From Paracoccaceae bacterium (lineage in GTDB: Bacteria; Pseudomonadota; Alphaproteobacteria; Rhodobacterales; Rhodobacteraceae), in NCBI GenBank assembly GCA_026989055.1, contig JALSKC010000026.1, positions 1 to 64,000 on the forward strand: DNA of 64,000 bases. Direction: 5' to 3'. The notes under the pieces are model-generated. The model was not told the DNA's origin. It saw nothing but the letters and a program-made list of their open reading frames with translations, and did not search any database. Positions 1 through 64,000 of this stretch are shown here, piece by piece. Within the stretch, counting starts at the first letter, position 1, and each line of letters begins with the position of its first letter. A program made the translations under genes and the position numbers.

Positions 1-64
1 GCAGCGCCTCAAGCGCAACCTTCGCCTTGAACCGATCCGTGAACTTCCGTCGGCGTTTCGTCAT
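1..64 (-). CDS. IS3-family transposase OrfA, N-terminus only
   Basis: Twenty-one codons are visible on the minus strand from ATG at 64. The product starts MTKRRRKFTDRFKAKVALEA, which is the typical basic N-terminus of IS3-family OrfA, the small helix-turn-helix protein that joins OrfB by programmed frameshifting to make the active transposase. A GAGGGA ribosome-binding site lies about 6 nt upstream of the ATG. The gene is cut by the window edge, so it cannot be judged intact or broken. Family assignment rests on this short but characteristic stretch. Confidence 0.7.
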   Translation of the reverse strand, partial: MTKRRRKFTDRFKAKVALEAL

Positions 65-148
65 CTCGTATCCCTCTCGATGCTGCGGGATACACCTTGG
101 CGCGCCGTCCGGTTTTCCGGGAGCACTCCAATTTCCGGAAGTCGGACA
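1..148 (-). mobile_element. End of an IS3-family insertion sequence (partial)
   Basis: The window opens inside an IS3-family element, of which only the 5' end is present. The support is the transposase OrfA start at 62-64 and the stretch upstream of it. The outer boundary is inferred: read on the minus strand, a TG-starting stretch (tgtccgacttccggaaatt) begins near 148 and resembles an IS3-type terminus. No target-site duplication can be tested because the other end lies outside the window. Confidence 0.5.
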
Positions 149-330
149 CCCCCGCCAGGAGTCCAGCCCCGGGGGCATGGCCTGTGTTGATCGGGGCTCA
201 TCAGAAGGAAACATCACGGGAACAGACGGCCAGGGAAACGGACAGCCAGAGCGTGCCCGTTCATTCCCGTTCACGCGAAACGCGCCGATGCCCTGTTTTC
301 GCATGTCCGGGAAGCGCAGGGCCGGTTCCA

Positions 331-370
331 CTCTCGAGAGCGTCCACTCTTGAGAGAAACACCTCAAGAG
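331..370 (-). terminator. Inverted repeats downstream of the UbiA-family gene
   Basis: An 8-bp perfect inverted repeat, CTCTTGAG at 347-354 and CTCAAGAG at 363-370, sits 7 bp beyond the stop codon of the minus-strand prenyltransferase gene. A separate 10-bp palindrome, CTCTCGAGAG, lies at 331-340. The arrangement suits transcription termination for the minus strand, but there is no long T run, so the function is inferred. Nothing else is recognised between 149 and 377. Confidence 0.35.
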
Positions 371-377
371 AAACGCC

Positions 378-1841
378 TCAGGGGCCGCCGGCCTGCCCCG
401 CCAGCCCGGCAAACCACTCCTGCCACAGCCCGGCGGCATAGAACATCATCGAAAGCGTCAGGAGCAGCAGCCCGATCCCGCGCTTGTCGCGCATCGCGAA
501 CACGATCGGGTCGTAATCCTGCCGGCCGAAATAGCCCAGCCGCAGCATCCGCAACAGCCACATCGCCAGAGGGATCATCGCCACCCACAGGATCCAGCGC
601 GTCGGGTAGAGCATCTCGGCCTGGGGCGAGAACGTATAGAGGAAGAAGATCACCAGCGCCCCGGCCATCCCCAGCGCCGCCACATTGCGCAGGTCGGCGC
701 GGTCGGAACGGGCATAGCCGCGCCCCGGAAGGCGCTCCTGCGATGACGCCAGGGTAAGCTCGGTCAGCCGTTTCACGCAGCCCAGCGTGATGAAGACCGG
801 AAAGACGAAGATCAGCATGTAGATGGACACCTCCACCCGCCCCGCTGCCGCCCCGGCGACCACGCGCAGCGTATAAAGCGTGGCCAGAGTCGCGATGTCG
901 ATCCAGCGCATCCGCTTGAGCCGCAGCGAATAGGCCAGCGACAGCAGCACATAGCCCAGGATCACCACCAGAAAGGCCGGCCCCAGGAGCAGGGCGATCC
1001 CCAGCGCCGCCAGCGCCAGCACCGCGAAGGCCGCCATCCCCACCCGGATCGGCACCGCTCCGCTGGCGAAGGGGCGCCGATGCTTCTTCGCATGCAGCCG
1101 GTCGGCCTCCAGGTCGAGCAGGTCGTTCACGATGTAGATGGCCGAGGCGGCGGCGGAAAAGGCCACCACGCCCAGCAGTACGAGCCACAGCGTTTCCAGC
1201 CGGAAATCATGCGCCGCCAGCATCGGCAGCAGCAGCAGGACATTCTTCACCCACTGGTGCGGGCGCAGGGCGCGCAGCAGGTCGCGCCAGGCCCAGCCGC
1301 CGGGGATCTCGACGACCTCTCCTTCATGCCCGGCCAGCGCACGCCGGAGCGCCGCACCGCCCCCCGCAACGATGGCCCGATCCGCATGGCGCCAGACGGC
1401 GAGATCGGCCCGCTCGTTGCCCGCATAGTCGAACCCCTTCTCGCCGAAGGCCTCCACCAGCGCGCGGGCCTTTTCCTCCCCCTTCAGGTTCCGCGTGCCG
1501 TCGGAGGCGAAGACGCGCTCCGAAAGCCCGTGCCCGGCGGCCAGGCGCGCTACCAGATCCCGCTCCGCAGCCGAAGCCAGGATCACCTCGCGCCCCTCCG
1601 CCCGCGCGGTCGCGGCCAGATCGCGCAGAGGCGGCGCCACCGGCAGCAGATCGGTCCGCAGCTCCGCCAGCCCGGCCAGCTCCCGCTTCAGCCGGGCCGG
1701 CGCGCGCAGATGCCGCAGGCAGAGCGCAATCGTGCGCCGCGGCGCCTTTCCCAGGGCAGCCCAGAAGCACTCGTAGAGGAGGTCCGTGTTCAGGAAGGTC
1801 CCGTCCACGTCGAGCACCAGGGGCTTTCCGTCAGTTGCCAT
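378..1841 (-). CDS. HAD-UbiA fusion: UbiA-family prenyltransferase with N-terminal HAD phosphatase-like domain
   Basis: A 487-residue two-domain protein. Residues 1-185 look like a haloacid-dehalogenase domain, with the nucleophile motif DVDGT at 11-15. Residues from about 185 to the end form a polytopic UbiA-family domain with the prenyl-diphosphate/Mg motif NDLLDLEAD at 239-247, followed by a conserved HRRPFASG stretch. This architecture is seen in proteins related to decaprenyl-phosphate phosphoribosyltransferase. The likely reaction is transfer of a polyprenyl group, or of a phosphoribosyl group onto a polyprenyl phosphate, at the inner membrane. I chose the ATG at 1841 because GGGAGG precedes it by about 6 nt; the frame stays open upstream to 2231, but that stretch has no family resemblance. 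The actual substrate is not determined by the sequence. Confidence 0.8.
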   Translation of the reverse strand: MATDGKPLVLDVDGTFLNTDLLYECFWAALGKAPRRTIALCLRHLRAPARLKRELAGLAELRTDLLPVAPPLRDLAATARAEGREVILASAAERDLVARLAAGHGLSERVFASDGTRNLKGEEKARALVEAFGEKGFDYAGNERADLAVWRHADRAIVAGGGAALRRALAGHEGEVVEIPGGWAWRDLLRALRPHQWVKNVLLLLPMLAAHDFRLETLWLVLLGVVAFSAAASAIYIVNDLLDLEADRLHAKKHRRPFASGAVPIRVGMAAFAVLALAALGIALLLGPAFLVVILGYVLLSLAYSLRLKRMRWIDIATLATLYTLRVVAGAAAGRVEVSIYMLIFVFPVFITLGCVKRLTELTLASSQERLPGRGYARSDRADLRNVAALGMAGALVIFFLYTFSPQAEMLYPTRWILWVAMIPLAMWLLRMLRLGYFGRQDYDPIVFAMRDKRGIGLLLLTLSMMFYAAGLWQEWFAGLAGQAGGP

Positions 1842-2501
1842 CGCACGCCTCCCGAACGACACATACGCACCTGCCGGCACCGGCGCCGGCGAGATCACAG
1901 ACAGCCCGCGCGCCACCTGCCGGGCGGCCGCCTCCCCGGGCACGCAGACTTCCGGGCACGCAGGCGCGGCTTCCAGCGGATGCCGGCGCGCCGCCCCCTG
2001 CGCCCCTCCAGCAGAAGGAAGGCGCCGGAAAGTGCGGGCGCAGGCCCGCGCGCCGGCACTGCCGGGGCCGCCACACCCACCGGGAGACCCGGAAGGGATG
2101 CCGTCGGCCTGCGCTCCATTCCGTCTGCCGCGTTTCCGTCTGCGCGTTCCGCCCGCGCGTGGGGCGTGTTTTCGCAAATATCCCGCCGGCTGGCCAGCGG
2201 TCTGTCGACAATTTCGGGAAAATCGCGCCATCCGCCCGCGGACAGTTACGGATCCGGCACCTTCAACACTCTGCCAGGAAGATATTTTTCCCTTTCTTTA
2301 CAGAAAGATGACTGCATCTTCGCCGATCCCCGCCGGGTTCTGCAAAATTGTACGACTCGCGCCCAACTCTTGCCCCAATCAGCCGGCCTTATGGGGCCAT
2401 ACCAAGACGGCAACTGAACCCTCTGGCGTTCAGGAGCAGCCGCCAAGGTTCTGTGAGAGACTGCGGGAAACCGCACCGCAATGAACGTTCGGAGGGACCA
2501 A
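1842..2501. other. Intergenic region upstream of the tad/flp locus
   Basis: This 660-bp stretch separates the divergent prenyltransferase and pilin genes. The left two thirds are GC-rich with open frames on both strands but no protein resemblance. From about 2270 it becomes more AT-rich, as expected for a promoter and leader of flp. A small hairpin (CTTTCT at 2292-2297, AGAAAG at 2302-2307) lies there. I found no promoter with convincing -35 and -10 boxes. Confidence 0.5.
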
Positions 2502-2693
2502 ATGAAACTGTTCAAGCTCGCGAAAGACTTCAGGCGCGACGAAGACGGCGCCGTGACCGTGGACTGGGTGGTGCTCACCGCCGCCATCGTCGGCCTCGGC
2601 ATCGCCGTGCTGGCCTCGGTGTCCGGCGGCACCACCGGCCTGGCCGACAAGATCAGCTCGAACCTGGCCGCCCAGACCATCGTGACCTACTGA
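2502..2693 (+). CDS. flp: Flp-family type IVb prepilin, copy 1
   Basis: A 63-residue precursor of the small pilin that polymerises into Tad pili. A basic leader (residues 1-16) precedes the prepilin peptidase site G16/A17, then a hydrophobic segment TVDWVVLTAAIVGLGIAV and a short tail ending TIVTY. The mature +5/+6 positions are Asp-Trp (D21-W22) where classical Flp pilins have Glu-Tyr. I prefer the ATG at 2502 because GGAGGG lies 5 nt upstream and the length equals that of copy 2; an in-frame ATG at 2481 lacks this. From 2534 to the stop the gene is base-for-base identical to copy 2. It is the first gene of the tad locus; the peptidase likely to cleave it is encoded at 13313. Confidence 0.88.
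   Translation: MKLFKLAKDFRRDEDGAVTVDWVVLTAAIVGLGIAVLASVSGGTTGLADKISSNLAAQTIVTY
2534..2693 (+). repeat. 160-bp perfect direct repeat, unit 1 (within flp copy 1)
   Basis: Every base from 2534 to the stop codon at 2693 matches 2778-2937 (offset 244 bp), including all synonymous positions. The repeat stops exactly at the stop codon, and the leader-encoding 5' ends and the spacers differ. This points to recent gene conversion or duplication. Confidence 0.95.
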
Positions 2694-2745
2694 CACCCCC
2701 CGCCTCAACGGCCCCGCCGTCAGGCAAAACTACCGGAGAAGACAC

Positions 2746-2937
2746 ATGAAACTCATCAACCTCATCAAGACGTTCAAGCGCGACGAAGACGGCGCCGTGA
2801 CCGTGGACTGGGTGGTGCTCACCGCCGCCATCGTCGGCCTCGGCATCGCCGTGCTGGCCTCGGTGTCCGGCGGCACCACCGGCCTGGCCGACAAGATCAG
2901 CTCGAACCTGGCCGCCCAGACCATCGTGACCTACTGA
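2746..2937 (+). CDS. flp: Flp-family type IVb prepilin, copy 2
   Basis: A 63-residue prepilin starting MKLINLIKTFKRDED, preceded by GGAGAAG about 5 nt before the ATG. From residue 11 onward the protein is identical to copy 1, with cleavage expected after G16 and the same Asp-Trp in place of Glu-Tyr. Only the leader peptide differs. It lies 52 bp after copy 1 and is followed by a strong hairpin terminator, so the two identical mature pilins are probably made from one short, abundant transcript. Because the mature sequences are identical, the duplication adds gene dosage rather than a new subunit, unless the leaders are processed differently. Confidence 0.88.
   Translation: MKLINLIKTFKRDEDGAVTVDWVVLTAAIVGLGIAVLASVSGGTTGLADKISSNLAAQTIVTY
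2778..2937 (+). repeat. 160-bp perfect direct repeat, unit 2 (within flp copy 2)
   Basis: Partner of the unit at 2534-2693, identical over all 160 bases and ending at the stop codon of the second pilin gene. Confidence 0.95.
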
Positions 2938-2960
2938 GCGCCGCTCCGCAGGCGACATTC

Positions 2961-2999
2961 ACGGAATGGCCGCGCCCCCCGGGGCGCGGCCGTTTCCGT
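2961..2999 (+). terminator. Strong hairpin terminator after the flp pair
   Basis: An 11-bp GC stem (2968-2978 with 2981-2991) is extended outward by ACGGAA at 2961-2966 pairing with TTCCGT at 2994-2999. Short T-rich sequence follows. It lies 23 bp after the second pilin gene and should limit read-through, so that the pilins are expressed well above the assembly genes. The fold is seen directly; termination is inferred. Confidence 0.65.
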
Positions 3000-3166
3000 C
3001 TTGCGCCCCGGCCGTGCGCACCGGAAACAGGGGCGGCACAGGGCAACATGAAATGCCATGTTTTCCAGTCACTTCGCCCTTATCTCGCCATTTTCCTGCC
3101 GCATCCTTCCGCTAACACGGAACAAATCCCACCCGGCGGGACAACCGAGTAACGGAGATAAATGGT

Positions 3167-3352
3167 ATGCGTGACATCTGCAGGCACTTCACCCGGGAAG
3201 AAGACGGTGCCGTAACGGTTGACTGGGTGGTGCTGACGGCCGCGATCGTCGGCCTCTCGATCGCCGTCATCGCCGCGATCAGCAACGGCGCGCTGGATCA
3301 CGCAAGCGGGCTTGGCGCCCATCTGAGCGCCCAGACGGTGAACACCTACTGA
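3167..3352 (+). CDS. Flp-like type IVb prepilin, divergent third copy
   Basis: A 61-residue prepilin. It keeps the core DGAVTVDWVVLTAAIVGL (cleavage after G14, Asp-Trp at mature +5/+6), but the rest differs from the other two copies: SIAVIAAISNGALDHASGLGAHLSAQTVNTY. ACGGAG precedes the ATG by about 9 nt. The separate position beyond a terminator and the divergent tail suggest a minor or alternative pilin rather than another dose of the major one. It could also be expressed under different conditions. Confidence 0.8.
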   Translation: MRDICRHFTREEDGAVTVDWVVLTAAIVGLSIAVIAAISNGALDHASGLGAHLSAQTVNTY

Positions 3353-3383
3353 TACCTGCTGATACCGGAAACCGACTGATACC
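3349..3383 (+). repeat. Three short direct repeats CTGATACC
   Basis: CTGATACC occurs at 3349-3356, 3359-3366 and 3376-3383, beginning at the stop codon of the third pilin gene. The spacing is irregular (10 and 17 bp). Function unknown; it may be slippage debris. Confidence 0.5.
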
Positions 3384-3612
3384 GCACGCCCGGGCCGCGG
3401 CGGGGCGGCCGCTCCCCGCGATGCGCCGCCTGCCCGCATGTTTCCGGATCCGCTATCGCCCATCGTTTCCATTCGCGTCAAAATCCACCGGCCGGACACG
3501 CTTTATCCAATGTTCTGCCGCATTTCCCCGATAACGTCTTCCCGGTGAAATGCCGTTCCGGATCTGGCGCCACGGGGGGGCTGAACGGTGTGACGGCAGA
3601 GAGGACAGAGCA

Positions 3613-4479
3613 ATGCGTATTGTATTCGGACTTGTCTTGCTGATCGGCATGGGGCTGGCTGGTTTCGCCGTCTACATGGCCCGGGACTATATCAGCGAAT
3701 ACCAGGCCGCCCTGGCCCGCGAGCGCGAAGCGAATTCGCGCATGGTTCAGACCGCCGAGGTCTTCGTCGCGAACCGGCAGCTGCGCTACGGCGAAAGGCT
3801 GAAACCCGAGGACGTGCGGATGGTCCGCTGGCCGGTGGACGCCATTCCCCAGGGCGTATTCAACAGCCAGGAGGCCCTGTTCCCGAAAGGGCCGGACGAG
3901 CTGCGCACCGTGATCCGCGCCATGGAAAAGGACGAAGCCATACTGGCGGTCAAGGTGACCGGCCCGGGCGAGGATGCGGGCGTTTCGTCCCGGCTCGGCA
4001 AGGGGATGCGCGCCTTTGCCATCAGGGTTGACGTGGCTTCCGGCGTGTCCGGCTTCCTGCGCCCCGGAGACCGGGTCGATGTCTACTGGACCGGGCGCAA
4101 CTTCGCCGACGATTCCAACCGGCGCGGCGCCGAAATCACCAAGCTGATCGAGAGCGGCATCAAGCTGCTGGCCATCGACCAGATCGCCGACGAGGACCGC
4201 AACACCGCGATAATCGCACGCACCGTGACCGTCGAGGCCACCCCGCTCCAGGTCGCCGCGCTGGCCCAGGCGCAGGCCACCGGCCGGCTGTCGCTGGCGC
4301 TGCTGGGCGCCGAGGATCCGGGACAGACGGACTCGGTCGAATACGACGGCCGCGACCTGCTCGGGATCGAGGAACGGCAGGTCGTCCAGGTCGAGCCGGA
4401 GCGGGTCTGCACGATCCGTACCAGACGCGGAGCCGAGATCATCGAAACCCCGATTCCCTGCGCCGACGCCGCCCGCTAG
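3613..4479 (+). CDS. cpaB: Flp pilus assembly protein CpaB/RcpC
   Basis: A 288-residue protein with one N-terminal membrane segment (about residues 5-23) and an otherwise periplasmic chain. It carries the SAF-type region (VFVANRQLRYGERLKPEDVRMVRWP) typical of CpaB/RcpC and a central stretch with SGVSGFLRPGDRVDVYW that is characteristic of the family. CpaB acts in the periplasm with the secretin during Tad pilus assembly; how it does so is not settled. I chose the ATG at 3613, with GAGAGGAC upstream, because it places the membrane segment at the N-terminus; an earlier ATG at 3550 would add 21 polar residues. It is separated from cpaC by a hairpin-bearing gap, so it may not be strictly co-transcribed with it. 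Confidence 0.9.
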   Translation: MRIVFGLVLLIGMGLAGFAVYMARDYISEYQAALAREREANSRMVQTAEVFVANRQLRYGERLKPEDVRMVRWPVDAIPQGVFNSQEALFPKGPDELRTVIRAMEKDEAILAVKVTGPGEDAGVSSRLGKGMRAFAIRVDVASGVSGFLRPGDRVDVYWTGRNFADDSNRRGAEITKLIESGIKLLAIDQIADEDRNTAIIARTVTVEATPLQVAALAQAQATGRLSLALLGAEDPGQTDSVEYDGRDLLGIEERQVVQVEPERVCTIRTRRGAEIIETPIPCADAAR

Positions 4480-4834
4480 GAGCCCAGCCAGGCGCGCCAG
4501 GATGCGGGAACGCCGAAAAGGAGAGGGGCGCCGGGCGGACACCCGCCACGCCCCTCTCCCCTCCCCCCGCACATGCGGCAGCTGCATGCGGCGGGTGAGG
4601 GAACACGCCGGCAGGCCGGCACCCTTCCGCGGATTCGCCCGATCGCCCTTCCCGAAAGGCCGTCCTTCGGCATGAATCCGCCACCGCCGCGGCCCGGGTG
4701 TTGCGACTTGTCCACATAAGCGCCGCTGCTCAGACAATTGATTCTTGCAATAAAACGGGCTTTGCCGCATGGTGGCCGGAAAATGGGCGATTTCGAAGAC
4801 CCGTAACGAGGCGTGATCGGAGAGGCAGGTCACC
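4480..4834 (+). other. Intergenic region between cpaB and cpaC
   Basis: A 355-bp gap without a recognisable gene. It contains a strong hairpin at 4520-4559. A more AT-rich stretch around 4725-4765 (ending ttgattcttgcaataaaacg) is the likeliest place for a cpaC promoter, but I cannot define the boxes confidently. Confidence 0.45.
4520..4559 (+). terminator. Hairpin after cpaB
   Basis: GGAGAGGGGCG (4520-4530) pairs perfectly with CGCCCCTCTCC (4549-4559), an 11-bp stem with further pairing possible inside. There is no T run. It may terminate or attenuate transcription from cpaB, or stabilise the 3' end of its mRNA. Confidence 0.45.
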
Positions 4835-6250
4835 ATGAAAATCGGAAGTTTCCTGAAGGCCGCGCTGGTCGGCTTTTCCCTTTCCGTTGCCACCATGACG
4901 GGCGCGGCAACGGCAGAACCGCTCAAGGTCATGCAGGGCACGGCGGCAAGCGCGCTCAACGTGATCATGAACCGCGCGGTCGTGGTCGAATCCGAGCAGC
5001 CCTTCGCGGAGGTCTCGATCGCCAACCCCGAGATCGCCGACATCTCCACCCTGTCGGAGCGCACGCTCTATGTTCTCGGCAAGACGCCCGGGCGCACCAC
5101 GCTGACCCTGCTGGGCCCCGACGCGCGGCTGATCACCAATGTGGAAGTCCGCGTGACCCCGGATGTGGACGAGTTCAAGGAACGGCTGCGCCAGATCCTG
5201 CCGGGCGAGCAGATCGAGGTGCGCACCGCCAATGACGGCATCGTGCTGTCCGGCGTCGTTTCCAGCATCGCCAAGCTGGACCGGGCGCTCGACCTGGCCA
5301 ACCGCTACGCCCCCGAGCGGGTCTCGAACCTGCTGATGGTGGGCGGCACCCAGCAGGTGATGCTGAAGGTCCGCTTCGCAGAGATGCAGCGCTCGGTGCG
5401 CAAGAACCTGTCCGCCAGCCTGGCCCTCGGCAACGGGAACACCGCCGCCGGCAGCGGCTCCCTGGTGGGCGGCCCGGTCGCCTCGCTCTTCGACGGCGAC
5501 CCGACAACCAACCCGGCGGGCACCGTCGAATCCACCGGGCGCTACCTGTTCGGCTTCACCGCCGGCGGCCTGCAGCTGGCCATCGGCCTCGAAGCCCTCG
5601 AAAGCAAGGGGCTCGTGCGCACCCTCGCAGAACCGAACCTGACCGCGCTCTCGGGCCAGGCGGCGACCTTCCTGGCCGGCGGCGAATACCCGGTGCCGAT
5701 CGTCGATGATCAGGGCCGCGTGAATGTGGACTACAAGCCGTTCGGCGTCGAGCTTCTGTTCACGCCGCGGGTCGTTGACGGCGATGTCATCAACCTGCAG
5801 ATCACCGCCGCCGTTTCCGGCGTAGATCCCACCAACACCTTCCAGGCGAACGGTTTTTCCATCAACGCCTTCCGCCGGCGCGAGGCCTCGACCGTGGTCG
5901 AGATGCGCGATGGCGAAAGCTTCGTGATCGCCGGCCTCCTGGAGGACGACTTCAAGGACCTGAACGGCCAGGTGCCCTGGCTGGGCGACATCCCGGTTCT
6001 GGGCGCGCTGTTCCGCAGCGCCGACTACGAGCGCAACCAGTCGGAGCTGGTGATCATCGTCACCCCGCATCTGGTCACCCCGACCCGCGGCGAAGCCCTT
6101 GCCCTGCCCACCGACCGGGTCAGGCCGCCGACGGAAGCCGAGCTGTTCCTGTTCGGCAAGACCGCCAGTGCGAACCGCCCGAAAAGCGGCGCCGCCTCCG
6201 AAGTCGCCAAGCAGGACTTCGGCGGCTCCTACGGCTACGTGATGGAGTGA
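4835..6250 (+). CDS. cpaC: Tad/Flp outer-membrane secretin CpaC/RcpA
   Basis: A 471-residue secretin that forms the outer-membrane channel for the Flp pilus. A signal peptide (about 1-27, ending TGAATAEP) is followed by an N-terminal periplasmic domain, a BON-like region around 100-150, and the C-terminal secretin domain. The family signature is visible near 385-400 (VPWLGDIPVLGALFRS). Length and layout agree with CpaC. The stop codon shares a base with an ATG of the next gene (TGATG), so translation of the following lipoprotein is probably coupled. GGCAGG lies near the ATG. A proline- and alanine-rich C-terminal tail follows the secretin domain. Confidence 0.93.
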   Translation: MKIGSFLKAALVGFSLSVATMTGAATAEPLKVMQGTAASALNVIMNRAVVVESEQPFAEVSIANPEIADISTLSERTLYVLGKTPGRTTLTLLGPDARLITNVEVRVTPDVDEFKERLRQILPGEQIEVRTANDGIVLSGVVSSIAKLDRALDLANRYAPERVSNLLMVGGTQQVMLKVRFAEMQRSVRKNLSASLALGNGNTAAGSGSLVGGPVASLFDGDPTTNPAGTVESTGRYLFGFTAGGLQLAIGLEALESKGLVRTLAEPNLTALSGQAATFLAGGEYPVPIVDDQGRVNVDYKPFGVELLFTPRVVDGDVINLQITAAVSGVDPTNTFQANGFSINAFRRREASTVVEMRDGESFVIAGLLEDDFKDLNGQVPWLGDIPVLGALFRSADYERNQSELVIIVTPHLVTPTRGEALALPTDRVRPPTEAELFLFGKTASANRPKSGAASEVAKQDFGGSYGYVME

Positions 6251-6255
6251 TGAAC

Positions 6256-6921
6256 ATGGCTGGGCAAACGAAAGCGGCTCTTGCGGCGGCAGGATTCGTG
6301 GCGCTGAGCGCCTGCACGGGCAGCGGCCCCTTCGGCGACGGCACCCCGTTCGACAGCTGGACGCAGGAGGCCGGGGCCTTCATCGACGAGGGGCAGTTCG
6401 GCAATCCGACCATGAACAACACGCTGGTGCAGACCGGCAAGAAGAGCTTCATCATCAACCTCAACAACAGATTCGCCGCCGAAGTGCCCACCACGGTCAA
6501 CTTCGCCTTCGACAGCGCCCTGCTCGATGGCGAGGCCCGGGCGATCCTGCGCCGGCAGGCCGACTGGATCAGGCAGTTCCCCGAAGTGCGCTTCCGTGTC
6601 TACGGGCATACCGATCTCGTCGGGACCGAAGCCTACAACAGGCGCCTCGGCATGCGCCGGGCCCGAGCGGTGGTAAACTACCTGGTCGGCCAGGGGATCG
6701 ACCGCTCCCGTCTCGAAGCGGTTGTTTCCCTGGGCGAAACGCAGCCGCTCATCGTCACCCAGAACCGCGAGCGGCGGAACCGGCGCACAGTGACCGAGGT
6801 CTCCGGGCTGGTGCGCAAGCACCCGGCCCTGCTGAACGGCAAGTATGGCGAGCTTCTCTTCCGCGAATACGTGGCCAGCGCCACCGAGCGGCCGACCACC
6901 GATACCGGCGATCTGGAGTGA
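6256..6921 (+). CDS. OmpA-family lipoprotein of the tad locus
   Basis: A 221-residue lipoprotein. The signal peptide ends in the lipobox LSAC, with the acylated Cys at residue 20. A C-terminal OmpA-type peptidoglycan-binding domain (about 70-185) contains VNFAFDSALLDGEAR and VYGHTDLVGTEAYNRRLGMRRARAV. It follows cpaC directly, where many tad loci encode the pilotin-like lipoprotein CpaD. I infer that it anchors or stabilises the secretin at the cell wall. The start is ambiguous: an ATG at 6250 overlaps the cpaC stop, but the ATG at 6256 has better spacing (8 nt) from GGAG at 6244-6247 and gives a 20-residue lipoprotein signal. Confidence 0.85.
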   Translation: MAGQTKAALAAAGFVALSACTGSGPFGDGTPFDSWTQEAGAFIDEGQFGNPTMNNTLVQTGKKSFIINLNNRFAAEVPTTVNFAFDSALLDGEARAILRRQADWIRQFPEVRFRVYGHTDLVGTEAYNRRLGMRRARAVVNYLVGQGIDRSRLEAVVSLGETQPLIVTQNRERRNRRTVTEVSGLVRKHPALLNGKYGELLFREYVASATERPTTDTGDLE

Positions 6922-6929
6922 CGGGCCTG

Positions 6930-6965
6930 CCCCCGGGAGCGCGCCTGCGCGCCCCGACCCGGGGG
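6930..6965 (+). terminator. Hairpin between the OmpA lipoprotein gene and cpaE
   Basis: CCCCCGGG (6930-6937) pairs with CCCGGGGG (6958-6965), with an inner stem GCGCG/CGCGC (6939-6943 with 6948-6952). An AT-rich stretch follows (6975-7030), possibly a cpaE promoter; a weak candidate is TTGGCC at 6999 with TATTCG at 7021, spacer 16. This suggests that cpaE onward can be transcribed separately. Confidence 0.45.
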
Positions 6966-7148
6966 AGCATCGTTCAAAAAACCGAATTAATACGGCTTTT
7001 GGCCCCAATATTGCCCAGATTATTCGACAGCTTCGCCCCCAGGAGCCGTGCGTCGTTTCGAGTCGCACGCGGCACCTGGCGGTGGGATCCGAATTGAGTG
7101 CGGCACTCCTTCCTGCCTGCGGTGCCGGAAAGTGGAAGGACTGAAGCA

Positions 7149-8384
7149 ATGACGAGCAGCGCAGCATTGCAACCCGAGCCGGCACCGATCGTCGCCTGCA
7201 CGATCAGTCGCGATGTCCAGAACTTCGACCTGCTGATCGAGGACATGGAGACCGAACTGGGCGAAAGCTGGGGCGATCTGTCGTTCGAGGATGCCAAGGT
7301 CTTCATGACGCAGCCGGATTCGGCAACGCTCGAATTCGTTGCCATCGCCATCGATTCGGAAGACGAAAAGGATCTGGCGCTGATTTCGGAACTGATCCGC
7401 ACCGCCGGGGCGCAGGGAATCAAGGTGATCGTGATCGCCGAGGATGTCAGCCCCGTTGCCCTGCACCAGCTCCTGAAGCAGGGCGCCGAGGAATTCGTCC
7501 CCTACCCGCTGCCCGACGGCGCCCTGCACGACGCCATCGAGCGCCTGCGCGCCCCGGCTCCGGCCGAGCCCGCGCCCACCGCGCCGCAGCACAAGTCGGG
7601 CGGCGGGCACGATGGCGTGGTGCTGGCCGTGCACGGGCTGGCAGGCGGCGTCGGCGCCACGACCTTTGCCGTGAACATGGCCTGGGAGCTGGCCACAATC
7701 GACAAGAAGAACCCGCCCAGGGTCTGCATCCTCGACCTCGATCTGCAATACGGTTCGGTCGCCACCTTCCTGGACCTGCCCCGGCGCGATGCGGTCTTCG
7801 AGCTGCTGAGCGACACCGAGAACATGGACAACGAGGCCTTCCTGCAGGCGTTGCAGTCGGTCGATGACACGCTGTTCGCGCTGACCGCGCCGGCGGACAT
7901 GCTGCCGCTGGATCTGATCGGCCCCGAAGACGTGCAGCGGCTGCTCGATGCCGCCCGGACCAATTTCGACTATGTGGTCGTGGATCTCCCATCGACCGTC
8001 GTGCAGTGGACCGAGGTGTTGCTGCACTCGGCCCATGTCTATTTCGCGCCGCTGGAGCTGGACATGCGCTCGGCGCAGAACACGCTGCGGATGATCCGGG
8101 CGCTGAAGGCCGAGGATCTGCCCTTCGAAAAGCTTCGCTACGTGCTCAACCGCGCGCCCAGGTTCACCGACCTATCGGGGAAGAGCCGGGTCAGGAGAAT
8201 GGCCGAAAGCCTCGACATCAAGATCGAGGTGCTTCTTCCCGACGGCGGCAGGCAGGTGACCGAAGCCAATGATCAGGGGCTGCCGCTGGCCAGATCGGCG
8301 GCCAAGAGCCCTTATCGCAAGGAGCTGCGCAAGCTGGCCATGTCGGTGCACGAACTGAACCTGTCGGTCGCCGAAGCCGGCTAG
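7149..8384 (+). CDS. cpaE: Tad pilus localisation protein CpaE/TadZ
   Basis: A 411-residue two-domain protein. Residues 10-135 resemble a degenerate response-regulator receiver domain. Residues 155-400 form a MinD/ParA-like ATPase domain with AGGVGATT at 165-172, where the P-loop lysine of the usual GGVGKTT is alanine (A170), followed by the LDLDLQYGS motif. CpaE/TadZ proteins direct assembly of the Tad machine to a pole, and a weakened P-loop is known in this family. I chose the ATG at 7149, with AAGGA 8 nt upstream; the frame is open back to 7098. The gene starts the block that continues with cpaF, tadB and tadC. Confidence 0.92.
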   Translation: MTSSAALQPEPAPIVACTISRDVQNFDLLIEDMETELGESWGDLSFEDAKVFMTQPDSATLEFVAIAIDSEDEKDLALISELIRTAGAQGIKVIVIAEDVSPVALHQLLKQGAEEFVPYPLPDGALHDAIERLRAPAPAEPAPTAPQHKSGGGHDGVVLAVHGLAGGVGATTFAVNMAWELATIDKKNPPRVCILDLDLQYGSVATFLDLPRRDAVFELLSDTENMDNEAFLQALQSVDDTLFALTAPADMLPLDLIGPEDVQRLLDAARTNFDYVVVDLPSTVVQWTEVLLHSAHVYFAPLELDMRSAQNTLRMIRALKAEDLPFEKLRYVLNRAPRFTDLSGKSRVRRMAESLDIKIEVLLPDGGRQVTEANDQGLPLARSAAKSPYRKELRKLAMSVHELNLSVAEAG

Positions 8385-8411
8385 ACGGCAGCATCCGGGG
8401 GAAGAGTTTCC

Positions 8412-9863
<1,452 letters not shown>

Positions 9864-9868
9864 ACATC

Positions 9869-10837
9869 ATGGTCATCAGCGCAGAACCGCTCATCTACGG
9901 GCTGATCTTCATTTCGGTCATCGTCCTGGTCGAAGGCATCTACCTGACGGTCTTCGGCAAGTCGATCAGCCTCAACAGCCGGGTGAACCGCCGCCTCGAG
10001 ATGCTGGAAAAGGGGGTCGGGCGCGAACAGGTGCTGGAGCAGCTCCGCAAGGAGATGAGCCAGCACATGAAGGCGCGCTCGATCCCGATCTATTCGATCC
10101 TGGCCGAAAAGGCTCAGAAGGCGAACATCGCCTTCACCCCGCAGCAGCTGATGCTGATCATGGCGGTGCTCGCCGTGATCTCCTTCATCGGGCTGACCAT
10201 CGGCACCGCCGCCAGCCTGCCGGTGCGGGCCATACTGGCGGTGGTGATGGGGGTCGGCGGGGTCTATGTCTGGGTCAACAACAAGGCCAGGAAGCGCCTG
10301 GCCCTGATCGAGGAACAGCTGCCTGATGCGGTGGAGCTGATGGTGCGCAGCCTGCGCGTGGGGCACCCGTTTTCCTCGGCACTGGCGATCGTCGCCAAGG
10401 AGGTCCCCGACCCGCTGGCCTCCGAGATGGGCGTGATCTCGGACGAGGCCGCCTACGGGCGCGACGTGGGCGAGGCGCTCAAGGACATGGCCGAACGGCT
10501 GGACATGCAGGATCTGCGCTTTCTGGCGGTGGCGGTGACCATCCAGCAGGTTTCGGGCGGCAACCTGGCCGAGATCCTCGACGGGCTGGCCAAGGTGATC
10601 CGGGCCCGCTTCAAGCTGTTCCGTCGGGTCAAGGCCATCACCGCCGAGGCGAAATGGTCCGGCATGTTCCTGTCGATCTTCCCGATCGGCGCGCTGGTGA
10701 TGATCAACGTGATCCAGCCCGACTATTACGACGACGTGAAGGAAACCGCCGCCTTCATCCCCGCCGCCCTGGTCGTGGCCGGCTTCCTGGTGGCCAATGT
10801 CTTCGTCATGCGCGCGCTCGTGAACATCAAGGTCTGA
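9869..10837 (+). CDS. tadB: Tad inner-membrane platform protein TadB
   Basis: A 322-residue type II secretion F-domain protein. Membrane segments occur near 5-25, 95-135 and 270-320, with the cytoplasmic T2SF domain between (LPDAVELMVRSLRVGHPFSSAL, then QVSGGNLAEILDGLAKVIRARF). Together with TadC it forms the inner-membrane base on which the ATPase acts. The start is the ATG six bases after the cpaF stop codon. Confidence 0.94.
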   Translation: MVISAEPLIYGLIFISVIVLVEGIYLTVFGKSISLNSRVNRRLEMLEKGVGREQVLEQLRKEMSQHMKARSIPIYSILAEKAQKANIAFTPQQLMLIMAVLAVISFIGLTIGTAASLPVRAILAVVMGVGGVYVWVNNKARKRLALIEEQLPDAVELMVRSLRVGHPFSSALAIVAKEVPDPLASEMGVISDEAAYGRDVGEALKDMAERLDMQDLRFLAVAVTIQQVSGGNLAEILDGLAKVIRARFKLFRRVKAITAEAKWSGMFLSIFPIGALVMINVIQPDYYDDVKETAAFIPAALVVAGFLVANVFVMRALVNIKV

Positions 10838-10846
10838 GGATCCGCC

Positions 10847-11830
10847 ATGGAAATGCTGCAAGACATCGAAACCATGCTGACCGATCAGCTGGGCCCGTTC
10901 GGCCCGCTGCTGGCGGTGGGCATCCTCGGCATGTTCCTGGTGCTGCTGACCCTGCCGGTCCTGCTGAAGAAGCAGGCCGATCCGCTGGACAAGCTGCGCG
11001 AGGCGAACCGGCCGCGCGAGAGCGGTCGCGAAACGGCCCAGAAGCTGCGCCACGGTTCGGGCAAGGACAAGCTCGAGAAATATTCCGAATTCCTCGAACC
11101 CAAGAACGAGGAGGAATATTCCGCCATCCGGCTCAAGCTCCTGCAGGCCGGCTACCGCTCGAAGAATGCGGTGCGGACCTATCACTTCCTGCAGTTCTCG
11201 CTCGGCATCACCCTGCTGATCATCGGCGCGCTGGTGGCGATCGTCCTGAAGACGACCGGAGATCCCTCCACCCAGCAGATGATCTTCACCATCCTGGGCC
11301 CCGGCGTCGTCGGCTACATGCTGCCGAAATACTGGGTGACCAAGCGCCAGCAGAAACGGCAGGAGGAAATCGTCAACGGCTTTCCGGATTCGCTCGACAT
11401 GATGCTGGTCTGCGTCGAGGCCGGCCAGTCGCTCGACCAGTCGATCAACCGCGTGGCCAAGGAAATCCGTGCCGGCTACCCCGCCCTGGCCGAGGAATAC
11501 GAGATGGTCGCCCACGAGATGAAGGCCGGCAAGGACCGGGTGCAGGTTCTGCGCGACATGTCCGAACGCGCCGGCGTGCCGGATGTGTCGAGCTTCGTTA
11601 CCGTGCTGATCCAGTCGGCCACCTTCGGCACCTCGATCGCCGAGGCGCTGCGCGTCTACGCGGCGGAAATGCGCGACAAGCGCGTGATGCGCGCCGAGGA
11701 AAAGGCAAACACCTTGCCCACCAAGATGACTCTTGCCACTATGATGCTGACCGTGCCGCCGCTGCTGATCATCCTGATCGGCCCGTCGGTCTACAATATC
11801 GCGGTCATCCTGAAAGGGGCCAACTTCTGA
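10847..11830 (+). CDS. tadC: Tad inner-membrane platform protein TadC
   Basis: A 327-residue partner of TadB, also with a T2SF domain (FPDSLDMMLVCVEAGQSLDQSINRVAKE, then SFVTVLIQSATFGTSIAEALRVYA). Membrane segments lie near 22-40, 115-155 and 295-322. It starts 9 bp after tadB, preceded by a GAGGATCC ribosome-binding region. Standard length and position in the tad locus. Confidence 0.94.
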   Translation: MEMLQDIETMLTDQLGPFGPLLAVGILGMFLVLLTLPVLLKKQADPLDKLREANRPRESGRETAQKLRHGSGKDKLEKYSEFLEPKNEEEYSAIRLKLLQAGYRSKNAVRTYHFLQFSLGITLLIIGALVAIVLKTTGDPSTQQMIFTILGPGVVGYMLPKYWVTKRQQKRQEEIVNGFPDSLDMMLVCVEAGQSLDQSINRVAKEIRAGYPALAEEYEMVAHEMKAGKDRVQVLRDMSERAGVPDVSSFVTVLIQSATFGTSIAEALRVYAAEMRDKRVMRAEEKANTLPTKMTLATMMLTVPPLLIILIGPSVYNIAVILKGANF

Positions 11831-11834
11831 TCTG

Positions 11835-12401
11835 ATGCGAAAAATCCGGGTGGGTCTGATCATGGCGGCGGGGCTTTTGGCCGCCTGCGCGCCTGCGGGC
11901 GGCCTTCGCATCGGAGAACCCGGCCCCTACGCCCCGGCCGGAGTCGCGCCCGGAGAACAGTCGGTGGACGGGCTGATCGTCGGCCACCGGCTGATGGCCG
12001 CCGGCGAATACGAGCTGGCGCTCAAGGCCTATCTGCGCGGTGCCGCCGAACACGGAATGAACGCGGATGTGCTCTCGGCGCTGGGCTCGGCCAATCTGGC
12101 GCTGGGGCGGCTGGGGCAGGCCGAACGGCTGCTGCGCCAGGCCATCGCGGTCGACGAAGGCTTCGTGCCCGCCTGGAACAACCTGGGCGTCGTGCTGATG
12201 GAACAGGGCAATGTCGGCGAGGCGGCCCGCGTGTTTCACACCGCCTTCGCGCTCGACAGTGGCCAAAGTGCCGAAATCCGGGAGAATTTGCGCCTGGCAC
12301 TCGAAAAACTCGAAAAACCGGCGTATCCTGAGAGCGATGACAGCACATTCGCGCTGGTTCGGCGGGGGCCCGGGTCGTATCTGCTCCTGTCGAAACGATA
12401 A
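11835..12401 (+). CDS. tadD: TadD-like TPR lipoprotein
   Basis: A 188-residue lipoprotein. The lipobox LAAC places the acylated Cys at about residue 18. Tetratricopeptide repeats follow from about 55 to 150 (for example SALGSANLALGRLGQAERLLRQAI and PAWNNLGVVLMEQGNVGEAARVF). TadD proteins are TPR lipoproteins needed for Tad pilus assembly, possibly for secretin assembly. The ATG lies 4 bp after the tadC stop codon, suggesting coupling. Residues after about 155 have no clear repeat. Confidence 0.85.
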   Translation: MRKIRVGLIMAAGLLAACAPAGGLRIGEPGPYAPAGVAPGEQSVDGLIVGHRLMAAGEYELALKAYLRGAAEHGMNADVLSALGSANLALGRLGQAERLLRQAIAVDEGFVPAWNNLGVVLMEQGNVGEAARVFHTAFALDSGQSAEIRENLRLALEKLEKPAYPESDDSTFALVRRGPGSYLLLSKR

Positions 12402-12449
12402 CAAGCGAAGGCTGACAACGGAGGCAGAGCAGCAAGGGGACGCAGGCAG

Positions 12450-13310
12450 ATGCGCCAACCGAGAATCTTCACCCTGTGCCTGGCCGGCAGCCTGGCCCTG
12501 TCGGCATGCGAGAAGGCCAGCACCAGCAACGAGGTCGAACGCGCCCTGCGCGGGGTCAACGTGATCGACGAAAGCAACCTGAACGACATCATGCTCTCGG
12601 CCGCCGATCCGGCCGAGGCGGTAACCTATTTCCGCCGCACCCTGGCCGAAGATCCGGAGCGGATCGACCTGCAGCGCGGCCTGGCAAAGGCCCTGCTGCG
12701 CGCCGGCAGGGCGCGTGAGGCGCTGCCGGCATGGGAAAAGGTCATCGCCCATCCGGAAGCCACCGATCCGGACCGGGTCGATTACGCCGATGTGCTGATC
12801 CGGGTCGGCAAGTGGGACGAGGCCGAACGGATGCTGGATTCCGTCCCCCCCACTCACGAGACATTCAAGCGCTACCGGCTGGAAGCGATGATCGCCGACA
12901 GCAACGAGGAATGGGAAAAGGCCGACAGCTTCTACGAAATCGCCGTCGGCCTGACGACGCGCCCCTCGGGCGTGCTCAACAACTGGGGCTATTCCAAGCT
13001 GACCCGCGGCGATTTCGTCGAGGCCGAACGGCTTTTCACCGAGGCGCTCAAATACCGCTCGGACATGTTCACCGCCAAGAACAACCTGGTCCTGGCACGC
13101 GCGGCGCAGCGCAAGTACATGCTGCCGATCGTCCCCATGACCCAGACCGAACGCGCCCAGCTGCTGCACACCATGGCCCTGGCCGCAATCAAGCAGGGAG
13201 ACGTGAACACCGGCCGGACCCTGCTCCGGGAAGCGATCGATACCCATCCGCAGTATTTCGAGGTCGCCGTGCGGGCGCTGCGGGCGCTTGAAAACAACGT
13301 GATCAACTGA
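12450..13310 (+). CDS. Second TPR lipoprotein of the tad locus
   Basis: A 286-residue protein with a lipoprotein signal ending LSAC (Cys at about residue 21) and several TPR-like units between about 50 and 200 (RGLAKALLRAGRAREALPAWEKVI, NNWGYSKLTRGDFVEAERLFTEAL). AAGGGGA precedes the ATG. It belongs with the tadD-type gene just upstream; paired TPR lipoproteins in tad loci may divide the task of secretin or pseudopilin handling. Specific function unassigned. Confidence 0.8.
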   Translation: MRQPRIFTLCLAGSLALSACEKASTSNEVERALRGVNVIDESNLNDIMLSAADPAEAVTYFRRTLAEDPERIDLQRGLAKALLRAGRAREALPAWEKVIAHPEATDPDRVDYADVLIRVGKWDEAERMLDSVPPTHETFKRYRLEAMIADSNEEWEKADSFYEIAVGLTTRPSGVLNNWGYSKLTRGDFVEAERLFTEALKYRSDMFTAKNNLVLARAAQRKYMLPIVPMTQTERAQLLHTMALAAIKQGDVNTGRTLLREAIDTHPQYFEVAVRALRALENNVIN

Positions 13311-13312
13311 CG

Positions 13313-13807
13313 ATGGAAATGTCGGCCTGGGCGGCGCTGCTGTTCCTGCCCCCGGTGCTGCCCATCTGCATATGGGTGGCCTGGAACGACATGAAATACA
13401 TGAAGATTCCGAACAAGGCGGTGCTCGCCCTGTTCGCCGTCTTTCTGGCGATCGGGCCGCTGGCGTTGCCGCTTGCCGAAATCCCGCAACGCCTGCTGCA
13501 GCTTGTCGTCGTGCTCGCGGCCGGGTTCGCGCTGAACATGCTGGGCAGCCTCGGCGCGGGCGATGCGAAATTCGCCGCCGCCGCCGCCCCTTTCATCGCT
13601 CCAGGAGATCTGCCGCTTCTGTTCTACCTGCTGGCCGCCGTCCTGCTGGCGGCGGTAGCCACCCACCGGCTTGCCCGCCGGCTGAAACCCCTGCGCGCCC
13701 TGGCACCGGACTGGCAGTCGTGGACGCGCAGCGACTTCCCGATGGGGCTGGCGCTGGGCGGAACGCTTGCCTTCTACCTGGTCGCGGCGGCTCTGGCCGG
13801 CCGCTGA
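13313..13807 (+). CDS. cpaA: Prepilin peptidase TadV/CpaA (A24 family)
   Basis: A 164-residue polytopic aspartic protease, about the usual size for the short TadV/CpaA class that lacks the N-methylation domain. Catalytic aspartates are visible: D26 in WNDMKYMKIPN and D84 in LGAGDAKF, the family GxGD motif. It cleaves Flp-type prepilins after the leader glycine, here presumably the three pilins at 2502-3352. The start is 2 bp past the preceding stop codon. Confidence 0.9.
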   Translation: MEMSAWAALLFLPPVLPICIWVAWNDMKYMKIPNKAVLALFAVFLAIGPLALPLAEIPQRLLQLVVVLAAGFALNMLGSLGAGDAKFAAAAAPFIAPGDLPLLFYLLAAVLLAAVATHRLARRLKPLRALAPDWQSWTRSDFPMGLALGGTLAFYLVAAALAGR

Positions 13808-13876
13808 ACGGCTCCCGCGCCCGCAACGCCCGCGTCCCGACAACGCCTGCGCCGACCGCCACGCCCCGGGCGCGGA

Positions 13877-15496
13877 TCAGAGCGGCGCATACAGGATGTA
13901 GAGCGGCGTGCGACGGATTTCCCGGAAAGCAAGCCCCCGCTCCTCGATCTGCTCGAGGATTCGCCGCCGCAGTTCCGGGATCACCGGGCAGAGCGGCACC
14001 AGCAGGTAATCGGCGCTCTCGATCCCGGGCAGCCCCCCGTAATACCAGGGCGCCCCTCCGATCAGCGGCCGCAGGTCGCCGAACAGCCAGTGGCTGGAAA
14101 ACAGGTCGGCGGCGAAGAGGCGCCGCCCGCCGGCCAGGCCTGCCTGCTCCAGGTCGGCGGCAATCGCGTCGAACCAGGCAGGCAGGCCGATCTCCAGTTC
14201 GCATTCGGGCAGGGTCTCGCCCCCGAAAACCGCCGGCGGGTCGCGCTCGGCCAGTTCAGCGGCCGCCTCCAGCGGCGTGCCCGCGGCCGGCAGCGGCACC
14301 CGGGCATCGGTGCGTGCCACCCTGACCCGGGTGCCGTAGATGTCGCCGTGGCGCTGCGCGCGCGGCAGCAGCGGGGTGTAGTCCGCCGTCTCCAGCCGCA
14401 GGTGGCGGAAGGGGCTGTAGGCCAGGTTGAAGAAGGAAGGCGCCGCCAGCGCCAGGGCGACCGCGGCGGTGATCCTGACTGCGGCACGCATGTCCCAGCC
14501 CAGGGCGTTGCGCAGCTCGCGCCGGGGGGCGAAGGCCAGAAGAACCACCGCGAGAATCAGCAGCCACTGGGGATCATTGCCGTAGTTCTGATAGGTGACA
14601 TAGAAGAACCCCGGCGCCAGCAGCAGCAGCGACAACCCCCCGGCGCGCGCATTGGACTGACGCAGGAAGATCACCCCCGCAAACAGGGTCAGGCTGGCCC
14701 CCAGATAGGCCGGCGCCCCGACAACGGCGCCGAAAGGCTCTCCGGGGTTGGGGCGGATATCCGAGCGCGCAACCGCCAGCAGATCCTGCACATAGGCCGG
14801 CCAGTAGTCCGCCCCGACCAGGAGCGTGAACAGCCCCAGCGCAGCCGCGCCACTCCACAGGGCATGCAGAAGGCCCGGAAGGGCCCCGCGCAGCAGCAGC
14901 GCGATGGCCAGGGCCGGCGCAAAGGCCGTGAAATAGGTGACCTTCGTCAGCAGCACCAGGGCAAGCGCCAGACCGATGATCACCCCGTCGATCAGATGCC
15001 GCGGCCGATGCAGCGGCACCAGCACGGCGGCGGCGATGGCAACGAAGCTTGCCGCCCAGGCCCAGCGGTTGTAGTTCATGGAGATGGAAACGCTGCGCTG
15101 GGCCTCGCCATGCACCAGCGCCCCTATGAGCACGAAGACGAACAGCCCGAACATGTAGGGCAGGATCCCCCGCATCCGGCTGAAGGCCACCCACCAGACG
15201 GCAGGCAGGAACGCCACCGCGACAAGGGCCTGCGCCATCAGGATCGAATGCCCGATACCGTAGCCGAGCCGGACGAACAGGGCGATCGGGGCGAAGGCCA
15301 TGTAGCCGATCGGGGTCATGAAATCCCTGTGCGGCAGCTGCCCTTCGGCCATGCGCAGCACGATCTGCATCATGTGCAGCGTGTCGCCTTCGTGCTTGCC
15401 CAGGTAGAAGCCGCCCTTCAGCAGCGCCGCACCACAAATTGCGACGATCACCGCCACAAAAAAGCCAAAGAGAACCGTAGGATTTGCCCTGCCCAT
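13877..15496 (-). CDS. Polytopic membrane protein, possible GT-C-type glycosyltransferase
   Basis: A 539-residue protein with roughly ten or eleven hydrophobic segments in the first 375 residues and a soluble C-terminal third (about 380-539). Near the N-terminus, between the first and second membrane segments, is the acidic stretch GKHEGDTLHMMQIVLRMAEGQLPHRDF. An Asp/Glu in the first periplasmic loop is typical of GT-C glycosyltransferases that use polyprenyl-phosphate sugars, so that class is possible but not established. The gene converges on the tad locus and diverges from the ATPase gene at 15649. It has no obvious operon partner. Function not recognised. Confidence 0.6.
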   Translation of the reverse strand: MGRANPTVLFGFFVAVIVAICGAALLKGGFYLGKHEGDTLHMMQIVLRMAEGQLPHRDFMTPIGYMAFAPIALFVRLGYGIGHSILMAQALVAVAFLPAVWWVAFSRMRGILPYMFGLFVFVLIGALVHGEAQRSVSISMNYNRWAWAASFVAIAAAVLVPLHRPRHLIDGVIIGLALALVLLTKVTYFTAFAPALAIALLLRGALPGLLHALWSGAAALGLFTLLVGADYWPAYVQDLLAVARSDIRPNPGEPFGAVVGAPAYLGASLTLFAGVIFLRQSNARAGGLSLLLLAPGFFYVTYQNYGNDPQWLLILAVVLLAFAPRRELRNALGWDMRAAVRITAAVALALAAPSFFNLAYSPFRHLRLETADYTPLLPRAQRHGDIYGTRVRVARTDARVPLPAAGTPLEAAAELAERDPPAVFGGETLPECELEIGLPAWFDAIAADLEQAGLAGGRRLFAADLFSSHWLFGDLRPLIGGAPWYYGGLPGIESADYLLVPLCPVIPELRRRILEQIEERGLAFREIRRTPLYILYAPL

Positions 15497-15648
15497 GACC
15501 GCGTTCCGCTGCTCGCCCTCTCCAGACTAGCGCGGAATGACGGAGCTTGTAACAGCCATCGCTGTTCCCGGCGGCCGTTTTCCGGGCCCCGCGCCCGAAA
15601 CACAACAGGCCGGATGCCGGGAACGCCGTGCAATGCAGAGGATTGCCC

Positions 15649-16959
15649 ATGAACATGCAGGCTTCTCCGGTGCTCGCGCCCCCCGCTCCGCGTTCGCTCG
15701 AAGATACCGGCCTCACCCCTGTCATGATGCGGGACATCCTGCTCAAGACGATGTTCCGCCAGAACCTGGATCAGGTGAGCGCACTTTCCCGTGCCCTGTG
15801 CCTGCCGATCAACGTCACCCAGGAGCTGGTGGACCTGGCCCGCGGCCAGAAACTGCTGCAGGCGACCGGCACGCTCCATGCGAATTCCGGCGGCGAAATG
15901 GGTTACGAGCTGACCGACAGCGGCAAGGCGCGCGCGCTGGATGCGCTGTCGCAATCCGAATACTACGGCGCCATGCCGATCCCGATGAGCGCCTATGGCG
16001 AACAGGTCAAGCGCCAGTCGATCCGCAACATCCAGGTGACGCGCGACATGCTGACCGGCGCGATGAAGCACCTGATCCTGCCTGACGAACTGCTGGACCA
16101 CCTCGGGCCGGCCGTTTCCGCCGGCCGCTCGATCCTGATGTACGGCCCGCCGGGAAACGGCAAGTCTTCGATCTCGAACGGTATCCGTGATGCGCTGGGC
16201 GACAACATCTTCGTGCCGCGCGCCATCGAATATTCCGGCCAGGTGATCACCGTCTACGACCCGGTGGTGCATACCATCGCCGAAGATCCGGTGGACGACC
16301 CCAACAGCCTGCGCCGCACCTCGAACCGCTACGACCGGCGCTACGTGCTGTGCGAACGCCCCACCGTGATCACCGGGGGCGAACTGACGTTGAGCATGCT
16401 CGACCTGGTCTACAACCCGACTTCGCGCACCTACCAGGCGCCGCTGCAGCTGAAAGCCACCGGCGGCATCTTCATCGTCGACGACCTGGGTCGGCAGGCC
16501 GAATCTCCGCAGGCCCTGATCAACCGCTGGATCGTACCGCTGGAGGAAAACAAGGACATCCTGGCCCTGCAGTCGGGCGAGAAATTCGAGGTGCCCTTCG
16601 ACACGCTGGTGATCTTCTCCACCAACTTCCACCCGAACGAGATCTTCGACCAGGCGGCGCTGCGGCGGATCTTCTTCAAGATCAAGATCGACGGTCCCAG
16701 CCAGGAAGACTTCCTGAAGATCTTCGCGATGGTGGCGCGCAAGCGCAAGATGCCGCTGGACGAAGAGGCGCTGATCTACCTGATGAAGAAGAAATACCCG
16801 CTGATCGACAACGTCTATGCAAATTATCAGCCGATCTTCCTGGTCGATCAGATGATCGCGATCTGCGAATTCGAGGGCATCCCCTACCAGATGAGCCCGG
16901 AGCTGATCGACCGTGCCTGGGCCAACATGTTCGTGCACGAGGAAAGAATCGTGCACTGA
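15649..16959 (+). CDS. AAA+ ATPase with N-terminal winged-helix-like domain
   Basis: A 436-residue ATPase. Residues 20-105 look like a winged-helix region (VSALSRALCLPINVTQELVDL ... MGYELTDSGKARALDAL). The AAA+ core shows Walker A GPPGNGKSS at 166-174, Walker B GGIFIVDDLG at 272-281, a sensor-1-like STN at 324-326 and a basic ALRRIFF stretch where an arginine finger could sit. The ATG at 15649 has AGAGGA 6 nt upstream and is preferred to a GTG at 15628. It follows the tad locus and is divergent from the membrane protein gene. Role unknown; the location suggests regulation or remodelling linked to surface assembly. Confidence 0.75.
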   Translation: MNMQASPVLAPPAPRSLEDTGLTPVMMRDILLKTMFRQNLDQVSALSRALCLPINVTQELVDLARGQKLLQATGTLHANSGGEMGYELTDSGKARALDALSQSEYYGAMPIPMSAYGEQVKRQSIRNIQVTRDMLTGAMKHLILPDELLDHLGPAVSAGRSILMYGPPGNGKSSISNGIRDALGDNIFVPRAIEYSGQVITVYDPVVHTIAEDPVDDPNSLRRTSNRYDRRYVLCERPTVITGGELTLSMLDLVYNPTSRTYQAPLQLKATGGIFIVDDLGRQAESPQALINRWIVPLEENKDILALQSGEKFEVPFDTLVIFSTNFHPNEIFDQAALRRIFFKIKIDGPSQEDFLKIFAMVARKRKMPLDEEALIYLMKKKYPLIDNVYANYQPIFLVDQMIAICEFEGIPYQMSPELIDRAWANMFVHEERIVH

Positions 16960-16986
16960 GCGCGCCGCCGGCCGGGGCGCGCCCGT

Positions 16987-17802
16987 TCACGGCCGGGCCG
17001 GGGCCCTGCATTCGCGCGGCCGGGACCCGGTCCTTTTCTTCGCCCCGCGCTTCGCGCCGATCGGGCCGGCCTCGACCTCGGCCCGCATGGCGCGGCTGAC
17101 CGGAACCTTGCTGCCGTCGATCAGCTCGACAAGCCCCCGCGCGCCCTCCCGGCGATAGCCGGACACCGCCCCGGTCGCCACCCAGTGCGAGCGGTGCACC
17201 CGCTGGCCCGGCACCCCGTCAAGCTCGGCCAGCGCGTCGGAAAACCGCATCAGCAGCGTTTCCCGCCCCCGGTCGGTGTGAACATCCACATAGTGATCGC
17301 GGGCGCTGATCCGCAGGATCTTCACGTTCCGCGGCCCGGAAAGCCGCGCAAGCAGCCGCGGCCGCGCCTCGCGCGGCTGCGGCAGAACCCCGGCAAGACG
17401 GTCACGCAGCAGCCCGACGAAGACGACGATGGCCAGAACCAGCAGCACGATCAGCGAATAATCCGGCAGCCGGGACAGCTCGCCGCCGAAGACGCGGACC
17501 GATATCACAAGCGAAAGCGGCGGCAGCAGCACTGCGGCAAGGACGGCGCTGAAAAGGGTCGCCACGCCCCCTCCGGCCCGGGGCAGCCAGACGGCCGCGA
17601 CCGCCCGCCCGAGATTCACCACGAAAACGCTCATGAACACGATCGTGAACCAGTAGAGGAAGCGCTCCACCGGCCCCAGCGCGTCATAGCTGCCGAACGG
17701 GCCGGAAATGGCCAGGAAGGATGCCACAAAGACCGTGATCAGAAGGCGCACGGGAACCAGCATGTACTCCTTCAGCAGGAACAGCACCTTCTTCCAACGC
17801 AA
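16987..17802 (-). CDS. Membrane-anchored LytTR-family DNA-binding protein
   Basis: About 271 residues. Four hydrophobic segments occupy roughly 12-32, 47-68, 75-100 and 115-135, followed by a C-terminal LytTR domain (about 160-240: VKILRISARDHYVDVHTDRGRETLLMRF, then RVHRSHWVATGAV). LytTR domains bind DNA direct repeats; here the regulator would act from the membrane. The start is uncertain: a TTG at 17802 has GGAG 7 nt upstream, an ATG at 17763 has AAGGAG only 3 nt away, and the frame is open to 17910. The tail is very basic. It converges with the ATPase gene, 27 bp apart. Confidence 0.75.
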   Translation of the reverse strand: MRWKKVLFLLKEYMLVPVRLLITVFVASFLAISGPFGSYDALGPVERFLYWFTIVFMSVFVVNLGRAVAAVWLPRAGGGVATLFSAVLAAVLLPPLSLVISVRVFGGELSRLPDYSLIVLLVLAIVVFVGLLRDRLAGVLPQPREARPRLLARLSGPRNVKILRISARDHYVDVHTDRGRETLLMRFSDALAELDGVPGQRVHRSHWVATGAVSGYRREGARGLVELIDGSKVPVSRAMRAEVEAGPIGAKRGAKKRTGSRPRECRAPARP

Positions 17803-17932
17803 GGCGAAACTCCGGAAACCGCGCAGGCCTCCGGGTTTTCTGGAAAGGTGCGCCACGCCTGTCAAGAGGATACTCCGCCGCGCACGGGCGGCACGGAAAC
17901 CCGCCGGCACGGCCGGTCTGGCGATCTGGCGG

Positions 17933-18835
17933 TCAGACGGTCAGCCCCTCCGGTTCAGGCAGGCCGTGGGCACGGCAGCAGGCGGTGAGCGTGTTTGCCA
18001 GCAGGCAGGCGATGGTCATCGGTCCCACGCCGCCGGGCACCGGGGTGATGGCGCCGGCCACCCGGGCGGCGCTGTCGAAATGGACATCCCCCACCAGCCG
18101 GGTTCTGCCCTCGCCCCTTTCGGGGGCGGGAATGCGGTTGATGCCGACATCGATCACCGTGGCGCCGGGCTTGATCCACGCGCCGGTGATCATCTCCGCC
18201 CGGCCCACCGCCGCCACCAGGATATCGGCCCGCCGGCAGAGCTCCTCTATGTTGCGGGTCCGGCTGTGGGCGATCGTCACCGTGCAACTGTCGCGCAGCA
18301 GAAGCTGCGCCATCGGCTTGCCCACGATATTCGAGCGCCCCACCACCACCGCATCCATGCCCGACAAGGATCCGTGCAGGTCGCGCAGCATCATCAGGCA
18401 GCCCAGCGGCGTGCAGGGAACCATCGCCTTCTGCCCGGTCGCCAGCCGGCCGACATTGGATATGTGGAAGCCGTCCACGTCCTTTTCCGGGGCGATCCGG
18501 TTTATGACATTCGCCTCATCCATGTGCCCGGGCAGGGGAAGCTGCACCAGAATCCCGTGCACCGTCGGATCGGCGTTGAGATCGTCGAGCAACGCCAGAA
18601 GGGCGGCCTCTTCCGTCTCCGCCGGCAGGCGGTGCTCGAAGGAGTTCATCCCCGCCTCGACGGTCATCTTCCCCTTGTTGCGCACATAGACCTGGCTGGC
18701 CGGATCGTCGCCCACCAGGACAACCGCCAGCCCCGGCGTGATGCCGTGCTCTGCCTTCAGGCGCGCCACCTGGGCCGCCACCTTCCTGCGCACATCCGCA
18801 GCAAAGGCCTTTCCGTCGATGATCTCGGCGCTCAT
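17933..18835 (-). CDS. folD: Bifunctional methylene-THF dehydrogenase / methenyl-THF cyclohydrolase
   Basis: A 300-residue FolD. It interconverts 5,10-methylene-, methenyl- and 10-formyl-tetrahydrofolate in the cytoplasm, using NADP. Recognisable are [17 protein letters not shown] with the catalytic Lys, the QLPLPGHM stretch, [11 protein letters not shown] and the C-terminal [12 protein letters not shown]. It lies downstream of fhs on the same strand with a 117-bp gap; together they interconvert formate and one-carbon folates. Normal length. Confidence 0.97.
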
Positions 18836-18952
18836 GACATACCTTTTCCTCGGTTCACGGTTGTCTATGGGTTCTTGTCCATGGCATTCCCGGATTGCCG
18901 CCGCAAACCATGCTGCCCCATGAGGGCGCAGGATTTCGCCGATACCGGCGGA

Positions 18953-20629
18953 TCAGAACAGGCCCTCGATCTGACCAAGCTCGTTGAGGTGAATGCCCTC
19001 GGCGGCCGGATGGCCGGGCAGGCCCGGCATCGTCATGATCTGGCCGCAGATCACGATCACGAAGCCCGCACCGGCGCTCAGGCGCACTTCCCGCACCGGC
19101 ACCGAATGCCCGCTCGGCGCGCCGCGCAGGTCGGGATCGGTGGAAAAGGAATACTGCGTCTTGGCCATGCAGATCGGCAGATGGCCGTAGCCGGCGTTCT
19201 CCCACGCGCGCAGCTGATCGCGGATCTTCTTGTCTGCCAGCACCTCGTCGGCGTGGTAGATGCGTTTTGCGATGGTCTCGATCTTTTCGAACAGCGGCAG
19301 GTCGTCGCGGTAGAGCGGCGCGAACTGCGCGGCCCCGCTGTCGGCCAGTTCGACGACCCGCTCGGCCAGCTCCACCGCCCCCTCGCTGCCCAGTTCCCAG
19401 TGGCGGCAGAGGATCGCCTCGGCGCCCTGGGACTCGGCGCTCTGGCGGATCACCTCGATCTCGGCCTCGGTGTCGGTGACGAAATGGTTGATCGCCACCA
19501 CCACCGGCACCCCGAACTGCTTGAGATTGGCGATGTGGCGGGTCAGGTTCGGGCAGCCCTCGGCCACCGCCGCCACGTTCTCGGCATCGAGATCGGCACG
19601 CGCCACCCCGCCGTTCATCTTCATCGCCCGCACCGTGGCCACCAGCACCACCACATCCGGCGCCAGCCCCGCCTTGCGGCACTTGATGTCCATGAACTTC
19701 TCGGCCCCCAGGTCGGCGCCGAAACCGGCCTCGGTCACCACGTAGTCGGCCAGCTTCAGCGCCGTGGTGGTGGCGATCACCGAGTTGCAGCCATGCGCGA
19801 TGTTGGCAAACGGCCCGCCGTGCACGAAAGCCGGGTTGTTTTCCAGCGTCTGCACCAGGTTGGGCTGCATGGCGTCCTTCAGGAGCACCGTCATCGCCCC
19901 GTCGGCCCTGAGGTCGCGGCAGGTGATCGGGCTGCGATCGCGCCGGTAGGCGACGATGATGTCGCCCAGCCGCTTTTGCAAATCCTCGAGGTTGCGCGCA
20001 AGGCACAGGATCGCCATGACCTCGGACGCCACGGTGATGTCGAACCCGGTCTGGCGCGGAAAGCCGTTGGCCACGCCGCCGAGGCTGGTCACGATGTCGC
20101 GCAGGGCGCGATCGTTCATGTCCACCACCCGTTTCCAGGTGACCCGGCGTTCGTCGATGCCCAGTTCGTTGCCCCAGTAGATGTGGTTGTCGATCATCGC
20201 CGCCAGCAGGTTGTGGGCGCTGGTGATGGCGTGGAAATCGCCGGTGAAGTGGAGGTTCATGTCCTCCATCGGCACCACCTGCGCCCGCCCGCCGCCGGCG
20301 GCGCCGCCCTTCATGCCGAAGCAGGGGCCGAGCGAGGCCTCGCGGATGCAGATTGCGGCCCTCTTTCCGATCCGGTTGAGCCCGTCGCCGAGGCCTACGG
20401 TGGTGGTGGTCTTGCCCTCGCCCGCCGGCGTCGGGTTGATCGCCGTCACCAGGATCAGCTTGCCATCGGGGTTTCCCTGGACGGATTCGATGAACGCCTG
20501 CCCGAGCTTGGCCTTGTCGTGGCCGTAGGGCAGAAGATGCTCGGCGCCGATGCCCAGCTTTGCCCCGATTTCCTGGATCGGGAGCTTCGAGGCGGCGCGC
20601 GCGATTTCGATATCGGTTGGATGAGCCAT
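18953..20629 (-). CDS. fhs: Formate-tetrahydrofolate ligase
   Basis: A 558-residue enzyme making 10-formyl-THF from formate, THF and ATP. The P-loop [18 protein letters not shown] is at about 64-81, followed by [29 protein letters not shown]. The end carries [15 protein letters not shown], also typical. ATG at 20629 with GGGGGGA 5 nt upstream. The upstream 241 bp (20630-20870) contains an AT-rich block (20672-20703) that probably holds the promoter. It pairs with folD downstream. Confidence 0.97.
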
Positions 20630-20870
20630 GTATTCCCCCCGTCCGTGGTGGCATCCTGCACGGACAGGCTAGCAATATGCAACCGTATACAACGAAACAT
20701 TTCCGACCGGATCGGGGCCGGAACCGCCTCTCCGCCACGCTCCCGCGCGGCATGTCCCGCGGGGCCGGCCCCAAGGAAGGAGAAAGCAGCCCCGCAGCCC
20801 CCGTGCGCGCGGCGGCGCGTTCCCCCGCCCGGCACCGGCAGGGAAAGGAACCGCGGAACGGGCAGGAGGG

Positions 20871-22799
<1,929 letters not shown>

Positions 22800-22853
22800 A
22801 GCAACTCTCCTTGCGCGCGGGGACCGTTTCCGCCTCTTGCGGACTGGTCCTTA

Positions 22854-22881
22854 AGATAAGGATGATGGCGGCCAGTTCAAT
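22854..22881 (-). promoter_or_regulatory. Sigma-32-type promoter of ftsH
   Basis: On the minus strand, TTGAAC (22880-22875) is followed after 14 nt by CTTATCT (22860-22854). That is an ATTG-N17-CTTATCT arrangement, close to the alphaproteobacterial sigma-32 consensus CTTG-N17/18-CYTATNT. Its -35 overlaps the tilS stop codon at 22877-22879. ftsH belongs to the heat-shock regulon in many proteobacteria, which supports the call. Confidence 0.55.
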
Positions 22882-24151
22882 GCGATAAAACCGATGCGAC
22901 GAAATGAGCTTCGTCCCGCAGCGCCTCGGCCCGAAACCCGTTGCCGGCCCCGGCCAGCGGCGCGGCGACCAGCTCCGCCCCGCGCCAGACGGCCGGACTG
23001 GCCGCAAGCACCGGGCGCGGCAGCCCCGTCGCGCGCCAGCGCGGGCAGAAGGCAAGCCCCCCTTCGCCCAGAAGGCGCACCTCCAGCACCGGATCTCCGG
23101 CCGCGTCGGGGGGGGCGATCACCCGCCAGCGCCCATCCCAGACCTCGCCGGGGCGGGAGCGCAGCGCCCGCAGCGCCGCCGCCTCGCGGCTCAGCACATG
23201 CCGCACCCGGCCCGGGAGCATGAGACATCCGTGGAGCGTGTGCCGAACCCGGTCGCGCAGCGCCGCCTCCAGGGCATCCAGCGACCGCTGCCGGGGCGGA
23301 TAGTCGGCCCCGGAAACCCAGCGCAGCGCATGGCCCAGCAGCCGGCGGCGGATCTCGTCCGGCAGGGCCTCCAGGGCGGCACTGTCCAGAAAGACCGCTC
23401 CGGCGCGGACCCGCGCCAGGGCGCGGGCGGCCTCCTGGGTCTGCCGTTCGAGCGCCGCGCGGGTCTGCACCATGCGCGCGGCAGTGGCGGCCAGACCTTC
23501 GGGTGAAATCCCCAGCGGGGCGAGTTCCGCCAGCGCCCGACGCATCCGGACCCGGGCAAAGCGCATGTCGGCATTGCTCGGATCCTCCGACCATCCGACC
23601 CCGCGCGACTCCAACCAGGCACGCAACCCGGCCCGGCGCAACCCGAGCAGCGGCCGCAGCCAGCGCACCCCGTGCGCCCGACGCTGCGGGGCCATCGCGC
23701 TCAGCCCGTCCACCCCCGCTCCGCGCGCCAGGCGCATCAGCACCGTTTCGGCCTGATCGTCCAGCGTATGGCCCAGCGCCACCGCCCCGACATCCCGTTC
23801 CCGCGCCCAGTCCGCGATCAGCCGGTAGCGGGCCCGCCGCGCCCGGTCCTGAAGGTTGCCGCCGCCCGCCCCCGCCCGCCAGCGCAGGGTATCATGCCCG
23901 ACCCCGAGCTCGCGGCACAGCCGGGCCACGCCGCCGATCTCGGCCGCGGCTTCCGGACGCAGGCCGTGATCCACGCTCACCGCGCGCAACCGACAGCCGC
24001 GCGCCCCGGCACGCTGGTGCAGCAGGAGCAGAAGCGCCGTGGAATCGCTGCCGCCGGAAACTGCCACCCCGAGGGTTCCGGGCCAGCCTCCGGGCAGGAG
24101 CTCGTCGATCGCGCAGGAAAACTCCGCGACGATCCGCTCCGCCCGGCTCAC
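22877..24151 (-). CDS. tilS: tRNA(Ile)-lysidine synthetase
   Basis: A 424-residue enzyme that converts C34 of the CAU anticodon of a tRNA-Ile to lysidine, using ATP and lysine. The N-terminal PP-loop SGGSDS is at 32-37, and the N-terminal ATPase domain continues to about 220 (DHGLRPEAAAEIG, ALGHTLDDQAETVLMRL). The C-terminal substrate domain is less conserved. The start is GTG at 24151, overlapping the cpoB stop codon (GTGA), so translation is probably coupled to the Tol-Pal operon. Confidence 0.95.
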   Translation of the reverse strand: MSRAERIVAEFSCAIDELLPGGWPGTLGVAVSGGSDSTALLLLLHQRAGARGCRLRAVSVDHGLRPEAAAEIGGVARLCRELGVGHDTLRWRAGAGGGNLQDRARRARYRLIADWARERDVGAVALGHTLDDQAETVLMRLARGAGVDGLSAMAPQRRAHGVRWLRPLLGLRRAGLRAWLESRGVGWSEDPSNADMRFARVRMRRALAELAPLGISPEGLAATAARMVQTRAALERQTQEAARALARVRAGAVFLDSAALEALPDEIRRRLLGHALRWVSGADYPPRQRSLDALEAALRDRVRHTLHGCLMLPGRVRHVLSREAAALRALRSRPGEVWDGRWRVIAPPDAAGDPVLEVRLLGEGGLAFCPRWRATGLPRPVLAASPAVWRGAELVAAPLAGAGNGFRAEALRDEAHFVASVLSH

Positions 24152-25011
24152 GGGCAGCCGAGGTCCTGCATCGCCGCCACCGCATCGGCCACGGCGGCGG
24201 AATCGGGGTAGCGCTGCGCCACCTCCCCCAGGGTGATGCAGGCTTCGCTGATCTGTTCGAGCTGCCCCAGGGAAACCCCCAGCCGCAGCAGCGCTTCGGG
24301 TGCACGCACCCCCTGCGGATCGCCGGAAAAGCTTTCCAGGAAGGCCCGTGCCGCATTGGCTGTATCGCCGAGGCCACTCAGCGCCTCGCCGCGCAGGAAC
24401 TGCGCCTCGGCGGCCAGCGGGCTGCCGGGATAGTTTTCGAGAAACTCCGCGAACAGCTGCGATGCACGGAAGTTCTCGCCCGCCTCCAGCGCCGCACGGG
24501 CCTGATCGAAGTCGCGCTGCTCGCCCACGGCCAGGAGCGGCGCGCCATCGTCAGGCGGCGGGGCGGCGGCCGTAAGCTCGTCGCGCGGGTCCACCCCGCC
24601 CAGGGTGGTGGTTTCGCCGAGCTGGCTGACATCGCCGCCCTCGAGCTCGACCAGGCGGAATTCCAGGTCGCCGATCCGGTTGGTGCCGTCCTCGACGATG
24701 CGGTTGATGCGGTTTTCCAGCCGCTCGGTCCGGGCCGTCAGCCGGCGCAGCTCGGCTTCCAGAAGATCGACCCGCTCCAGCAGCGAGCCCCCGGCCAGGC
24801 CGACGCCGACCCCGCCGGTGGTGGACAGCTCGCGCTTGAGCCGCTGGATCTCGACAAACAGCACCGACAGCTCCTGGCGGATGTCCGCCAGCGTCTGCGC
24901 GCGCGCCCCGCCATCCTGGGCGGCAGGCCCGCTCCCCGCCAGCGCCAGGGCCAGCGTCAGCAGCCCCCCCGCGACCTTCTGCCGCCACCCCGCGATGCTC
25001 CGGCTCCGCAT
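24148..25011 (-). CDS. cpoB: Cell division coordinator CpoB (YbgF)
   Basis: A 287-residue periplasmic protein with a signal peptide (about 1-35), a coiled-coil segment (about 50-125: ELSVLFVEIQRLKREL, LLEAELRRLTARTERLENRINRI) and TPR-like repeats at the C-terminus (QARAALEAGENFRASQLFAEFLENYPGSPLAAEAQFLRGEALSGLGD). In Escherichia coli CpoB links Tol-Pal to peptidoglycan synthesis at division. The ATG at 25011 has GGGAGG 7 nt upstream. It lies 28 bp after pal and overlaps tilS. Confidence 0.93.
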   Translation of the reverse strand: MRSRSIAGWRQKVAGGLLTLALALAGSGPAAQDGGARAQTLADIRQELSVLFVEIQRLKRELSTTGGVGVGLAGGSLLERVDLLEAELRRLTARTERLENRINRIVEDGTNRIGDLEFRLVELEGGDVSQLGETTTLGGVDPRDELTAAAPPPDDGAPLLAVGEQRDFDQARAALEAGENFRASQLFAEFLENYPGSPLAAEAQFLRGEALSGLGDTANAARAFLESFSGDPQGVRAPEALLRLGVSLGQLEQISEACITLGEVAQRYPDSAAVADAVAAMQDLGCP

Positions 25012-25039
25012 GCCCGGCCTCCCGGTTCCGCCCTGCCGC

Positions 25040-25540
25040 CTAGCTCAGCCCGCCGGCCCGGAGCACCGTCACGGCCCGGCGGTTCTGCGCATAGCAGGAT
25101 TCCTCGCTGCACAGGGCGATCGGGCGCTCCTTGCCCAGCGGCAGCGCCCGCAACCGCTCCGGGGCAACGCCGCGGCCGATCAGATATTCGATCACCGAAT
25201 TGGCCCGCCGCCCGCTGAGCGCGAGGTTGTAGGCCGAAGTGCCCCGCTCGTCGGCATGACCCTCGATGATCGCGGCATATTCCGGATTGTCCAGAAGCCA
25301 GCGGGCCTGCGCGTCGAGAACGGCCATCGCCTCGGGGCTCAGAACGTGCTGATCCACCGCGAACAGAACCCGGTCTCCGACCGTCTGCCGGAAATAGGCT
25401 GCCGATGCCGGATCGGCGGCGGTGCCGCCAATGCCCGGGCCGCCGCCCGCCGCGCCCGGGCCGCCGAACCGGCCCGGATCCGCACAGGCGCCCAGCACGA
25501 GGGACGCCGCGATCAGTAGTGCCTTGCTGTGGAGTTTCAT
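25040..25540 (-). CDS. pal: Peptidoglycan-associated lipoprotein Pal
   Basis: A 166-residue outer-membrane lipoprotein. The signal MKLHSKALLIAASLVLGAC carries the lipobox LGAC with Cys19. The OmpA-type peptidoglycan-binding domain occupies about 60-155 (VLDAQARWLLDNPEYAAIIEGHADERGTSAYNLALSGRRAN). It links the outer membrane to the cell wall and to TolB. I chose the ATG at 25540 because it puts the lipoprotein signal at the N-terminus; an upstream in-frame start at 25597 would bury it. Confidence 0.95.
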   Translation of the reverse strand: MKLHSKALLIAASLVLGACADPGRFGGPGAAGGGPGIGGTAADPASAAYFRQTVGDRVLFAVDQHVLSPEAMAVLDAQARWLLDNPEYAAIIEGHADERGTSAYNLALSGRRANSVIEYLIGRGVAPERLRALPLGKERPIALCSEESCYAQNRRAVTVLRAGGLS

Positions 25541-25700
25541 CGTGGAATTTCCCGTTTCTGCCCTGGTTTTCCTGTCCTGCTTTCCTGCCTGCTTCATTCC
25601 CGTGCCGCCATCCGGCGCCTTTCGCCGGCTCCTGCCGGGCCGGCACCTTCTGCTGGCCGGCTGCTGGCGGGCGCCTTCGCCGGCCGCTGCCCGCCGGGGC

Positions 25701-25729
25701 AGTCTAGCACCGCCGCCGGAAATTGGAAA
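25701..25729 (-). promoter_or_regulatory. Candidate promoter for pal-cpoB-tilS
   Basis: On the minus strand TTTCCA (25729-25724), a 17-nt spacer and TAGACT (25706-25701), each matching 4 of 6 sigma-70 bases. It lies in the 253-bp gap between tolB and pal, which otherwise carries no gene, and would let pal be expressed independently of tolQRAB. Confidence 0.4.
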
Positions 25730-25793
25730 TGCGCCTCACCTGCCGTCATGCTCCGCCTCGCGCCCGTTCCCGCCTCCTGTTCCCGCTTCGCGC

Positions 25794-27134
25794 CTATTGC
25801 TGCAGCGGCGACCAGGCCGGATCGGAAGCCCCCTGCTCTGTGGGCACCCGCCGCAGGTTGCGCCCGGTAATGTCCACCGAATAGAGCGCCCGCGTCCCGT
25901 CGACTCCGCGGCTTTCCCGGGTGAACATGATCACCCGGCCGTTGGGAGACCAGGTGGGGCCTTCGTCCAGGAAGGAGGCCGTCAGCAGCCGCTCCTCGGA
26001 ACCGTCGGTGCGCATCACCCCGATGTGAAAACGCCCGTTGGCCTGCTTGGTGAAGGCGATCAGATCGCCGCGCGGCGACCAGACCGGCGTGCCGTAACGC
26101 CCCTTGCCGAAGCTGATGCGCACCGCCTCGCCGCCATCGGCATCCATCACGTAGAGCTGCTGGCTGCCCGAGCGGTCGCTTTCGAAGACGATCCGCCTGC
26201 CGTCCGGGGAAAAGCTGGGTGCGGTCTCGATCGAGGGGGACGAGGTAAGCCGCTGCAGCCGCCCGCCCGAAACCGTCGTCCGGTAGATGTCGGTATTTCC
26301 GTTCTTCTGCAGCGACAGGAGCACCGTCTCGCCGTCCGGCGCGAAACGGGGCGCAAAGCTCATCGCTTCGGCCGGAATCTCCAGCGACCGGCGCGCGCCG
26401 GTCGCGATATCCAGCAGGAACACCTGCGGAAAGCCGGTTTCGAAGCTGGTATAGAGCACCCGGTCGCCATCGGGCGAGAAGCGCGGCGCCATCACGAGCG
26501 TGCTGTCGTCGGTCAGAAAGGCCAGGTTGGCCCCGTCGTAGTCCATGATCGCCAGGCGCTTGCGCCGGTCCCCCTTCGGGCCGCTTTCGGAAACGAAGAC
26601 CACCCGGCTGTCGAAATAGCCGCTCTCGCCGGTGATCCGGGCATAGACCGCATCGGCCACCTTGTGGGCGATGCGCCGCCAGCTGCCCGGAGCAGCGGAA
26701 AAGCGCAGCCCCTCGCCCAGCGGGGCACCGGCGAAAACGTCGAACAGGCGGAACTTCACCTCCAGCCGCCCGTCGTCTCCCAGGCGGGCCGCGCCCACGA
26801 TCAGCGCCTGGGCGCTGATCGCCTTCCAGTCGGAAAAGCGGACCGGGGCGGAAAAGCTGGTGATCCCCGAGATGTAGGCCTCGGGCGGGATTTCCCGGAA
26901 CAGCCCCGTCCCGACGAGATCGGATGCGATGACCCGGGAAACCGCGCGTGCGTAATCCGCCGCCTCGGGCGTTTCGGCGATGAAATCGGGCACTGCCACC
27001 GGCAGCGGCTCGATCACGCCTTCGGTGATCTCGATGCGCAGCGGCCCCCTGCCCTCCTGGGCAGCCGCCGCAAGGGCCGAAAGAGCCGCAACGAGCAGCG
27101 CAAGGACGGCTGCGATCTGTCGGGTCGGTCTCAT
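25794..27134 (-). CDS. tolB: Tol-Pal system protein TolB
   Basis: A 446-residue periplasmic protein. A signal peptide (about 1-26, ending LAAAAQ) precedes an N-terminal domain (about 35-160) and a six-bladed beta-propeller made of repeated units such as [42 protein letters not shown] and [15 protein letters not shown]. TolB binds Pal and TolA. The start is the ATG at 27134 overlapping the tolA stop (ATGA), with GAGGATCAG upstream; this places the signal peptide at the N-terminus. Confidence 0.97.
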
Positions 27135-28309
27135 CTGATCCTCATCCTTTCCGGGTTGAAGGTCATCTCGATCTCCTTCCACTGCGCGTATTTCTCCGCC
27201 GGCAGGTCAAAGCCCCGGCTGCCGCAGCGGATGATCGCCCGCCGTGCCGCCTCATAGGCCTGCCTTGCCGCCGCTTCCGACCCGCCGCTGGAAGACAGCA
27301 TGCGGATGCTGGAGACATCGGGCCGCCCGTCACGCCCCAGCTGCACATATACCACGACCGTGGTGGCCAGCGCCGCGCTGGACAAGGCGCCGACGTTCCA
27401 GCACTTCTGCACCGCAACGCGCAGCCCCTCGCGTTCGGCTCCCGTGAGCGGCGGGCCGCGGCGCGTGGCGCGCGGCGCCGCAGATGCGGGCGGTTGGCCC
27501 GAAACCGCCTCGCGCAGAGCCCCGGCCACGGCCGCGGCAATCGGGTCGGCGGCGCCTGCTCCCCCGGCGCCTGCTCCTTCCGGGCCGGACCCGGCCGCGG
27601 GCGCCTCCGGCGCCGGACGGGGCGGGCGGGGCAGCGGCCGCAGCGAACGGAGCAACCCCGCGCTGGCCGGGCGTTCCGCCTCGGTCACGATCTCGGTGGC
27701 GGCCTGTTCGGGCGCCGTTTCCGGGCGCTCTGCGGCTTCCGGAGCGTTCGGCGAGGAACTGTCTGCCCGAACGGCCGGCGCGGCCTCGGGGGCGCGCAGC
27801 GCCTCGGGCGGCGGCGGAGCGGCCTCGGGCGCCACCCGGGGCGCGGGCAGCGGCACGGCCTCCGCACCCGGGGCGGCCGGAATCTCCGGCAGCCCTTCCG
27901 GCACGGCACCCGGGGTCATGGCCGGCGGGGGAGCCACGTCCGGCGGGGCGGAATCCGGCGGCGGAGCGGCTTCGGGCCGCAGCGGCGCGTCCTCGGGAGG
28001 CGCCGTGCCGGGGGCGGGGGCTGCGGGTGCCGGGCGCGCCGGAGGAGCGGCGGGCGGAGAGACCGCCGACGCGGGCTGTTCCGGGGGGCTCTCGTCTGCC
28101 GGCGGGGCAGGCGGCGGAGAGCTCTGCGGGGCGGTTTCGGGAGCGCTCTGCGGCTGCGTCAGGGCGGCGAATTCGGCGCTGCTCAGCAGGGTCACCTCCG
28201 CAACCTGCGCCACCTCCGGCGGCCGGCGCCCCGGCAGGAGGCCGCCGAACAGCAGCCAGAGGATCAGCGCCACATGCGCGAGGCCCGAAATATATGCCCC
28301 GGTGCTCAC
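27131..28309 (-). CDS. tolA: Tol-Pal system protein TolA
   Basis: A 392-residue protein that spans the periplasm. One membrane segment (about 5-27, [19 protein letters not shown]) is followed by a very long Pro/Ala/Glu-rich linker (about 55-290) and a C-terminal domain (about 295-392: [31 protein letters not shown]). The linker is Pro-Ala-rich rather than the Lys/Ala coiled coil of enteric TolA, and it is the least conserved part. GTG start at 28309, 10 bp after tolR. The TolA identity rests on C-terminal similarity plus its place in the operon. Confidence 0.93.
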
Positions 28310-28319
28310 GCCCCACGCC

Positions 28320-28796
28320 CTATTCGCCGCGCCCGTCCAGCCGCGGACCTCCGCTTTCGGTCACCAGTCCGATGTTGCGGAAACCGCCGGCATTCAGCGC
28401 TCCCATCACCTGCATCACCCGCTCGTAGGGAACGGCGCCATCGGCGCGCAGGAAGATCCTGCTGCCCTCCCGTTCGGCGGCAATCGCCCGGAGCTTGCCG
28501 ATCAGCTCTTCGGGGGCGATCTCGGTCGTCTGGATCAGCAACCGCCCGTCGGCGGTGAGCGTGACGCTCAGCGGCTCTTCCCGTTCGGCGCTCAGCGGGG
28601 TGGCCGCGGTTTCCGGCAACTCCACCGGCACGCCGACCGTCATCAGCGGAGCCGCCACCATGAAGATGATCAGCAGAACCAGCATCACATCCACGAAGGG
28701 GGTGATGTTGATTTCCGCCATCAGCTGCGCATTGCCCCCCCGCCGCCGCCGACGGCGCCGGTTGCCTCCGTGGGATCCGAGTACGCCCGCGCCCAT
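28320..28796 (-). CDS. tolR: Tol-Pal system protein TolR (ExbD family)
   Basis: A 158-residue inner-membrane protein with an Arg-rich cytoplasmic N-terminus (six or more consecutive Arg near residue 15), one membrane segment (about 35-57) containing the conserved Asp of ITPFVDVMLVLLIIFM, and a periplasmic domain. With TolQ it forms the proton-driven motor. The ATG at 28796 lies one base after the tolQ stop codon. Confidence 0.96.
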   Translation of the reverse strand: MGAGVLGSHGGNRRRRRRRGGNAQLMAEINITPFVDVMLVLLIIFMVAAPLMTVGVPVELPETAATPLSAEREEPLSVTLTADGRLLIQTTEIAPEELIGKLRAIAAEREGSRIFLRADGAVPYERVMQVMGALNAGGFRNIGLVTESGGPRLDGRGE

Positions 28797-28797
28797 C

Positions 28798-29493
28798 TCA
28801 GCTGTCCAGCTGGCGGCTGAGAATGGTGGAAAACTCGTCGGCGAAGGCCTCATAGCCGGCGATGAGCCGCTCGGCATCGGCCGACAGCTTGTTGTAGAAC
28901 ACCACCGCCGGCACCGCCGCGAACAGCCCGAGCCCGGTGGCCATCAGCGCCTCGGCGATTCCCGGTGCCACCACCGCCAGGCTGGTGCTCTGCTGCTGGG
29001 CGATCTCGATGAAGGAATTCATGATACCCCAGACGGTGCCGAACAGCCCGACGAAGGGTGCCGCCGAGCCCACGGTCGCCAGGAACGGCAGGCCGCGCGT
29101 CAGGTCTTCGCTTTCCTTGGCGATGGCCACATCCATCGAGCGGTCGATACGCGCCTGGGCGCCGGCGATCATGCCGCCGTCGTCGCGGTGGCTGCGCCGC
29201 CATTCCAGCATCCCGGCGGCAAAGACGTTTTCCGCCGCCCCCGTGGGGGCCGGAGCGATCTGGTCGTAAAGCTCGTCCAGCGGCTCGCCCGACCAGAAGG
29301 CCCGGTCGAACAGCGCCGCCTGGGTGCGGGCCCGGCGGTAGTCGATCAGCTTCTGGATGATGATCGCCCAGGACCAGAAGGAAGCGGCGATCAGCATCAG
29401 CATCACCAGCTTGACCGTCAGCGTGGCGCGCATGAACAGCGCAAAGAAGGAGAAGTCCATCTCCTGCGCCAGTGCAAGGGTTTCGGTTTCCAT
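28798..29493 (-). CDS. tolQ: Tol-Pal system protein TolQ (ExbB family)
   Basis: A 231-residue inner-membrane protein with three membrane segments (about 20-42, 135-158 and 168-192; GLFGTVWGIMNSF is typical). It forms the stator-like channel with TolR. I chose the ATG at 29493 (METETLALAQ), since an upstream in-frame ATG at 29508 has no ribosome-binding site. It is the first of four tightly spaced tol genes and lies 124 bp after ybgC. Confidence 0.97.
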   Translation of the reverse strand: METETLALAQEMDFSFFALFMRATLTVKLVMLMLIAASFWSWAIIIQKLIDYRRARTQAALFDRAFWSGEPLDELYDQIAPAPTGAAENVFAAGMLEWRRSHRDDGGMIAGAQARIDRSMDVAIAKESEDLTRGLPFLATVGSAAPFVGLFGTVWGIMNSFIEIAQQQSTSLAVVAPGIAEALMATGLGLFAAVPAVVFYNKLSADAERLIAGYEAFADEFSTILSRQLDS

Positions 29494-29617
29494 GTTGCCT
29501 GCTCGCATGTCCGACCGTCTTCGCGCGGCCCGTGATGGCACGCAGGTTAGCCGATTTGCAGGGGGAAAGCCAACACAACTGCGTCAGCGGCGCGACGGCA
29601 GGCGCTTTGCCGCGCCT

Positions 29618-30004
29618 TCACTGCAAAAGCAGGCGGATGTTTGCCGGCAGGCGCTGCGGCTGGCCGCCCTCTCCCAGCGCCACCAGCGTCACCAGCGCCG
29701 AGAACAGCTCTTCGCCGTCGCGCCGCACCACCTGGCGCAGCAGGATCCGCGCGCCGCTCACCGACTCGGGGGTGGTGAATACCGTCAGTTCGTCGTCGAA
29801 GCGCGCCGGCGCCAGGTAGTCGGCCTCGATCCGGCGCACCGCGAACACCACCCCTTCGGCGGCGCGCAGGGCGGTCTGGTCGATCCCGAGTTCGCGGACG
29901 AATTCGGTGCGGGCGCGTTCGATGAACTTCAGATAGTTGGCGTAATAGACGATGCCGGCAAGGTCGGTATCCTCGTAATAGACGCGCAGATCGAAACGGT
30001 GCAT
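29618..30004 (-). CDS. ybgC: Tol-Pal-associated acyl-CoA thioesterase YbgC
   Basis: A 128-residue hotdog-fold thioesterase. The family motif YYEDTDLAGIVYYANYLKFIERARTEF, with the active-site Asp, is near the N-terminus. YbgC hydrolyses acyl-CoA or acyl-ACP and is encoded with the Tol-Pal genes in most proteobacteria. The ATG at 30004 has GGGA 7 nt upstream; the frame stays open further upstream but without homology. It lies between ruvB and tolQ. Confidence 0.95.
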   Translation of the reverse strand: MHRFDLRVYYEDTDLAGIVYYANYLKFIERARTEFVRELGIDQTALRAAEGVVFAVRRIEADYLAPARFDDELTVFTTPESVSGARILLRQVVRRDGEELFSALVTLVALGEGGQPQRLPANIRLLLQ

Positions 30005-30180
30005 GCGAATTCCCGACCGTCGGGCCGACCCTTTCCGGAAGAACCGGGCAGAAAATGCACCACGGCGGCGCGAACGACAAGACGGCAGCGCGGCAGGCCC
30101 GATGCCCCTCCCCTCCCGATACCCCTCCCCTGCTTCCGGCACCACCTCGTCCACCAGCCCGGCGGCCGCCCAGCTGCCGC

Positions 30181-31209
30181 CTATTCGCCGGACAGCCCGC
30201 CCCGGCCGGAAGCATCCGGCGCCCTCATCTCCAGATGCGCCCAGGCCTTCGCGGCCAGCATGCGCCCGCGCGGGGTACGCTGGATCAGCCCCTGCTGCAG
30301 CAGATAGGGCTCGATCACCTCCTCCAGCGCATCGCGGCTTTCCGAGAGCGCGGCCGAGAGTGTCTCGATCCCCACCGGCCCGCCGGCATAGCTCTCGGCG
30401 ATCAGCCGGAGATACCGCCGGTCGGCCCCGTCCAGCCCGAGTTCGTCCACCCCGAGCCGGGTCAGGGCGTTGTCGGCCACCGCGCGGGTCAGCCGGCCGT
30501 CGCCATCCACCAGGGCGAAATCCACCACCCGGCGCAGCAGCCGGCCGGCGATGCGCGGGGTGCCGCGGGCGCGGCGGGCGATTTCGCGCAGCCCGTCGGG
30601 CTCGGCCTCGACCCCCATCAGCCGGGCCCCGCGCGACACGATCTCGTGCAACTCGTCCACCGAGTAGAACTGCAACCGCACCGGAATGCCGAACCGGTCG
30701 CGCAGCGGCGTGGTCAGCAGACCCAGCCGGGTGGTCGCTCCCACCAGGGTGAAGGGGTGCAGCTCGATGCGCACGGTGCGCGCCGCCGGGCCTTCGCCGA
30801 TCACCAGATCCAGTTCGAAATCCTCCAGCGCCGGGTAGAGCACCTCTTCCACCGCCGGGTTGAGGCGGTGGATCTCGTCGATGAACAGAACGTCGCGCGC
30901 CTCCAGGTTGGTCAGGATCGCCGCCAGATCTCCCGCCCTGGCCAGCACCGGGCCGGAGGTCATGCGGAAGTTCACCCCCAGTTCGCGGGCGATGATCTGC
31001 GCCAGCGTCGTCTTGCCCAGCCCGGGGGGGCCGTGAAACAGCGCATGATCCATCGCCTCGCCGCGCATCCGTGCGCTTTCGATGAACACCCGCAGGTTGG
31101 CGCGGGCCTCGGCCTGGCCGATGAACTCGTCGAGCCGCTGCGGGCGCAGGGCGCGATCGGCGTCTCCGGGGCGCGGCTCGGGGCGCAGGATCGGGTCGGG
31201 CTCAGGCAT
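30181..31209 (-). CDS. ruvB: Holliday junction branch-migration ATPase RuvB
   Basis: A 342-residue AAA+ motor. Walker A GPPGLGKT lies at 60-67, Walker B FIDEIHRL near 107-114 and sensor 1 GATTR near 150. The C-terminal winged helix ([13 protein letters not shown]) binds DNA. With RuvA it drives branch migration and with RuvC resolution of junctions. I chose the ATG at 31209, which gives the usual family length; the ribosome-binding site is weak and a TTG lies upstream at 31242. Confidence 0.97.
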
Positions 31210-31344
31210 CGGAGCGCCCGGAAGCCGTTCGCAGGGCCGCAAGCCGGCGGCGGGGCCCTGCAGCGAGGCACGCGCGGGGGGCGGAGAGGGCGGAGGGGGC
31301 GGAGCGCCCGGGGGCCATCCCCTCGAGGATCATTCCCTGCATCA

Positions 31345-32058
31345 TCACCCCGACCCTTCGCCCGACCCCTTCGGCGCCAGCAGCTTCAGCGCCGCGCGGA
31401 TCAGCCCCGCCGTGTCGGCCCCGGGCGCCTCTTCCGCCGCGCCGGCCACCGCGGCGGCGGCCTCTGCCGGCTGATAGCCGAGGTTCTGCAGCGCCGAAAG
31501 CGCCTCGGCCCGGGGGCTGCCGCCGGCCCCGCTCGGGCGCGCGCCCCCGTCGGGAGCCCCGTCGGGCGGCAGTACGGCGCCGTCTGCGGCCGGGCTTCCG
31601 GCCGGCACGGCGGAGGAAGCCGGGGCGAAGGCGGCCCCGCCATCCAGCGCCATGACCGCAGGCGCCTTGTCCTTCAGCTCGTTAACGACGCGCTGTGCGA
31701 TCTTCGGGCCGACCCCCTGCGCCGCCTTCACCGCGTTCCAGTCGCCCAGCGCAATCGCCCGGCCGACCCCCTCGGCGCCGAGCGCGCTCAGGATCGCCAG
31801 GGCGGCCTTGGCGCCTACCCCCTGCACGCTTTTCAACAGGATGAACCACTCCCTTTCCGCAAGCGTGGAAAAGCCGAACAGCTGCAGCAGATCCTCGCGC
31901 ACAAGAAGATCGGTATGCAGCGCCACCGCCGCTCCCGGCTCCGGCAGCGCCGCCAGCGTGCGTCGCGACACGTGAACCACATAGCCCACGCCATGCACTT
32001 CCAGCAGCACGTGATCGGCTCCCCGATGCACGACCCGGCCGGACAGCATGCCGATCAT
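31345..32058 (-). CDS. ruvA: Holliday junction DNA helicase subunit RuvA
   Basis: A 237-residue junction-binding protein. The N-terminal OB fold ([30 protein letters not shown]), the helix-hairpin-helix pair ([34 protein letters not shown]) and a C-terminal domain that contacts RuvB are all visible. The linker (about 145-190) is long and rich in Pro, Ala and Gly. The ATG overlaps the ruvC stop codon (ATGA). Confidence 0.96.
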
Positions 32059-32561
32059 GCGCCGGCGCTCCGCAGCGCCGCCTGCAACCGCCCGCCTGCT
32101 TCCAGGTGGCGGGAATGGCAGATCGCCACCGCCAGGGCATCGGCCGCATCCGGCCCGGCGATCTCGGCCCCCGGCAGCTGCAGGCGCACCATGTGTGCCA
32201 CCTGGCGCTTGTCGGCATGGCCGAGTCCGACCACCGTCTTCTTGACCGTATTCGGCGCATATTCCCCCACCGCCAACCCGGCGCGCGCCGGCACCAGCAG
32301 CGCAATTCCGCGCGCCTGCCCCAGCTTCAGCGTGCCGGCCCCGTCGCGGTTGACAAAGGTCTGCTCCACCGCCGCCGCCGCCGGGGCAAAGCGTTCGACG
32401 ACCCCGGAGAGGGCTTCGAACAGTCCGAGCAGACGCTGCGCCAGCCCATCCCCGCCGGGGCGGCAGATGCCGTTGGCCACATGGCTGATTCGCCCTCCCT
32501 CGGCCTCGATCACCCCCCAGCCGAGGTTGCGAAGGCCCGGATCGATGCCCAGAATGCGCAT
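32055..32561 (-). CDS. ruvC: Crossover junction endodeoxyribonuclease RuvC
   Basis: A 168-residue RNase H-fold nuclease that cuts Holliday junctions. Catalytic acidic residues are visible in [12 protein letters not shown] (D7), in VEQTFVN and near the C-terminus in [13 protein letters not shown]. Normal length. It is the first gene of ruvCAB; AGGGTGG lies about 4 nt upstream of the ATG. Confidence 0.97.
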
Positions 32562-32910
32562 GTGGCCACCCTGCCCCCGTTTCCCTTGCTCTTTTCCCTT
32601 GCGCTCCGCCGCTTGCCGACGTTTTCCGCCGGATTAGCACGAAAGGCGAACACCCGCCAGAAGATCTTGCCCCGGCGATGCGGCGGATGCCTGCCGCCGC
32701 CAGGAGCCGCGGGAACGGCGGCAATGCTCCTGCCCGGCGGAGGGCTGCCGCCGGGCAGGCAGCCATGCCCGGCCATGCGGGCCGCGGACGACGTGGATCT
32801 TGCCGCCCGCGGCAGATTCCGGGAACGCGCCCGCTCCGGCATTCCCCGGCAGAAGAAGGGCGCGCCGGGCGAGTGCCTATGCGGCCCTCCTCGGCGCGGA
32901 TGCGGCGATC
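32562..32910. other. Gap between radC and ruvC
   Basis: A 349-bp GC-rich stretch with no gene I can support. On the minus strand a TGCTAATCC sequence (about 32629-32637) is a possible extended -10 for ruvCAB, but no good -35 accompanies it. Confidence 0.35.
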
Positions 32911-33693
32911 TCAGCCCCCTTCCTGCGGCGGAAGAAGGCCGCTGGCGCGGAAACTGAGCTCGGTCGAGCGACCGATGATCAGGTGATCATGCACGGTGAT
33001 TCCCAGTGCCTCGGCGGCAGCGCAGATCCGGGCGGTCATCGCGATGTCGGCCTCCGAAGGAGTCGGATCACCAGAGGGGTGGTTGTGCACGAGGATCAGG
33101 GCCGAAGCGTTCAGTTCCAGCGCCCGCTTGACGACTTCCCGCGGATAGACGGGCACGTGATCCACCGTGCCGCGAGCCTGTTCCTCATCGGCGATCAGCA
33201 CGTTCTTGCGGTCGAGGTAGAAGATCCGGAACTGTTCGGTATCCCGGTGGGCCATGGTGGCGTGGCAGTAGCCGAGCAGGGCGTCCCAGCTCGAGATGAC
33301 ATGCCGGCGCAGGATCCTGGAACGCGCCAGGCGGTGCGAGACGGCCTCGACGATCTTGAGCTCCAGGGCAACGGCCTCTCCCACCCCCTCGATCTCGGTG
33401 AGGCGGCCGACCGGCGCGGAGAGGACGGCGTTGAAATCGCCGAATCTTTCGAGCAGCCGCCGGGCCAGGGGCTTCACGTCGCGGCGGGGGATGGCGCGGA
33501 ACAGGACAAGTTCGAGCAGTTCGTAATCGGGCATGGCCGCAGCACCGCCGGCAAGAAACCTCTCGCGCAGGCGCTTGCGATGGTCGCGAATATAGGAAGG
33601 CAGGGAGGGGCCGTGCCTTCCGGCGACGGCGCCCTTCTCCCGGAAGACGGGCGGGGAGACATCGGCGAACTGCAGCTGGCGATCGGAGCTCAT
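32911..33693 (-). CDS. radC: RadC-family JAB/MPN protein
   Basis: A 260-residue protein of the RadC/UPF0758 family. An N-terminal helix-hairpin-helix (about 100-116, [17 protein letters not shown]) precedes a JAB1/MPN-type metal site with H203, H205 and D216 in [14 protein letters not shown]. The family is linked to DNA repair by name, but its real biochemical role is unresolved. It is separated from dnaJ by 71 bp and may be expressed alone. An intact length and motif argue for a working gene. Confidence 0.93.
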
Positions 33694-33764
33694 GCCCGAA
33701 CGCTCGGCGCAAAGGGTGAAAATTCCGTAAAATCTGCCGGATCGGGCAATCCGCCGGATCAGGT

Positions 33765-34892
33765 TCAGCTTTTCATGCTGTCCCAGAAGCTCTTGACCCT
33801 GGAGAAGAAGTTGTTGCTCTGCGGGCTGTTGTTTTCCGCCTGGCGCTCAAATTCCTTCAGCAGCTCCTTCTGGCGCTGGGTCAGGTTGACCGGAGTTTCC
33901 ACCGCAAGTTCGATATACATGTCGCCGCGGCCGCTGCCGCGCAGCGCCGGCATCCCCTTGCCGCGCAGGCGCATCTGCCGCCCCGACTGGCTGCCGGCCG
34001 GGATCCGGACCCTGGCCCGCCCCCCGTCGATGGTGGGCACCTCGATGTCGCCGCCGATCGCCGCCGTCGTCATCGGAACCGGTATCCGGCAGAACAGGTT
34101 CGTTCCGTCGCGCTGGAACAGCGCATGTTCGCCCACCTCGACGAAGATGTACAGATCGCCCGGAGGGCCGCCGCGCACCCCGGCCTCGCCCTCGCCGGCC
34201 AGCCGGATCTTGGTGCCGGTCTCGACCCCGGCCGGGATGTTGATCGAAAGCGACCTGGTTCTTTCGGTCCGCCCGGTTCCGGCGCAGGACGTGCAGGGGT
34301 TCTTGACGATCTGCCCGAGGCCGGAACAGGTGGGGCAGGTGCGCTCGACGGTGAAGAAACCCTGCTGGGCGCGCACCTTGCCCATGCCGGCGCAGGTCGG
34401 GCAGGTCTGCGGTTCCGTGCCGCCCTCGGCCCCGCTGCCGTTGCAGGTTTCGCACAGAACCGCCGTGGGCACGCTGATCGTCTTCCGGGTGCCCTGAAAG
34501 GCCTCTTCAAGGCTGATCCGCAGGTTGTAGCGCAGATCCGAGCCGCGCACGGCCCGCTGGCGCCCGCCGCCACGGCCCATGAAGTCGCCGAACAGGTCGT
34601 CGAACACGTCCGAAAAGGCGGTGGAAAAATCGGCATGGCCGCGGCCGAATCCGCCGCCCGCGCCCCCCTCGAAGGCGGCGTGTCCGAAACGGTCGTAGGC
34701 GGCCTTCTTTTCCGGGTCCTTCAGGGTTTCGTAGGCTTCGTTGAGTTCCTTGAACTGCGCCTCGGCATCCGGGTTGCCGCCGTTGCTGTCCGGGTGCAGC
34801 TTTCTGGCCTTCCGCCGGTAGGCCTTCTTCAGCTCCTCGGCTGTCGCCCCCCTGGAGACGCCCAGAACTTCGTAATAGTCGCGCTTTGCCAT
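33765..34892 (-). CDS. dnaJ: Chaperone protein DnaJ (Hsp40)
   Basis: A 375-residue co-chaperone of DnaK. The J domain has the HPD motif ([10 protein letters not shown]) near 34-36, followed by a Gly/Phe-rich linker, four zinc-binding repeats ([32 protein letters not shown]) and the C-terminal substrate-binding domain. I chose the ATG at 34892; two further ATG/GTG codons lie immediately upstream. It lies 72 bp downstream of dnaK and is probably transcribed with it. Confidence 0.97.
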
Positions 34893-34964
34893 CATCACGG
34901 CCTTTCCGGGAAACGGCGACCAGCCCCGGAGCTCCCGGGGCCGGCCACGAGATCATCGGCGCCG

Positions 34965-36887
<1,923 letters not shown>

Positions 36888-36997
36888 GTCTCTTCATCCT
36901 CTTCCTTGGCGATTTCCCGAAACCGGGCCCCGTCAGGCACCCGGCTTCCAATCCCGTTTCCCGGAGCGGGGCAGGGCCTGCTCCGGCTTCCCGGGGT

Positions 36998-37026
36998 ATA
37001 TAGTCAGGGGGTATGGACCCTGCAAG
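36998..37026 (-). promoter_or_regulatory. Heat-shock-type promoter of dnaK
   Basis: On the minus strand CTTGCA (37026-37021) is followed after 17 nt by CTATAT (37003-36998). Aligned as CTTG-N18-ACTATAT it fits the alphaproteobacterial sigma-32 pattern; it would also serve as a sigma-70 promoter. The start point would fall about 100 bp before the dnaK ATG. Confidence 0.55.
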
Positions 37027-37095
37027 CCGCCGCCGCCGCCGGACCATGAAAAATCCAGCGATCGCCGCCGCATCCCGCCCACCCGGAGGCCGCCC

Positions 37096-37917
37096 CTATC
37101 GGCCCGCCGACCAGCTGGCCGAGGCGTGCTGGCGGGTGTAGAACTCGCCCATCAGGCCGATCATGATCAACGCCAGCGACAGGTAGAGCGGATAGCCCGG
37201 CGAGGTGTTGTGCGGGTTGTAGTTGATGAAGGTGAAACCGCGGGCCTGGTCGATGCTGTGAAACAGGGGGTTCCAGGAAAACATCGCCAGCAGCTTCGGC
37301 GGCAGGGTGTTGGCCAGCACCATCTTGCCCGAGGCGATCATGTTGGCCCGCATGTAGATCGTCGAGGCGATCCCGATGAAGGTCGGAAACCAGGGCTTGG
37401 CGGCCAGGAACAGGATCCCCACGGCCACCCCGGAGAACCAGGCGAGCAGGAACATCGCCAGGGCGCCGACCGGATCGTCGATCGTGAAGGGGGTGGAGAC
37501 GGTATAGTAGAGCACCAGGATGACCGTCATCGACAGGAACTGGATGTAGAGCGAGGCCAGCGCCGCCGAGGAGATCGCCACCACCGTGTTCATGGGCGCG
37601 TGTTTCATCATCGGCGAGGTCGGCCCCTCGGCCCCGACCACTGCTCCCATCGCCTTGGTATGGGTCATGAACAGGAAGACCCCGGTCATCATGTAGAGCA
37701 GGAAATCGCCGCGCACCGCGCTGGAGCGCAGCCCGAGGATCGAGAACATGACATAGAACACGGCGACGAACAGCATCGCCTGCAGCATGTTCACGATCAG
37801 GCCGATCACCGCATTGCCGTGCGACTTGCGGATCTGGCGCACGGTGGCGTGGTAGATCAGTTCGAGCAGGCTCGCGGCCGAGCCGATCCCGGACTTGCTG
37901 GCATGAGGGGTGAACAT
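37096..37917 (-). CDS. ABC-2-type permease of a polysaccharide exporter (KpsM-like)
   Basis: A 273-residue protein with six hydrophobic segments and the ABC-2 permease layout of the KpsM/Wzm class, which exports capsule, O-antigen or teichoic-type polymers. The ATG at 37917 is preceded by GGAAG. No ATPase (KpsT/Wzt) is encoded beside it, so the transporter would have to pair with a partner elsewhere. It diverges from cysQ, and the neighbouring kdsB-like, galU and galE genes support a role in cell-surface polysaccharides. Substrate unknown. Confidence 0.8.
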   Translation of the reverse strand: MFTPHASKSGIGSAASLLELIYHATVRQIRKSHGNAVIGLIVNMLQAMLFVAVFYVMFSILGLRSSAVRGDFLLYMMTGVFLFMTHTKAMGAVVGAEGPTSPMMKHAPMNTVVAISSAALASLYIQFLSMTVILVLYYTVSTPFTIDDPVGALAMFLLAWFSGVAVGILFLAAKPWFPTFIGIASTIYMRANMIASGKMVLANTLPPKLLAMFSWNPLFHSIDQARGFTFINYNPHNTSPGYPLYLSLALIMIGLMGEFYTRQHASASWSAGR

Positions 37918-38086
37918 GGCTTCCGGTCCGCCTGGGTTGCTCCGCCTTGGGTTGCGCAGTTCCGTCCTGCCTGCGCCTTGTCGCAGGGAATTCTTGCCGT
38001 CCGCTTGACAGCGCATCATAAGGAGGCGGAACGCGCCGCGCAATCGCGCGGCCGCAACCGGCACCGCAACCGGCACGGAGCGACAC

Positions 38087-38890
38087 ATGGATGATGAACG
38101 GATGATGGCGCTCTTCCGCCGCTTGGCCCTGGAAGCGGGCGCGCGGATCATGGAGATCTACGGCACCAGGGATTTCGATGTCCGTGCGAAATCCGATCGG
38201 AGCCCGGTAACGGAAGCCGACGAGGCCGCCGACGCGCTGATCTCGGCCGGACTGCGCGCGGCCTTTCCCGAGCTCGCGCTGGTGACCGAGGAGCAGGCGG
38301 AATCGCACGGGCGGCGGGCGACACGCTTCCTGATCGTCGATCCGCTGGACGGAACGAAGGAATTCATCCGCCGCCGGGGCGACTTCACGGTGAACATCGC
38401 CTATGTGGAAGACGGCGCGCCGGTCCTGGGCGTCGTTCACGCCCCGGCCCGAGGGCGGCTGTTCTATACCGCGGCCCGGGGACGCTCGGTCGAGGAGGCG
38501 GGGCCGTTCGACCCGCGCCACCCCGGCACGACGCGGCCGATCCGCGTTGCGGAACCGGACAATGACGCGCTGATCGTCGTGGCCTCGAAATCGCACCGCG
38601 ACAAGGCAACCGACGAGTATATCGCCCGCTACCGGACCGCCGGAACCACGGCAGCCGGATCGTCGCTGAAATTCTGCCTGGTGGCCACCGGCGAAGCCGA
38701 TCTCTACCCCCGGCTCGGGCGGACGATGGAATGGGATACCGCAGCCGGGCACGCGGTGCTGGAGGGCGCCGGTGGGAAGGTGGTGCGCTTCGACGACCTC
38801 CGCCCCCTGCGCTATGGCAAGCCGGGCTACGAGAACCCCTTCTTCATCGCCCATGCACCGGGCGTGCGCCTGAAGGCGGGGCCGCGATGA
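38087..38890 (+). CDS. cysQ: 3'(2'),5'-bisphosphate nucleotidase CysQ
   Basis: A 267-residue inositol-monophosphatase-family phosphatase that removes phosphate from PAP or PAPS, protecting against PAP accumulation in sulfate metabolism. The metal site motifs are VTEEQ, DPLDGTKEFI near 86-95, and WDTAAGHAVL near 218. The kdsB-like gene overlaps its stop codon. Inositol monophosphatase activity cannot be excluded; CysQ fits best because of DPLDGTKEF. Confidence 0.92.
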   Translation: MDDERMMALFRRLALEAGARIMEIYGTRDFDVRAKSDRSPVTEADEAADALISAGLRAAFPELALVTEEQAESHGRRATRFLIVDPLDGTKEFIRRRGDFTVNIAYVEDGAPVLGVVHAPARGRLFYTAARGRSVEEAGPFDPRHPGTTRPIRVAEPDNDALIVVASKSHRDKATDEYIARYRTAGTTAAGSSLKFCLVATGEADLYPRLGRTMEWDTAAGHAVLEGAGGKVVRFDDLRPLRYGKPGYENPFFIAHAPGVRLKAGPR

Positions 38891-39687
38891 AGACCCTCGT
38901 CGTGATCCCGGCCCGCCATGCCTCGGTGCGCTATCCGGGCAAGCCGCTGGTCGAGCTCAGGGGCGCGACCGGCCTGCGCAAGAGCCTGATCCGCCGCAGC
39001 TGGGAGGCGGCACGCGCCATCGCCGGGATCGACCGCGTGGTGATCGCCACCGACGACAGCCGCATCCGCGATGCCGGGCTGGCCTTCGGTGCCGAGGTGG
39101 TGATGACTTCCTCCACCTGCCGCAACGGAACCGAGCGCTGCGCCGAGGCCTTCCGCCGGCTCGGCGGCGGGCATGATCTCGTGATCAACCTGCAGGGCGA
39201 TGCGCCGCTGACCCCGCCCTGGTTCGTCAGCGCGCTGATCGACGCCCTCGGGCAGGCGCCGGAGGCGGATATCGCCACCCCGGTGCTGCGTTGCGATTCC
39301 GGGATGCTGGAAGGGTTGCTGCGCGACCGGCGCGCCGGGCGGGTCGGGGGCACCACCGCGGTTTTCGACCACCGGATGCGCGGGCTGTACTTTTCCAAGG
39401 AGGTCATCCCCTTCACGGCCCGGCGCTTTCCGGCCGGAGCGCCTTCGCCGGTGTTCCACCACGTGGGGGTCTATGCCTACCGCCCCGAGGCGCTGCTGGC
39501 CTATCCGGACTGGCCGGTAGGCCCGCTGGAGGAGATGGAGGGGCTCGAACAGCTGCGCTTCCTGGAACGCGGCCGGGAGGTGCTCTGCGTCGAGGTCGAA
39601 AGCCGGGGGCGGAAGTTCTGGGAACTGAACAACCCCGAAGACGTGCCGCTGCTGGAGGCGATGATGGCCGAAATGGGCATGGCATGA
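38887..39687 (+). CDS. kdsB: 3-deoxy-manno-octulosonate cytidylyltransferase (KdsB family)
   Basis: A 266-residue nucleotidyltransferase that activates Kdo, or a related ulosonic acid, to CMP-Kdo for lipopolysaccharide or capsule. The N-terminal VVIPARHASVRYPGKPLVEL, VIATDDSRI and NLQGDAPL are recognisable. The last normally reads QGDEP, so the Glu is Ala here, hinting at a divergent substrate or KpsU-like role. The ATG overlaps the cysQ stop (ATGA). Confidence 0.85.
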   Translation: MKTLVVIPARHASVRYPGKPLVELRGATGLRKSLIRRSWEAARAIAGIDRVVIATDDSRIRDAGLAFGAEVVMTSSTCRNGTERCAEAFRRLGGGHDLVINLQGDAPLTPPWFVSALIDALGQAPEADIATPVLRCDSGMLEGLLRDRRAGRVGGTTAVFDHRMRGLYFSKEVIPFTARRFPAGAPSPVFHHVGVYAYRPEALLAYPDWPVGPLEEMEGLEQLRFLERGREVLCVEVESRGRKFWELNNPEDVPLLEAMMAEMGMA

Positions 39688-40056
39688 CACCGGCCCGGCC
39701 GGACGCGATGCCCCCGGCGGCAACAGTCCGGCGCAGTGGCACATATCGTTGCCGCCGCCGCTTCCGCCCCGGAGAAGCTGTTGCCTTGCCCGGGCAAAGT
39801 TGAAATACTGTGCCTCCAGAGGATGAAAGCGGTGCGACATGCAAAGAGCAACCCCCCCGCGACCGGATTTCATGCCGGGTCTCGTTGCGCGGACCGGGAT
39901 TCACTTTCATGCCACATTCTCCGGATATCCTGGGGCGGTGCGGGGGCACCGGAAGGCCGGTGCCGGGGCCTGCGTCCCGGGAGCCCGGCCCCCTGAGAAA
40001 GACCCCCGGAACGGACGCCTCCGCAACGGACGGGGCCAGGCTGGGCAAGGGACAGG
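39688..40056 (+). other. Intergenic region upstream of galU
   Basis: A 369-bp gap with no gene I can support. It includes a candidate sigma-70 promoter at 39781-39809, about 250 bp before galU. The rest is GC-rich without hairpins worth naming. Confidence 0.4.
39781..39809 (+). promoter_or_regulatory. Candidate promoter for galU
   Basis: TTGCCT (39781-39786), a 17-nt spacer and AATACT (39804-39809), each matching 4 of 6 sigma-70 bases. It lies in a locally AT-richer patch. The long leader it implies is unexplained. Confidence 0.3.
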
Positions 40057-40950
40057 ATGAAGAGACGGGTTACCAAGGCGATCTTTCCGGTGGCGGGGCT
40101 CGGAACGCGCTTCCTGCCAGCCACGAAGTCGATCCCCAAGGAGATCATGACCCTGGTCGACCGCCCGCTGATCCAGTATGCGATCGACGAGGCGCGTGCC
40201 GCCGGAATCAGGGAATTCATCTTCGTCACCTCGCGCGGCAAGGGCGCCCTGGAGGACTATTTCGACAATTCCCCGGTGCTGGAACAGGAACTGCGCAGGA
40301 AGGGAAAGACCGAACTTCTGGATCTGCTCAGAAACACCAACATGGAAAGCGGGGCCATCGCCTATATCCGTCAGCACAAGGCGCTGGGGCTCGGCCATGC
40401 CGTCTGGTGCGCCCGCCGGCTCATCGCCAACGAGCCCTTCGCCGTCATCCTGCCCGATGACGTGATCGCGGCCGAAAAGCCCTGCCTGCAACAGATGGTC
40501 GAGGCGCACCGCGAAACCGGCGGCTGCATGGTGGCGGCGATGGAGGTGCCGCCCGAAGCAACCTCGGCCTACGGGGTGCTCGACGTGCAGGAGGACATGG
40601 GCGCGCTGGTTTCCGTCCGGGGCATGGTCGAGAAGCCGGCCCCCGAGGCCGCTCCCTCGAACCTGGCCGTGATCGGCCGCTACATCCTGACCCCGAAGGT
40701 GCTCCAGAATCTCAACCGCCTGCGCAGTGGCGCCGGCGGCGAGATCCAGCTGACCGATGCGATCGCCGCCGAAATCCGCGCCGGGCGCAGCGTCCACGGC
40801 TACCGCTTCCGCGGTCAGCGCTTCGACTGCGGATCGAAGGCGGGCTTCCTGCAGGCCACGGTCGCCTTCGGGCTGGCGCGCGAGGATCTGCGCGACGAGT
40901 TCGCCCGCTATCTGCGGGAAATGGTTTCCATGCCCCATGCGGCGCAATAG
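40057..40950 (+). CDS. galU: UTP-glucose-1-phosphate uridylyltransferase GalU
   Basis: A 297-residue enzyme making UDP-glucose from glucose 1-phosphate and UTP. The N-terminal nucleotide-binding motif VTKAIFPVAGLGTRFLPATKSIPKEI and LGLGHAVWCARRLI are diagnostic. UDP-glucose would feed the epimerase encoded 48 bp downstream and surface polysaccharide synthesis. A GGGACAGG ribosome-binding region precedes the ATG. Confidence 0.97.
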   Translation: MKRRVTKAIFPVAGLGTRFLPATKSIPKEIMTLVDRPLIQYAIDEARAAGIREFIFVTSRGKGALEDYFDNSPVLEQELRRKGKTELLDLLRNTNMESGAIAYIRQHKALGLGHAVWCARRLIANEPFAVILPDDVIAAEKPCLQQMVEAHRETGGCMVAAMEVPPEATSAYGVLDVQEDMGALVSVRGMVEKPAPEAAPSNLAVIGRYILTPKVLQNLNRLRSGAGGEIQLTDAIAAEIRAGRSVHGYRFRGQRFDCGSKAGFLQATVAFGLAREDLRDEFARYLREMVSMPHAAQ

Positions 40951-40998
40951 GGGCGCACCGGGCCAGGGGCGGCAGGGGACAACCGGCGAGGCGATCAC

Positions 40999-41982
40999 GT
41001 GAGGCATGTTCTCGTCACCGGAGGCGCCGGGTACATCGGGTCTCATGCCTGCAAGATCCTGCGGGCCAGCGGATTCACGCCGGTGACCTATGACAACCTT
41101 TCGACCGGCTGGCGCGAGGCGGTCAGGTTCGGGCCGCTGGTCGAGGGCGAGCTGAGCGACCGGGAAAAGCTGGACGCGACATTCGCGCGCTACCGCCCGC
41201 TGGCGGTGCTGCATTTCGCCGCCCTCAGTCAGGTCGGGGAAAGCGTGCGCCGGCCGGGCCTCTACTGGCGCAACAACGTCGAGGGCTCGCTGACCCTGAT
41301 CGAGGCCACGGCAGAGGCCGGCTGCCTGAATTTCGTGTTTTCCTCCACCTGTGCCGTCTATGGCGATCAGGACGGGGTTCTGCTCGACGAAAGCTGCGCG
41401 CTGCACCCGGTCAGCCCCTATGCCTCCTCCAAGCGCGCGATCGAGGAGATCCTGCGCGACTTCGAACGCAGCCACGGGCTGCGCAGCGCGATCTTCCGCT
41501 ATTTCAATGTCGCCGGCGCCGACCCGGAGGGCGAGATCGGCGAGTTCCACCGCCCGGAAACGCATCTGATCCCGGTGGTGCTGGAGGTCGCCGAAGGCCG
41601 GCGCGAGGCCGTCAGCATCTTCGGGACCGACTACCCGACGCCGGACGGCACCTGCCTGCGCGACTACGTGCATGTGATGGATGTCGTCGAGGCCCATCTG
41701 CTCGGCCTGCGCCGACTGGAGCGCGGAGGGGAGAGCCGGGTCTTCAACCTGGGAACGGGGCATGGATATTCCGTTCGCGAGGTGATCGAGCAGTGCCGCC
41801 GCGTGACCGGCCGCCCCGTGCCCGTGGTCGAATCCGGGCGCCGGCCTGGCGACTGCGCGGCGCTGGTTTCGGGCAGCGCCCGCGCACGGCGCGAGCTCGG
41901 CTGGGAGCCGACGCGATCGGATCTGGGCAGGATGATCGCCGATGCCTGGGCCTGGCAGCAGACCGGCCATTACGACAGCTAG
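40999..41982 (+). CDS. galE: UDP-glucose 4-epimerase GalE
   Basis: A 327-residue short-chain dehydrogenase/reductase. The NAD site TGGAGYIGSH is at 7-16, and the catalytic YxxxK is Y141-K145 in SPYASSK. It interconverts UDP-glucose and UDP-galactose. GTG start at 40999, with GGCGAGGCGA upstream. It is downstream of galU on the same strand. A UDP-GlcNAc epimerase activity is also possible. Confidence 0.94.
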   Translation: MRHVLVTGGAGYIGSHACKILRASGFTPVTYDNLSTGWREAVRFGPLVEGELSDREKLDATFARYRPLAVLHFAALSQVGESVRRPGLYWRNNVEGSLTLIEATAEAGCLNFVFSSTCAVYGDQDGVLLDESCALHPVSPYASSKRAIEEILRDFERSHGLRSAIFRYFNVAGADPEGEIGEFHRPETHLIPVVLEVAEGRREAVSIFGTDYPTPDGTCLRDYVHVMDVVEAHLLGLRRLERGGESRVFNLGTGHGYSVREVIEQCRRVTGRPVPVVESGRRPGDCAALVSGSARARRELGWEPTRSDLGRMIADAWAWQQTGHYDS

Positions 41983-42291
41983 CAGCCTGCCCGCTTCGCC
42001 GCGCCCCGCATCGACCGGAACCACGCACGGCCCCGGCACGACCCGCCCGGACCGGCGCCTGCCCCGCCCTGCCGCGACATGCCCTGGAGCATGTCGCAGG
42101 TGATCGGATTCGGCGCGACACGCGACAGCGGGCAGGTAAGTGCCTGGACGGACGCGAATGCGCCCGCCCTCACGCTGGAGCCGCCACGCCGGAAACGCGC
42201 CTGCGGCACGACGGGCGACGCATGGGGCGGGCGCATGGGGCGGACCGCTGGCGCGACCCGGCGAAGCAGGGGCGACCCGGCGCAGCGCTCC
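41983..42291. other. Gap between galE and the phosphate-binding/OmpA gene
   Basis: A 309-bp stretch between convergent genes. Apart from the hairpin at 42074-42097 nothing is recognised. Confidence 0.5.
42074..42097. repeat. Perfect 9-bp palindrome with 6-nt loop
   Basis: GCGACATGC (42074-42082) and GCATGTCGC (42089-42097) are perfect inverted repeats around CCTGGA. It lies in the gap between convergent genes and may serve as a bidirectional terminator. No T run accompanies it. Confidence 0.6.
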
Positions 42292-43851
42292 CTAGCGGAT
42301 CCAGACCTCGACCCGCCGGTTCGTCCGCCGCCCCCAGGCGGTATCATCGCAGGCCAGGGGCATCGCCTCGCCGAAGCCCTCCGCCCGCAGCTCCACCCGC
42401 GCCGGGTCGGCCGTGGCCGCGGCTTCGCGCACCGCGTCGCGGACCGATGCCGCGCGCTGGCGCGACAGCTGCCGGTTGTTCCCGGCCGACCCCGTGCCGT
42501 CGCTGAACCCTGCGAACAGAAGGTCGCGCCCGCCGAGCGTTCCGCTTTCCAGCGCCCGGGCCAGCAGCGCGATGTCGGCACGGGAGCGCGCGCCAAGCCG
42601 GGCCGAACCGTCCTCGAAACGGAACGTGACCGACAGCCTGCGCCGCCCCTCCAGCTCTTCCACCAGGCGTTTCAGCTCTTCCAGGGCGGTTTCCCCGCCC
42701 GCGGCGCGGATCGCATTGGCCAGCCGGTGCCCCTGCCGCGAAAGCGGAATCCGCGAAAACCCCTGATCCACGAACCCGGCCCGCAGGATCGCCTCCCCGG
42801 CAGCGGGCGTGGCGAGAAACCGCAGGAACTCGCGCCCGACGGCCGGAAGCCGGATGCTGCCGGTATAGAAGAACAGCGGAACGGTCAGCGGATAGTCACC
42901 CGATTTGAGCGCCTCCGGGCTCGGCGCGGCGCGAAAGCCGCACCCCCCGCTCAACAGCAGCACCCGGCCATCCCCGGATGCCGAGCGCAGGGTCAGCCCG
43001 AGGGCCAGCGGGTTGCGCCCGACCGCATGCGCCAGCTCCCGGGGGTTCTCGAAATACCTGACCCGCCCTGCCGGGCGCAGCCCCTCCGGCTGCATGATCC
43101 GCCGCTCGAACACCCGCAGCACCCCGGCATCCGCGGCTGGCAGGAAAGGGTCGATCGGGGCATCCGCCCCCCCGAGCGGGCGCCAGCTGTCCAGCGCGCC
43201 GGCGAAGATCCGCGCCAGCTGCCCGGGCGAGACCTCCCGCACCGGATTGCGCGGCGACACCACCGCCACCAGCGCATCGAGCGCCACGACCCGGTTCTGC
43301 GCCGGCGCGGACAGCCGGCCCAGCCCCGCTTCGGCGGCAAGCACATCCTCCTCCGCAGAGACCGGGCGGGCGGACAGCGCGACATCCGCCTCGCGGGCCA
43401 CAAGCGCGGCGATCCCTTCATCGCTGTCGGTCGCCCGCACCAGGAACCGCGCCACCGGGGTGCCGTCTTCGGGATCGCTCAGCACGAACAGGACGCCGGC
43501 GCCTTCCTCCTCGCGGCGGCTCAGCCGGTAGCCCTGCCGCTCGGCGAATGCCTCCAACAGGGGTGGCAGCAGGAAGCGCGCCATCGACGCCGCCCCCGAG
43601 AAGGTGAGCTCGGCCACATAGGCCTCCAGATCCGGGCAGCCGGGCCCGGCGCAGCGCACGGCAGAGCCGTCAACCGTCAGGGTGCCGAATTCCGTCCGGA
43701 CCCGGTAGAACTCGCCGTCATAACGCAGCAGCGTGCCGGTGATTTCAACCGAGCCGTCGCGGGCGCTGAGCGTGACATCCTGGGCGACAAGAGGTGCCCA
43801 AGGCCATGTCGCCGCAAATGCGGCGGCAAGAGCGGCGCGCAACCACCTCAT
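42292..43851 (-). CDS. Periplasmic phosphate-binding-like protein fused to an OmpA domain
   Basis: A 519-residue protein. A signal peptide (about 1-23, ending LVAQ) is followed by a short N-terminal domain (25-75), a periplasmic-binding-protein domain of the PstS type (about 80-355; LTFSGAASMARFLLPPLLEAFAER, NPVREVSPGQLARIFAGALDSW, GDYPLTVPLFFY) and a C-terminal OmpA-type peptidoglycan-binding domain (about 395-519; FSDGTGSAGNNRQLSRQRAASV, ending NRRVEVWIR). The fusion would fix a ligand sensor to the cell wall. No ABC transporter genes are adjacent. It lies 15 bp downstream of the unknown anchored protein gene. Ligand unknown. Confidence 0.8.
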   Translation of the reverse strand: MRWLRAALAAAFAATWPWAPLVAQDVTLSARDGSVEITGTLLRYDGEFYRVRTEFGTLTVDGSAVRCAGPGCPDLEAYVAELTFSGAASMARFLLPPLLEAFAERQGYRLSRREEEGAGVLFVLSDPEDGTPVARFLVRATDSDEGIAALVAREADVALSARPVSAEEDVLAAEAGLGRLSAPAQNRVVALDALVAVVSPRNPVREVSPGQLARIFAGALDSWRPLGGADAPIDPFLPAADAGVLRVFERRIMQPEGLRPAGRVRYFENPRELAHAVGRNPLALGLTLRSASGDGRVLLLSGGCGFRAAPSPEALKSGDYPLTVPLFFYTGSIRLPAVGREFLRFLATPAAGEAILRAGFVDQGFSRIPLSRQGHRLANAIRAAGGETALEELKRLVEELEGRRRLSVTFRFEDGSARLGARSRADIALLARALESGTLGGRDLLFAGFSDGTGSAGNNRQLSRQRAASVRDAVREAAATADPARVELRAEGFGEAMPLACDDTAWGRRTNRRVEVWIR

Positions 43852-43866
43852 CCCGATACCTTCCGA

Positions 43867-44844
43867 TCACTCTCGGTTGCGTGCGATCTTCAGGTCCCGG
43901 AACAGATTCTGCAACTGGATATATCCGGCCTCCTCACCGCATTCCGGCAGGGCGAATCTGACCTCCATGCCCTGCGGCGGGCCACCGGCCGGGACCTGAA
44001 GCGCGCTCATCGCATAGGCGCGCCCGCAGCTTTGCGGGGTCAGCGCCGCCTCGGCCAGCACCCGGACCGAACCTTCCCCCTCGCCCCGGGCCCGGGGGAA
44101 GGAATAGACCAGGGCCAGCTCCGGGTTCTCGATATCGGGGTTGCCCAGGCGTGTCAGAACCCCCCCGGCGACGGTCGGGACATCTGCCGCCTCGGCCCGG
44201 GCATGGCCGGAACCCCCGGATCCGGCGCCGGCTTCGAGGGCGTGGAGGGCCAGCGCCGGCGGCCCGCTCCATGCGATCGCCACCCGTTCGTATGCGTCCG
44301 CCCCGGCGACATCCGGGGCCCGCACCTGCAGCCCGGCTCCGTCGGCCAGTTCCGCCCGGAACACCGCCGCCGGATCGAGCAGCGGAACCTCCACGGAAAG
44401 CCGGCCTGCCGAATCGGTCAGTTCCGCAAAGCGCAGCCCGGCATGCGAAAGCACCACGCGCCGGCCCGCATGGCAGGGTGCCGAAAGCGTCAGTCGGACC
44501 ATCGCTCCCGGCGCCGGCACCGCCTCCAGCCCCGGGGCGCAGCCGCCGGCGAAGGTCGGCCCCGGCAAGCCGTCTTCCGCCCCAAAGGCCCCGCCCGGAA
44601 GGCCGGCCGGAACCAGCCGGGACGGGGCGGGGCGCGCGGGCCGGGAACTGCTCCCGGGCAGCGTGATCGCATCATCGAGCAGGATCGCGGGCAGCGGGCG
44701 CGGACGGGGCGGGGCCGGCCAGGTTTCCACATGCGCCTGCGGCGCGCGGGCCGCCTTCGCCCCGCCATTGCGGGCGACATACCCGGCCGCCGCGACGATG
44801 CCGATCGCGGCAATCAGGAAAACCAGCCGGGTTCTACCGCGCAT
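43867..44844 (-). CDS. Membrane-anchored protein of unknown function
   Basis: A 325-residue protein with one N-terminal membrane segment (about 5-22, LVFLIAAIGIVAAAGYVA) and a Pro/Ala-rich linker, then a soluble region rich in small residues with a few cysteines (GGCAPGLEA, LSAPCHAG, PQSCGRAY, LPECGEEAG). I recognise no conserved family. The ATG at 44844 has GAGG 5 nt upstream. It is upstream of, and probably co-transcribed with, the PstS-like/OmpA gene, so the two may act together in the envelope. Confidence 0.65.
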   Translation of the reverse strand: MRGRTRLVFLIAAIGIVAAAGYVARNGGAKAARAPQAHVETWPAPPRPRPLPAILLDDAITLPGSSSRPARPAPSRLVPAGLPGGAFGAEDGLPGPTFAGGCAPGLEAVPAPGAMVRLTLSAPCHAGRRVVLSHAGLRFAELTDSAGRLSVEVPLLDPAAVFRAELADGAGLQVRAPDVAGADAYERVAIAWSGPPALALHALEAGAGSGGSGHARAEAADVPTVAGGVLTRLGNPDIENPELALVYSFPRARGEGEGSVRVLAEAALTPQSCGRAYAMSALQVPAGGPPQGMEVRFALPECGEEAGYIQLQNLFRDLKIARNRE

Positions 44845-45122
44845 CGATACCTCGCCGAATTGCCGTTTCAGAGGGTCCGGCATCGGTTCTGGCACCGGAT
44901 TCTGCCGATCATGTGGCCAAAACTGGCCTCTTCCGGCCCCGGTGCAGCAATTTCAGCGACAATTCTAACGATCCGGGAAGGCAGGGCGGCCCCGGTTTCC
45001 GGCGCACCTGCCGGCACCGCGCGCCCGGGCTTGCCGTCCCCGGACGACCCGATGCCAGCGCACCTGCCGGCAAGGCGTCACGTCACTTGCCGGGGCAGGC
45101 GCGGCTCCTGCCCCGCCGGGCC

Positions 45123-47837
45123 TCAGACGAGCCGCCCGTGGCAGTGCTTGAACTTCTTGCCCGAGCCGCAGGGGCAGCGATCGTTCCGGCCCGGATTGCC
45201 CCAGGTGGAGGGGTCGCCTTCATCGAAGCCGGGCCGGGCATCGGCGGCGGATGCGGGTGCCGGTGCGCCTCCCGCAGGAACGGCGGCGGCCGCCGCGCGC
45301 TGCATGGCCGCCTGGCGGGCCGCGATCTGGCGCAGCATCTCTTCCTGCTCTTCCGGCGTCATCGGGCGGACCCGGGCGAGCTTGCCGGTCACATCCTCGC
45401 GCAGGGAATCGAGCATCCCCTCGAACAGCTGGAACGCCTCGCTCTTGTATTCGTTCAGCGGGTCGCGCTGGGCATAGCCGCGAAAGCCCACCACCGAACG
45501 CAGATGCTCCAGCTTCAGCAGGTGTTCGCGCCACTTCTCGTCGATGGTCTGCAGCAGGAACTGCTTCTCGATGCTGCGCATGGTCTCGGCGCCGAAGGCC
45601 ACGGCCTTTTCTGCCATCATCCTGTCGGAGGCCTCATACAGCCTTTCGCGGATGGCCTCGTCATCCACCCCTTCCTCGGCCGCCCATTCGACCACCGGCA
45701 CATCCACCCCCAGCCGCTCCAGCACGGCGGCATACAGGCCTTCGGCGTCCCACTGCTCGGGGTAGCTGTTTTCCGGGATGTGACGATCGACCAGATCGTC
45801 TATCACCTGGTGGCGCATGTCCTCGACGATCCCGGAGAGATCTCCCGATTCCATGATCTCCCGCCGCTGGGCGAAGATCACCTTGCGCTGCTCGTTCATC
45901 ACGTCATCGAACTTCAGCAGCTGCTTGCGGATGTCGAAGTTGCGCCCCTCGACCTTGGCCTGGGCCTTTTCCAGGGACTTGTTCACCCAGGGGTGGACGA
46001 TCGCCTCTCCCTCCTTCATCCCCAGCTTCCCGAGCACCGCATCCAGCCGGTCCGAGCCGAAGATGCGCATCAGGTCGTCCTCGAGCGACAGGAAGAAGGA
46101 CGAACGCCCCGGGTCGCCCTGCCGCCCCGAACGGCCGCGCAGCTGGTTGTCGATGCGGCGGCTTTCATGCCGCTCGGTCCCCAGGACGTAGAGCCCGCCG
46201 GCCTCCAGCACCTTCTGCCGTTCCTCGGCGTGCTCGGCCTCGATCCGCCGGCGGATTTCCTCCGGGTCGGCGTCCGGTTCGGCCGACAGCGCTTCCAGGA
46301 CCTTCATTTCCACGTTGCCGCCGAGCTGGATGTCGGTGCCGCGCCCGGCCATGTTGGTGGCGATGGTCACCGCGCCGAAGCGGCCGGCCTCGGCCACGAT
46401 CTGCGCTTCCCTTTCATGCTGGCGGGCGTTCAGGACGTTATGGGGAATTCCCGCCTTCTTCAGCAGGCCGGACAGGTATTCGGACTTCTCGATCGAAGTC
46501 GTCCCGACAAGCACCGGCTGCCCCTTTTCATGTGCCCGGCCGATCTCTTCCACGATCGCCCGGTATTTCTCGGCCGCCGTCCGATAGACCTGATCATGCT
46601 CGTCCACCCTGGCAACGGGGCGGTTGGTGGGCACCTCGACCACCCCGAGGCCGTAGATTTCCATGAATTCCTCGGCCTCGGTGGCGGCGGTGCCGGTCAT
46701 CCCGGCGAGCTTGTCATAGAGGCGGAAGTAGTTCTGGAAGGTCACCGAGGCCAGGGTGACGTTCTCGGGCTGGATCGGCACGCCTTCCTTGGCCTCGATC
46801 GCCTGGTGCAACCCCTCGGACAGGCGCCGGCCGGGCATCATCCGGCCGGTGAATTCGTCGATCAGGACGACCTCGCCATCCTTCACGATATAGTCCTTGT
46901 CCTTCTGGAACAGCTTGTGCGCACGCAGGCCCTGGTTCACGTGGTGGACGATGGTGGTCGATTCCGGATCATAGAGCGATTGCCCCTCGGGCAGGATCCC
47001 GGCCTCGTGCAGCCGCCGCTCCAGAAACTCGTTGCCCTCGTCGGTATAGGTGACGTTGCGGGTCTTCTCGTCGATGCTGAAATGCTCTTCGTCCAGCTCG
47101 GGGATCAGCCTGTCGATGGTGATGTAGAGTTCGGAACGGTCCTGGGCCGGGCCGGAAATGATGAGCGGCGTGCGCGCCTCGTCGATCAGGATGCTGTCCA
47201 CCTCGTCCACGATCGCGAAGTTGTGATGGCGCTGGTTGATGTCCTTCAGCTCGGACTTCATGTTGTCGCGCAGATAGTCGAAGCCGAGCTCGTTGTTGGT
47301 GGCGTAGGTCACATCGGCGGCATAGGCCGCGCGCTTTTCCTCCTCGGGCTGCTGCGGATAGACGACCCCGGTGGTCAGCCCCAGCGCGGAATAGACCTTG
47401 CCCATCCACTCGGCATCGCGCCGCGCCAGGTAATCGTTCACGGTGACGATATGAACGCCCCTGCCCGTCAGCGCGTTCAGATAGGCCGGGAAGGTGGCCA
47501 CCAGGGTCTTGCCCTCGCCGGTCTTCATTTCGGCGATCTTCCCCTGATGCAGGAAGATGCCGCCCATGAGCTGCACGTCGAAGGCCCGCAGCCCCAGCGC
47601 CCGGCGCGCCGCCTCGCGGCAGTTGGCGAAGGCCTCGGGCAGCAGGTCGGCCAGATCCGCTCCCCCCTGCGCCCGCCGGCGCAGGTCTTCCGTCCGGGCC
47701 CGGATCTCCTCATCCGAGAGCTTCTCGAATTCCGGCTCGAGCGCGTTGATTCTCTCGACAACGGGGCGGATCGCCTTGATCAGGCGGTCGTTCGGGGTGC
47801 CAAATACCTTCCTGGCAAGCGTTCCTAAACCCAGCAT
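45123..47837 (-). CDS. secA: Protein translocase ATPase SecA
   Basis: A 904-residue motor that drives Sec-dependent export. Walker A MKTGEGKT lies at 104-111 and the DEAD-type Walker [10 protein letters not shown] about a hundred residues on; the C-terminus carries the zinc site [14 protein letters not shown]. Length is standard. The ATG at 47837 has GGAG 6 nt upstream; the frame is open much further upstream but that part has no SecA homology. A strong promoter lies about 125 bp upstream. Confidence 0.98.
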
Positions 47838-47961
47838 CTGCTCTCCGCCTGAACCATGTTGCGCCCCGCCTGGCGACGGGCCCTTGCTGGCAACGGGCTC
47901 TTGTCGATCTCCGCTGCGCACCATAGAAGGGCGAGAACGACAGCCTCCCGGGCCCTCAGGC

Positions 47962-47990
47962 GATGTAAGGGTCTGCCCTGATGGTGTCAA
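47962..47990 (-). promoter_or_regulatory. Promoter of secA
   Basis: On the minus strand a consensus -35 TTGACA (47990-47985), a 17-nt spacer and TACATC (47967-47962). The -35 is perfect, while the -10 is weaker (3 of 6). It gives a leader of about 120 nt before the secA ATG. Confidence 0.55.
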
Positions 47991-48027
47991 TGTCGCGCAA
48001 TCGGGGGGCAGCAGCAAGGAGTAGACG

Positions 48028-48873
48028 ATGCCCAGAGCCACCCACGCAGTTGCCGGCCTGCTGATTGCCGCCGCGTTCGCCTCCCCGGCGCTCTCGCAGG
48101 AAGTGTCGGCGCAGACCGTTGTCGCCACCGTGAACGGAACCGAGATCACCGTCGGCCACCTGATCCTGATGCGCCGGAACCTGCCCCAGCAGTATCAGGC
48201 GCTCCCCGACGAGGTTCTGTTCGACGCGATGATGGATCAGGCGATCAACCAGACCGTCCTGGCCCAGACCGTTTCCGCGCCGCCGCTTTCGGTGCGGCTG
48301 CAGCTGGAAAACGAGCGCCGGGCGCTGCTGGCGGGCGCGGCGATCCAGACGCTGGTGAGCGAGGCGCTCACCGAAGAGGCGATCCGGACCGCCTACGAGG
48401 AACGCTTCGCCAATGCCGCGCCGGAAACCGAGTACAATGCGGCGCATATCCTCGTGGCCACCGAGGAAGAGGCGCTGGAGCTGATCGAGGCGCTGGAAGG
48501 CGGTGCGGATTTCGCCGAACTCGCCCGGGAGCGCTCCACGGGTCCCTCGGGGCCCAACGGGGGCGCGCTCGGCTGGTTCGGAACCGGCATGATGGTCAAG
48601 CCGTTCGAGGACGCCGTGCGGGCGCTGGAACCCGGCCAGATCTCGCCCCCCGTCCAGACCCAGTTCGGCTGGCACGTGATCCGGCTGAACGAGACCCGGC
48701 TGAAGGACGCTCCGCCTCTTGAAGAGGTGCGCGGCGAGATCATCGACGAGCTCCAGGCCGACATCCTCCGCCGGCTGCTCGACGATCTGACCGGCAAGGC
48801 CGACATCCGGCGCCTCGAGGTGCCCGGTTTCGGCCCCGAAACCCTGCGCAACGACGCGCTCCTGGAAGACTGA
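48028..48873 (+). CDS. Parvulin-type peptidyl-prolyl isomerase
   Basis: A 281-residue periplasmic protein with a signal peptide (about 1-23, ending PALSQ), a SurA/PpiC-like N-terminal region and a parvulin domain (about 133-225; [47 protein letters not shown] ... [14 protein letters not shown]). It helps fold exported proteins, which fits its position beside secA. GGAG lies 6 nt before the ATG. It diverges from secA; argJ follows 18 bp downstream. Confidence 0.9.
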
Positions 48874-48891
48874 ACGCGGCGGCGGGCCGGC

Positions 48892-50145
48892 ATGAACCCG
48901 AACGCTCCCCGGAAATCGCCCCTGGCGCCGGAAACCGAGCTCGAAGGCCTGCTGCCCGTGCCCGGCGCGCGCTTTGCCAGCGCCGCGGCGGGGATCAGAT
49001 ACCACGGCCGGGATGATGTCATGCTCGCCGAGCTGGCAGCGGGCAGCACCGTGGCCGGGGTCTTTACCCGCTCGGCCACGCGCTCGGCGGCGGTGCTGGA
49101 CTGCCAGGCCAAGATCGCCGCCCCGGCCGGAAGCGGCAAGGCCGCGATCCTGATCAACTCGGGCAATGCGAACGCCTTCACCGGCGCCCGCGGCACCGAG
49201 GCCGTCTCGACCATCTGCCGGGCGCTGGCCAGGCGCCTGGATCTGTCCGAAAGCCGGGTCTTCACCGCCTCGACCGGGGTGATCGGCGAACCGCTCCCCC
49301 ACGGCCGGATCACCGCGGTGCTGGATGCGCTGGCCGACGGCCTGTCCGAAGCGAACCAGCCCGCCGCGGCGCGCGCGATCATGACCACGGACACCTTCGC
49401 CAAGGGCGCCGGGCGCCGGCTGGAGCTGGGCGGCGCACAGGTCACGGTCTCGGGTTTTGCCAAGGGTTCGGGCATGATCGCCCCGGACATGGCCACGATG
49501 CTGGCCTGCATCTTCACCGACGCAAGGGTGGCCCGGCCGTTCCTGCAGGAGATGCTTTCCGAACTCGCGGCGCAGACGTTCAACTGCATCACGGTGGACA
49601 GCGACACCTCGACCTCGGACAGCGTGCTGCTCTGCGCCACCGGCCAGGCCGGCGGCGCGTCGCTGCGCGGCCCGGACGACCCCGGCGCCGTGCACTTGCG
49701 CGCCGCCCTGCACGAGGTGATGCTGAGCCTCGCCCATCAGATCGTGATGGACGGCGAGGGTGCAAGCAAGTTCGTGGAAATCCGCGCCACCGGAGCGGCC
49801 TCGGACGCCGATGCGCGCCGGGTGGCACTGGCGATCGCCAATTCGCCGCTGGTCAAGACGGCCATCGCCGGCGAGGATCCGAACTGGGGCCGCATCGTCA
49901 TGGCCGTCGGCAAGGCCGGCGCCAGGGCCGAACGGGACCGGCTCAGCATTCGCTTCGGGGACATCCTGGTTGCGGAAAACGGCTGGGTCGCGCCGGGCTA
50001 CCGCGAGGAAGAAGGCGCCGGATACATGAAGAACGACCGGCTGACCATCACGGTCGATCTCGGGCTCGGGCCGGGGCGGGCCACGATCTGGACCTGCGAT
50101 CTCACGGCCCGCTACATCGAAATCAACGCGGACTACCGCTCATGA
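48892..50145 (+). CDS. argJ: Bifunctional glutamate N-acetyltransferase / amino-acid acetyltransferase ArgJ
   Basis: A 417-residue enzyme of arginine biosynthesis that transfers the acetyl group of N-acetylornithine to glutamate, so recycling acetyl. It is made as a precursor that cleaves itself before the Thr of the conserved [16 protein letters not shown] stretch into alpha and beta chains. [10 protein letters not shown] is also typical. The cleavage Thr and the preceding Ala are both present. The frame includes the full family length; mutT follows 7 bp later. Confidence 0.96.
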
Positions 50146-50152
50146 GGCGCCG

Positions 50153-50551
50153 GTGAGGATCGTGCTGGTTTCCGCGGTGGCCCTGGTGGACAGGGACGGG
50201 CGGGTCCTGCTCGCGCAGCGCCCCGCGGGCAGGCACATGGCCGGCCTCTGGGAGTTTCCCGGCGGCAAGGTCGAACCCGGCGAGACCCCCGAAGCGGCCC
50301 TGATCCGCGAACTGCGCGAAGAGCTCGGCATCGATACCTGGCAGAGCTGCCTGGCGCCGCTGAGCTTCGCCAGCCACGGCTACGACGACTTCCACCTGCT
50401 GATGCCGCTGTTCGTCTGCCGCAAGTGGAAGGGCATCGCCCGCCCCGCCGAAGGCCAGAAGCTGGCATGGGTGGCGGCACGGGATCTGGCCCGCTACCCG
50501 ATGCCGCCGGCCGACGCGCCGCTGATCCCCGCCCTGCGCGAGCTGCTCTGA
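50153..50551 (+). CDS. mutT: Nudix hydrolase MutT, 8-oxo-dGTP diphosphatase
   Basis: A 132-residue Nudix protein. The Nudix box [23 protein letters not shown] is complete with its REL-REE core. MutT clears oxidised dGTP from the nucleotide pool; related Nudix enzymes with other substrates cannot be excluded. The start is GTG at 50153, seven bases after the argJ stop codon. Confidence 0.92.
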
Positions 50552-50640
50552 ACCCGACCGGCCCCGCCGACCGTGCGAAACCGGCGGAAGCCCGGCGCCG
50601 GCAACGAAAACTCTACCTATAGGCGAAAAGTCGCGCATTT

Positions 50641-50677
50641 CGGAAACAGCGCAGATCATGCTCGCATTCTGTTTCCG
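50641..50677 (+). repeat. 9-bp inverted repeat upstream of the short ORF
   Basis: CGGAAACAG (50641-50649) and CTGTTTCCG (50669-50677) are perfect inverted repeats 19 nt apart. It sits 47 bp before the short ORF at 50724 and could be an operator or an mRNA hairpin. Confidence 0.6.
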
Positions 50678-50723
50678 TTTCCTTCAGAAAGAGAGCATCT
50701 GGGAACTTGGGGGATGAGTTTCT

Positions 50724-50861
50724 ATGCTTCGGACAATCTTGCTGGGCAGCTGCGTTTACGTTCAGGGCGTCTTCGTGCGCAGGCTGGATGACGGGCGGAT
50801 CATGGTGCGGGTCGGCGAACGGCTGTTCCAGGGGGCGCCGGTTTCTCCTGCGGGTTCCTGA
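50724..50861 (+). CDS. Short ORF, 45-residue hypothetical protein
   Basis: An ATG at 50724 opens a 45-codon frame ending at TGA 50859-50861. The product begins MLRTILLGSCVYVQGVFVRR and ends FQGAPVSPAGS. It has a hydrophobic N-terminus, then a basic stretch LDDGRIMVRVGERLF, and no known domain. A purine-rich GATGAG lies about 5 nt upstream. I think I have seen related short proteins annotated as hypothetical in Rhodobacteraceae, but cannot verify it here. The AT-rich, palindrome-bearing upstream region supports a real gene. Confidence 0.5.
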   Translation: MLRTILLGSCVYVQGVFVRRLDDGRIMVRVGERLFQGAPVSPAGS

Positions 50862-51083
50862 AGCCGGACGCCCGCCGTCGCCGCAGCGCCGCCGACAGGC
50901 GGAGCGACGGCAGGTCAGGGAACGGATCGCAGAACAGCAGACAGGCGGGAAGCGAGCAGGGACAGGGGGGCAGGTGCAGCGCATCCGCCCCCTTTGTCGC
51001 CCCCTTCGCCGTGCCGGCGCCGACCTGTCGCTGGTGCCGACCGGTCCGCCGGTTCCGCGCCAGGTTTCCCGCGCCTCGCCGGC

Positions 51084-51123
51084 CCTCACCGGCACCCCCT
51101 CACCGGCACCCCCTCACCGGCAA
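51084..51123. repeat. 14-bp tandem repeat next to infB stop
   Basis: The unit CCTCACCGGCACCC occurs at 51084-51097 and 51098-51111 and, shortened, at 51112-51123, just 4 bp before the infB stop codon at 51128-51130. Not in a coding frame I can assign. Confidence 0.75.
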
Positions 51124-51127
51124 CGGC

Positions 51128-53653
51128 TCAGTCGAGGCGGCGTTCGACCTCCTCGCGCTCGAAGATCTCGATGACATCGCCCTTGCGGATGTCGTCGTAG
51201 TTCTCGAAGGCCATGCCGCATTCCTGGCCGGACTGCACCTCGGCCACCTCGTCCTTGAAGCGCTTGAGCGTTTTCAGCGTGCCCTCGTGGATCACCACAT
51301 TGTCGCGCAGAAGCCGCACCCCGGCCGAGCGGCGGGCCACGCCCTCGGTCACGAGACAGCCAGCGACCCGGCCGACGCCGGATACACGGAAAACCTCCTT
51401 GATCTCGGCATAGCCGATGAAGTTCTCACGCACCTCGGCCGAAAGCAGCCCCGAGGCCGCCGCCTTCACGTCGTCAACCAGGTCGTAGATCACCGAATAG
51501 TAACGGATCTCCACCCCCTTCTGGTTGGCCACCTTGCGCGCGCTGGCATTGGCCCGCACGTTGAAGCCGATGACCGGCGCGTTCGAGGCCTCGGCCAGGC
51601 CGATGTCGGTTTCGGTGATCGCCCCGACACCGGAATGCAGGACCCGCACCCGCACCTCGTCGTTGCCGATCTTTTCCATCGCCTGGACGATGGCTTCGGC
51701 CGACCCCTGAACGTCCGCCTTCACCACGATCGGCAGTTCTGCCACGTTCTCGTCTGCCCTGGCCTTGGCCATCAGCTGTTCCAGGGTCGCGGCGGCGCCG
51801 GCGGCGGCCCGCTTTTCCTTGGCCTTCTCGCGGCGGTATTCGGCGATCTCGCGGGCCTGGGCCTCGGTCTCGACCACATTGAGCACGTCGCCGGCCTCGG
51901 GGGTGCCGTGCAGCCCCAGCACCTCCACCGGAACCGACGGCCCGGCCGACTTCACCCGCTCGCCCTTGTCGTTGACAAGCGCCCGCACCTTGCCCCACTG
52001 CTCGCCGACCACGAAGATGTCACCCTGATGCAGGGTGCCGTTCTGCACCAGAACCGTGGCCACCGGCCCGCGGCCGACATCGAGCTGGGCCTCGATCACC
52101 GCGCCCCGGGCCTCCCGGTCGGGATTGGCCCTGAGGTCGAGCAGTTCGGCCTGCAGGACGATCGCCTCCAGCAGCTGGTCGAGCCCGGTGCCGTTGATCG
52201 CGGAAACCTCCACGTCCAGAACCTCGCCCGACATCTTCTCGACGATCACCTCGTGCTGCAGAAGTTCGGTGCGCACCCTGTCCGGGTCGGCCCCCGGGCG
52301 GTCGATCTTGTTGATCGCCACGATCAGGGGCACCCCGGCCGCCTTGGCGTGGTTGATGGCCTCGACCGTCTGCGGCATCACCGAATCATCGGCCGCGACC
52401 ACCAGAACGACGATATCGGTCACCTGCGCGCCGCGCGCCCGCATCGAGGTAAAGGCGGCGTGGCCGGGCGTGTCGAGGAAGGTGAGCACGGTGCCGTCGC
52501 CGGTTTCCACCTGATAGGCGCCGATATGCTGGGTGATGCCGCCGGCTTCTCCGGCCACGACCTTGGTGTTGCGGATCGCATCCAGAAGCGATGTCTTGCC
52601 GTGGTCCACATGGCCCATCACGGTGATCACCGGCGGGCGCGGCTTCAGATCCTCGGGGCGGTCCTCTTCCGTCTTGATGACATCCTCGACATCGGAATCG
52701 GAAACCCGGACGACCTTGTGACCGAACTCCTCGACGATGAGCTCGGCGGTATCGGCGTCGATCGACTGGTTCTGGGTGACCATCATGCCATTCTGCATCA
52801 GCGCCTTGACCACATCGGCCACCCGTTCGGCCATGCGGTTGGCAAGCTCCTGCACCACGATGGTTTCGGGCACCTGCACCTCGCGCACCACCTTCTCGCG
52901 CGGCTCGCTGCCGCCCAGCGCCTTCTGCCGGGCACGCTCCTGCTTGCGCTTCATCGCGGCAAGGGAGCGCTGCCGGCCGCCATCGCCGCCGGCCAGCGCC
53001 TGGTTCAGCGTCAGCTTGCCCGCGCGCCGGCCGCCGCCGTCGCGCATGGCCTTGCCTTTGCCGTCGCGCCGCTGTTCGCGCTCGCGTTCCCCCTTGCGCG
53101 GGGCCGGGCGCCCCCCGGGGCGCGCTCCGGCCGGCGGCGGCGCGGGGGCGGGGGCCGGCGCGGAGGCGGGGGCCGGCGCGGAGGCGGGGGCCGGCGCCCT
53201 GCGGCCGGCCCCGGCGCGGGATTCTTCCTGCTTGCGGGCTTCTTCTTCCGCCTTCCGGCGAGCCAGTTCCTGACGCTCACGCGCCTCGCGTTCCCGCGCC
53301 TCGGCCTCTTCGCGGCGGCGCTGGCGCTCGCGCTCGCGCTTCAGTTCCTCCTCGCGGCGGCGGTGCTCTTCCTCTGCCTCGCGGGCCTTGGCCGCCCTGA
53401 GTGCCTTCAGCCGACGCTCCATCTCGGCTTCGGAAAGCCCGGCCGGGCGTTTCTTCGGGTCGCCGCCCGGCGGCGTTCCGGCGGCCGGCTTCACCGCGGC
53501 AGACCTGGCCCCCGGCTTGGGAACCACCACGCGCTTGCGCTTGGTCTCGACCACGACATTCTTCGTCCGGCCGTGGCTGAAGCTCTGCTTCACCTGACCG
53601 GACCGGAGGCCGCCACGCAGGCCGAGGGGTTTCTTGCCGTCTGTATCGCTCAT
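51128..53653 (-). CDS. infB: Translation initiation factor IF-2
   Basis: An 841-residue GTPase that delivers initiator tRNA to the ribosome. The N-terminus is long and rich in Lys, Glu and Arg, with a Pro/Ala repeat at 153-172. The G domain carries GHVDHGKT at 347-354, then DTPGH and NKID, followed by the C-terminal tRNA-binding domains. ATG at 53653 overlaps the ylxR stop (ATGA). Length is within the alphaproteobacterial range. Confidence 0.98.
53138..53197 (-). repeat. 18-bp tandem repeat within infB
   Basis: Encodes the Pro/Ala run of IF-2 residues 153-172 (units of APAPAS and near variants). The DNA contains an 18-bp unit (ggcgcggaggcgggggcc) repeated about two and a half times. Repeats like this can vary in number between strains. 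Confidence 0.75.
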
Positions 53654-54297
53654 CTCGTCGTCTTACCTTCCCGGCGGGTCTGCCCGCCGTCAATGCCGCG
53701 GAAACCCACAAGCCGCGTAGCATCCTCTACAACACGCGTTGCGAGTCCACCAGCCGCAAGCGCGCCATGTATCACACTTTCGCGCCCGAATGCCAAACCC
53801 AATTCCGCCGAGCCGAGCATCCCGAAGAAGCGCCCGCCCTGCGGCGTCCACAGCTTGCCCTTGCCACGGGCCGAACCGTCGGCGGCCTGCAGGAGCACCT
53901 GCACGCGGCCCTCGGCCAGCCAGCGCTTCACCCGTTCGAAGCCGGCAACCGCACAGCCGGCCTTGCGCGCGAGCGCCACCAGTTCGACCACCCGGCGCGC
54001 CAGCAGCCGCTCCACATCGCCGGGCAGGTCCTCGGGGATCTTCACCGCCGCGCCTGCCGCTCCCGCCGCTGCTGCCGCGCGCGCGAACAGCCCCCTGCGG
54101 ATGGCCGTTTCCAGCGCCTGCCGGTCGGCAGAAACCCATATCCCGCGCCCCGGCAGCCGCCCCAGAACATCCGGGCACAGGGTGCCGTCCGGCCCGATGA
54201 CGAAGCGGACGAGCTCCTGCCGGGGGCGGCTTCTGCCGGTTGCGATGCACCGCCGCTCGGGTCCGTTCCGCTCCTGCCTGCGCCCGCCGCGCCCCAT
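53650..54297 (-). CDS. YlxR-family RNA-binding protein
   Basis: A 215-residue protein. The N-terminal YlxR domain ([42 protein letters not shown]) is followed by a ribosomal-L7Ae-like domain (about 100-190; [22 protein letters not shown]). Such fusions sit between nusA and infB in alphaproteobacteria. Proposed to bind RNA; precise function unproven. It overlaps infB and lies 23 bp after nusA. Confidence 0.92.
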
Positions 54298-54320
54298 CGG
54301 AGAGCCCTCCCGGTGCCGGC

Positions 54321-56021
54321 TCAGGTCCCGCCTCCGGCCCGCCCGGCCCCGGCATCGGCGTCGGCATCGGCGGCGGCTTCCGCCGCCTCGCCCGTCGCTT
54401 CCGCACCCTCCGGCCCGTCCACGCCGGCGGCCGCGTCCCCGTCCGCGCCGTCCGTTTCCAGATCGGCCGGATCCACCCAGCCCAGCTGCACCCGTGCCGT
54501 CATCACCAGATTCTGGGCCTCCTCGAGACTGACATCGAACTTTTCGAGAATGCCCTCGTCCTTGACCCGCTCGCCGTCCACCGTCGTCCAGCCGCCGGCC
54601 AGTTCCCAGTCGGCGCAGGTGGCGAAGTCTTCCAGCGTCTTGATGCCGTCCTCGGCCAGGGCTTCGAGCATCTGCGGGGTCAGCCCCTCGAAGGCGATCA
54701 GGCTGTCCTCCACGCCGAGCGCGCGCGCGCGCTCAAGCGCCTTGCGGTTCTGTTCCTCGATGTGATCGCGGGCGCGGGCCTGGAGCTCGGCGGCGGTTTC
54801 CTCATCGACTCCGTCGATCACCACCAGCTCTTCGGGATCGACATAGGCGACCTCTTCCAGCGTGGCAAAGCCTTCGGCCACCAGCAGCTGGGCGAAGAAT
54901 TCGTCCAGGTCCAGCGTGTCCATGAACAGCCTGGTGCGTTCCTCGAACTCGGCCTGACGGCGCTTGCTTTCTTCCTCCTCGGTCAGGATGTCGATATCGA
55001 GCCCCGTCAGCTGGCTGGCCAGGCGCACGTTCTGCCCGCGCCGGCCGATGGCCAGCGAAAGCTGCTCCTCGGGCACGACCACCTCGATCTTGCCGGCGTC
55101 CTCATCCAGCACGACCTTGGTGACCTCGGCCGGCTGCAGCGCGTTCACCAGGAAGGTGGGCGCATCCTCGTTCCAGGGGATGATGTCGATCTTCTCGCCC
55201 TGAAGCTCGTTCACCACCGCCTGGACGCGCGAGCCGCGCATGCCGACGCAGGCGCCCACAGGGTCGATCGAGCTGTCGTAGCTGATCACCGCGATCTTGG
55301 CGCGCGAGCCCGGGTCGCGGGCAACCGCCTTGATCTCGATGATGCCGTCGTAGATTTCCGGCACTTCCATCTTGAACAGCTCGGCCATGAATTCCGGCGC
55401 GGTGCGCGACAGGAAGATCTGCGGCCCGCGCTGTTCGCGGCGCACTTCCTTGATGTAGCAGCGGATCCGGTCGTTCGGGCGATAGCTTTCGCGGCCGATC
55501 TTTTCGTTGCGCCGCAAGATCGCCTCGCCGGTACCCACATCGACGATGACGTTGCCGTATTCCTCGCGCTTGACGATACCGTTGATGATGGTGCCGGCGC
55601 GGTCCTTGAATTCCTCGTACTGGCGGTCGCGCTCGGCCTCGCGGATCTTCTGCAGGATCACCTGCTTGGCCGACTGCGCGGCGATCCGGCCCATTTCCAC
55701 CGGCGGCACCTCGTCAACGATGGTATCGCCCACCTTCGGGTCGTCCAGATACTGTTTCGCCTGCTCCACGGTCAGTTCGGCCTGGTAGTTTTCAAGCTCG
55801 TCGTCCGCGACCACGGTGCGCACGCGGGTAAAGGTCGCCCTGCCGGTCTTGCGGTCGATCGACACGCGAATGTCCATTTCCGCGCCGTAGCGGCTCTTGG
55901 CGGCGCGGGCGAGGGATTCCTCCATCGCCTCGATCACCAGCGCCGGGTCGATCATCTTTTCGCGCGCAACGGCCTCTGCGGTCTGCAGCAGCTCGAGCTG
56001 GTTCGCGGATGTGATGGCCAT
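54321..56021 (-). CDS. nusA: Transcription termination/antitermination protein NusA
   Basis: A 566-residue RNA polymerase-binding factor. An N-terminal domain (to about 130), an S1 domain (about 132-200), two KH domains (about 225-350: [36 protein letters not shown]) and two C-terminal acidic helix-hairpin-helix repeats are evident. The C-terminal tail is acidic and then Ala-rich. It lies 4 bp after rimP and is co-transcribed with ylxR and infB. Confidence 0.97.
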
Positions 56022-56025
56022 CTTT

Positions 56026-56598
56026 TCAGTCCTCCTCGGAACCGGGGTCGGTTTCCACTTCGTCGTATTTATCTTCGTCGATCACGCCGGCGGCCTTGCG
56101 CTGGCGCAGCATTTCGCGGATCAGATCGTCGCTCAGAACCAGCTTGGCGTCGCTGAGCCAGTCGAATTTGAGCCCTATGGTGCCGGCGTCGATGTTCAGC
56201 AGCACCTCGTCGCCCTCGACACCGGCCAGCACGCCCTTGAACCGGCGGCGGCCGTCGATCGGTTCGCCGGTTTCCAGCCTGACCTCGTATCCCTCCCAGG
56301 CTTCGAAATCCTTGAGCCGGGTCAGCGGCCGGTCGATGCCGGGGCTCGACACTTCCAGCGTGTAGTTTTCCTCGATCGGGTCTTCCACATCCAGCACCGC
56401 GCCCACCGCGATCGAGATCTCGGCGCAGTCGTCCACCTCGATGCCTCCTCCGGGGCGTTCGGCCATGATCTGCACCGTGCGGGTCCTGCCGCCCATCAGC
56501 CGGATGCGCACCAGTTCGAACCCCATGCTTTCGATCACGGGGCGAACGATGTCGGCAAGGCGCCGGTCGATCGCGGCTCTGGCGACGAGGTCATTCAT
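56026..56598 (-). CDS. rimP: Ribosome maturation factor RimP
   Basis: A 190-residue protein needed for 30S assembly. [19 protein letters not shown] and [23 protein letters not shown] are family hallmarks. I prefer the ATG at 56598 over a GTG at 56619; AAGG lies 9 nt upstream. It is the first gene of the nusA-infB operon. A terminator-like hairpin ends 22 bp before the start codon. Confidence 0.95.
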
Positions 56599-57425
56599 CG
56601 GCGGGGGCCTTTCGGGCACAAAAAAACGGGCGCGCGGCCCGTCAGAATTTCCGGTGGAGCCTCGGGGGTGGAAGCCGACGCGCCGCTGTTGAAAGCGATA
56701 TAGGGGGGATGGGCGCAGGATGCAAGGCGTAAGTGGCAGAGGCCGTGGCCAGGACCCGCCCTACAGGGCGGGCGCCGCCCTCGGGACGATCCACGCGGAC
56801 TGCCTCGGTCCGGTTTTCGCGCCACCGCGAACAGGGCCAGCCCCTTGCCGGGCAGCCATTCCTCTTCAATCCCGAAGCCGGCGGCGCGAAACTCGGCCAG
56901 CAGGGTGCCCCTGTTCAGAAAACTGATCGCCGGCAGGATCCGCAGCGCCCGGCCCAGCAAAAGGATCGTCCCCGCAGCCGGCGTCCTGCGCAGGCAAGGG
57001 GTGGAAGACACCAGCACGCCGCCGGGCCTGAGCAGCTCGAACAGGCGCGCGATCGCCTCGCGCCGGTTGTCCAGCAGGTGCAGGATGCTCATCGCCAGGA
57101 TCACGTCGAAACTTTCCGGTGCGGCGTCGAGATCCTCGAGCGAGCCGATCTCGAAGTCGATGTTGTCCACCCCGGCCCCGCGGGCCTTGTCGCGGGCGAT
57201 GGCGATCATGTCCTGCGAAAAATCCACCGCCCGGATGCGGCGCACATGCGGCGCGTGCAGCACCGCCGCGGTGCCGGTGCCGCAGCCGATTTCGAGCACC
57301 TCGCTTTCCGGGGTGAAATATTCGCGGGTCCTTTCCAGCCTGGCCTCCCAGGCGGCGACATCGGAAATCCGCAGCCGTTCGTAGCGCCGTGCAACCCGGT
57401 TCCAGAACCGCGGCCCCGTGGCCAT
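56595..57425 (-). CDS. Class I SAM-dependent methyltransferase with doubtful C-terminal extension
   Basis: The first 205 codons (56811-57425) encode a small methyltransferase. Motif I is [14 protein letters not shown], preceded by a basic N-terminus ([27 protein letters not shown]) and followed by [15 protein letters not shown]. The substrate is unknown. The remaining 71 codons have no family resemblance, are low-complexity, and run through the promoter and terminator of the rimP operon, so the true stop may have been lost to a frameshift near 56800 or the extension is real but recent. Its ATG overlaps the stop codon of the peptidase upstream (TGATG). Confidence 0.7.
56620..56642 (-). terminator. 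Intrinsic-terminator-like hairpin in the rimP leader
   Basis: On the minus strand ACGGGC (56642-56637), loop CGCGC, GCCCGT (56631-56626) and then seven T residues (56626-56620, sharing the last base of the stem). This is a classical intrinsic terminator. It lies between the likely promoter and rimP, so it could either end transcription from the upstream methyltransferase or act as an attenuator. Confidence 0.7.
56697..56725 (-). promoter_or_regulatory. Promoter of the rimP-nusA-ylxR-infB operon
   Basis: On the minus strand TTGCAT (56725-56720), a 17-nt spacer and TATATC (56702-56697). The start point would fall near 56690, giving a leader of about 90 nt that contains the terminator-like hairpin at 56620-56642. 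Confidence 0.5.
56755..56772 (-). terminator. Hairpin within the tail of the methyltransferase frame
   Basis: CCCGCCC (56755-56761) pairs with GGGCGGG (56766-56772) around a 4-nt loop. It lies past the part of the methyltransferase gene that resembles its family and has no T run. Confidence 0.4.
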
Positions 57426-58417
57426 CAGCGATTGCGGCGGCGCGCGAAGCGGGCGGCGACCTCGTCGGTCGCGCGCACGAGTTCACGCGCAATGCCCGGC
57501 TCCGACATCGCATGGCCCGCAGCCGCCACCATCCGCAGCCGCGCACCGGGCCAGGCCCGGTGCAGCCGCCAGGCCGACAGCGGCGGGCAGATCATGTCAT
57601 GGCGCCCCTGAACGATCACCCCGGGCAGATGCGCGATCCGGCCCATGTCGCGCAGGATCTGCCCCTCCTCCTCCAGGAAACCGCCGTTGTGGAAGTAGTG
57701 ATTCTCCAGCCGGGCGAAGGCATGGGCATAGCGCGCCGGCCCGGCCCCGGCCCGGCCGCTGCCATCGATCGAGGCCAGCGCGTTCTCCCAGGCCGTCCAG
57801 GCGCGGGCAAAGCGCATTTCCTGCATCTGGTCGCCGGAAAACAGCCGCCTGTTGTAGGCCGCGATCAGATCATCGCGCTCCTCCTCGGGCACCATGTCTC
57901 GGAACTGGCCCCACAGCTCGGGCCAGAACCGCCCCGCCCCGCCGCCGTAAAACCAGTCAAGTTCGTCCTGCATCATCAGGAAGACCCCGCGCAGCACCAG
58001 GTGCAGCACCCGGTCGGGGTGGGCCTGGGCGTAGATCAGCGCCAGCGTCGCCCCCCAGCTGCCGCCAAACAGCACCCATTTGCCGATGCCCAGGGTCTTG
58101 CGTATCCGCTCCATGTCGGCGACCAGGTGCCAGGTGGTGTTGGCCCGCACCTCCGCATGAGGGCGCGACAAGCCGCAGCCGCGCTGGTCGAACAGCACGA
58201 TGCGCCAGCCCTCGGGGTCGAAGTAGCGCCGCATCACCGGGCTGCAGCCGCCGCCGGGACCGCCGTGCAGGACGACCACCGGCAGGCCGTCGGGGTTGCC
58301 GCACTGCTCCACATACAGGCTGTGCCCGTCGCCGACATCGAGCATGCGCCGATCGAAGGGGTCCAGCGCCGGGTAGAGGGGGGAAAGACCGGCGGAATGG
58401 TCTGCTTTCCTGTCCAT
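57425..58417 (-). CDS. pip: Prolyl iminopeptidase (alpha/beta hydrolase, S33)
   Basis: A 330-residue enzyme that removes N-terminal proline from peptides. HGGPGGGCSP forms the oxyanion region, and the nucleophile Ser is in GGSWGATLAL. The acidic residue and His are near the C-terminus (QGRHDMICP, GHAMSEP). I chose the ATG at 58417, with no clear ribosome-binding site; a GTG at 58426 is also possible. The only -10-like box ends about 7 nt before the ATG, which suggests leaderless translation. Confidence 0.92.
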   Translation of the reverse strand: MDRKADHSAGLSPLYPALDPFDRRMLDVGDGHSLYVEQCGNPDGLPVVVLHGGPGGGCSPVMRRYFDPEGWRIVLFDQRGCGLSRPHAEVRANTTWHLVADMERIRKTLGIGKWVLFGGSWGATLALIYAQAHPDRVLHLVLRGVFLMMQDELDWFYGGGAGRFWPELWGQFRDMVPEEERDDLIAAYNRRLFSGDQMQEMRFARAWTAWENALASIDGSGRAGAGPARYAHAFARLENHYFHNGGFLEEEGQILRDMGRIAHLPGVIVQGRHDMICPPLSAWRLHRAWPGARLRMVAAAGHAMSEPGIARELVRATDEVAARFARRRNR

Positions 58418-58424
58418 CGCAAAC

Positions 58425-58433
58425 ACTATAAAC
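58425..58433. promoter_or_regulatory. Overlapping divergent -10 boxes of pip and ubiG
   Basis: An AT-rich patch with TATAGT on the minus strand (58430-58425) and TATAAA on the plus strand (58428-58433). Good -35 elements are not visible. The two divergent genes probably share this control region. Confidence 0.35.
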
Positions 58434-58494
58434 CCTGTCGCACGGGGCCGCCACCTGCCGGGCCCGACTTGCGGATCCCAGATGGAGCCCTGCC

Positions 58495-59286
58495 ATGAAC
58501 GCCGAAACGAACAGCAGCAGCCCGAACGGCACCGCCCCGCAGGGCAGCGGCCCCGGCAGCATCGACCCGGCCGAGGTGGCCAAGTTCGAGGCGATGGCCG
58601 CCGAATGGTGGGACCCGGACGGCAAGTTCAGGCCGCTGCACATGCTCAACCCCTGCCGGCTTGATTACATCACCGCCCAGATTGCCGCCGAGTTCGACCG
58701 CGACCTGACCGGGACCCGGCCGTTTGAGGGGCTGCGCCTGCTGGATATCGGCTGTGGCGGCGGGCTGCTTTCGGAACCGATGGCACGGCTCGGGGCGCAG
58801 GTGGTGGGCGCCGATGCGGCGGCCGGGAACATCCCGGTGGCGCAGGTGCATGCGCGCCAGGCCGGGCTCGAGATCGACTACCGCCACACCACGGCCGAGG
58901 CGCTTGCCGCCGCGGGCGAGACCTTCGACGTGGTGCTGAACATGGAGGTGGTCGAACACGTGGCCGATCCGCCGGCCTTTCTGGCAACCTGCCGGGAGTT
59001 GCTGAACCCGGGCGGGCTGATGATCTGTTCCACCATCAACCGGAATCCGAAAAGCTACCTGATGGCGATCATCGGCGCCGAGGTCGTCATGCGCTGGCTG
59101 CCGCGCGGCACCCACGACTGGCGAAAGTTCATCACCCCGGACGAGCTGTATTCCATGCTGCGCCGGGCCGGGCTGGAGCCGGTGGATCGCGCGGGCTTCG
59201 TGTTCAACCCGCTGCGCTGGGAATGGTCGCTTTCAGACAGCGACCTCTCGGTGAACTACGTCACCGCCAGCATCCGCCCGAGGTGA
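58495..59286 (+). CDS. ubiG: Ubiquinone biosynthesis O-methyltransferase UbiG
   Basis: A 263-residue class I methyltransferase that methylates two hydroxyl groups in ubiquinone synthesis. [30 protein letters not shown] is the UbiG N-terminal signature, the SAM site is [12 protein letters not shown], and [16 protein letters not shown] is typical near the end. The first 25 residues are low-complexity and probably disordered. It is transcribed away from pip. Confidence 0.96.
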
Positions 59287-59351
59287 TCCTCCGAGGCGAC
59301 CCGCCACCGCGCAGCGGGCCGCTGTCGCGCCCGCTTCCTCCGGCCCTTGCC

Positions 59352-59798
59352 TCAGCCCCTTTCGTCGGCCAGCCGCAACCGCAGCTCCCGCAGCACCGGC
59401 AGGGCGGCACGGGCCCGATCCACCCCGATCGCATCGACCACTTCGCGGATCACCGGCGTGATTGCGGCAATCGCGGAATCGCGCGCCTGACGGCCCGCAG
59501 GGCTGATCGCCACGAACTTGCGGCGGGCATCGTCCCAGTCGGGGCGGATATGCACATGGCCCGCCATCTCCAGCTTGTGCAACGTGTTCGTCATCGCGCC
59601 GCGGGTCACGTTGAAGGTGCGGGCAAGCTGGGCCGGGCTGCGCTCCCTGCGCACATGGGCAAGGTGGTTGAGCACCGAGAAATGGCTGATCTCCATGCCC
59701 TTCGGAAGCGCCCGACCCAGGCGGGCCCGGGCCAGCTGATCGACCATGAAGATCTCGCTGAACAGCGAGACCGCCAGCGGATCTTCCGCCTCACTCAT
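59352..59798 (-). CDS. MarR-family transcriptional regulator
   Basis: A 148-residue winged-helix regulator. The helix-turn-helix region SPAQLARTFNVTRGAMTNTLHKLEMAGHVHIRPDWDDARRKFVAISPAGRQA is typical of MarR. It overlaps the end of the hydrolase gene (ATGA), as the last gene of a four-gene operon. Its target and ligand are unknown. Confidence 0.92.
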   Translation of the reverse strand: MSEAEDPLAVSLFSEIFMVDQLARARLGRALPKGMEISHFSVLNHLAHVRRERSPAQLARTFNVTRGAMTNTLHKLEMAGHVHIRPDWDDARRKFVAISPAGRQARDSAIAAITPVIREVVDAIGVDRARAALPVLRELRLRLADERG

Positions 59799-60631
59799 CG
59801 CGGTCCCTCGAAATCGCGCTCATGCTCCAGCACCGGCAGCCGGCGGCGCGCGCGGCGCACCTCGGCGAGATCCAGATCCACCAGCGTCACCCCGGGCCCC
59901 TCCCCGGCATCGGCCAGCACCTCGCCCCAGGGGTTCACCGCCAGGGAATGACCATAGGTCCGGCGCGGGGTGCCGTGCGAGATCGGGTGCTCCCCGCTCT
60001 GGGCCGGCGCCAGGACGAAGCAGCCGGTCTCGATCGCCCGCGCCCGCAGCAGCACATGCCAGTGGGCTTCTCCGGTGAGCGGGGAAAATGCCGCCGGCAC
60101 CGCGATGATCTGCGCCCCCGAGCGGGCCAGCCGCCGGAACAGCCGGGGAAAGCGCAGGTCGTAGCAGATCGTCATACCCACGTCGGCCGGCGCGGTCCGG
60201 GCCAGGACCGCCCGCGCGCCGGGCCGGTAGGCGGCAGATTCGCGGAAGGTCTCGCGCGGGCTCAGCTGCACGTCGAACATGTGGATCTTGTCATAACGGG
60301 CGACGACCCCGCCTTCGGGAGACAGCATGAAGGAGCGGTTCGCGAAACGCCCGTCTGGGGAGTCCGTCTTCACCCCGAGCGAACCGATCAGAAGCCAGAC
60401 GGAAAGCTCGCGCGCCAGCGCCCGCAGGGCGGCAAGCGTCGGATCGTCGCGCTCGTGGCGCAGCACCTGTTCCTGCCATGCCCTGTCCTGCGACAGGCAG
60501 TTGGTGTTTTCCGGCGTCAGGACGAGCCCGGCCCCCTGCCCCGCCGCTTCCCGGATCAGGGACTCGGTCAGCGGCAGGTTCGCGGACGGATCGTCCGACA
60601 CGTTCAGCTGGATCAGCGCCGCGCGCAGCAC
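59795..60631 (-). CDS. Carbon-nitrogen hydrolase (nitrilase superfamily)
   Basis: A 278-residue protein with the complete catalytic triad of the family: E41 (LTPENTN), K115 (YDKIHMFD) and C156 (MTICYDLRFP). The ICYDLRFP motif is typical of the Nit/omega-amidase group, which deaminates omega-amides or deaminated glutathione, so that is the likeliest role. The start is GTG at 60631, overlapping the grxC stop (TAGTG). Confidence 0.9.
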   Translation of the reverse strand: MLRAALIQLNVSDDPSANLPLTESLIREAAGQGAGLVLTPENTNCLSQDRAWQEQVLRHERDDPTLAALRALARELSVWLLIGSLGVKTDSPDGRFANRSFMLSPEGGVVARYDKIHMFDVQLSPRETFRESAAYRPGARAVLARTAPADVGMTICYDLRFPRLFRRLARSGAQIIAVPAAFSPLTGEAHWHVLLRARAIETGCFVLAPAQSGEHPISHGTPRRTYGHSLAVNPWGEVLADAGEGPGVTLVDLDLAEVRRARRRLPVLEHERDFEGPR

Positions 60632-60888
60632 TAGGCCGCCAGCATCTCGTCAAGCTTGCCGTCCTGTTCCAGTTCGAACAGGTCGTCGCAGCCGCCGACA
60701 TGCTGCCCGCCGATGAAGATCTGCGGCACCGTGTGCCCGCCGTTGGCGCGCTCCATCATCTCCCGCCGCCTGTCCGGGTCGACCGAGACATCGTATTCGG
60801 TGAAGACGACTCCCTTGCCGGAAAGCAGGCGCTTGGCGGCATGGCAGAAACCGCAAAGCGGCGACGTGTAGATCTCGACTGGTTTCAT
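60631..60888 (-). CDS. grxC: Glutaredoxin 3 (GrxC)
   Basis: An 85-residue thioredoxin-fold protein. The active site is C12-G-F-C15 (LCGFCHAAK), then TVPQIFIGGQHVGGCDDLF with the cis-proline and glutathione site. I chose the ATG at 60888, giving the usual family length, though AGAGG is immediately adjacent; the frame is open to 60933. The grxC-nit-marR order suggests redox-linked metabolism. Confidence 0.95.
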   Translation of the reverse strand: MKPVEIYTSPLCGFCHAAKRLLSGKGVVFTEYDVSVDPDRRREMMERANGGHTVPQIFIGGQHVGGCDDLFELEQDGKLDEMLAA

Positions 60889-60942
60889 CCTCTGTTTCCC
60901 GCTCTGGTGCAGACGAACTGCCGGACGCCGCACTATAGCGTA

Positions 60943-61698
60943 TCAGGCTTCCCGCGCAACGCGGGCAAGCGTCGCAACGGATATCCTCCCCGCGCCCGCC
61001 GCACGGCAGGCATCGGCTGCCGCCGCCAGCGTGGCGCCAGAGGTCATCACGTCATCCACCAGCAGGACATCGCGCCCGGCCAGCACCCGACCCAGGCGCC
61101 GGTGCGGGACGATCGCCCCCCGCAGATTGACAAACCTCTGGCGGCGGTTCAGCCCTTCCTGGCGGCGGCCGGGGCGATCGCGCACCAGCGCCTGCGGCTG
61201 GATCTCCAGGCCGGACAGCCTCGCCAGCCCGGCCGCGAGAAGCGCCGCCTGGTTGAACTTGCGCTGCCACAGGCGCCGCCTGTGCAGCGGCACCGGAACG
61301 ATGATCATGCCGTCATCCAGGATCGGCCGGACCGCCTCCATCAGCCAGCGGGCCGCAGGGCGCGCCAGCTCGGGCCGGTCGCCATGTTTCAACGCGAGAA
61401 CCAGCCGCCGGGCATTGCCCGAATACAGCAGCGCCGCCCGTCCGCGGCTCCAGGGGCGCTCGGTGGCGAGGCAGTCATCGCAGAGCGCAGGTGGCTCGGC
61501 CCGCGCGCCGCCCTTTCGCGCGCGGTCCGGCCCGGGGGTGCAATCCTCCATCAGCGGCGCGCCGCATTTGTCGCAGACCGGCCCGGCGACGAACGGCGTG
61601 TCGCGCCAGCAGGGCCCGCACAGGGCGCCCGCCGTGGCAACCGGCGCATCGCAGCAGAGGCAGTGATCCGGAAAGATGACCTTCAGCAGGTTTTGCAA
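60943..61698 (-). CDS. comF: ComF-family phosphoribosyltransferase-like protein
   Basis: About 251 residues. An N-terminal zinc-finger region (CLCC ... CGPC ... CDKC ... CDDC) precedes a phosphoribosyltransferase-like domain with VLLVDDVMTSGAT, the PRPP site. ComF proteins are linked to DNA uptake in some bacteria, but most members have unknown function. The start is uncertain: a TTG at 61698 has GAGGG upstream, and a GTG lies at 61728. It is the first gene of the operon with grxC. Confidence 0.85.
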   Translation of the reverse strand: MQNLLKVIFPDHCLCCDAPVATAGALCGPCWRDTPFVAGPVCDKCGAPLMEDCTPGPDRARKGGARAEPPALCDDCLATERPWSRGRAALLYSGNARRLVLALKHGDRPELARPAARWLMEAVRPILDDGMIIVPVPLHRRRLWQRKFNQAALLAAGLARLSGLEIQPQALVRDRPGRRQEGLNRRQRFVNLRGAIVPHRRLGRVLAGRDVLLVDDVMTSGATLAAAADACRAAGAGRISVATLARVAREA

Positions 61699-61780
61699 TC
61701 CGCCCTCATCGGCAATATGTCTCCTCACTCCCGCGGCCTTGCGCGCCGCGGCAGCGTTTCCAGCCGACCGGAGCCCGCCG

Positions 61781-62632
61781 ATGCCCCCTCGCCCGAAACT
61801 CACCGACCGCGCCGCCCTCCGGCGGCACCGCGCCCGCGCGCTTGCCGCCGGAACGGGGGCGGACTTCCTGCACCGCAGAGCCGTTTCCGAGATCAAGGAA
61901 AGACTGGCACTGGTTAACAGAACCTTTACGAAAGCGGCGCTCGTCACCGGAATGCCGCAGCTCTGGCAGAAAGCCTTTCCCCGGGCCCGGATCATTGCCG
62001 ATACCGAAGTCCTGGATCTGCGCGAAGCGGAACACGACCTGGTGATCCACGCCCTCGCCCTGCACTGGGCGAACGATCCGGTGGGCCAGATCGTCCAGTC
62101 GCGCCTGGCGCTCGAACCGGACGGGATGTTCCTGGGCATCACTTTCGGCGGTGCAACCCTGACCGAGCTGCGCCAGGCGCTGGCAGAGGCGGAAACCGCC
62201 GTGACCGGCGGCCTGTCGCCACGGGTGGCACCGATGGCCGATATCCGCGAACTGGGCAGCCTTCTGCAGCGGGCCGGCCTCGCCATGCCGGTGGCCGATT
62301 CGCTGCGGATCGATGTCCGCTACCGCTCGTTGCGCCGCCTGCTGCACGATCTGCGCGCGATCGGCGAGACCAACGCCCTGGCCGCGCGCGAGCGCCGCCC
62401 CATGCCCCGCGCTCTGCTGCGGGAAACCGAGCGGCGCTACCGCAGCCGCTTTGCCGATGGCGAAGGCCTGATCGCCACCTTCGAGCTGATCGTGCTGACC
62501 GGCTGGGCCCCGGCCCCCGGCCAGCCCGTTCCGCTGCGCCCCGGCTCGGCCAGCGCCAGACTGGCCGATGCGCTGGGAACCCGGGAATATCCCCTGGGCG
62601 AACCGGCCCGGCCGCGCCGCTCCCCGGGATGA
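61781..62632 (+). CDS. Methyltransferase-like protein (BioC/NDUFAF5-related)
   Basis: A 283-residue protein. It resembles the NDUFAF5/BioC group of SAM-dependent proteins in its central portion (DLVIHALALHWANDPVGQIVQSRLALEPDGMFLGITFGGATLTELRQAL). The usual glycine-rich motif I is degraded: LVTGMPQLW stands where a GxGxG loop is expected. It may therefore bind SAM weakly, or act without catalysis. ATG at 61781 with GGAG 7 nt upstream. It diverges from comF. Confidence 0.75.
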   Translation: MPPRPKLTDRAALRRHRARALAAGTGADFLHRRAVSEIKERLALVNRTFTKAALVTGMPQLWQKAFPRARIIADTEVLDLREAEHDLVIHALALHWANDPVGQIVQSRLALEPDGMFLGITFGGATLTELRQALAEAETAVTGGLSPRVAPMADIRELGSLLQRAGLAMPVADSLRIDVRYRSLRRLLHDLRAIGETNALAARERRPMPRALLRETERRYRSRFADGEGLIATFELIVLTGWAPAPGQPVPLRPGSASARLADALGTREYPLGEPARPRRSPG

Positions 62633-62699
62633 ACAGCACCCTTGAACCCCGGCAAAAACCCGCTATTGCCGGGCATGTCGGAAAACGGGGAACCACGCC

Positions 62700-63770
62700 A
62701 TGACCACGGAACCGGAACCGCCCGCCACGTCAGCTTCCGCAGAAACGTCAGCTTCCGCAGAGACGGCCGGAACCGGGCCGGAGCGGATCGGTGTCCTGCT
62801 GGCCAACCTGGGCACCCCGGACGGCACCGACTACTGGTCGATGCGGCGCTACCTGAACCAGTTCCTCTCGGACAGGCGGGTCATCGACTACCCGGCCTGG
62901 AAATGGCAGCCGCTGCTGCAGACGGTGATCCTGACCAGACGGCCCTTCTCCTCGGGGCGGGCCTATCGCTCGATCTGGAACACCGAGGCAGACGAAAGCC
63001 CGCTGATGACGATCACCAGAGCGCAGACGGAAAAGCTGGCCGCCGCGCTGGCGCCCGAGTTCGGCGCCCGCGTCGAGGTCGATTTCTGCATGCGCTACGG
63101 CAACCCCTCCACCGCGTCGCGCCTGCAGGCCCTGCTCGGGCGCGGCTGCCGGAAGATCCTGTTCTTCCCGCTGTATCCGCAATATGCGGGCGCGACGACC
63201 GCCACCGCGAATGACGAGTTCTTCCGTGCCCTGATGCGCCAGGCATGGCAGCCGGCAGTGCGCACCGTGCCGGCCTACTGCGACGATGCCGCCTATATCG
63301 GGGCGCTGGCCGAATCCGTCGAACGCACCCTGGCCGACGCGCCACACCCGCCCGAACTCCTGATCGCCTCCTACCACGGGATGCCCGAGCGCTACCGCAC
63401 CCGGGGAGACCCCTATCACGACCAGTGCCAGCGGACATCCCGGCTGCTGCAAAGGCGTCTCGGCTGGCCCGAAGGCCGGATCGTGACCACCTTCCAGTCG
63501 CGCTTCGGCCCCGAGGAATGGCTGAAACCCTATACCGTGGACGAGGTGGCCCGCCTGGCCCGCGCCGGGCACCGGAGCATCGCCGTGATCGCGCCGGCCT
63601 TTTCTGCCGACTGCCTGGAAACCCTCGAAGAGATCAACGAGGAGATCCGCGAAAGCTTCCTGCAGGCCGGAGGAGAAAGCTTCACCTACATCCCCTGCCT
63701 GAACGACGACGACGCCCATATCGCCGCCTTGGCGGGCATCGTGCGCCGGAACCTCGCCGGCTGGATCTGA
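62700..63770 (+). CDS. hemH: Ferrochelatase (HemH)
   Basis: A 356-residue enzyme that inserts ferrous iron into protoporphyrin IX, the last step of protoheme synthesis. The conserved His is H226 in ASYHGMPERY, and the Glu-rich APAFSADCLETLEEI segment is near the end. The first 26 residues are a Ser/Ala/Glu-rich extension with a perfect 6-residue repeat; the family core starts near residue 29 (RIGVLLANLGTPDG). Confidence 0.96.
   Translation: MTTEPEPPATSASAETSASAETAGTGPERIGVLLANLGTPDGTDYWSMRRYLNQFLSDRRVIDYPAWKWQPLLQTVILTRRPFSSGRAYRSIWNTEADESPLMTITRAQTEKLAAALAPEFGARVEVDFCMRYGNPSTASRLQALLGRGCRKILFFPLYPQYAGATTATANDEFFRALMRQAWQPAVRTVPAYCDDAAYIGALAESVERTLADAPHPPELLIASYHGMPERYRTRGDPYHDQCQRTSRLLQRRLGWPEGRIVTTFQSRFGPEEWLKPYTVDEVARLARAGHRSIAVIAPAFSADCLETLEEINEEIRESFLQAGGESFTYIPCLNDDDAHIAALAGIVRRNLAGWI
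62727..62762 (+). repeat. 18-bp tandem duplication in the hemH 5' end
   Basis: Unit 1 at 62727-62744 and unit 2 at 62745-62762 encode TSASAE twice. One base differs (gaa/gag). Confidence 0.85.
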
Positions 63771-63772
63771 CA

Positions 63773-63787
63773 GCCCGCTCCGCGGGC
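63773..63787 (+). terminator. Hairpin after hemH
   Basis: GCCCGC (63773-63778) pairs with GCGGGC (63782-63787), 2 bp past the hemH stop codon. A 3-nt loop and no T run, so a weak terminator at best. Confidence 0.35.
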
Positions 63788-64000
63788 GGGCGAGCGGGCA
63801 GAACCCGCATGCGCCCGGGCGGTCGTGATCACCAACCCCGACATGTGGGTCCCCCGACATATGGGCCTCGGTCGGCGGAACCTGCATATGCCCGGAAACG
63901 CGCGCTCGGCAAACCGCCGGACGGAGGCCCGCCCGGACGGAACCGCGGCTGCCGCCGTCGGGGCGCCCCCCTCAGGCGGCCGCCAGGGAAGTGTTCAGGG
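63788..64000. other. Right-hand end of the window
   Basis: No gene is secure here. Two 15-bp sequences, CCCCGACATGTGGGT (63837-63851) and CCCCGACATATGGGC (63853-63867), are near-identical direct repeats. A TGA on the minus strand at 63974-63972 ends a frame reading LNTSLAAA, which could be the 3' end of a gene that enters from beyond the window, but too little is visible to tell. Confidence 0.35.

Follow-up and report, generated by a model that had tools for sequence, protein, structure and literature searches.

Tad pili take part in surface attachment, biofilm formation and host colonisation across many bacteria. CpaF/TadA is the sole cytoplasmic motor of these pili in the passages of the Tad literature cited here, and the 2019 MacSyFinder model of the system refers to tadV, tadD, rcpB and rcpC and otherwise to "all the known key components", the available passage making no mention of an ATPase of the kind described below (PMC6668835). 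Passages of the open-licence PMC literature, a scope that leaves figures and most subscription journals outside, did not name this ATPase as a Tad component (PMC8383342, PMC5013675, PMC10934763, PMC11322086, PMC12307814, PMC6420764, PMC5913241 and PMC8461304), and PMC6748444 contained no matching passage. A preliminary description of the present DNA had placed the ATPase outside the known Tad set, which agrees with these passages. In this report, we describe the ATPase and its divergent neighbour; the former is best read as an accessory AAA+ protein of Tad pili that has so far gone unrecognised.

Gene organization of the tad locus

The window, that is, the whole stretch of 64,000 nucleotides that was analysed, derives from a Paracoccaceae bacterium of the order Rhodobacterales (GenBank assembly GCA_026989055.1, contig JALSKC010000026.1). 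Judging from the encoded proteins, the locus flanking the ATPase and the membrane protein is a tad locus with the standard components and an operon (Table 1). A search for the CtrA-type motif TTAA-N7-TTAA gave a single match with one mismatch at 61914, which was not above chance. Both ORFs of the preliminary description proved to be real. The ATPase ORF can also be read from GTG 15628 (15628-16959, forward strand, 443 aa); this GTG is possible as the start, whereas ATG 15649 appears more likely because, of 91 loci from Rhodobacterales (a few genomes being represented by two), 87 had an ATG at or near the aligned position.

Table 1 Features of the tad locus and of the adjoining gene pair in the window.
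Feature	Position	Strand	Remarks
RcpC/CpaB	3550	+	tad locus (3550..13310), Pfam
Secretin	4835	+	tad locus, Pfam
OmpA	6247	+	tad locus, Pfam
CpaE	7098	+	tad locus, Pfam
CpaF	8412	+	tad locus, Pfam; PF00437, 229 bits
TadB	9869	+	named from position and matches to relatives
TadC	10847	+	tad locus, Pfam
TadD (TPR protein)	11835	+	tad locus, Pfam
Second TPR protein	12450	+	tad locus, Pfam
Prepilin peptidase TadV	13313..13807	+	PF01478
Membrane protein, predicted GT-C fold	13877..15496	-	539 aa; divergent from the ATPase
HEGD with acidic residues, first loop past TM1	15383..15394	-	residues 35-38
Tad-associated AAA+ ATPase (winged-helix-like domain and AAA+ core)	15649..16959	+	436 aa from ATG
Winged-helix-like N-terminal domain	15691..15963	+	residues 22-112 (numbering from GTG); model secondary structure
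Walker A GPPGNGK	16144..16164	+	residue 173
Walker B acidic pair DD	16480..16485	+	residue 285; invariant in 26 sequences
Sensor 1 FSTN	16615..16626	+	residue 330
LRRI, Arg-finger-like pair	16660..16671	+	residue 345

Domain structure of the ATPase

The preliminary description had proposed a winged-helix-like N-terminus followed by an AAA+ core, with which the secondary structure of the model, the motifs and the solved folds were all consistent. Residues 31-109 were predicted in the order H-H-H-E-E-H, and in the model the N-terminus is winged-helix-like; profile matches of this region in the PDB were weak (best E 0.0055), the best of them including MarR and other winged-helix regulators. The key residues of Walker A, Walker B, sensor 1 and the Arg-finger-like pair were invariant in 26 sequences. 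In Walker B, the ATPase has Asp at the place where most AAA+ proteins have Glu. These residues and the fold together place the protein among the AAA+ ATPases. Indeed, the best solved folds for the model were AAA+ proteins of the Lon/NtrC/MoxR/RuvB kind, with 8p49 (Pyrococcus furiosus Q8U0N8) at the top (Z 17.9, rmsd 5.0, 287 residues aligned). The entry 8p49 carries the title uncharacterised.

No Pfam or NCBIfam family was matched above the cut-off by the window ATPase, for which only P-loop fragments were returned, and genome annotation of the family reads only "AAA family ATPase" or "hypothetical protein". The MoxR-type assignment considered in the preliminary description failed in the HMM search (bpMoxR, 16 bits against a cut-off of 27). 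PADLOC, which shows no cut-offs, gave weak matches to IetA, and the IetA/IteA anti-phage ATPase was dropped on score (NCBIfam, 28.5 bits against 510). An assignment as a sigma-54 activator (bEBP) was also rejected, the GAFTGA/GxFTG loop being found in 0 of the 26 sequences.

Linkage of the ATPase to tad in Rhodobacterales

The ATPase was found in 180 of the 196 genomes of the order. Both the ATPase and TadC were present in 179 genomes, the ATPase only in one, TadC only in 5 (of 184 genomes with TadC), and neither in 11. In the sole genome with the ATPase and without TadC (G055), TadD2 and a TadV remnant adjoin the ATPase. The positions of the two genes were compared in 134 of the 179 genomes, namely those among the matches listed for both, and in 131 of them the ATPase gene followed TadC in the same orientation, no more than 6.6 kb further downstream. 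This arrangement held for all 101 listed genomes lacking the gene for the membrane protein (hereafter the GT-C gene), with a median gap of 2,121 bp, and for 30 of the 33 listed genomes carrying it, with a median gap of 3,801 bp. Wherever the GT-C gene was absent, TadV was directly upstream of the ATPase, and the distance from the TadV stop to the ATPase start was 3-230 bp in 52 such loci (some genomes twice). Furthermore, the distances among ATPase sequences were correlated with those among CpaF sequences (Mantel r 0.925; 0 of 2000 permutations as high; 54 loci). The linkage between the ATPase and tad is far above chance.

The preliminary description had supposed that tad, the ATPase and the membrane protein might be linked as one module, the linkage being chance if the ATPase occurred widely without either of the other two. 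Linkage of both genes to tad was borne out, whereas a fixed unit of three was not, since the GT-C gene is limited to about 40 of the 196 genomes. The neighbourhood data were split: the ATPase is often found without the membrane protein gene, and in the order almost never without tad (179 of 180 with TadC).

The winged-helix-like N-terminus, for which MarR and further winged-helix regulators were among the best profile matches, and the divergent promoter in carriers of the GT-C gene would also suit a tad regulator, in which a DNA-binding winged helix and an ATP-dependent AAA+ switch act on the transcription of tad and of the divergent GT-C gene; such genes often adjoin the loci under their control. 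However, those matches are weak (E 0.0055 at best), winged helices serve protein contacts too, and the lack of the GxFTG loop in the 26 sequences separates the ATPase from the sigma-54 activators. Moreover, the gene is mostly co-directional within the operon, either in the tadV-cpaB gap or after TadC, which is an unusual site for a regulator. We regard a regulator of tad as unlikely.

Occurrence in tad loci beyond the order

The ATPase gene was also found on plasmids: 15 bp after TadC inside the tad locus of Rhizobium plasmids, in the gene order flp-flp-tadV-ATPase-cpaB on a Paraburkholderia plasmid, and convergent with and adjoining TadC on a Salipiger plasmid. A locus of this type is present in Rhizobium etli CFN 42 (p42e, ATPase gene RHE_RS25680). 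In the phylum sample, 27 ATPase genomes were outside the family of the window (3 of them in its class, the others placed to phylum only), and in 21 of these the ATPase was inside or beside a tad locus. In 20 of the 21, all of a beta/gamma type, a label taken from named Photobacterium, Burkholderia and Paraburkholderia loci sharing the gene order, the ATPase was just upstream of CpaB, and a tadV-like match, weak in several loci, preceded it in 19. In this 398-genome sample, rcpC was present in 50 of 52 genomes with the ATPase and in 116 of 346 without it, counts that, like the other co-occurrence counts of the ATPase and tad genes, are not phylogenetically independent.

The gene recurs in tad loci of unrelated lineages (the order, Rhizobium plasmids and the beta/gamma loci), and the strong linkage is that between the ATPase and tad, reaching well past Rhodobacterales. 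Because the gene is kept in Tad clusters of bacteria from three classes, the ATPase probably belongs to the working parts of the Tad system and has been overlooked. It is not a core part, since it is absent from 5 of the 184 order genomes with TadC and, at the threshold used, from 116 of the 166 rcpC genomes of the phylum sample (50 of 166 have it). No match to the GT-C gene was found in the tad loci of other classes that contain the ATPase.

Relatives of the ATPase outside tad loci

A set of 135 family ORFs, which includes one partial ORF (L089) and duplicates (L075 and L129 share one contig stretch; the pairs L070/L084 and L118/L191 are identical or nearly so), comprised 54 tad-linked ORFs and, outside tad loci, 66 MshEN-bearing and 15 MshEN-free ORFs. 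Some MAG titles (L084, L129) look mislabelled, and no weight was placed on the taxon names attached to loci from MAGs. An extra N-terminal MshEN-like domain is thus present in most of the relatives located elsewhere than in tad loci. This domain matched PilF (E 2.6e-14) and MshE (E 1.8e-7), and it was absent from the window ATPase and from all 54 tad-linked ORFs. The tandem c-di-GMP motif was intact, under a relaxed rule, in just 2 of the 66 MshEN-bearing relatives, most motifs being degenerate. A c-di-GMP receptor reading of the window ATPase was dropped because the MshEN domain is absent.

A tree was built from 119 of the 135 ORFs, with partial, duplicate and thinned Rhodobacterales rows left out. 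The tad-embedded copies were scattered over several parts of the tree and differed in their position in the locus, and the minimum number of changes was 6 for MshEN and 5 for tad linkage. As the tree was a quick one, had long branches and lacked an outgroup, loss and gain of MshEN, and single and several captures by tad, are indistinguishable on it.

The existence of relatives outside tad loci, in many taxa, suggests that tad may have recruited a family whose role is a general one, and NorQ (of the MoxR class) and sigma-54 activators were among the AAA+ folds returned. These observations would suit a general MoxR-like chaperone for surface or stress functions that was captured by several tad loci and is not Tad-specific. 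MoxR ATPases usually have a VWA partner. However, a VWA match was absent in the two tad-linked TadG proteins that were checked, the tad-embedded copies recur across tree parts and locus positions, and even mostly non-embedded copies exceed the expected co-occurrence with rcpC (13 of 15 genomes with the ATPase against 98 of 270 without it, among those members of the class sample that fall outside the family, with G358, a P-loop fragment at E 1e-4, scored as lacking the ATPase). A general chaperone is accordingly quite improbable. In one locus with a non-linked ATPase (L075), a TadG-like protein about 5 kb away gave a VWA score of 24.5 bits against a cut-off of 27.

The divergent membrane protein

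The membrane protein had no Pfam match and no significant NCBIfam match, and a sequence search of the PDB gave no relative with a meaningful E-value. Its GT-C-like layout, noted in the preliminary description along with its divergent orientation, was recovered by structure prediction (pLDDT 69, with a poorly predicted C-terminal domain). Among 1000 re-aligned chains, 37 had a Z of at least 8, and those shown were OST, PMT, ArnT, ALG, Aft, PimE and GPI-pathway entries, all of which we take to be GT-C-fold proteins. A GT-C fold is thus predicted. HEGD is in the first loop past TM1, the place of the acidic motif in GT-C enzymes, and its E36 and D38 were invariant in 9 sequences; it would be a candidate catalytic motif on the putative periplasmic side.

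Within the order, the GT-C gene was represented by 39 relatives with strong matches. It was divergent from the ATPase, at a distance of 104-367 bp, in all 35 relatives checked, a count that leaves out four with a strong GT-C match and no ATPase among the matches listed (G184, G153, G064 and G011); of these, G011 has it adjoining the ATPase at 143 bp. In G045, G049 and G174 the pair was intact with the tad genes 13-22 kb away, and in L154 the pair was also away from tad with a LytTR match adjoining. A LytTR match was also observed near the pair in L219. The GT-C gene is optional and follows the ATPase more closely than it follows tad.

A pair that holds together away from tad, with LytTR beside or near it, could be taken as a surface-glycan module of ATPase, GT-C protein and neighbouring LytTR gene that merely borders tad in Rhodobacterales. 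We consider this highly improbable: most genomes of the order lack the GT-C gene and yet have the ATPase after tadV, and in other classes the ATPase recurs in tad loci where the GT-C gene gave no match. Pilus or polysaccharide modification, which the preliminary description had suggested for the three as a module, is no more than a plausible guess for the GT-C gene. The gene is a candidate for Tad-linked glycosylation.

Proposed role of the ATPase

At the sequence level, the data show the domain architecture, the close association with tad, in position and in occurrence, across alpha-, beta- and gammaproteobacterial loci, the operon-like spacing and the lack of a named family. Taken together, these findings suggest, with a probability of roughly 0.6, that the ATPase is an accessory, conserved Tad component encoded in the pilus operon in most carriers, and that the membrane protein is a lineage-specific glycosyltransferase of the GT-C type. 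The ATPase would be a cytoplasmic AAA+ machine distinct from the CpaF/TadA motor, which may form a ring and hydrolyse ATP, recognise a partner through its winged-helix domain, and remodel or switch a Tad component. Since the gene repeatedly lies directly after the prepilin peptidase gene, the pilins, TadV and the inner-membrane platform are candidate targets; the shared operon shows co-regulation rather than the substrate of the ATPase. The GT-C gene would owe its place between tadV and the ATPase to insertion or to retention, and it and the ATPase gene diverge from a short shared predicted promoter region. Its product would probably act on the periplasmic side, moving a sugar off a lipid carrier and onto either pilin or a glycan of the surface.

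An uncharacterised conserved AAA+ gene in tad loci of three proteobacterial classes is a candidate for control of assembly, retraction or pilin handling, and a tad context is now attached to a family that had been annotated without one. More speculatively, and with considerable doubt on our part, about a third of tad-bearing proteobacteria may have a second ATPase, of the AAA+ type and dedicated to their Tad pili, that is kin to the free-standing MshEN-bearing ATPase and whose tad-embedded form, devoid of MshEN input, acts as an assembly/retraction switch. Such a switch would then be present although Tad, with a single bidirectional motor, had been supposed to need none.

Comparison with known systems

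The window ATPase shares the AAA+ core with MoxR-like ATPases (NorQ, bpMoxR), as seen with NorQ among its best folds (9qh4; Z 13.7, rmsd 3.6, 224 residues aligned), and differs from them by the added winged-helix-like N-terminus. Like CpaF/TadA, it is predicted to be a cytoplasmic ATPase of the tad locus, whereas it has an AAA+ fold instead of the PF00437 match of CpaF/TadA/PilB (T2SSE). The MshEN/GSPII_E_N domain of PilB, PilF and MshE is of the kind shared by the unlinked relatives and not by the window ATPase. The membrane protein resembles the GT-C enzymes (ArnT, PMT, PglB/AglB and the ALG family) in predicted fold and in the acidic residues of the first loop, with comparable matches to ArnT (5f15; Z 12.4, rmsd 6.1, 377 residues aligned) and Pmt4 (9i5l; Z 12.4, rmsd 5.0, 317 residues aligned), and differs from those families in lacking a Pfam match. 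As a whole, the locus is a Tad/Flp (type IVc) locus with the standard components, to which the ATPase is added inside or directly after.

Gene layout of the tad flank

The genome carrying the window has one copy each of the ATPase and membrane protein genes. The ATPase more likely starts at the ATG at 15649, because an ATG stands at or close to this point in 87 of 91 loci from relatives. The LytTR-domain protein, encoded convergently to the ATPase, possibly regulates the extended locus; a LytTR match also adjoined or lay near the ATPase gene in L154 and L219, and lay 3-5 kb downstream of it in 9 of the 18 remaining loci of L140-L158.

Features of the tad locus and its downstream flank
Feature	Position	Strand	Placement
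RcpC/CpaB	3550-4479	+	tad locus
Secretin	4835-6250	+	tad locus
OmpA protein, then CpaE		+	tad locus, between secretin and CpaF
CpaF	8412-9863	+	tad locus
TadB, TadC, two TPR proteins		+	tad locus, between CpaF and prepilin peptidase
Prepilin peptidase (tadV)	13313-13807	+	end of tad locus
Membrane protein, 539 aa	13877-15496	-	after tad locus
ATPase, 443 aa	15628-16959	+	beyond membrane protein gene
LytTR-domain protein	16987-17910	-	convergent to ATPase
folD-like and formate-tetrahydrofolate ligase-like genes (named from sequence alone)	17933-20629	-	next after LytTR gene

Linkage of the ATPase to tad in Rhodobacterales

The ATPase was found in 180 of 196 Rhodobacterales genomes (72-83% identity among the relatives' matches listed) and TadC in 184. 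Both occurred in 179 genomes, the ATPase alone in 1, TadC alone in 5, and neither in 11; the Fisher value for this co-occurrence (1.7e-13) is a mere guide because the genomes share kinship. In the sole ATPase genome lacking TadC (G055), TadD2 and a TadV remnant adjoined the ATPase gene. Two or three ATPase matches per genome were observed in G110, G074, G082, and G107.

Distances were taken from the 134 genomes with both positions among the matches listed. In 131 of them the ATPase gene had the orientation of TadC and lay at most 6.6 kb downstream of it; of the remaining three, two had the genes 22 kb apart and one had them inverted at 13 kb. Where the membrane protein gene was absent, the median gap was 2.1 kb (101/101 within 6.5 kb), about the space for TadD, a second TPR protein, and TadV, and the tadV stop and ATPase start were separated by 3-230 bp (52 values), which fits a single operon. 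Where it was present, the median gap was 3.8 kb, and 30 of 33 ATPase genes were likewise co-oriented with TadC and no more than 6.6 kb downstream.

ATPase genes in the tad loci of other lineages

Relatives at the class level (17 loci from 15 genomes, 37-44% identity) lay mostly in unrelated neighbourhoods; in two of these loci, L075 and L077, Tad-type genes were found about 5-10 kb from the ATPase. A second, tad-linked group surfaced in a scan of genome contigs (80 loci) and a plasmid search (75 records). On Rhizobium plasmids the ATPase gene followed TadC after 15 bp, and a matching order was observed on Rhizobium, Ensifer, and Sinorhizobium contigs; on a Salipiger plasmid the two genes were convergent.

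In the Pseudomonadota sample, 52 of 398 genomes carried the ATPase. Among the 27 carriers outside Rhodobacteraceae, 21 had it in or beside a tad locus and 6 had it unlinked. One linked locus was of the Rhizobium type, and the other 20 had the order (flp)-tadV-ATPase-cpaB-secretin, with an upstream tadV-like match in 19, several of these matches being weak. An annotated Paraburkholderia plasmid showed the identical gene order. rcpC was present in 50/52 genomes with the ATPase versus 116/346 without it (Fisher 4e-19), and, in the class sample outside Rhodobacteraceae, in 13/15 with a mostly unlinked ATPase versus 98/270 without (Fisher 1.4e-4). ATPase distances tracked those of CpaF across 54 loci (Mantel r 0.925), as expected if the ATPase gene travels by inheritance with the locus. 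A Salipiger plasmid (L160) and a Thalassovita locus (L137) had a Rhizobium-like tad type with its own ATPase, possibly through horizontal transfer of the entire tad locus plus ATPase.

The membrane protein

Matches to the membrane protein were found in 42 of 196 Rhodobacterales genomes (40 strong, the window's own counted). Its gene was divergent from the ATPase gene, 104-367 bp away, in all 35 relatives with a listed ATPase position, and the pair was intact also in three genomes where it stands away from tad. On a tree of 78 ATPases (24 carriers), its presence required at least 6 changes. The preliminary description had suggested that ATPase, membrane protein, and tad could form one surface module if linked across genomes, which is only partly right; the ATPase and tad do constitute the conserved unit, but the GT-C gene is not a fixed member and, in Rhodobacteraceae, is a partner that the ATPase gene may have or lack.

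The GT-C-like layout proposed for this protein was borne out by its predicted model (pLDDT 69, C-terminal third poor), which matched GT-C enzymes at Z 8-12.4, including ArnT, PMT4, AglB, PglB, OST, ALG3, AftA, and AftD; Foldseek by itself gave weak E-values (best 0.0034, ALG3). E36 and D38, in the first loop, were invariant. Because of the fold matches and these two residues, the protein is most likely a glycosyltransferase dependent on a lipid carrier.

A second case of a GT-C gene associated with Tad genes was observed in one alphaproteobacterial family. In L075 (197-11824), the neighbourhood of an MshEN-type ATPase holds Tad-type genes together with genes for a NeuB-type enzyme, a TPP enzyme, and an Alg9-like GT-C transferase (PF03901); L077 has those gene clusters too.

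The ATPase and its two forms

Pfam and NCBIfam searches with the ATPase gave sub-cut-off P-loop fragments and nothing else. In the predicted model (pLDDT 83.9), the N-terminal domain was winged-helix-like and the AAA+ core carried a lid, and Walker A, the Asp-Asp at Walker B, the sensor-1 Asn, and an Arg pair were unchanged across 26 sequences, in agreement with the architecture described earlier. The closest solved fold was 8p49, an uncharacterised Pyrococcus protein (Z 17.9, rmsd 5.0, 287 aligned), and further best folds were archaeal Lon, sigma-54 activators, and NorQ. A sigma-54 activator was rejected, the GAFTGA loop being absent in 26/26 sequences.

Most relatives outside tad loci were longer, and in a profile search their first ~55 residues matched the N-domains of PilF (E 2.6e-14) and MshE (E 1.8e-7), indicating an MshEN-like domain. 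Of 135 ORFs scored, duplicates among them, 66 had this domain, and 0/66 were tad-linked (at least two tad genes within 10 kb); 54 of the 69 MshEN-free ORFs were. Using the MshEN motif definition given in PMC5013675, the tandem c-di-GMP motif was intact (relaxed rule) in only 2/66, so that c-di-GMP binding is not to be assumed for these relatives.

In a quick tree (119 rows), tad-embedded ATPases occupied separate parts, namely beta/gamma-type groups, Rhizobium with Salipiger and Thalassovita, and Rhodobacterales, with MshEN-bearing copies lying between. Repeated gain and repeated loss of tad linkage would both be compatible with this tree. Tandem pairs of family ATPases were observed in G487 (L194, 8322-11139) and G515 (L196, 8231-11157), with the MshEN-like domain on both copies in one genome and on a single copy in the other. 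L084 and L129 are titled Anaerolineae and Kuenenia, whereas the same or near-identical sequence occurs in alphaproteobacterial genomes (L070, L075); these MAG names look wrong.

Proposed role and comparison with known Tad systems

That the gene is tied to tad in several lineages, and occupies several positions in the locus, argues that the ATPase functions together with the Tad pilus, and its absence from most Tad genomes marks it as an accessory part. Most economically, it would be an AAA+ remodelling or switching factor acting on a Tad component; the main rival is that it acts as a regulator. For a remodelling or switching factor, the recurrent position after tadV makes pilin handling one candidate role.

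In the gene-by-gene table of the Aliivibrio salmonicida tad operon (PMC6420764), the locus numbers place rcpC after tadV and leave no gene between. The ATPase was named in no paper found in the open-licence literature; within that scope, it counts as a so far unrecognised accessory component of the Tad pilus, itself a known machine.
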